Under the pieces are notes generated by a model. The model made no database searches. It was not told the DNA's origin and saw only the letters and a program-made list of their open reading frames with translations. From a virus: a stretch of DNA of 24,934 nt. The position numbers were made by a program, and so were the translations under genes. This document shows positions 1 to 24,934 of the stretch, one piece after another. Location: positions 1 through 24,934 of the IMG/VR virus record IMGVR_UViG_3300036827_000081. One strand, written 5' to 3'. Position 1 is the first letter of the stretch; every line of letters starts with the position of its first letter.

Positions 1-266
1 CCCACCTGTCCGAACCGTCCAAGAAGCTGATGGAACTCGCGCTACAGAAGCGGCTGCGTCACGCGGGGCACGCGATCCTGACGTGGAACTGCCGCTGCCT
101 GCGGATGAAGCAGGACGATAACGACAATATCCGGCCGGTCAAGCCCAACCGAATGACCTCCGGCAAGCGCATCGACGGAATGGTCGCTCTGATCATGGCG
201 CTGTCGCGCGCGGTGTTCTACGACGGCGGTTCCGTCTACGAGAAGCGAGGCCTCCTGGTCCTATGA
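1..266 (+). CDS. terL: Terminase large subunit, C-terminal end (partial)
   Basis: The 5' part lies outside the window; the reading frame begins at base 3 and is open to the edge. The 87 visible residues match the end of the nuclease domain of HK97-type large terminases: the LSEPSKKLMEL helix, the TWN strand, a DNDN stretch and the closing KRIDGMVALIMAL helix, whose Asp is normally one of the metal-binding acidic residues of the RNase H-like nuclease. The protein would power DNA packaging through the portal and cut the concatemer. Its last four bases overlap the portal start (ATGA), which indicates translational coupling and is the standard terminase-portal order. I am confident of the family from the motif and the neighbours. 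The ATPase domain cannot be assessed. Confidence 0.85.
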   Translation, partial: HLSEPSKKLMELALQKRLRHAGHAILTWNCRCLRMKQDDNDNIRPVKPNRMTSGKRIDGMVALIMALSRAVFYDGGSVYEKRGLLVL

Positions 267-1711
267 TCGAGACGCTTGGTAGCTTGTCGGGTGGCTTTCT
301 GCCCCCGCCTCCATTCGCCCGCCGCACCGATGAACCCAGCCAGGCGCCCGGGTCGAGCCTCGAAAACCCGCGCACCTCCTGGGACCGCATCTTCGAAACC
401 CAGGAGGGCTACGCCGGCAAGAGCGTGAACGAGATCACGGCGCTGCAGCTCATGGCGGTGTGGCGGTGTGTGAACCTGATCGCCGGCGCCCTGGCCAAGT
501 GCCCGCTCAACGTTTACCGGCGCGTGCCCGATATTGGTAAGACCAAGGCCACCAACCACTATTTGTGGCCGCTGCTCCACCGCGAAGCCAACGACGTCGT
601 GAAGCTCTCTGCGTATCGCTTCCGGCGGCTGATGCAGACCTGGCTGCTGCTGTGGGGCAACGCCTATGCGCTCTTCGAGGAAAACGGGCGGGGCCAGATC
701 CAGCGCTTCTGGCCGCTGCGCCCCGACCGCATGCGGGTCACCGGCACCGCGGCCAGCCTGATCTACACCTACCAGCGGCCGGACGGCAGCAGCTACATCC
801 TGCCAAGCGCCTACATGCTGCACCTGCGCGGCCTGGAGACGGACGGCATCATGGGCCTCTCGCCGATCAAGGCGGCGCGGCAGTCGCTGGGCCTGGGCCT
901 GGCGGCCGAGGAATACGGCGCCCGCTATTTCGGCGCCGGCGGCAAGCCAGGCGGCTATCTGGAGGTGATGGGCAAGCTCACCCCCGTCTCGAAGCAAAAC
1001 ATCCGCGAGAGCTTCGAGGATATGCACAAGGGGCTGCACGGGGCGCACCGGGTCGGCATTTTCGAAGAGGGGATGAAGTACCACGAGGTGGGCGTCCCAC
1101 CCGAGGACATGCAGTTCCTGCAGACGCGCCAGTTCCAGGGGATCGATGTAGCGCGGCTGTTCGGCGTCCCGCCGCACAAGATCGCGGAGCTGGCCCGCGC
1201 TACGTTCTCGAACATCGAGCACCAGTCGATGGAGTTCCTCCAGGATTGTCTCGCCGATTGGATGACGAACTGGGAGCAGGAGCTCACCGTCAGTTGCCTG
1301 TCGGAATCCGAAAGCCAGACCATCTTCCTGGAGTTCAGCCGAGACTCGATCGCGCGCGGCGACAAGATTTCGCGGTACACCGCTTACAACATCGGGCGCA
1401 ACGGCGGCTGGCTCTCGCAGAACATGATTCTCGATGAAGAGAATCTGAACCGGATCGAGGGCGGGGATACGTTCCTCACGCCGCTCAATATGCAGGTGAC
1501 GAGCACCTCACCGGAGACCGATCCGAACGACGACCCCGACGACCCCGGCGCCGTTGAGGACGATCCGAACGAGGGCAACGAGCCCGAACCGAATCCCGCG
1601 ATCGCGCCGCCGGCGCCCAATCCCGCGGTCGATCCCGCCAAGGCCGCTGCTCTTAAGAAAGCGGCCCAGAAGAAGGCCCAAAAGAAACTCTCTGGAGGAA
1701 GCGATGCGTAA
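263..1711 (+). CDS. Phage portal protein (HK97 family)
   Basis: 482 residues, a normal length for HK97-type portals. The protein forms the ring at the capsid vertex through which DNA passes and to which connectors bind. Family features visible: the early NEITALQLMAVWRCVNLIAG helix (about residues 56-75), the LLLWGNAYALFE segment, the PLRPDRM strand, the GLSPIKAARQSLGLGLAAEEYGARYF stem region and the GVPPHKIAELARATFSNIEHQ region near residues 300-320. The last ~65 residues are low complexity and charge-segregated: an Asp/Glu/Pro/Asn-rich stretch followed by an Ala/Lys-rich end. The start ATG overlaps the terminase stop by four bases. A ribosome-site-like motif for the next gene lies within its last codons. 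Confidence 0.93.
   Translation: MIETLGSLSGGFLPPPPFARRTDEPSQAPGSSLENPRTSWDRIFETQEGYAGKSVNEITALQLMAVWRCVNLIAGALAKCPLNVYRRVPDIGKTKATNHYLWPLLHREANDVVKLSAYRFRRLMQTWLLLWGNAYALFEENGRGQIQRFWPLRPDRMRVTGTAASLIYTYQRPDGSSYILPSAYMLHLRGLETDGIMGLSPIKAARQSLGLGLAAEEYGARYFGAGGKPGGYLEVMGKLTPVSKQNIRESFEDMHKGLHGAHRVGIFEEGMKYHEVGVPPEDMQFLQTRQFQGIDVARLFGVPPHKIAELARATFSNIEHQSMEFLQDCLADWMTNWEQELTVSCLSESESQTIFLEFSRDSIARGDKISRYTAYNIGRNGGWLSQNMILDEENLNRIEGGDTFLTPLNMQVTSTSPETDPNDDPDDPGAVEDDPNEGNEPEPNPAIAPPAPNPAVDPAKAAALKKAAQKKAQKKLSGGSDA
1688..1703 (+). promoter_or_regulatory. CTCTCTGGAGG leader motif, copy A
   Basis: This is the first of four similar leaders (others near 7784, 9123 and 13255). It holds CTCTCTGGAG followed by GAAGCG. 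GGAG ends 6 bases before an out-of-frame ATG at 1704 and 16 bases before the protease ATG at 1714. It lies in the last codons of the portal gene. A role as a ribosome site is likely, but the long spacing to the real start is unusual. Confidence 0.5.
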
Positions 1712-1713
1712 GC

Positions 1714-2739
1714 ATGCCTGCAATCCCCTACAAACACTCCGCGACGACGGACGTCGCTTGGGACGCTGGAGCGAATGAGAAACGGCTGAAGGCCAACGAT
1801 AAGGCCGCCTATCGCGATATGTACGCGTGGGTGGATCCGAACGGCGACCCCGATACCAAGGGCGCCTATAAGTTCCCGCACCACATGGTGAGCGACGCCG
1901 GCGCGGTCGGCGCCGCCAACCTGCGGGCGTGCTCGGCGGGAATCGCCGCGCTCAACGGCGGGCGCGGCGGGGCGAAGATTCCCACCGGCGATCGCAAGGC
2001 GGTTTACGATGCGCTGGCTCACCACCTGAAAGACGCCGGCAAAGACGCGCCCGAGCTGAAGAGCGAGCGCGACTACCTGGCCTCGCTGGCCCTGGCCAAT
2101 GCCGAGCTCAGCGGGCGCGAGCTGCGCGGGACGCTCATGTGCGGAGAGCTGGAGCTGCGCGAAGGCGTGGATAGCCAGCCTCCCGTGCTCATTGGCCACG
2201 CGGCCGTCTTCAACCAGACCGCCGATCTCGGCTTCTACAAGGAACGGGTGGCGCCTGGCGCCTTCACCCGCGCGGTGAACGAAGACGACGTCCGCATGCT
2301 CTACAACCACAACGAGGACCACGTCCTTGGCCGGAAGCAGGGCAAGGCGAGCGACACGCTCGGGCTGCAGCAGGACGCGGTCGGATTGGCGTTCCGTTGT
2401 CCCATGCCCGACACCACCATCGCGACCGATGTTCTCAAAAGCATCCGGCGGGGCGACGTGAGCCAGTGTAGCTTCGGCTTCCAGCGGCGTGGCCACGTGA
2501 TCACGCAGGACGGAGACGGCAACATCACCCGCACGCTCACCGACGTGAAGCTGTTCGACGTTTCGCCGGTCACCTTCCCCGCATATACCGGCACCGATGT
2601 TTCGGTGCGCTCGGGCGCGGCGGTGCTGAGCGAGCTGCTAGAAGATTTCCGGCGCGGCCCGGAAGATCCGCACGAGCTGACCTGGGAGCAAGACCTGGAG
2701 ATGCGCGCGCGGCAGTTGGATCTTGCCCGCAACTGGTAA
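1714..2739 (+). CDS. HK97-family prohead protease with extra N-terminal domain
   Basis: 341 residues. The protease part (about residues 140-300) shows the GHAAVFN strand, GAF, the LYNHNEDHVLGR segment with the likely catalytic His199, DVSQCSFGF with the likely nucleophile Ser253, and the closing FDVSPVTFPAYTGT strand. It would cleave the capsid scaffold domain during head maturation. Residues 1-115 form a separate domain (DMYAWVDP, KFPHH, ACSAGIAALNGGRGG, VYDALAHHLKDAG) also found in other phage proteases and structural proteins; its job is unknown to me. The ATG at 1714 gives a start at the first conserved residues. An ATG at 1704 is better spaced from GGAG but opens a short unrelated frame. 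The gene lies between portal and capsid, as expected. Confidence 0.9.
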   Translation: MPAIPYKHSATTDVAWDAGANEKRLKANDKAAYRDMYAWVDPNGDPDTKGAYKFPHHMVSDAGAVGAANLRACSAGIAALNGGRGGAKIPTGDRKAVYDALAHHLKDAGKDAPELKSERDYLASLALANAELSGRELRGTLMCGELELREGVDSQPPVLIGHAAVFNQTADLGFYKERVAPGAFTRAVNEDDVRMLYNHNEDHVLGRKQGKASDTLGLQQDAVGLAFRCPMPDTTIATDVLKSIRRGDVSQCSFGFQRRGHVITQDGDGNITRTLTDVKLFDVSPVTFPAYTGTDVSVRSGAAVLSELLEDFRRGPEDPHELTWEQDLEMRARQLDLARNW

Positions 2740-2751
2740 GGAAGGAGCACT

Positions 2752-4158
2752 ATGAATCGAATCCTAGAACTGAAACAAAAACTCGGGGCCGCCGTCGACA
2801 AAGCTGCTGTAATCGTGACGAAGGCGCGCACCGAGAAGCGGACCATGACGGGCGAGGAGACGACCTCCTACGATCTGATCATGGCCGAGGTCAACGAAAC
2901 CCGCGAGACCATCAAGCGGGAAGAGAGCTTCGGCGAGCTGGAGACGGCGATCGCGGAGCGCCGCGGCGAGACGGCCGCCCACACCGGCGTCGACGTCGAC
3001 GAGCAGCGGGACTTCTTCCGGCGCTTCCTGGTGAGCGCCCGCAGCGGCAACGGCAAGGCCCCCGCGCGGCCCCTGGCCGACCACGACTGGAAGACTCTGA
3101 GCGAGAAGGAAGCCCGCCGCTTTTCGGCGTTCGCCAACTTCCTGCGGTTCGGGCCTGGCCAGCTGAGCTCCGAAGAGCGCACCGCGCTCGGGAGCAGCGC
3201 GCTCGAAGTCGTTCGCCGCGACTTCAACGCCGGCGGCGATATCGAGCGCCGCGCGGCGCAGTCCGACGTGACCGGCAACCTCGGCGCCTACACCGTGCCG
3301 CAGGGCTTCCTTGCGGAGCTGCAGATCGCCATGAAGTACTACGCCGGCATGCTCGACGTCGGCCCGCGCATCATCAACACCGATTCGGGGAACGATCTCC
3401 CCATGCCGACCACCGACGACACCGCCAACAAGGGGCGCCGCCTGACCGAGAACACCGTCATCACCAACACGGCGGTGCCTTTCGGCCAGAAGATTCTCAA
3501 GGCGTACAAGTACAGCTCGGACCTGATCCTGATGCCGCGCGAGCTGCTGCAGGATACCGGGATCGACCTCGAAGCCGAGCTGGTATCGCTGCTCGCGGTG
3601 CGCATCGGCCGCGCCTACAACCTGGACTTCACGTCCAACAGCGACGGCGCGGGCCCGAGCGGAATCCTTGTCGATGCGACGCTGGGCGCAACCAGCACCG
3701 CCGGCAAGAGCGGCCTCCCGCAGTACAACGACCTGGTGAACCTGAAGTACTCGGTGAACCGGGCCTATCGCATGGGCGCCAAGTGGATGATGAACGACGA
3801 CACGCTCGCCGACATTCTGAAGCTGGTCGACAATAACGGCCGCCCGCTCATTCTCGACTATCTGACCACCCTGCAAGAGGACGAGCCCGACAAGATCCTG
3901 GGGCAGCCGGTGGTCATCAACAACGATATGCCCGACCCGGGAACGAACGGCTCCCCGGCCGTCGGCAACCAGTGCGTGCTCTATGGCGCCTGGTCGAATT
4001 TCTGGGTCCGCATCGTGAAGGACTTCACGCTGCTGCGCCTCATCGAGCGGTACGCCGACTTCTTCCAGGTTGGCTATGTCGGCTTCAGCCGCGCGGACGC
4101 CCGCCTGGTGGACGCCGGCCAGCACCCGATCAAGTACCTCCAGTCGAATGTCAGCTAG
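2752..4158 (+). CDS. Major capsid protein, HK97 fold
   Basis: 468 residues with a good GGAAGGAG ribosome site just upstream. Residues 1 to about 120 are charged and helical, resembling the delta/scaffold domain that the prohead protease removes. The typical start of the capsid fold is visible at about residues 175-185 (GNLGAYTVPQGF), followed by DLPMPTTDDTAN, the KYSSDLILMPRELLQD segment, WMMNDDTLADILKL, the ILGQPVVINNDMP motif and a C-terminal VGYVGFSRADARLVD region. These are hallmark segments of the Phage_capsid family. The cleavage site cannot be read from sequence alone. It is followed by a long structured intergenic stretch, fitting separate control of this highly expressed gene. Confidence 0.93.
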   Translation: MNRILELKQKLGAAVDKAAVIVTKARTEKRTMTGEETTSYDLIMAEVNETRETIKREESFGELETAIAERRGETAAHTGVDVDEQRDFFRRFLVSARSGNGKAPARPLADHDWKTLSEKEARRFSAFANFLRFGPGQLSSEERTALGSSALEVVRRDFNAGGDIERRAAQSDVTGNLGAYTVPQGFLAELQIAMKYYAGMLDVGPRIINTDSGNDLPMPTTDDTANKGRRLTENTVITNTAVPFGQKILKAYKYSSDLILMPRELLQDTGIDLEAELVSLLAVRIGRAYNLDFTSNSDGAGPSGILVDATLGATSTAGKSGLPQYNDLVNLKYSVNRAYRMGAKWMMNDDTLADILKLVDNNGRPLILDYLTTLQEDEPDKILGQPVVINNDMPDPGTNGSPAVGNQCVLYGAWSNFWVRIVKDFTLLRLIERYADFFQVGYVGFSRADARLVDAGQHPIKYLQSNVS

Positions 4159-4339
4159 CCAGCCCAACCAGGCCGGCCAGCCAACTCGTAAGGAATCCTT
4201 ACCAGTTGACGACGAGCGGGCCGTCGACCAGGGGGAGCGCGAGCTACCCCTGGAGACGGCCGTCGTCGGCGCCGATCGGGAACGCGCGGTAACCCGCTCC
4301 AGGGGTTTGTTGAGTTGTACGAGAAAATCGTACAGCTGA
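4148..4339 (+). CDS. Possible 63-residue hypothetical protein overlapping capsid end
   Basis: An ATG at 4148 overlaps the last 11 bases of the capsid gene and opens a 63-codon frame. The product is hydrophilic and charged, rich in Asp, Glu, Arg and Gln (for example PVDDERAVDQGERELPLE), with no membrane segment or known domain. I see no clear ribosome site before it, and its end lies inside a strong RNA hairpin. The overlap and position are compatible with a small accessory or connector gene. The frame may equally be open by chance in GC-rich DNA. Confidence 0.3.
   Translation: MSASQPNQAGQPTRKESLPVDDERAVDQGERELPLETAVVGADRERAVTRSRGLLSCTRKSYS
4228..4306 (+). other. Competing inverted repeats after the capsid gene
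   Basis: CCAGGGG (4228-4234) can pair with CCCCTGG (4247-4253) in a 7-bp stem. The same second arm, as ACCCCTGGAG (4246-4255), is also a perfect 10-base reverse complement of CTCCAGGGGT (4297-4306). The two stems share an arm and cannot form together, an arrangement typical of RNA switches or attenuators. No ligand class is recognised. Confidence 0.4.
4313..4337 (+). terminator. Strong hairpin downstream of capsid gene
   Basis: A 10-base-pair stem, AGTTGTACGA with TCGTACAGCT (one G-U pair), closes a GAAAA loop. It sits 155 bases after the capsid stop. No run of T follows, so it is not a classic intrinsic terminator. It could cause pausing, stabilise the capsid mRNA end or serve as a processing site. 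The structure is clear; the function is inferred. Confidence 0.5.
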
Positions 4340-4370
4340 GGATGGAGTAAGCGGACCCGCTAGAGCGTCG

Positions 4371-4379
4371 TGTTATATT
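4371..4379 (+). promoter_or_regulatory. Possible extended -10 promoter element
   Basis: TGTTATATT matches an extended -10 element (TGn plus TATATT) in otherwise GC-rich DNA, 34 bases after the strong hairpin. No convincing -35 hexamer is present at the expected distance. If active it would start transcription near 4386 and drive the connector operon from 4487. The rest of the gap (4380-4476) is G-rich with no other feature I can support. Confidence 0.3.
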
Positions 4380-4486
4380 CCCTTTGAGGGTGGAAGCGGT
4401 GTCAACCAGAGAGGGCGCCGCGGATATCGTCGGGGGGCGGGGGGTCTGGTTCCCGGCCAGGCCCCTTCCCTTTTGTGAGGAGACCC

Positions 4487-5143
4487 ATGGGAACCCAGCA
4501 GATCAGTCGCGGCGACTTCTCGATCGGACTTCTGCAGGGTCCGGCCAGCGAACCGCTTACGCTCCAACAGGCCAAGGAGCACCTTCGGCTGCCCGTCGAC
4601 ATGACGGACTTCGATAACAAGCTGAACCTGTTCATTCCCGCCGCGCGCGCCTACCTGGAGAACGGCTGGGGCATCCGCTGCGTGACGCAGAAGGTCGAGG
4701 TGGCCTATCAAGCGTTCCCGGCAGAGGACCGCTTCCGGCTTCCCATCTGGCCCGTGCAATCGTGCGACTACTTCACGTTCGAGGACACCCTCGGCAACGT
4801 GAACCCGCTGGTGGTGGGCGCCACGGGCGACGCCGGCGTGCAGGTCCTGACGCGCCTGAACCGGAAGCCCTGCGAGCTGGTGCTTCCCTGGGCGCACGTC
4901 TGGCCTCCGACGGTGCTGACGACGGCCGACCCGATCCGGATCGGTTTGACCGTCGGCTATATGACCGCGGGCCAGTCGCCACTCACGCTCCCGATCGACG
5001 TGAACATTCTGAACGCGATGTGCCTGCTCATCTCCTGGTGGTGGGACAACGGCGCCGCGGCGACGCTCGGGTCGCTGATGAAATCGGACGTCTCCGCGAT
5101 CGGCGTCGACCAGATGATGGCCAGCGTGAAGCTGTACTACTGA
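4487..5143 (+). CDS. Head-tail connector (phage gp6/gp8-like adaptor)
   Basis: 218 residues. It shows the helical start typical of connector proteins that dock under the portal: EPLTLQQAKEHLRLP followed by DNKLNLFIPAARAYLENGWG, matching the 'SLAEAK.HLR...D..l..li.aAr.y.E' pattern of the phiE125 gp8/HK97 gp6 group. The middle is beta-rich (FRLPIWPVQSCDYFTFEDTLG), ending with helices (DVNILNAMCLLISWWWDNGAA). The ATG at 4487 has a GAGGAG ribosome site 4 bases upstream; a GTG at 4475 in the same frame would lie on top of that site and is less likely. It begins the connector operon, whose next gene starts one base after its stop. Confidence 0.85.
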   Translation: MGTQQISRGDFSIGLLQGPASEPLTLQQAKEHLRLPVDMTDFDNKLNLFIPAARAYLENGWGIRCVTQKVEVAYQAFPAEDRFRLPIWPVQSCDYFTFEDTLGNVNPLVVGATGDAGVQVLTRLNRKPCELVLPWAHVWPPTVLTTADPIRIGLTVGYMTAGQSPLTLPIDVNILNAMCLLISWWWDNGAAATLGSLMKSDVSAIGVDQMMASVKLYY

Positions 5144-5144
5144 G

Positions 5145-5507
5145 ATGCCGCGCTACTTTAAGAAGGGCGACGTCCGGTCGAATGCCGGCGGCTTCGATAA
5201 GCCCGCCGACTTCTACACCGTGGTGCAGACCCAGAGTTCGACGGGCGCCAACGAGCGCACCAAGACCTTCGCCTGGTCCGGCTTCGTCAACGTGGCGCCG
5301 TATCAGGGGATGGAGTTGCGCGATGCGCTGCGCGAGATCGGTGAAACCTGGTCGACCATCTCGATTCAGTACATGCCCTCGCGCCTCCCGGTCGAAGGGA
5401 TGTGGCTGAAGCTGAAGTGGACGGGCGACTGGTACGAGATCCGCGGGGTGAGCGGCGACGCCTCGGCCTATGGCAAGGTCGAGCTGACCTGCAGGAAGCT
5501 CCAATGA
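5145..5507 (+). CDS. Head closure / head-tail adaptor protein
   Basis: 120 residues, of the size and pattern of the SPP1 gp16-like head closure family: a short N-terminus, a QTQSSTGANERTKTFAWSGFVNVAPYQGMEL segment, a strand rich in alternating hydrophobic residues (WSTISIQYMPS) and a WYEIRGVSGD motif near the end. These proteins form a ring below the connector and stop DNA leaking from the filled head. Position directly after the gp6-like gene supports the call; ATG follows the upstream stop by one base. The C-terminal strand ends with TCRKLQ, and the last bases overlap the next small frame. Confidence 0.75.
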   Translation: MPRYFKKGDVRSNAGGFDKPADFYTVVQTQSSTGANERTKTFAWSGFVNVAPYQGMELRDALREIGETWSTISIQYMPSRLPVEGMWLKLKWTGDWYEIRGVSGDASAYGKVELTCRKLQ

Positions 5508-5662
5508 GACTGGTGGCCTGGATTTCGCTATTTATCTTTCCCACCAGCTGGGCGTTCCACGTAACCGGCAAGTGCTACTGCAGAGACCGTTCGAGCTGCC
5601 CCCGCTCAAAATACTGGCCAGCCGCGCGGCCTGATCTGGCAGCCAATCAGAGGTGGGAGTAA
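5504..5662 (+). CDS. Small hypothetical protein with signal-like N-terminus
   Basis: 52 residues. The ATG overlaps the preceding stop by four bases (ATGA), and AGGAAG lies 5 bases upstream, a normal ribosome site. Residues 3-18 form a strongly hydrophobic stretch after Arg2 (LVAWISLFIFPTSWAF), resembling a signal peptide or single membrane segment. Cysteines at 24, 26 and 32 (CYCRDRSSC) follow. The stop is TAA and the next gene's ribosome site overlaps its end. I do not recognise the family. A membrane protein between two connector genes is unexpected; it could be an accessory gene acting at the cell envelope, or an unexpressed frame. Confidence 0.45.
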   Translation: MRLVAWISLFIFPTSWAFHVTGKCYCRDRSSCPRSKYWPAARPDLAANQRWE

Positions 5663-5665
5663 AGC

Positions 5666-6055
5666 ATGGGATCGCTCAAGGGCTATAGCCTGGCGAAGGC
5701 CAACCTGCAGGCGCTCACCACGGCGCTGTCCTCGGACGACGCGCTGGCGGTCTTCCAGGGGGCGGCCGAGATGGTGGCCGAGCGCGCGCGCGAATTGGCG
5801 CCCGTCGACGAGTTGCACCACGACGACAAGGAACCGCACCTGCGCGATACGATCGAGGTCCGAGCGTACATGAAGGGCCGCGCGCCGGCGGCGATCGTGG
5901 CGGTGCGCAGCGGCCACGCGTTCATCATCGAGTACGGTGGCCACCGCCAGGCGGCGCAGCCCTACATCCGGCCCGCCATCGATGAGTTGAAGGACGCGAT
6001 CGCCAGCCAGGTTGCGGACGGCCTGAAAGCTGTGGTCGAAGGAGCGGTCAAATGA
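5666..6055 (+). CDS. HK97 gp10-like tail completion/neck protein
   Basis: 129 residues, matching the HK97-gp10 family in length and pattern: an N-terminal helical part with a VAERARELAPVDE segment (family pattern 'A...aP...G.Lr..i'), then HLRDTIEVRAYMKGR and AAIVAVRSGHAFIIEYGGHRQAAQPYIRPAID, the characteristic 'v.....ya..vEfGt....paqPflrpA' ending. These proteins lie at the head-tail junction. GGTGGGAG lies 7-14 bases before the ATG. The stop overlaps the next gene's start by four bases. Confidence 0.85.
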   Translation: MGSLKGYSLAKANLQALTTALSSDDALAVFQGAAEMVAERARELAPVDELHHDDKEPHLRDTIEVRAYMKGRAPAAIVAVRSGHAFIIEYGGHRQAAQPYIRPAIDELKDAIASQVADGLKAVVEGAVK

Positions 6056-6450
6056 GACGCAACGATGTTCAACTCATGCTCGCGCCAGAGCTCGCCATCA
6101 GAACCGCAATGCTGGCGGTCGAATCCATGCCGGCCGATCCCGCTTTGACGGACGCGGTGGTCCTGCTGGAGCAGGCGCAGGCGCGGGTCGCCGATTTTAT
6201 CGATGCGAAGGTCAAGGAGCTATTTGGCCCGACCGCCGACGTGACGGTTTGCAAGTACGCCGGCTACAAGGAAATGGTCCGGAAGGCGGCCGGCTGCGCG
6301 GAGGTCGGCTACTCGAAAGAGGGCCTGCGTGGTAAGATCGACCTGCTCGAATATCTGGTCTCCATCGCGCAGCAGAACGAACCCGTTTGGCGCGCGTTCT
6401 TCACGGAGATGCGGGTCAACCTCATGCGCAAGTTCGACGAGGCCAAGTGA
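6052..6450 (+). CDS. Hypothetical protein in connector operon
   Basis: 132 residues, not recognised. It is mostly helical, with a probable long helix (VVLLEQAQARVADFIDAKVKELFG), a central VCKYAGYKEMVRKAAGCAEV segment with two cysteines, and a charged C-terminal helix ending LMRKFDEAK. It overlaps the preceding and the following gene by four bases each, so it is tightly coupled to connector synthesis and probably translated at a similar level. A minor head-tail or tail-assembly role is inferred only from place; no signal peptide or membrane segment is present. Confidence 0.7.
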   Translation: MRRNDVQLMLAPELAIRTAMLAVESMPADPALTDAVVLLEQAQARVADFIDAKVKELFGPTADVTVCKYAGYKEMVRKAAGCAEVGYSKEGLRGKIDLLEYLVSIAQQNEPVWRAFFTEMRVNLMRKFDEAK

Positions 6451-6848
6451 CGCTCGAACAGCAGCTCTACGCGATCCTGACGACGTCGCCGCTGCCGATC
6501 CCAGCTATCGGCCTCCGCTGGTTCCCTGTGACGGCCGAGCAGAATGTTGCTTACCCGTATGCGGTCTACAGCGAGGTGAGCGGCGTGCTGCTCGCGCCCA
6601 CCCAAGACCAGCCGGCGCTCGCCGCCGGCGACACACTGACGCACCGCTACCAGTTCAGTCTCTTCGGCCAGGACTACGATCAGCTGGACGCGGTGCGGGT
6701 CGCGCTGGTCGCGCTGCTGCAGGCGGTCCCGCGCGCTCAGCCTGGCATTCAGTCGATTCTGCTCCTGAACCTTCTGTGGGGGCCGTTCGACGATGCGGAC
6801 CGCCTCTTTCACCGCATCGTCGAGTTCACGGTGATCGAGAATTGCTGA
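6447..6848 (+). CDS. Tail terminator-like protein (DUF3168/gp17-like)
   Basis: 133 residues from a GTG that overlaps the preceding stop by four bases (GTGA). It begins LEQQLYAILTTSPLP, then has PVTAEQNVAYPYAVYSEVSG, LTHRYQFSLFGQDYDQLDAVRVALVALLQAVP and a closing FHRIVEFTVIENC strand. This order (N-terminal helix, 'P...yPyivy..vs', 'r.qid.ws.....a..l...v...l') is that of tail terminator or tail completion proteins that cap the tail tube. Its place between the gp10-like gene and the tail tube gene agrees. An upstream in-frame ATG exists inside the previous gene, but the GTG gives the conventional overlap. Confidence 0.7.
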   Translation: MTLEQQLYAILTTSPLPIPAIGLRWFPVTAEQNVAYPYAVYSEVSGVLLAPTQDQPALAAGDTLTHRYQFSLFGQDYDQLDAVRVALVALLQAVPRAQPGIQSILLLNLLWGPFDDADRLFHRIVEFTVIENC

Positions 6849-6912
6849 TGCTCGCCAATCTTCTGCTCGCGATCGCCGGGTCGGGCGACTGATTGGGAAT
6901 ACCATAGTTCTC

Positions 6913-7641
6913 ATGCTTCCGATGATCTCGTGCGTCATGCCCACGGCGGACCGGCACCAGTTCCTGCCGCTTGCCTATCGCTGTTTCCAACAGCAGACCT
7001 ACCCCAACCGCGAGCTGGTGATTCTCGACAATGGCGTCGACCGCTGCGGCCGGATCGTGGCGGGCTGGGCCGATCCCCGGGTGCGCTACTACCAGTGCAG
7101 CTCCGAACCGAGCATGGGCGCGCTGCGCAACATGGTGGTCGACCTGGCCAACGGACCGCTGATCGCGAACTGGGACGACGACGACTACAGCGCCCCGGAA
7201 CGCCTGGCCTTCCAGGAGCTGCTGCTCAAGGGCCACGAGGTGTCGGGCTTTAACGAGATGTACTTCGTCGACCAGCGGCGGGCCAGCCCGGTGGTGTGGG
7301 CCTATCACGCCGGCGACGATCACTACGCGGTGGGGACCAGTCTGATGTTCGCCAAGGACCTGTGGCGCGCGCGCGGCTTCGATGAGGTGAAGGGCGACCG
7401 CTTCCCGATCAAGGAGCGGGGCGAGCCCGTCGACGTCGGCGAAGACAACGCCTTTATCGACGGCCGCGATGTGGCGACCGCCAGCACGCTCAAGACGCTG
7501 ATCATGGTGGCGCGCATCCACCCGGGCGGCACCGCGCGCCAGATCAACGCTGGTCCGCAGTGGATCGTGCAGGAATCCCCGGCGCTGATCGCCAAGGTCA
7601 AGGCATGTTTGAGTTCACCTGTATCTGCGGCGCGGCGGTGA
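6913..7641 (+). CDS. Family 2 glycosyltransferase
   Basis: 242 residues with a GT-A fold signature: MISCVMPTADRHQF at the N-terminus, QQTYPNRELVILDNG (residues 27-41), GALRN (69-73), the metal-binding NWDDDDY (86-92) and GEDNAFID with the likely catalytic acid (Glu177/Asp178), then a His in the RIHPGG segment. It would transfer a sugar from a nucleotide sugar to an unknown acceptor. No membrane segment is seen, so it is probably cytoplasmic. It sits between tail terminator and tail tube genes. Phage-encoded glycosyltransferases that modify virion proteins are known in mycobacteriophages; host surface modification is an alternative. No clear ribosome site precedes ATG 6913 (ATG 6922 is possible). 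Confidence 0.85.
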   Translation: MLPMISCVMPTADRHQFLPLAYRCFQQQTYPNRELVILDNGVDRCGRIVAGWADPRVRYYQCSSEPSMGALRNMVVDLANGPLIANWDDDDYSAPERLAFQELLLKGHEVSGFNEMYFVDQRRASPVVWAYHAGDDHYAVGTSLMFAKDLWRARGFDEVKGDRFPIKERGEPVDVGEDNAFIDGRDVATASTLKTLIMVARIHPGGTARQINAGPQWIVQESPALIAKVKACLSSPVSAARR

Positions 7642-7763
7642 GGACCGCGGTGGTGGTCGGCCGCTGCACCACCTGCGGGCGCCTGTTCGAGTTGCAGTGG
7701 CATCCCAAGGAGGGCGAGACCGCGCCTCCGGCCGCCGCATCGCCCGTGTTACGCTACGAATGA
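7605..7763 (+). CDS. Small zinc-ribbon-like protein
   Basis: 52 residues starting at an ATG inside the end of the glycosyltransferase gene (37-base overlap), with AAGG upstream. It carries a CxC (Cys6, Cys8) and a CxxC (Cys21, Cys24) in a short beta-rich context (FEFTCICGAAVRT, GRCTTCGRLFELQW), the arrangement of a one-knuckle-per-side zinc ribbon. The C-terminal third is Pro/Ala-rich. Such ribbons bind nucleic acid or protein; no specific role can be assigned. Overlap suggests it is translated together with the glycosyltransferase. The cysteine pattern makes it more than a chance frame. Confidence 0.6.
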   Translation: MFEFTCICGAAVRTAVVVGRCTTCGRLFELQWHPKEGETAPPAAASPVLRYE

Positions 7764-7765
7764 TC

Positions 7766-7783
7766 CGGTCGGCTCCCCGACCG
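7766..7783 (+). other. Hairpin before tail tube gene leader
   Basis: CGGTCGG and CCGACCG form a perfect 7-bp stem around a CTCC loop. It lies directly after the zinc-ribbon stop and directly before the CTCTCTGGAGAA leader of the tail tube gene. It has only TT after it, so termination is doubtful; a 5' stabilising or processing stem for the abundant tube mRNA is possible. Confidence 0.45.
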
Positions 7784-7810
7784 TTCGCCTCTCTGGAGAA
7801 ACGGACGTGC
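7784..7810 (+). promoter_or_regulatory. CTCTCTGGAGAA leader motif, copy B
   Basis: CGCCTCTCTGGAGAAACGG followed by ACGTGC. Nearly identical to copy C before the tape measure gene (one indel and one mismatch over about 24 bases). GGAG ends 8 bases before an out-of-frame GTG (7807) and 19 bases before the tube protein ATG (7818). It contains the short dyad TCTC-TG-GAGA. Confidence 0.6.
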
Positions 7811-7817
7811 TGCAAGT

Positions 7818-8294
7818 ATGGCTGTCAAACAGAGTGCGATTACTACTGCACTGTGGATCGGGGATGGCGGATCGCCAGAAACCTTTTTCATGGTGCCCAG
7901 CGTGGGCGACGTCGCCGGCCCGAAGAAGAGCGTGACCACGATCGACGTCACCACTCAGGACTCGCCTGAAGGGTACGACGAGTTCATTTACTCCCTTAAA
8001 AGCGGCGGGACGGTGGCCTTTCCGCTCGAGTTCGACCCGAATGCGATCGAGCACAACGGCACGGCGACGGTCGCCGGCGTCAATGCCGGCGGTCTCGATT
8101 ATCTGCTCGAAAACCGAGTCAAGCGCAATATGCGCGTGGCGCTGCCGACCAGCCCCGCGATGCGCTTCGGCTTTCTGGGACTGGTTACTGGATTGGACGG
8201 CGACTTCAAGGTAAAGGGGTCCGTCAAGGCGTCCGTCATGATCAAGATCTCCGGGCCGCCGACCCTCGAAGCTGGCGTCGGCGGCCCGTCGTAA
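7818..8294 (+). CDS. Major tail (tube) protein
   Basis: 158 residues, beta-rich, in the position and style of siphovirus tail tube proteins: a short N-terminal strand region (ITTALWIGDGG), FFMVPSVGDVAGPKKSVTTIDVTTQDSPEGYDEFIYSLKSGGTVAFPLEFDP (family pattern 'i.ei.si.gp..s...idvT..ds..g..efi.gl.d.G.vs'), and a C-terminal FKVKGSVKASVMIKISGPPTL strand pair. It stacks in rings to make the tail tube around the tape measure. Its own leader motif and a hairpin on each side suggest expression is set apart from the neighbours, as expected for an abundant subunit. No earlier in-frame start exists after the upstream stop. Confidence 0.85.
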   Translation: MAVKQSAITTALWIGDGGSPETFFMVPSVGDVAGPKKSVTTIDVTTQDSPEGYDEFIYSLKSGGTVAFPLEFDPNAIEHNGTATVAGVNAGGLDYLLENRVKRNMRVALPTSPAMRFGFLGLVTGLDGDFKVKGSVKASVMIKISGPPTLEAGVGGPS

Positions 8295-8312
8295 GCTAGG
8301 AAGTAACACGCA

Positions 8313-8360
8313 GTCGAGCGGAGGCGGGTTCTTAATCGCGTTCTGGCCCGTCTCCGCTTG
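8313..8360 (+). terminator. Long GC-rich stem-loop after tail tube gene
   Basis: CGAGCGGAGGCGGG (8313-8326) pairs with CCCGTCTCCGCTTG (8347-8360): 14 pairs with two G-U, around a 20-base loop. It lies between the tube gene stop and the chaperone start. Only a weak T-rich tail (TGCTTTGG) follows. Partial termination or mRNA 3'-end protection would give more tube protein than chaperone. Confidence 0.5.
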
Positions 8361-8394
8361 TGCTTTGGCACCGGCCTGGGATAGTCTGGTGCTC

Positions 8395-8775
8395 ATGCCC
8401 GACAAACGCCTCATCCCTCCTGGCCCCACTCCTCCTGTCGCGATCGACCTACTCGACGGCAAACCGCGCTTCCTGCGGTACAGCATCTCCACCCTGACCA
8501 GCCTGAAGGCCAAGATGGGCCGCAGCCTATTCGGGCGGGGCGGCGCGCTGCAGAGCGTCGACGAGGAAGTGCTCCCGCTGCTCATCCTGGCGGGCCTGCG
8601 CAACGAGGACATGACGCCGGCCGAGGACGTCACGGTCGCGCAGATCCAGGATCTGCCCGCTTCCTACTTCCCCTATCTGCTGAACGTCTTCGCGCTGGCG
8701 TTCAACGGATCGCTGCCCGAGCAGCAAAGCCCAAACCCGCTGACGGCGAGCTCGAACCTGGGACCGGCGAACTAG
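8395..8775 (+). CDS. Tail assembly chaperone, zero-frame product (gpG-like)
   Basis: 126 residues from ATG 8395 (TTG 8365 and GTG 8389 are in-frame alternatives; no start has a strong ribosome site). The N-terminal part binds beta-rich tail proteins in known chaperones; here LRYSISTLTSLKAKMGRSLF, DEEVLPLLILAGLRNEDMTPAEDVTVAQIQDLP and FPYLLNVFALAFNGSLPE resemble the 'gene transfer agent gp10-like' group of chaperones. It lies between tail tube and tape measure genes, the conserved place for this pair. A perfect slippery heptamer at 8730-8736 near its end allows a minority of ribosomes to make the longer fusion. Confidence 0.8.
   Translation: MPDKRLIPPGPTPPVAIDLLDGKPRFLRYSISTLTSLKAKMGRSLFGRGGALQSVDEEVLPLLILAGLRNEDMTPAEDVTVAQIQDLPASYFPYLLNVFALAFNGSLPEQQSPNPLTASSNLGPAN
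8730..8736 (+). other. Programmed -1 frameshift slippery site CCCAAAC
   Basis: The heptamer C CCA AAC has the X XXY YYZ form and sits in the correct phase of the upstream gene (Pro-Asn codons). A -1 slip moves reading from the frame that ends at 8775 into the open frame that ends at 9116. This is the arrangement of lambda G/GT and most siphovirus chaperones. No downstream pseudoknot was established by eye. Confidence 0.8.
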
Positions 8776-9116
8776 ACCTCGACCGCCTATGGACCACCGC
8801 CCTCGTCGATCTGCGCCTCTCGCCGGAGGTGTTCTGGGAGCTGACGCTGCGCGAGCTCGATATGCTAATGCGCCGGCGCGTCGCGGTGGTCGAGCGCGAA
8901 GCCGACTTCCCCGCGAAGCTCGTCTGCTGGATGCTCGTCAACATCCATCGCAACCGCGAAGAGCACCCGCTGCCGCTGGCCTTCGAAGAGATCTTCCCCG
9001 CCGGCGAGCCAGAAGCCAAAACTGAAACGGTCGAAGAGGCCCAGGCGCGAATCCTGGAGCGGTACCGGGGGTTGACGAAGCTCTTCGGTGGCACCGACGA
9101 TACCGGGTTAAGCTAG
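8736..9116 (+). CDS. Tail chaperone frameshifted part (T of the GT fusion)
   Basis: The frame has no good independent start near its beginning and is open upstream through the slippery site. After the slip, 126 residues follow, giving a fusion of about 240 residues (114 from ATG 8395 to the Asn codon). Visible here is LRLSPEVFWELTLRELDMLMRRR, the typical motif of the second tail chaperone ('gl.p..FW.lTl.E...l'), then FPAKLVCWMLVNIHRNREEHPLPLAFEEIFP and an acidic end. In known systems the fused part recruits the tape measure protein, encoded next. A separate start at an internal ATG (8829 would cut the motif) is unlikely. Confidence 0.8.
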   Translation, partial: PADGELEPGTGELDLDRLWTTALVDLRLSPEVFWELTLRELDMLMRRRVAVVEREADFPAKLVCWMLVNIHRNREEHPLPLAFEEIFPAGEPEAKTETVEEAQARILERYRGLTKLFGGTDDTGLS

Positions 9117-9122
9117 GGCGAA

Positions 9123-9146
9123 CGCCTCTCTGGAGAACGGAAGTGC
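9123..9146 (+). promoter_or_regulatory. CTCTCTGGAGAA leader motif, copy C
   Basis: CGCCTCTCTGGAGAACGGAA followed by GTGC. Very close to copy B. GGAG ends 7 bases before an out-of-frame GTG (9143) and 17 bases before the tape measure GTG (9153). Confidence 0.6.
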
Positions 9147-9152
9147 GGCCCC

Positions 9153-12100
9153 GTGTCTCAACTGATCGGCGATCTCCTCCTTCGCATCGGACCGGATGAC
9201 GAAGAGTACGCAGCTGTAGATTCCTTCCTTCAGTCCACCACCCAGGGACTCGAGGGCCTGCAGGCCGCCGCCGAAGCAACCGACATCGGCCCCGTGAACC
9301 AGGCGGTGCAAGCGCTCGGGTCTGCGGTGCAGGACCTCTCGCCGCAGCTCGACCTGTTCAGCCAGGCGGCGGATACCGCCAGCGAGAGCATGCAGCAGCT
9401 TTCGCTGTTCGACCCCAACTCGCTCGAAGCCACCGACGAGCTTTTTGGATCCCTTTCGCAAACCGCCACCGAAGCGGGGGCCGCGGTCGGCTCCAGCGTA
9501 GAGCAGCTGTCCAGTATTTCCGACGCCGCAGCCCTGGCCGCGCTCGGGCTGGGCGAGGTCTCCGATAGCGAGGAGAAGGTCAAGGGGAGCGCAGAGGAAG
9601 CCGAGGGCGGCCTGGCGGGAATGGCCGAGCAGTTCACCGTCATTGCCGAATCGCTCGCTGTGACCGAGGGGCTGGCCGAGTTCGGCAAAGAAGCTCTGGG
9701 CGTCTATGAGCAGGTCCAGAATCTGAGCGGCGCCCTGGTGTTCCTGGGAGAGAGCGAGGTGCAGGCCTCGGAAAGCATCGAGAAGCTGAAGGCTGCGGCC
9801 GTCTCGCTCAGCGAACCGATTGGGAGCGTCCTGAGCCTGGCGCAGCAGATCCCGCCGGCGCTCGGCGGGATCGACGCCGCGGTCCCGATTTTGACCGCTG
9901 CCGCGGACGCGGCGCACGTGCTCGGCACCAGCTTCGAGGGCACGGTCGAGATGCTGGAGCGAATGGCCGTGTCGGGGGTGGCTTCCTCCCGCACGCTCGC
10001 GACGCTAAAGATCACGCTCACCGATCTGGGCACGGCGATGGGCGTGTCCGCAAGCGATGCGGCTGCGTTCTTCAAGGACCTGGATGCAACCGACAGGGTA
10101 GAGGTGCTCATCTCTGCGCTTGGCGAGTATTCGGGTGCCTCGGAAGCGCTCGCCGGGAACCTGACCGAGCAGTGGACTAATTTCAAGAACCAGTTCGATT
10201 CGGTGCTTGATGCGGTCGGCTCGGCCTTGGCGCCCGTCGTCTCTCAACTGATTTCTGCTGGGTCCGACATCCTGTCAGTGGTTAAGCGCATCGCCGATCA
10301 GTTCGCGTTGATCCCGCAGCCCGTTCAGGATGCGGTCGTCGCCTTCGGCCTGGCCGCCGCAGGGGCGGTTCCCCTCACCGGTGCGCTCGCGGCTGGGGCA
10401 TTCTCGATCAATGCGCTGGGGCAGGTTCTGCCAGGGATCAGTTCCCTGCTGCAGACGATGGGCTTCAGCTCCGAATCCGCGGCCAAGGCCTCGGTCAATC
10501 TTGCGAATGAGGCGACGGATGCCACCTCCGCTTTGACGACCTTTGAAAGGGCGGGCAAGGATGCGGTCGTCGCCACCCAGGGGCTGGCCTCGGCCGGAAC
10601 TCTGGCGGCCAATTCTGGCGGCGGCATGGCGTCCACGCTCGGCGGACTGGCGGCCGTTGCGCTCCCTGCTGTGATCGCCGGCGTGCTCGCCACCGAGAGC
10701 CAGATTACCTCGCTCGACGAGAAGTACAAGGCGTTCTCCGACGACCTGATCAATAACGCCCTGGCCAACGGCAAGACGAAAGAGGACCTGGAGGAGTTGG
10801 GCGTCTCCGCGGGGAACGTGCAGGCGGCGATCGATTCGCTGAGCCTTTCCTTCCTGAACGCGAAGCCCAACGTGGACGGGTTCGACACCAGCCTGGTGGA
10901 GGTCGACACGCACCTGGTCGCGGTCGGAACTGGCGCGGCCACGGTGAACGCGGCGACCCAGAAGGTGCTGGACGGCTTTCTGCTCGCCACCCAGCGGGTG
11001 AGCGATCTCAAGGCCGGCCTCGATCTGGCCACGGCCGCCTTCGCTGCGCATGCAATCACGCAGCAGCAGCTCGCCGCGATCCAGAACGCCTACAATTCGG
11101 CGGTCGCTGCGATGAACGGCGCGCTCGGGAAAACGCCGGACGGAATCGCCGCCGTCGACGCCGCCGCCGCGAAGCTCACCACCACGCTCGTCAATGCGCA
11201 GGCTACATTGACCGCGATCCAGGCGCTGTGGGACAAGGGGCTGGCCACCGACGCACAGCTGGGCGAGGCGCTGGGGAATCTGGCCAAGGCGCAGTCTGCC
11301 TACAACGATGTCGTGGACAAATCCTTCGCCTCGAATCAGACCCAGGTCGACGCGCTCAAGGACCTCACAGACCAGCTGGCCTCCGGCAAGATTTCGGCCG
11401 ACGAATACACCGCCGCGATCAACGCGAGCGTGGGCCCGCAGGAGGAGTTCGTCCAATCGACCGGTGACATCGAAACCGGGGTGGTGACGGTCAACGGGAA
11501 GCTGCAGCAGTTCATTCCTGTGATGACCGATGTGCAGACCTCGGCCGAAGATTCCGGCGCCGTGATCCACAATCTCACCGGAGAGTTCGAAGCGGCGCAG
11601 ATCGAAACCGGCAGCGTAACGGATGCCATGGAAGTGCTGGTCACGAAAATGACCGACGTCCAGCAAGCCTCTGACAACGCCACCAAGGCGCTGATCTATT
11701 CGGACGGGGTCTACCAGACCACGGCCGGCTTGCTAAAGAATCTGGCAACGGCCTGGGACGCGGTGGCCACCGCCGCCGGCAACGCGGCGACCGCCACGGA
11801 TGCAGCGACATCAGCGACGAAGGCTGCCGGCGATGGTGTCCCTGGATCGGGCGGCAGTGTCCCTGGATCGGGCGGCAGTGTTCCTGGATCGGGCGGCCCA
11901 ATGGATACCCCCTTCGGGGGCGGTGGCGGTACCGGAGGGGGCGGTGGAAGAGGCGGCGGGACCTCGCTCACAGGGTGGATGCTCGACGCCATTCAGGGAT
12001 CGTTGGTGGCCGGCGTCAGCCAGATTACCAACAGCGCCGAGCTGATCGCCGCCGGCCTGGTGCAAGTTGGTAACGCCGCCTTCGAGACGCTGTCGCAGTA

Positions 12101-13250
12101 CAACGATTCGATCAAGGCCACCGGCTTCCAGATGAACGCCCTGGGCCAGCTGGTCTACCAGGGCGCCGCCGCGACCTCAGCCAACACGACCGCCGTCTCT
12201 GCCAATACCAGCGCTCTCACCACCGCCAAGGACGCGACAGCCGCGGCGAGCCAGGCGCTGCAGCTGCTCGGCCTGAGCGCCACCGAGTCCAACCAATACC
12301 TGGCGGCGCTCGAAGGGCTGGGCCTGACCGCGCAAGGCGCTGCGCAGGACCTGGCTTACATGATGCAGCAGGCGCAGGATACCGGCGTGAGCCTGGGCAG
12401 TCTGGTGAGCGCGGCCACCGCGACCACGCCCACCATGATTGCGCTGGGGGCGTCCACCACCCAACTGGGCCAGGCGAGCGATGCGGCGGTCAAGGCCCTC
12501 GCGGACTCCGGCACCGGATTCACTCAAGCGGTAACACAGGCCAGCAGCGCCGTAACCGAATCCACCGCGGCCACGGTCGAATCGCTGGGGCAGGCCCGGT
12601 CCTCCGTCGACCGGCTAACCAACAGCTCGGCCGACGCGTCGGGCGCGCTCGCTACGGTCACCACGGCCGCCGACACGACCAGCTCGGCGATCGTGGCCAT
12701 GGGGAGCACCGTCACGCGGACGGCCGCCGTCATCCAGGCCGCCTTCATTGCGATTCCGGCCGCCGCCCAGGAAATCTCGCAGGTGGGAGTCATCACCGGC
12801 CAGGTGGTCAACCAGCTGGCGGCGATCGCCCAGCCCGCGGGCGGCCCGGTCACGGGAACGCCCGAGCTCGGCCAGCAGCTGGGCCTCGGCACCGCGCCGG
12901 CGCCGTCCTTCGCTGTGCAGCCCGCGGCAGGCGCCCCGGTGGGTCCGCCTCCCGACGGCGCGAGCTGGGCCAGCTACAACGCGAGCCAGTTAAGCTGGGC
13001 CGCGATCCAGCAGCAGCTCCAACAGACCACCGATTCCCTGGCGCGCGCCACGGGCCAGCTCAGCGTCCCCTCCTCGACCGGGCTGCTCGCGCCTTCCGGC
13101 ATCGGCACTTCGCCTGGCTCTTTTACCGCCGCTCCACAGCCGAGTGTTAGTATTGTCGTGACTGGTAACAACATCAACGGGCAGCAAGCGGCCGACGACC
13201 TCGCGAATACGATCGTCACCCGCCTGCGGCTGGCAGGTTTGAAGTTTTAA
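9153..13250 (+). CDS. Tail tape measure protein
   Basis: 1365 residues, the largest gene of the window, directly after the chaperone pair. It starts with GTG; the MSQLIGDLLLRIG start follows the chaperone stop in the same frame, and no earlier start exists. It is Ala/Gln/Ser/Thr-rich and largely helical, with typical segments AAAFFKDLDATDRVEVLISALGEY, NLTEQWTNFKNQFDSVLDAVGSALAPVV, then a hydrophobic stretch near residues 390-430 (AVVAFGLAAAGAVPLTGALAAGAF). Around residue 896 there are three VPGSGGS repeats followed by a Gly-rich linker. It sets tail length and may exit into the host during DNA entry. No lysozyme or peptidase domain is visible. Confidence 0.93.
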   Translation: MSQLIGDLLLRIGPDDEEYAAVDSFLQSTTQGLEGLQAAAEATDIGPVNQAVQALGSAVQDLSPQLDLFSQAADTASESMQQLSLFDPNSLEATDELFGSLSQTATEAGAAVGSSVEQLSSISDAAALAALGLGEVSDSEEKVKGSAEEAEGGLAGMAEQFTVIAESLAVTEGLAEFGKEALGVYEQVQNLSGALVFLGESEVQASESIEKLKAAAVSLSEPIGSVLSLAQQIPPALGGIDAAVPILTAAADAAHVLGTSFEGTVEMLERMAVSGVASSRTLATLKITLTDLGTAMGVSASDAAAFFKDLDATDRVEVLISALGEYSGASEALAGNLTEQWTNFKNQFDSVLDAVGSALAPVVSQLISAGSDILSVVKRIADQFALIPQPVQDAVVAFGLAAAGAVPLTGALAAGAFSINALGQVLPGISSLLQTMGFSSESAAKASVNLANEATDATSALTTFERAGKDAVVATQGLASAGTLAANSGGGMASTLGGLAAVALPAVIAGVLATESQITSLDEKYKAFSDDLINNALANGKTKEDLEELGVSAGNVQAAIDSLSLSFLNAKPNVDGFDTSLVEVDTHLVAVGTGAATVNAATQKVLDGFLLATQRVSDLKAGLDLATAAFAAHAITQQQLAAIQNAYNSAVAAMNGALGKTPDGIAAVDAAAAKLTTTLVNAQATLTAIQALWDKGLATDAQLGEALGNLAKAQSAYNDVVDKSFASNQTQVDALKDLTDQLASGKISADEYTAAINASVGPQEEFVQSTGDIETGVVTVNGKLQQFIPVMTDVQTSAEDSGAVIHNLTGEFEAAQIETGSVTDAMEVLVTKMTDVQQASDNATKALIYSDGVYQTTAGLLKNLATAWDAVATAAGNAATATDAATSATKAAGDGVPGSGGSVPGSGGSVPGSGGPMDTPFGGGGGTGGGGGRGGGTSLTGWMLDAIQGSLVAGVSQITNSAELIAAGLVQVGNAAFETLSQYNDSIKATGFQMNALGQLVYQGAAATSANTTAVSANTSALTTAKDATAAASQALQLLGLSATESNQYLAALEGLGLTAQGAAQDLAYMMQQAQDTGVSLGSLVSAATATTPTMIALGASTTQLGQASDAAVKALADSGTGFTQAVTQASSAVTESTAATVESLGQARSSVDRLTNSSADASGALATVTTAADTTSSAIVAMGSTVTRTAAVIQAAFIAIPAAAQEISQVGVITGQVVNQLAAIAQPAGGPVTGTPELGQQLGLGTAPAPSFAVQPAAGAPVGPPPDGASWASYNASQLSWAAIQQQLQQTTDSLARATGQLSVPSSTGLLAPSGIGTSPGSFTAAPQPSVSIVVTGNNINGQQAADDLANTIVTRLRLAGLKF
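11838..11900 (+). repeat. Tandem 21-base repeat, three copies (VPGSGGS)
   Basis: Three near-identical 21-base units encode VPGSGGS twice and VPGSGGP once (residues 896-916 of the tape measure protein), followed by a glycine-rich stretch. This is a flexible hinge between helical parts. Copies are close enough at DNA level to vary in number by slippage. Confidence 0.85.
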
Positions 13251-13254
13251 GCAA

Positions 13255-13281
13255 CGCTCTCTCTGGAGAAACGAGACATGG
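13255..13281 (+). promoter_or_regulatory. CTCTCTGGAGAA leader motif, copy D
   Basis: CGCTCTCTCTGGAGAAACG followed by AGACATGG, just after the tape measure stop. GGAG ends 9 bases before an out-of-frame ATG (13278) and 16 bases before the ATG at 13285 of the likely gene. Confidence 0.6.
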
Positions 13282-13284
13282 CTG

Positions 13285-13494
13285 ATGGACGGAACGACCC
13301 CCGCCTCGGAAATGAAAACCGAGGAACTACTCCCGGCCCACGTCGCGCTCGACCGGCAGATCGCCGAGATTCGCGCGCTCCAGGCCGAGCTTCACGAAGA
13401 GCTGACCACCCGCGAAGAGGCGGCACGCCGGGCCGCCGTCGCTAACCGCCCCGCCAACTTCCCGCCCGCCCAGAACATCGGAGGCGTGAAGTAA
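13285..13494 (+). CDS. Small coiled-coil protein after tape measure
   Basis: 69 residues. Residues 12-50 are amphipathic and heptad-like (EELLPAHVALDRQIAEIRALQAELHEELTTREEAARR), fitting a coiled coil, then a Pro/Asn-rich tail. I do not recognise the family. The ATG at 13278 fits the ribosome site better but opens an Arg-rich frame without protein character, so 13285 is chosen. It is followed by the next gene after one base. A tail-tip assembly factor is a guess from place only. Confidence 0.6.
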   Translation: MDGTTPASEMKTEELLPAHVALDRQIAEIRALQAELHEELTTREEAARRAAVANRPANFPPAQNIGGVK

Positions 13495-13495
13495 G

Positions 13496-14035
13496 ATGGC
13501 CAACCAGATGTATGGCCTCGGCCGGCAGGCCTTTCTCGCCGGCTCGATCGCGATTCTGTCGGATAACATCAAAGTCTGCCTGGTCAGCACCGCGTCCTAC
13601 ACTCTCTCGATCAACACCGACCAGTTCCTGTCGGACATCCCCGGTGGCGCGATCGTGGCGACCAGCGGCAACCTGGCGTCCAAGTCGGATACGCTCGGCG
13701 TGTTCAACGCCGCGACCGTGACCTTCACGGCCGTGACCGGAGCCGCGGCTGCGCTGGTGGTGCTGTACAAGGACACCGGCACTGGCTCGACCTCTCCGCT
13801 CATCGGCGCGATCGACACCGGCACCGGCCTTCCGGTCACGCCCAACGGCGGCGACATCACCCTGACCTGGGACACCGGCAGCAATAAGATCTTCAAGCTG
13901 CGGGAGGCCCTGAAAGAGCTGGGCCGCAAGGCTGGCGACTTCTTCCGGCCTCCGGACTCCGCGCTGTGGCGCCCCGCGCCTGCGCAGCGCATCATCGTTG
14001 CTGCGCCGCTCCTGCTGCCCGGGTTCGCGCGGTAA
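13496..14035 (+). CDS. Phage virion structural protein with C-terminal extension
   Basis: 179 residues. Residues 1-135 match a common phage structural family by pattern: YGLGRQAFLAGSI, DNIKVCLVSTASYTL, FLSDIPGGAIVATSGNL, GVFNAATVTFTAVTG, VLYKDTGTGSTSPLIGAIDTGTGLPVTPNGGDITLTWD and NKIFKL. The exact place in the virion is not known to me; tail or decoration roles are possible. The family normally ends at about IFKL; here about 44 extra residues follow, first a charged helix (REALKELGRKAGDFF), then a Pro/Ala-rich hydrophobic end. GGAGGCG lies about 10 bases before the ATG. Stop to next start is 18 bases. Confidence 0.75.
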   Translation: MANQMYGLGRQAFLAGSIAILSDNIKVCLVSTASYTLSINTDQFLSDIPGGAIVATSGNLASKSDTLGVFNAATVTFTAVTGAAAALVVLYKDTGTGSTSPLIGAIDTGTGLPVTPNGGDITLTWDTGSNKIFKLREALKELGRKAGDFFRPPDSALWRPAPAQRIIVAAPLLLPGFAR

Positions 14036-14053
14036 GGGACCAAGGGAGGGCCT

Positions 14054-15049
14054 GTGTCGCTCGTCACGCCGGAAGCTTATGTCGATCAGTGTTCGACCAC
14101 GGTCGCCAGCGGCGGCTACACCGCCGGCTCGGGCGTGCTGAATGTCGCGAGCACCGGCTCTCCCTTTCCTGCCAGCAACCAGTTCCACTTCTACATCGCC
14201 GACGTCACGACCAAAGCGGTAAAGGCGATTGGCAAGGCCACTGCCATCAACAGCGGAACGCAGTGGGCGGTCAGTATGACGCTCGACGCCAACGCCAACC
14301 AGAACGATACGGTCGTGATCAGCCTGTGCGCCGGCGCGATGGATCAGATCCGCGCGGACCAAGGCCGGGTCATTACGGGCGCGCTTCCCTCAGGGCAGAA
14401 AGGGGACGCCCTATCTGCGACGGACGACGTCGTGCGGTGGGTGCATAATGGAAGCAGTTTTATTCCCTTCGGCCCGTCGCTGCCTTTGACGAACCCGAAT
14501 CTGACGACCTTCGCCTGGCTGAACCAGGGGTCGGCGACCGTCACGGCGCGCGCCGGTTCGATGCTGCTTTCGACGCCGGCGGCTTCCGGCAACAACCTCA
14601 AGGGCCAGGAAATCACGGCGCCGTCGACGCCTTACTCGATCGTGGCGTGCGTGCAGCCGCTGGTTCCGATGGTGAACTTTACGGTTTGCGGAATGTACTT
14701 CCGCGACCACACCTCGGGCAAGCTCGTGGTGATGAACCTGGCGGGGCAGGGCGGCGGCAGCTGCATGCCGCTGATCATCCAGAACTACACCTCGCCAACG
14801 GTCTTCAGCGCCAACGCGCAGGCGTACATTTTCGTTTCCACCGTCGGCACGTTCTTTCTGAAGCTGCGCGACGATGGGACCAACTTCTATTTCTCGGTGT
14901 CGCCCAACGGTCTCGACTTCCTGCAGGTGTTCCAGGTCTCGCGGACCGCGTTCCTCAGTTCGCCCGACCGGGTCGGCTTCCACGTGGAGGCGAACAACTC
15001 CAGCTGGCCGAGCGCCATGGCCCTGTTGAGTTGGGCCCAGGGAAGCTAG
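14054..15049 (+). CDS. Tail protein with lectin-like C-terminal domain
   Basis: 331 residues from GTG 14054, with GGGAGGG about 4 bases upstream. The N-terminal ~95 residues are beta-rich (SGVLNVASTGSPFP, FHFYIADVTTKAVKAIG, WAVSMTLDANANQND), like the repeated attachment modules of tail proteins. A short linker follows. Residues about 135-331 look like a concanavalin/LamG-type sandwich: YSIVACVQPLVPM, FTVCGMYFRDHTSGKLVVMNL, FFLKLRDDGTNFYFSVSPNGLDFLQVF, DRVGFHVEAN. Such domains usually bind carbohydrate or pack against fibres, so a receptor-side tail-tip role is inferred. The gene is 7 bases upstream of the hub-like gene. Confidence 0.7.
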   Translation: MSLVTPEAYVDQCSTTVASGGYTAGSGVLNVASTGSPFPASNQFHFYIADVTTKAVKAIGKATAINSGTQWAVSMTLDANANQNDTVVISLCAGAMDQIRADQGRVITGALPSGQKGDALSATDDVVRWVHNGSSFIPFGPSLPLTNPNLTTFAWLNQGSATVTARAGSMLLSTPAASGNNLKGQEITAPSTPYSIVACVQPLVPMVNFTVCGMYFRDHTSGKLVVMNLAGQGGGSCMPLIIQNYTSPTVFSANAQAYIFVSTVGTFFLKLRDDGTNFYFSVSPNGLDFLQVFQVSRTAFLSSPDRVGFHVEANNSSWPSAMALLSWAQGS

Positions 15050-15056
15050 GAGAGCG

Positions 15057-17693
15057 ATGGCTCTCGCGCCTCCTTCCTCCGAGTGGGGCCAGCAAGCCTG
15101 GGGCGGGATGCCCTGGGGCGGCAACTACGCCGGATCGTTTCCGCAGACCGTCGACTTCAGCGGCGCCGGAATTGCCAGCGGCGAGGCCTTCGGATCGCTG
15201 ACGATCCTGCTGGGCAATGAGATCCTGCCGGCGTCGATCGCCAGCGGCGAGGCTTGGGGCACGCCGACGCTGGCTGGCCCGATCCTGGCCACCAGCATTC
15301 CCTCCGGCGAGGCCTGGGGCACGGCCGCGCTCGGCCTGACTGTATTCCCGGCGGCGATCGCCAGCGCGGAGGCCTGGGGCACGCCCAAGCTGAGCCTCAA
15401 GATATTCCCGGCGTCGATCGCCAGCGGCGAGGCCTGGGGCAGCCTGACCGCCACCGAAACCGGCCCGGTGGTCCACGCCTCCTCGATCGCCAGCGCCGAG
15501 GCCTGGGGCGCGCCCACGCTGGCCGGTCCGCTCCTGGTCCAGGGAATCCCCTCCCTCCTGGCCTTCGGCCTGCCTGGGGCCGCGGGGCCGCTAACGGTGG
15601 TAGGTATCGCGAGCGCCGAGGCCTGGGGCGCCCCCACGCTGAACGTGATCCAGAATGTGGACCTGGCCGGCCAGGGGATCGCGAGCGCCGAGGCCTGGGG
15701 CACGCCGCAGGTTCACCTGGTCATCAGCGTGAACCCCGATGGGATTCCCTCCAGTGAGGCGTGGGGCAGCCCGACGCTCGCGAGCGGCAAGCAGCGCATC
15801 TTCGCGGCGTCGATCCTCAGCGGGGAGGCCTGGGGCTATCCGGCGATCGCCGGCGGCTTCGCCTACCCCTCCGGCCTGGCCATGTTCATCGGGGGCTATG
15901 ACCGCTCGGGCGACCTTCGCATGAAGATCAACGCGGCCAGCTCCCGCAGCCAGACCCTCGGGCGCGCCACACTCCAGTTCGACCTGGTCGACAAGACCGG
16001 CGCCCACAGCTATACGCCGCAGATCGGGCAGACTTGCCTGGTGATGGACTTCGGGCGGCGCGTCTTCGCGGGCTGCCTGTCCGATGTGGTGGCCGAGCTG
16101 CAGCCGCAGTCCGCCGCCGTGATCTACCATTGCACGGCGCTCGACAAATCTTCGATCTGCGATCGCCGGGTGGTCTTCGCCACCTATCCGGCCGGCGCCG
16201 ACGCCTATGCCACGGTGCTGGAAATCGTCGGGGGATTCCTCAATGGCGAGGGCATCACCGTGAACGGGGTGGCTCCCGACCTCGGCACTCTGACCAGCGA
16301 TCTGATTTGCAACGGCCAGACCGTGCGCCAGGTGTTCGATTCGCTGGCCACCGACGTCGGCGGCATCTGGTGGGTTACGATGGACAGCGACCTCGGTTTC
16401 ACCGGCAACCTGGTCTCGCCCCCTTGCCCCTTCGAGTTCTTCGACGGGTCGGCCAACTGGCGCAAGCTGACGGTGGAGCAAACGCTGCTGAATTATCGCA
16501 ACAAGCAGTGGGCCGTCTCCGATCGCAACACCGTGCCGACCAGCGGCGGAACCGAGAACGTCGCGCTGACCGAGACGTATACGCTCCCGCAGCCCGCGGC
16601 GCAGGCCGCCGGCTTCCAGCTGGGCGCGCTCGTGCTGCAGATGAACTGGTCGCAAATCGTCTCGATCACGGTCAACGGGACGCCCGTCAACTTCGTGGAT
16701 ATGGGAACCGGCGGTGCGCAGTACAACATCGGCGGCGTCTATTGGGGCTTCCCCGGGTCGCCCTACATCTATCCACCCAACGCCGCGAACAACGATCCGG
16801 ACTTCCCCGACCCGCCTGGCGGGACGGACCCGGCCCCCAACCCGGGCGACGTCCTGGTGGTGAGCTACATCTCGACCGTACAGACGGCCGCCGTGACCGA
16901 GCAGGCCGCCCTCGCGCCTTCGGATCCAAATCTGGGGGGAGGCAACGGAACCTGCGGCAGCGGAGTCTATGAGGCGGTTGAGCAGGTGAAGGGCATCACG
17001 ACGATCAGCGACTTAAATGCGATCGCCCAGGCGGTGCTCAACAAGCTGGGGGGAATCCCCACCATCCTCAAGGCCGAGACGGACCAGCCTGGCGCGGCGG
17101 TCGGGCAGACACTGCACGTCGACCTGCCCAGCTGCAACGCGCCCGACATGGATCTGATCATCACGGAGGTGGACTGGGTCCACAACCCCGTCGACCTCGG
17201 CAAGGGGTCCGCGCTGCGGTGGAGCATTACGGCGATGGCGCCCGCCGACATCGGCAACTGGGTGGGTTGGTTCGAGGACCTGGTCGGGCGCACTCAGAAC
17301 GCGCCGCCGCTCGATCGCTTCGAGACCGCCAGCTTCGTCCTGGCGCCTGGCTCCAGCCTGGCGGCCGGCCTGGTGGCGACGAATCCCTACATCGTGAAGC
17401 ACACCGGCAAGCCGGCGCAGGTGGTGATCGCGGCCACCACGCCTCCGGTCGGGCAGGACCTGGTGCTCGATATCACGGTCGGAATGGGAGGACCCAGCAT
17501 CTTCAACCCGGGACAGCAGCCCGTGCTCCCCGCGGGTTCGACGCAGGTGGTCATCGTCAACCCGGCCGCCTTCGCGCTCGCGTACCTCTACAAGAACCAG
17601 GTCCTGTTTCCGACGGCCGCCTATCGGGTTGTCTCCAGCGGATCGACGGCGCAGGCCTCGGGCGTGTCGATGGACGCGGAGTGGACGTACTGA
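15057..17693 (+). CDS. Tail-tip hub-like protein with N-terminal SEAWG repeats
   Basis: 878 residues with an AGGAGAG ribosome site 3 bases upstream. Residues 1-38 are Trp/Gly-rich; residues 39 to about 262 hold eleven repeats of IASGEAWGTP type. From about 275 on, the fold looks like the hub domains of siphovirus tail-tip proteins: GRATLQFDLVDKTGAHSYTPQIGQTCLVMDFGRRVFAGCLSDV, then AYATVLEIVGGFLNGEGI and NGQTVRQVFDSLATDVGGIWWVTMDSDLGFTG, later DLNAIAQAVLNKLGG and the LIITEVDWVHNP strand. The last ~165 residues form another beta domain (ASFVLAPGSSLAAG, VVIVNPAAFALAYLYKNQVLFP). It would close the tube tip and carry fibres. No enzymatic motif was recognised. Confidence 0.75.
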   Translation: MALAPPSSEWGQQAWGGMPWGGNYAGSFPQTVDFSGAGIASGEAFGSLTILLGNEILPASIASGEAWGTPTLAGPILATSIPSGEAWGTAALGLTVFPAAIASAEAWGTPKLSLKIFPASIASGEAWGSLTATETGPVVHASSIASAEAWGAPTLAGPLLVQGIPSLLAFGLPGAAGPLTVVGIASAEAWGAPTLNVIQNVDLAGQGIASAEAWGTPQVHLVISVNPDGIPSSEAWGSPTLASGKQRIFAASILSGEAWGYPAIAGGFAYPSGLAMFIGGYDRSGDLRMKINAASSRSQTLGRATLQFDLVDKTGAHSYTPQIGQTCLVMDFGRRVFAGCLSDVVAELQPQSAAVIYHCTALDKSSICDRRVVFATYPAGADAYATVLEIVGGFLNGEGITVNGVAPDLGTLTSDLICNGQTVRQVFDSLATDVGGIWWVTMDSDLGFTGNLVSPPCPFEFFDGSANWRKLTVEQTLLNYRNKQWAVSDRNTVPTSGGTENVALTETYTLPQPAAQAAGFQLGALVLQMNWSQIVSITVNGTPVNFVDMGTGGAQYNIGGVYWGFPGSPYIYPPNAANNDPDFPDPPGGTDPAPNPGDVLVVSYISTVQTAAVTEQAALAPSDPNLGGGNGTCGSGVYEAVEQVKGITTISDLNAIAQAVLNKLGGIPTILKAETDQPGAAVGQTLHVDLPSCNAPDMDLIITEVDWVHNPVDLGKGSALRWSITAMAPADIGNWVGWFEDLVGRTQNAPPLDRFETASFVLAPGSSLAAGLVATNPYIVKHTGKPAQVVIAATTPPVGQDLVLDITVGMGGPSIFNPGQQPVLPAGSTQVVIVNPAAFALAYLYKNQVLFPTAAYRVVSSGSTAQASGVSMDAEWTY
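15168..15845 (+). repeat. Eleven in-frame SEAWG-type protein repeats
   Basis: Each unit begins I(A/P/L)S(G/A/S)EAWG followed by 12-16 variable, mostly hydrophobic residues. Nine units have an intact EAWG; the first has EAFG and the seventh is degenerate (IPSLLAFG). At DNA level the cores share CGAGGCCTGGGGC with little variation while spacers differ, so the array is old but its core is under constraint. Confidence 0.9.
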
Positions 17694-17710
17694 AATAAAG
17701 ACATAAAGAA

Positions 17711-18874
17711 ATGGCGCTGCGCAAGATCGACGGCTTCGATTGGTGGAACAACACCCAGATCAACGCGAACAGCCTGTCGAAGTACGATGCGGCGCGCGCC
17801 ACGTTCTTCCAGGGCGCCACGGCCGCCGGCAGGTTCGGCGGGTCCGGCCTGCAGCTGGTCAATACCGGCTTCGGGTTCGCGGAGTTCCTGAACACGGTTG
17901 TAGGCAACACGCTCTATATGCACATCGCCGCGAAGCTCCCCTCCGCGACCGTGGGCTATGACAACGCGGTGTGGCTGACGGCGCGGATCGGCGCCGCGGC
18001 CGTGGCGAGCGTCGCGGTCCGGTCCAACGGAGACCTCTCGGTCTACACCGGCGGCGCCGGAACCAACTCCAGCCGCGGGAGCGCGGTGGGCCGCATCACG
18101 CCGGCGCTTACGACCAGCTACGCGTCGGTGGAGCTAGTCATCTCCAACAGCGTCCTGCAGGTGTGGATCGAGGACGTCCTCCGCTTCGAGCTGCCGGGTG
18201 TCTATGCTTCGCCGAGCGTGGCCGGCTTTCGGTGGGAGGTGTTCGGCGGGGGGATGACCGTCGACGACTTCGTGCTGAGCGACGATACCGGAACCACGAA
18301 CAACACGCGCCTGGGCCCGTGCCGTGTCCTGACGCAGTTCCCGGCTGGGGATGGCTCGCTCTTTGGCTGGGTGCCTTCGGTCGCGGGGCCGCACTTCAAC
18401 TGCGTCAACGGCGTGGTGGTTCAGCCCACGCAACCGTACCTGCAGGCCACCGATTCGGCGGGCGACTACTTCACCTTCGGCGTGCCGAGCTGCGGCGGAC
18501 CTTCCGGACTCGGCCGTATCCTCGGGATCGGCGTGAACGGGGTCGCGCGCGCGACAGCCGGCGTCGGATCGATGGGCCTGGCCTGCTGGCCGGTTCCCGG
18601 ATCGCTCAGCCCGCAGGACCTGGCCAACGCCGCGGTGCTGGTCTCGCCAACCATCTGGAGCAACTACCAAGGCATCTCCGAAATCAACCTCCGCAGCGGG
18701 AGCTTCCCCTGGACCGCGGCCGACGTCGGCGCCGCGCTGTGGGGTCCGAACGTAAGCGCGCGCACGGTCCAGTGCGCCGAGTTCTACCTGGAGCTGCTCG
18801 CGACGCTGCGCTCGGGCGTTCCCGTCGACTGCCCTGGCAGCGGAAGCGCTCACAGTTATTCCTACGGCGGGTGA
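17711..18874 (+). CDS. Tail-tip / receptor-side protein with LamG-like fold
   Basis: 387 residues. The N-terminal half resembles phage tail proteins with a concanavalin-like sandwich: KIDGFDWWNNTQINANSLSKYD, GRFGGSGLQLVNTGFGFAEF, LYMHIAAKLPSATVG, VRSNGDLSVYTG, SYASVELVISNSVLQVWIEDVLRFELPG and the closing VDDFVLSDDTG. The C-terminal half (GDGSLFGWVPSVAGPHFNCVNG, YFTFGVPSCGGPSGLGRILGIGVNGVARATAG) is a further beta domain seen in tail proteins, with an FYLELLATL end. It may form part of the receptor-binding tip. The leader is A-rich (ATAAAGA) with no clear Shine-Dalgarno. It is the last structural gene of the late module. Confidence 0.7.
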   Translation: MALRKIDGFDWWNNTQINANSLSKYDAARATFFQGATAAGRFGGSGLQLVNTGFGFAEFLNTVVGNTLYMHIAAKLPSATVGYDNAVWLTARIGAAAVASVAVRSNGDLSVYTGGAGTNSSRGSAVGRITPALTTSYASVELVISNSVLQVWIEDVLRFELPGVYASPSVAGFRWEVFGGGMTVDDFVLSDDTGTTNNTRLGPCRVLTQFPAGDGSLFGWVPSVAGPHFNCVNGVVVQPTQPYLQATDSAGDYFTFGVPSCGGPSGLGRILGIGVNGVARATAGVGSMGLACWPVPGSLSPQDLANAAVLVSPTIWSNYQGISEINLRSGSFPWTAADVGAALWGPNVSARTVQCAEFYLELLATLRSGVPVDCPGSGSAHSYSYGG

Positions 18875-18889
18875 TAGAGTAGGTTGATT

Positions 18890-19186
18890 GTGTTCGACGC
18901 CACCGCGAGCCCCGATGAGCAGACCATGGATCACCCCAGCACTTTCACGAACCAGGACCGCCGCACGCTGATCACCGTCGAGGTCGAGCTCGGCCAGCTC
19001 CAGAATGATTTTAAGCGGCTGCGTGAGACCCTCGAGGAAGCGTCGCCTCCTTCCAAATCAGACTTCGTGAAACTGGAAGAGCGCATGCGCTCGCTCGAAA
19101 ATTTCAAGTGGTGGATCATGGGCATTGCGGCCTTGAGCGGAAGCATCGCCCACCTTCTGCTCTCCGCGGCAACCGGCAAACCCTAG
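18890..19186 (+). CDS. Holin-associated XhlA-like membrane protein
   Basis: 98 residues from GTG 18890, 7 bases after GAGTAGG; TTG 18884 (too close) and ATG 18926 are alternatives. A long coiled-coil part (VELGQLQNDFKRLRETLEE and FVKLEERMRSLENF) is followed by one C-terminal membrane segment (WWIMGIAALSGSIAHLLLSAA). This layout, length and place after the tail genes match XhlA-type hemolysin/holin accessory proteins. In known systems XhlA acts with a holin and an endolysin; neither was recognised nearby, so a lysis role is likely but not proven. A phage membrane scaffold of another kind is the alternative. Confidence 0.6.
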   Translation: MFDATASPDEQTMDHPSTFTNQDRRTLITVEVELGQLQNDFKRLRETLEEASPPSKSDFVKLEERMRSLENFKWWIMGIAALSGSIAHLLLSAATGKP

Positions 19187-19232
19187 CCAAAAGGGATCCC
19201 TATTCATTGAGGTTTGTGGCTCCCGAGCCAAA

Positions 19233-19275
19233 GCCTCCTTGCGGACCGCACCTACCTTTGGTAGGCTACGGAGGC
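19233..19275 (+). promoter_or_regulatory. Structured leader hiding the ribosome site of the RHH gene
   Basis: GCCTCC (19233-19238) pairs with GGAGGC (19270-19275), which holds the Shine-Dalgarno GGAGG one base before the ATG region. Inside lie a perfect 6-bp hairpin CCTACC-TTT-GGTAGG (19251-19265) and a small TGCG-GAC-CGCA stem (19240-19250). Folded, it would be a three-way junction with the ribosome site masked. A palindrome AGGGATCCCT lies upstream at 19192-19201. I see no convincing promoter in 19187-19232. Confidence 0.55.
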
Positions 19276-19276
19276 A

Positions 19277-19429
19277 ATGGACAACAAGACCCTGCACGTC
19301 GAGAACTTTCCTCCGCAGCTGATTCGCCAGGCCAAAGCAGCCGCGGCACTCGAGGGATGCACGCTGCGCGAGCTGATCATCCGGTTACTTCAAAACGTCG
19401 CCACGAAGAAAGGAGGTGATCGCAAATGA
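19277..19429 (+). CDS. Ribbon-helix-helix (Arc-like) regulator
   Basis: 50 residues, too short for many gene finders. The sequence fits the ribbon-helix-helix fold: a strand KTLHVENFP, helix A LIRQAKAAAALEG, a turn CT and helix B LRELIIRLLQNVA, with a basic tail KKGGDRK. Proteins of this type bind DNA as dimers and often repress their own operon or act as antitoxins. GGAGG lies immediately before the start but inside the stem described for 19233-19275, suggesting translational control. Its stop overlaps the next ATG (ATGA). Its last codons also form an extremely strong ribosome site for that next gene. No toxin family was recognised next to it. Confidence 0.7.
   Translation: MDNKTLHVENFPPQLIRQAKAAAALEGCTLRELIIRLLQNVATKKGGDRK
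19407..19421 (+). promoter_or_regulatory. Fifteen-base perfect anti-16S ribosome site
   Basis: AGAAAGGAGGTGATC is the exact complement of GATCACCTCCTTTCT, the common 3' end of bacterial 16S rRNA. GGAGG ends 9 bases before ATG 19426. The site is read as KKGGDR codons of the RHH gene. Few genes carry more than 6-8 such bases. Confidence 0.75.
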
Positions 19430-19650
19430 TGACGCCCCTGCAGGCGAAGCAGGTGGCTACGATGGCCCAGGCCCTGCAGCTGTCGGAAGGCCAGCTGGTT
19501 CGACTGGCCCGCCAGGTGAGCGGCGACGGTTGCATGCTGCGCGACCCGTTCCACCTGAACCCGGCGCAGGCCGAGCTGCTCATCGGGGAACTGCTGGCGA
19601 TCGTCCAGTGTGAGTTCCTTCACGATGGCGAGGCCCTGCTATGCATGTAG
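19426..19650 (+). CDS. Small helical hypothetical protein
   Basis: 74 residues, translated from the very strong ribosome site within the end of the RHH gene. It reads as three helices: LQAKQVATMAQALQL, GQLVRLARQV and NPAQAELLIGELLAIVQC. The order 'Q...i......l.ls...l..l......l....A..LI..L' resembles helical modules in GemA-like and annealing-protein C-termini, but this is a pattern match only. Two cysteines (GDGCML and VQCEF) are present. It overlaps the following gene by 10 bases. Function unknown; position next to an RHH gene makes a partner of that regulator possible. Confidence 0.7.
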   Translation: MMTPLQAKQVATMAQALQLSEGQLVRLARQVSGDGCMLRDPFHLNPAQAELLIGELLAIVQCEFLHDGEALLCM

Positions 19651-19895
19651 AGCACGGCGACTTCCTGTCGGCCTGGGCCGCGCGGGTGGCCGCGCGCCAG
19701 GCCGCCGCCGTCCTGACGCTGATGGCCGACCAGCGGGTTCCGGTTGAGGACGTGCCCCGCCGCCTCAGCTTTCTGCTCGACCATATCCTGTGCGACGAAG
19801 GACAGGCTTTGATTCGTGGCGCGCGCCCCGCCAACCACGGCGCGCGCGGCAGGCTTCTGCAGCTGGAGAAGGGAGGCCAACCACCAACCGACTGA
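19641..19895 (+). CDS. Small hypothetical protein
   Basis: 84 residues, starting 10 bases inside the preceding gene. It is rich in Ala, Arg and Leu, with likely helices FLSAWAARVAARQAAAVLTLMADQ and VPRRLSFLLDHILCDEGQALIR, and a basic Gly/Arg-rich end. No family recognised. It probably belongs to the same transcript as the RHH gene. About 80 bases follow before the ParB-like gene, containing the operator-like dyad at 19939. No membrane segment is seen. Confidence 0.6.
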   Translation: MHVEHGDFLSAWAARVAARQAAAVLTLMADQRVPVEDVPRRLSFLLDHILCDEGQALIRGARPANHGARGRLLQLEKGGQPPTD

Positions 19896-19938
19896 GCTGC
19901 GGGGGGCTGGCCCACGTTCTCTGGCGAGGACCAGCCTC

Positions 19939-19955
19939 GGGCAATTCAATCGCCC
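19939..19955 (+). promoter_or_regulatory. Operator-like dyad before ParB-like gene
   Basis: GGGCAATTCAATCGCCC is a 17-base near palindrome (7 of 8 pairs) with an AT core in GC-rich DNA, 23 bases before ATG 19978. A divergent CTCTCTG-AAAGG (19957-19968) follows and supplies the ribosome site. It could bind the RHH protein or the ParB-like protein. Evidence is symmetry and place only. Confidence 0.3.
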
Positions 19956-19977
19956 ACTCTCTGAAAGGCAAATCAAA

Positions 19978-21714
19978 ATGAACACTGCGGTCCCCACGGC
20001 CGCCGCCATCAGCTCGCTCGTTGAGAGCCCGCTGAATCCGCGGCGGCACTTTAACCAGGCGCGCCTGCTCGAAATGTCGCGCTCGATCAGAACGCTTAGA
20101 GAGGGCGGGCATCCGTTCGGCGTGATCGAACCACTGCTGGTCCGGCCCGTCAATCCGGCCAAGCGAATCCGCAGCGCCGGCGGCCAGCCCAGCTGGGAGA
20201 TCATCGCCGGCGCGCGCCGCTTCCGCGCCGCCAAGATCGCCGGCGTCACAGAGCTCCCCATTACCGCCTCGGACGTCGACGACAAGACGGTCCTCGAAAT
20301 GATGACCATTGAGAATGAGCAGCGCGAGGACATCCACCCGCTGGAGCAGGCCGAGGGATACAACGCGCTGATCGCCTTCGGCTATACGGTCGAGGAACTG
20401 GCCGAGCGCATCGGCAAGGAGGCCGGCTACGTCTACCGGCGCCTCCAACTCCTGCACCTCATCGAACCGCTCAAGAAGGAGTTCATCGCCGAGCGCTTCC
20501 CGTATTCGCACGCGGTCCTGCTCGCCCGCCTGGCGGCGGCCGACCAGTCGCTGGCACACAAGGAGGCGCTGTACAACGATCGCGGCGAGTTCGACCACGC
20601 GAAAGGCACGTGGGTCAAGCCCAAGGAACCGCCAGCCGTCAGCAAGGCCGATCTTGATTCCTGGATTCGGCACCACGTCTACCTGGAGCTGAAGGACGCC
20701 GCCTGGAAGCTGGACGATCCGGAGATCTGGCCGGAGGCGGGGTCTTGCACCGCTTGCCCCAAGCGCTCGGGCGCGAACCTGGCGCTGTTCGAGGACCTGA
20801 AGGGGAGCGAGGACCGTTGCTTGGACCGGCGCTGCTACGAACAGAAGCAGCGCAACTTCATCAAGATCCAGGCGGGCAAGGCGGCCCTCGCGGGCGAGGA
20901 GCTTCCGCTGGTCTCGCTGGGCTATGCCAGCAGCCAGGAGCGTTCGAATCTCCCGCAGCGCACGGTCTATGATCAAACCGAAATCGAGAAGCGCTGCGAG
21001 CACGCGGAGCGCGCGATCGTGGTCCACGCCGGCCGCCACTACAAGACCAAGGTGGGCGCGACCATTCTGATCTGCCGCAAGAAGGATTGCAACGTTCACG
21101 GCAGAGGGCGCTTCGGCGCCGGCGGCCCGTCGCAGGCCGACCTGTGGAAGCACCGCGCCAACGAAGCCCGCCAGAAGGCCGAGCTGCAGGGGCGCCAGCT
21201 GCTCCTGCAGACGGTGGTCGACCTTCCGCGCGTTAGCCTGGCGCTGCCAGAAGCGAAGTGGTGGGTCCTCGAAGCGCTGGTCGACGACGTCCACGATGAG
21301 GCCGAGCTGCTCGCGACGCTACGGATCGATCTGATGCCGGAAGAGGACGGCAAGAAGGTCGGATGCCTGGGCGCGATCCGATACGCCGCGGAGAAGGACC
21401 CCGCGGTGCTGGAGCGTGCGATCATCGCGGCGGCCCTGAACACCGGCGTCCACTTCTACGGTCATCGCGAGAAGGAGCACCCCAACCTGCTCAACCGCGC
21501 GGCGGCCGCGGTGAAGGTGGACGTCAAGAAGACGGTCGCCAAAGGGGTCGCGGCGGTGATGGCTGAGTTCGAGCGGCGCAAGCAGGCCAGCAAGAAGAAG
21601 GTGGCCGCCATGAAAAAGAAGGTCGCAGCGAAGGGCGCGCTCGCTGTGCCAACCCCGAAGCAGAGGAAAGAGGCGGCCAAGCGCCACGCCGCCGCGAAAA
21701 AGGGAGGGAAGTAG
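19978..21714 (+). CDS. ParB-like protein with cysteine and basic extensions
   Basis: 578 residues, about twice a chromosomal ParB. The N-terminal ParB/Sulfiredoxin-like domain shows NPRRHF (20-25), IEPLLVRP (50-57), GARRFRAAKIAG (78-89, the ParB nucleotide-contact box) and NEQREDIHPLEQAEGY (113-128). A helix-turn-helix follows (YTVEELAERIGKEAGYVYRRL). A zinc-like set CTACPK (Cys257, Cys260) and CLDRRC (Cys281, Cys286) and a third CRKKDC lie downstream. The last ~50 residues are Lys/Ala-rich like histone tails. Such forms occur on plasmids and phages; they may organise or mark DNA or control transcription, and partition is not implied, as no ParA is seen. ATG 19978 has AAAGG about 10 bases upstream. 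Confidence 0.85.
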   Translation: MNTAVPTAAAISSLVESPLNPRRHFNQARLLEMSRSIRTLREGGHPFGVIEPLLVRPVNPAKRIRSAGGQPSWEIIAGARRFRAAKIAGVTELPITASDVDDKTVLEMMTIENEQREDIHPLEQAEGYNALIAFGYTVEELAERIGKEAGYVYRRLQLLHLIEPLKKEFIAERFPYSHAVLLARLAAADQSLAHKEALYNDRGEFDHAKGTWVKPKEPPAVSKADLDSWIRHHVYLELKDAAWKLDDPEIWPEAGSCTACPKRSGANLALFEDLKGSEDRCLDRRCYEQKQRNFIKIQAGKAALAGEELPLVSLGYASSQERSNLPQRTVYDQTEIEKRCEHAERAIVVHAGRHYKTKVGATILICRKKDCNVHGRGRFGAGGPSQADLWKHRANEARQKAELQGRQLLLQTVVDLPRVSLALPEAKWWVLEALVDDVHDEAELLATLRIDLMPEEDGKKVGCLGAIRYAAEKDPAVLERAIIAAALNTGVHFYGHREKEHPNLLNRAAAAVKVDVKKTVAKGVAAVMAEFERRKQASKKKVAAMKKKVAAKGALAVPTPKQRKEAAKRHAAAKKGGK

Positions 21715-21873
21715 ATGGCTATGATCATTAACCGGCCGGGGGTCGGTTGGATACTGCTACGGCTGGGAGTGTGCCCGCGCACCTTCGGCCCGTTCGAACA
21801 CGCGCAGGCGGCGCTGGACCAGCTGCTGGAGATCCACGCGATGGGCGGGTTCTTCCTGGAGGTGCGCCCGTGA
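21715..21873 (+). CDS. Small hypothetical protein
   Basis: 52 residues; the ATG directly follows the ParB-like stop (TAGATG) with AGGGAGGG 5-12 bases upstream, a strong ribosome site. It has a short hydrophobic part (VGWILLRLGVCP) and a helix (FEHAQAALDQLLEIHAMG), ending FFLEVRP. The pattern of strand-helix-strand suggests a small folded domain, not a membrane protein. The stop overlaps the next gene's GTG by four bases (GTGA). Family unknown; good start signal and coupling support that it is real. Confidence 0.65.
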   Translation: MAMIINRPGVGWILLRLGVCPRTFGPFEHAQAALDQLLEIHAMGGFFLEVRP

Positions 21874-22730
21874 ACCTACTCAAGCCACTGGTTCTCGAAA
21901 GCGCCAAGATCGAGAACGTTGCGCTGGTCCCGACCAAGGCGTTCTTCAAACCCGTCCTGGTGGTGAGCGCACCCGCCACGGTCGAGGAGGCGAAGTTATT
22001 CTGCGCGGACTGGCTCTTCGACGACGGCGGCCTGCCGCGCTCGATCGACGGCGCCGTGAAGCTCCACGGCGCGCTCGCCGGCGCGATGGTCGAACTGATC
22101 GGGGCGCACCAGACCCGCGAGGTCGGCAGCGAGGAGGTCGCGCACGTGGCCTTCTACCGCGAAGAGAAGAAGGCCATGCGCATCCGGCTTCGGATCCATT
22201 TTCCGGAGGACGCCCGCCTCGGCGACTTGCTCGAATTTTTGGCCGAGCTCAACAAGGCCGAGTTCCGCGTGACCGTTACCGACCGGCAGGGATCGCTCGT
22301 GCCGAGGCTGGCAGGCAGGGAGGTTGTTGTCTCCGAGCTTTCCGATATCGTCGCGACCGCCGACGCCGACGGCTTCTACGACGAGCGCTACGCCAGCGTG
22401 CGGCCGTTCAAGGAGGGCAAGATCGAGGCCGCGATTCTGGTGCTCGAAACCGCCGAAGGCTTCCGGTCGGGGTGGCGCCTGGTCTCGAAGCTGACTGGCG
22501 CCGATCCACTGACGGCGGGGGAGGTGCTATCGACGGACCGCCTGGCGCTGCCATCCGAGCTCGACGCCCGTACCCTCGCCTGCCGCGAGATGTGGCTACG
22601 GCTGCCTATCCTGAAGCCCAAGGGTCCGAAGGAGCAGAAGCAGGTAGCCGCGCTCGACGCCTGGCTTACCGACCTCGACCCGAAGCTGGCCACCGCCGAG
22701 CGCGAGCCAGCCAGCCAGGAGGTGCAATAG
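21870..22730 (+). CDS. Hypothetical protein, 286 residues
   Basis: Read from GTG 21870, which overlaps the preceding stop; the frame is open further upstream but those codons are Arg/Gly-rich shadow. Alternating strands and helices are visible: IENVALVPTKAFFKPVLVVSAPATVEEAKLFCADWLFDDGGLPRSI, a charged HVAFYREEKKAMRIRLRIHFP, LGDLLEFLAELNKAEFRVTVTDRQ, then ELPSEL-type helices and a polar C-terminus. No known catalytic motif was recognised. It lies in the early module beside ParB-like and cysteine-rich genes, so a DNA-metabolism or nucleic-acid-binding role is possible but unsupported. Confidence 0.75.
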   Translation: MNLLKPLVLESAKIENVALVPTKAFFKPVLVVSAPATVEEAKLFCADWLFDDGGLPRSIDGAVKLHGALAGAMVELIGAHQTREVGSEEVAHVAFYREEKKAMRIRLRIHFPEDARLGDLLEFLAELNKAEFRVTVTDRQGSLVPRLAGREVVVSELSDIVATADADGFYDERYASVRPFKEGKIEAAILVLETAEGFRSGWRLVSKLTGADPLTAGEVLSTDRLALPSELDARTLACREMWLRLPILKPKGPKEQKQVAALDAWLTDLDPKLATAEREPASQEVQ

Positions 22731-22967
22731 ATGCCACAGTGGATCGTCCGCTTCCTGATCCGGCAGGGCTTGCGGGTGCCATGCCCCTGGTGCTTCCGCA
22801 ACCCGATCCGCGTCGACGCGATCAAGCGACACGCCGAAGCCTTCCACTTCCCGCAGCATTGCACCGTGTGCCTTCGCATCCAGAGCGCGCATCCCCAGAG
22901 CGGGACCTCGCCGAACTACTACATCCCCTGCGAAGGCGGTCAGTTCGTGACGGAGGTGTGGCAGTGA
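22731..22967 (+). CDS. Small zinc-finger-like protein
   Basis: 78 residues, starting immediately after the preceding stop with AGGAGG upstream. Candidate zinc ligands are Cys18/Cys21 (CPWC), His34 and His39 in a helix (AIKRHAEAFH), and Cys44/Cys47 (CTVC), i.e. enough for one C2H2-type and one further knuckle or for one treble-clef-like site. The C-terminus is polar. Such small fingers in phages often bind nucleic acid or host proteins; no target can be named. It overlaps the next GTG by four bases. Confidence 0.65.
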   Translation: MPQWIVRFLIRQGLRVPCPWCFRNPIRVDAIKRHAEAFHFPQHCTVCLRIQSAHPQSGTSPNYYIPCEGGQFVTEVWQ

Positions 22968-23077
22968 AGCAGGACATCGCTCGATGCTTCGTGCTGCTCG
23001 GTTTGTTCGTAGTCGCCGGCGCGCTGTGGTTCGGCCTGGCGGTCGGGATCGCGAAGCTGTTTGGAGGTGCGAAATGA
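22964..23077 (+). CDS. Single-membrane-segment microprotein
   Basis: 37 residues from GTG 22964, overlapping neighbours by four bases on each side (GTGA, ATGA). GGAGG lies about 8 bases upstream. Residues 9-30 form one membrane helix (CFVLLGLFVVAGALWFGLAVGI) after a short charged start; the end is Lys/Gly. Function unknown; holin-like, superinfection-exclusion or small regulator roles are all possible. Confidence 0.6.
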   Translation: MKQDIARCFVLLGLFVVAGALWFGLAVGIAKLFGGAK

Positions 23078-23235
23078 AGAGCTGGCTAATTGGCGGGATC
23101 TGTACTGCCGTCATCGTGGCCGGGTGCTTGCTGGCCTACCCGGGTGCTCCTGGGCGACACCTGGCGGGCCTGACGCTTATGACTGCCGGCGTGTCGGGCG
23201 TCGCTGAGCTGGTCAGGGGGAGGGCGAAGCCATGA
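23074..23235 (+). CDS. Small membrane protein
   Basis: 53 residues with ATGA overlap to the preceding gene and a GGAGG site 7 bases upstream. Residues 4-23 are hydrophobic (WLIGGICTAVIVAGCLLAYP) and a second weak hydrophobic stretch follows (LAGLTLMTAGVSGVAEL), so it may cross the membrane twice. It ends with a basic RGRAKP. The two adjacent membrane microproteins could work together, for example as lysis or exclusion factors; this is inferred from adjacency only. Confidence 0.6.
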   Translation: MKSWLIGGICTAVIVAGCLLAYPGAPGRHLAGLTLMTAGVSGVAELVRGRAKP

Positions 23236-23423
23236 AGTGCCGTATCTGCGGCTGCACCGAGCGCGAGCCCTGCAACCCGCCCTGTAGCTGGGCCCGCGGC
23301 GAAGGCGATCTCTGCTCGACCTGCGACGAGATGACCGATAGCCTGGTTGCATGGCACTTGGCTGCCTTCAAACCTACACTGACCCGGCTCGTGCGCGAGG
23401 TCCGAATCCGGCTGGCCTCATGA
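23232..23423 (+). CDS. Cysteine-rich small phage protein
   Basis: 63 residues, overlapping both neighbours by four bases. It contains Cys3, Cys6, Cys8, Cys14, Cys18, Cys28 and Cys31 in the pattern CxxCxC...C...C...CxxC (MKCRICGCTEREPC, LCSTC). This start is common in small phage proteins of unknown function and fits zinc binding. A C-terminal amphipathic helix (LAAFKPTLTRLVREVRIRL) follows. Role unknown. Confidence 0.75.
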   Translation: MKCRICGCTEREPCNPPCSWARGEGDLCSTCDEMTDSLVAWHLAAFKPTLTRLVREVRIRLAS

Positions 23424-23632
23424 GGTTCACTGCGCTCAGATTCGATAAGGACGCCGCGGAGACGGTCGAGATCCCCCCGGCGCGGCGCCTGGTGCGGCTG
23501 CTCTATCCCAACGGCGACTTCCTGCTGTTCACCGCGTTTATCCAGACTAGCGCCACGGGCGACGTGGCCTTTGAGTCCATCGATATCGTGGAGCGCGGCA
23601 ACCTCGGGCGCTCTACGGAGGGAGCGGACTGA
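23420..23632 (+). CDS. Small hypothetical protein
   Basis: 70 residues from an ATG that overlaps the preceding stop (ATGA). Strand-rich pattern: MRFTALRFD, VEIPPARRLVRLLYPNGDFLLFTAFI, VAFESIDIVERG. It looks like a compact beta domain; no cysteine or membrane segment. The ribosome site is weak (the start is coupled). No family recognised. Confidence 0.65.
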   Translation: MRFTALRFDKDAAETVEIPPARRLVRLLYPNGDFLLFTAFIQTSATGDVAFESIDIVERGNLGRSTEGAD

Positions 23633-23636
23633 GGCT

Positions 23637-23849
23637 ATGAGCGGCTGGAATGAGTGGGCGCGCGAACTGGATTCGCTCGGGCAGCGAGAACGCATCTTCG
23701 ACGCTCCCGGCCAGAAATACGCATGCGGGGGTAACCGTCCGCGCCGCCCTTACCTGGGCGAGGGCGGGCTGTTCTTTCTGTTTTTCAATAGCGGCATGTC
23801 TCCCATGCAAGCTCTGGGTGAGGCACTGGTAGAACAGGACGGCGAGTGA
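23637..23849 (+). CDS. Small hypothetical protein
   Basis: 70 residues; the ATG follows the previous stop by four bases, with GGAGGGAG 10-17 bases upstream. It starts SGWNEWARELDSLGQRERIF, then a Gly/Arg-rich middle and a hydrophobic GGLFFLFFNSG stretch that is too short for a sure membrane segment, followed by a helix PMQALGEALVEQ. Function unknown. The stop overlaps the resolvase GTG by four bases. Confidence 0.6.
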   Translation: MSGWNEWARELDSLGQRERIFDAPGQKYACGGNRPRRPYLGEGGLFFLFFNSGMSPMQALGEALVEQDGE

Positions 23850-24289
23850 GTACAGACCCGGTTCGCATCCATATCCCGGTTCTGATTCCCTCGAAGAAGA
23901 ACATGCTCAAGCCGCGCGCGCCGGGTTCTCGCGGCCGGGCATATCACTACGACACGGAGACCAGCGCGCTGCTGGACGCCACGATCGCGTGGCTGCGGAA
24001 GGCCTGGGCGCCTCGCCTTCCGGTCGAGAGCCCGCTGGTCCAGGTTCACTACTTCGTTTTGCACCGCCGCCAGGACCGCGATGGGATCTGGACCACGGTG
24101 CTCGATTGCTGCAAGAAAGCGGGTGTCATCCACGACGACAACATTCGCTGGTTCAACGGCTATGTCATCCATCACCCCGCGGTGCTCGTGGGACACCAGC
24201 GCGACGCCGGGGTGGTGTTGGAGGTCAGAACAGGCGGCGCGTGGATAGTGGAAGCGCTGCAAGAAAAGGGAGCAACAAATGGAGACTGA
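23846..24289 (+). CDS. rusA: RusA-like Holliday junction resolvase
   Basis: 147 residues from GTG 23846 (GTGA overlap). The RusA layout is visible: N-terminal IPVLIPSKKNM, then a LVQVHYFVLHRRQDRDG strand-turn with Asp77 and Asp79, TTVLDCCKKAGVIHDDN with Asp97/Asp98, and the C-terminal AGVVLEVRTG strand. These acidic residues bind Mg and cut four-way junctions as a dimer; in phages this resolves recombination intermediates or branched DNA before packaging. The usual DxDN motif is DRDG here, so the conserved Asn is replaced by Gly, which could lower activity. The surrounding small genes are early or accessory, which fits. Confidence 0.8.
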   Translation: MSTDPVRIHIPVLIPSKKNMLKPRAPGSRGRAYHYDTETSALLDATIAWLRKAWAPRLPVESPLVQVHYFVLHRRQDRDGIWTTVLDCCKKAGVIHDDNIRWFNGYVIHHPAVLVGHQRDAGVVLEVRTGGAWIVEALQEKGATNGD

Positions 24290-24383
24290 TGGGCCAGATC
24301 CCCGTGCAATGCATTCCGCCGCGGACCGGGTGAGTGACGCATTGCGCGACGCCTTAGCTGCGCAGAAAGGTGGTGGCTTATGA
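24279..24383 (+). CDS. Possible 34-residue protein
   Basis: An ATG at 24279 with AAAAGGGAG upstream overlaps the resolvase end by 11 bases, and the stop overlaps the next ATG by four bases. The product has a helix (HSAADRVSDALRDALAAQ) and a Gly tail. The coupling and ribosome site make it plausible, but it is very short. Confidence 0.45.
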   Translation: METDGPDPRAMHSAADRVSDALRDALAAQKGGGL

Positions 24384-24763
24384 ACGGCAGCCTGAACAGC
24401 GGTGGCCGGCGCTCGGTCGGACTGCGCCTGCCAGGAGACCCGCCCCACGAGGAGATGAGGGAACCAGAAGCGCAGACGCCCCTTGAGGCCGCGCGCGAAA
24501 CCCTGGAACGGTCGGCGGGCGAAGGTCCCAAGGGCACGTTTGCGGAAGCGATCGCGAGGCGCCCGACCAGCAACCCGGTTATTCTGCTGGGGCAGATGCG
24601 CCTCGACGCCGGCATCGTGGTCGCGACCCTGAGCGAGCTCCCTAAGGCGCACGCCCACTACGAAAGCCGGCTGCGGTCGATCATCGCGAGCTGCAGCAGC
24701 ATCGCGCGGGCCTGCCGCGAGCTGATCGAGGACGAGACCCGAAGGCAGGAGGGCAGCGTATGA
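24380..24763 (+). CDS. Hypothetical protein
   Basis: 127 residues, starting by ATGA overlap with AAAGGTGG 7-14 bases upstream. The N-terminal 30 residues are polar and Pro/Gly-rich, then helices LEAARETLERSAGE and FAEAIARRP, a short LLGQMRLDAGIVVATLSEL and a longer amphipathic helix SRLRSIIASCSSIARACRELIEDETRR. Not recognised; a helical phage accessory protein. It overlaps the final gene start by four bases. Confidence 0.6.
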   Translation: MNGSLNSGGRRSVGLRLPGDPPHEEMREPEAQTPLEAARETLERSAGEGPKGTFAEAIARRPTSNPVILLGQMRLDAGIVVATLSELPKAHAHYESRLRSIIASCSSIARACRELIEDETRRQEGSV

Positions 24764-24934
24764 GCGGACCCGTCGACACAACCCTCGCGAGGTACTTCCG
24801 CGAGCACCCCGGCGCCAGTCCTGGCCGCGACCAGGCATTCACCGATGGATTGACGGCGCTACTCGAAGGCCGCAGCGACGAGGTGGTGTTGCTGTGCTAC
24901 CTGTCGCTGATCATCACGACCGCGCGGCGGCTGG
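24760..24934 (+). CDS. Hypothetical protein (partial, runs off window)
   Basis: The ATG overlaps the preceding stop (ATGA), with GGAGGG 5-10 bases upstream. The 58 visible codons start SGPVDTTLARYFREHPGASPG, then a helix AFTDGLTALLEGRSDEVVLLCYLSLIITTARRL, which is partly hydrophobic. The end lies beyond the window, so neither length nor function can be given. Confidence 0.55.
   Translation, partial: MSGPVDTTLARYFREHPGASPGRDQAFTDGLTALLEGRSDEVVLLCYLSLIITTARRL

Follow-up and report, generated by a model that had tools for sequence, protein, structure and literature searches.

A repeated leader at gene starts of a phage and its possible role in translation initiation

A short repeat, CTCTCTGGAG, which includes the Shine-Dalgarno core GGAG, was found ahead of several gene starts in a phage, and the chances are somewhat better than even that it is a translation-initiation leader, specific to the lineage and copied from one gene start to others. 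The window (the whole stretch of DNA analysed) comprises the 24,934 bases of an IMG/VR virus record, for which an initial annotation had reported a repeated leader at four gene starts. These four are real: a longer form, CTCTCTGGAGAA, is exact at 7789, 9126 and 13259, and a form with one mismatch, CTCTCTGGAGGA, stands at 1688. In each of the four a start codon follows the leader in the wrong reading frame (hereafter the decoy), and the start of the gene itself lies further downstream. Two further copies outside the window lack a decoy and are placed as ordinary ribosome-binding sites.

A second record, IMGVR_UViG_3300036806_000183 (38,041 bases), was found to be the same phage as the window, the two being 100% identical over 20,227 bases and 99.96% identical over 4,871 bases. 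This second record overlaps itself by 164 bases with two mismatches, which makes the map of the phage a circle of 37,877 bp. Searches with PHROGs and Pfam identified portal, prohead protease, major capsid, major tail protein, tape measure and ParB-like genes. No tRNA genes were found in the phage, and a genome scan returned two distant relatives (38% and 32% identical), which does not settle the host. The list of 51 gene starts used below was hand-edited from 56 automatic codon-usage calls: eight starts were shifted to other codons, small genes at 23074 and 23232 were added, and seven weak calls (30, 6848, 25304, 25818, 26362, 29779 and 33073) were dropped. A family 2 glycosyltransferase gene (window 6913-7641) lies within the head-tail gene block, and a second glycosyltransferase-like gene and a methyltransferase-like gene, both named by eye, lie outside the window. 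The protein encoded at 13496-14035 corresponds to phrog_644 (function unknown), and its relatives in annotated phages are mostly from mycobacteriophages and Pseudomonas phages (400 records).

Over the whole 37,877-bp phage, exact CTCTCTGGAG occurs five times on the plus strand and never on the minus strand, whereas 500 shuffles that preserved each gene's codons averaged 0.048 copies and never gave more than 1. The 12-mer CTCTCTGGAGAA, searched with 2 mismatches in the window alone, was only mildly unusual, 5 matches being reached in 4 of 100 shuffles. Other words recur equally often; of those listed, most are rich in G+C or derive from the repeat gene at 15057, which encodes tandem protein repeats of about 60 nt (IASGEAWG-like, window 15171-15853) and matches a PHROGs minor tail family. 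Four of the five exact copies lie at most 35 nt upstream of one of the 51 listed starts, zones that make up 4.7% of the genome (P about 2e-5). The fifth, copy E, was scored in this test as not start-proximal, the listed start being 33727, and all five precede gene starts once the methyltransferase start is re-assigned to TTG 33751, as described below. GGAG is present in every exact copy, and in the phage's other genes it usually stands 3-13 nt from the start (24 of the 29 genes whose match is 5 nt or longer; the exceptions, copy A and four others, all have longer spacings). It thus looks like a working Shine-Dalgarno core here, and by the same measure the spacings of 16-19 nt at copies A to D are unusual for this phage.

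Leader A (CTCTCTGGAGGAAGC, 1688-1702, plus strand) also codes for LSGGS at the end of the portal gene. Its decoy is an ATG opening a frame of 24 codons (1704-1778, plus strand), out of frame with the prohead protease gene (Peptidase_S78; 1714-2739, plus strand), and the portal stop codon TAA ends 2 nt before the protease ATG. Leader unit B (7786-7813, plus strand; decoy GTG at 7807-7809) precedes the real frame of the major tail (tube) protein gene (phrog_158; 7818-8294, plus strand), the start of which aligns with that of its homologue in the related stretch L041. Leader unit C (9123-9149, plus strand; decoy GTG at 9143-9145) precedes the tape measure gene, whose real frame runs from a GTG (9153-13250, plus strand) and which was identified through homologues, weak PHROG matches and a Pfam TMP_3 match below the curated cut-off. 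Leader unit D (13255-13284, plus strand; decoy ATG at 13278-13280) precedes a small gene after the tape measure (13285-13494, plus strand), which has a homologue in L128 and for which "coiled coil" is the name given in the initial annotation. From A to D, GGAG is separated from the decoy by 6, 8, 7 and 9 nt and from the gene start by 16, 19, 17 and 16 nt, in agreement with the ranges first reported (6-9 and 16-19 nt), and the offsets from decoy to gene are 10, 11, 10 and 7.

The alignment of B with C spans 28 columns with one indel and two substitutions, close to the one indel and one base over about 24 that had been noted originally. The best alignment scores among 1275 pairs of gene-start windows were 21 (B-C), 19 (B-D) and 15 (C-D); about 4000 random window pairs reached at most 16, with a 99.9% quantile of 13, so the C-D score would not stand out alone. 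In B-C and B-D the alignment covers a unit of 27-30 nt that opens with CGC and takes in CTCTCTGGAG, the decoy RTG and bases beyond it, and B, C and D are copies of one unit that includes the out-of-frame start codon. Because the unit spans the decoy RTG, the decoy is inherited along with the copy, and the effective number of independent decoy cases is about two.

In another reading the repeats would be relics or boundary sequences, short gene-border copies generated or retained by recombination that have no regulatory role of their own and whose misframed starts are debris. This reading is a possible but doubtful one. C and D occupy nearly the whole of their intergenic gaps (36 and 34 nt) and flank the tape measure gene as direct repeats, the unit carries a start codon, relatives lack the leader, and boundary sequences have been proposed for phage mosaicism (PMC3029335). 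It is opposed by the fact that a relative with 57% protease and 64% portal identity (L049, see below) has kept leader A, and by the five exact copies, which share one orientation and each carry GGAG before a gene start.

An RTG lies 6-9 nt after GGAG in 4 of 4 window copies versus 14 of 180 other GGAG sites. This enrichment would suit a function in start-codon competition, in which the well-placed misframed start captures ribosomes and lowers the output of the protease, tape measure and small genes; a misframed ATG is also present in L049, 10 nt after GGAG, and E. coli is known to show start-codon ambiguity (PMC9841429). The tail tube, however, is expected in quantity, the decoy frame is not conserved, B, C and D represent one inherited unit and copies E and F are free of decoys, and we consider such a function improbable. 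The original statement that every copy has a decoy thus holds for the four leaders in the window and not for E and F. A more elaborate form of this idea is very improbable: one duplicated ribosome-binding unit, its built-in start kept in the wrong frame, would jointly set the output of several virion genes through competition inside a single ribosome footprint.

Comparison with homologous sequences confirmed the downstream frame as the real gene frame at all four genes. The tail tube (61% identical) and tape measure proteins of L041 begin at the window gene starts or no more than a few residues away, and the L128 homologue of the small gene (44.7% over residues 13-59) has a similar start. The protease and portal of L049 are 57% and 64% identical to those of the window, respectively, and the two proteases have a common N-terminus (MPAIPYKHSATT/LPAIPYKHSATT). 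At A, the 11 codons after the start compared between the window and L049 include 7 identical, 4 synonymous and no non-synonymous codons in the gene frame, versus 4 non-synonymous codons in the other frames. At B, comparison of the window with L041 gave 10 identical, 10 synonymous and 3 non-synonymous codons in the gene frame, versus 9/1/13 and 10/1/12 in the other two. By the same frame-wise codon comparison the decoy reading frame is not conserved.

These comparisons also bear on programmed frameshifting from the decoy start into the gene frame at the CCCC runs that closely follow the decoy in A, C and D, where the decoy frame reads CCC-C (by eye). The offsets of 10, 11, 10 and 7 demand different shifts, which excludes one common frameshift; B has no CCCC run near its decoy, the L049 counterpart is TCCC, and in A the codons ahead of the slip site are conserved in the gene frame. 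Frameshifting from the decoy is scarcely credible and was rejected on the unequal offsets and the gene-frame conservation.

Conservation of the leader itself was followed in L049 (which covers copy A only, and not B to D) and in other relatives. L049 retains CTCTCTGGAGGAAGC at the portal-protease border, where the same 15 nt also code for the portal LSGGS, and its ATG 10 nt after GGAG is out of frame and overlaps the portal stop as ATGA. At L049:1170-1200 the portal TGA stop is followed directly by the protease frame opening with TTG, in the same frame. The leader is missing at the corresponding genes in L041 (tail tube and tape measure), and in L050/L051 and L128 (for L128/L051, the protease, tail tube, tape measure and small gene). 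A Shine-Dalgarno sequence at ordinary spacing takes its place at the L050/L051 protease, the L041 tail tube and the L128 small gene. The absence of the leader from homologues in L041 and L128/L051, and the double duty of the conserved nucleotides of A as portal LSGGS codons, count against reading the repeat as a leader.

Exact scans of a viral collection with three 15-mers returned 33, 31 and 38 stretches, among which the 15-mer stood at the start of a gene homologous to those discussed here in this phage and L049 only (L049 and L196 are the same contig). A plausible start for an ORF of 50 or more codons was nearby in 9 of 33, 4 of 31 and 6 of 38 stretches, this phage and L049 included; the remaining matches are mostly inside genes, and the sequence alone is therefore not diagnostic. 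CTCTCTGGAG occurred 4 times in 117 fetched stretches (1,420,496 bases, some overlapping), once at a homologous start (L049); 117 of the 118 selected stretches were counted, L129 being omitted as the same phage. Leader A gave no DNA match beyond chance in the phage collection, and a close search with the tape measure found no relatives beyond the phage itself.

The fifth exact copy (E) lies outside the window at contig position 29031, or 33738 counted from the window's first base, in the first codons of the methyltransferase ORF as originally called. The methyltransferase homologue in L128 is 44% identical; its GTG start aligns with a TTG 3 nt after copy E, and the two proteins are of equal length up to the motif GGALD. 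On this homology TTG 33751 is the likely start of the methyltransferase gene. Copy F, a 9-of-10 form (ATCTCTGGAGG), lies at normal spacing ahead of an ATG at 31305. In both E and F the element is 3-5 nt from the start codon and no out-of-frame decoy is present; their placement as ordinary ribosome-binding sites argues that the element acts in translation.

The initial annotation had further proposed a shared control site whose TCTC-TG-GAGA dyad might be recognised by a protein or an RNA. The first part is upheld, as a start-associated element, by the number of copies, their strand bias, their position and the persistence of leader A in L049; the dyad did not survive, as copy A and L049 both read TCTC-TG-GAGG, which breaks the 4-bp dyad, and no common fold was found among the five leaders folded (A to D and L049). 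Of these five, leader B alone folds better than its shuffles (z -2.9), and a strong upstream hairpin is found only at B, too few copies being available to judge an ESAS-like share. The hairpin GGTCGG-CTCC-CCGACC (window 7765-7784) lies between the upstream gene and leader B and has no T-run. An operator, a phage-specific promoter or an sRNA or protein target, such as the dyad, is highly improbable as an account of the repeat. PMC7302621 describes repeats 14-22 bp upstream of starts in Cluster EG Microbacterium phages, but those of Hyperion lie upstream of a separate Shine-Dalgarno sequence and the present repeat contains its own; the leaders also matched no Rfam family, and no sigma-70-like promoter was found in 1600-13400. 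Two patterns picked out by eye were dropped: a sigma-54-like spacing (GG to GC), which differs among copies, and a CsrA-like site (ACGGACGU in B, ACGGAAGU in C), which is lacking in D and A.

A diverged leader had also been claimed ahead of the ParB-like gene. The weakly similar CTCTCTGAAAGG (19957-19968, plus strand) resembles the leader only marginally above chance, and the gene has an ordinary start, with AAGG 9 nt before the ATG and no decoy. CTCTCTG words stand before listed starts in 6 of 11 cases, two of them beyond the four leaders.

The favoured reading, a translation-initiation leader, would work as follows. The leader would consist of a pyrimidine tract (CTCTCT) joined to the Shine-Dalgarno core GGAG. 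Pyrimidine tracts can be bound by ribosomal protein S1, and CTCTCT would help initiation, for example in this way. At E and F, to judge from position, the element would simply be a ribosome-binding site. At A to D the same GGAG would recruit the ribosome, with the unit's own start codon 6-9 nt downstream and out of frame and the gene start 16-19 nt downstream; the gene would be read from the downstream start, in the frame shown by homology. At B, C and D the copied 27-30-nt unit brought its own start codon along, and the misframed codon is most likely a weak competitor or a relic of copying. At copy A the portal gene ends right where the protease starts, and translational coupling probably contributes there as well. 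A spacing of 16-19 nt between GGAG and the start is poor for Shine-Dalgarno-driven initiation, and for this reason the leader may not serve the genes at A to D as proposed.

Actinobacteriophages have been known to carry start-associated repeats since 2011 (PMC3203893). According to that report, the SAS of Cluster K mycobacteriophages has a 13-bp consensus (GGGATAGGAGCCC), is found in the non-structural half of the genome as 11-19 copies, nearly always in one orientation and 3-7 bp from the start, has inverted repeats (ESAS) at about half of its copies, and combines a Shine-Dalgarno core with conserved bases unable to pair with 16S rRNA, its function being unknown; a 2025 survey covering SAS in 188 Cluster K phages still treats the functional role as open (PMC12699233). 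The present repeat is likewise short, asymmetric, in one orientation (five plus, no minus) and at gene starts, and contains the core GGAG. It differs in sequence (CTCTCTGGAG, five copies, only GGAG being shared), in spacing (16-19 nt at A to D, and 3-5 nt only at E and F), in its association mainly with structural genes and in the misframed start codon at four copies. In Microbacterium phages, according to PMC7302621, the Cluster EF SAS has the consensus GGGAAAGGACCCC in ten copies with ESAS, and resembles the present repeat in being unusually conserved at the ribosome-binding position. The same source gives Cluster EG (Hyperion) inverted repeats, GATCAACC..GGTTGATC, which like those here are two short inverted motifs separated by 2 bp; unlike them, the Hyperion repeat, on checking, does not include the Shine-Dalgarno sequence. 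CTCTCTGGAG was absent from the 21,770 bases examined, and the Quhwah motif pattern as published had no match in the 50,000-base stretch examined. Proposed boundary sequences (PMC3029335) are similarly short repeats at gene borders, but no module exchange is shown for the repeat of this phage. A literature search, largely without subscription journals, found no report of the CTCTCTGGAG motif. Judged by these comparisons, the leader resembles the Cluster K and Cluster EF SAS in kind, not in sequence or spacing, and is not a member of either. It provides a small, countable instance of a start-associated repeat in a phage found by another route, and its built-in contrast between copies with and without a misframed start would make it directly testable whether such repeats act on translation.
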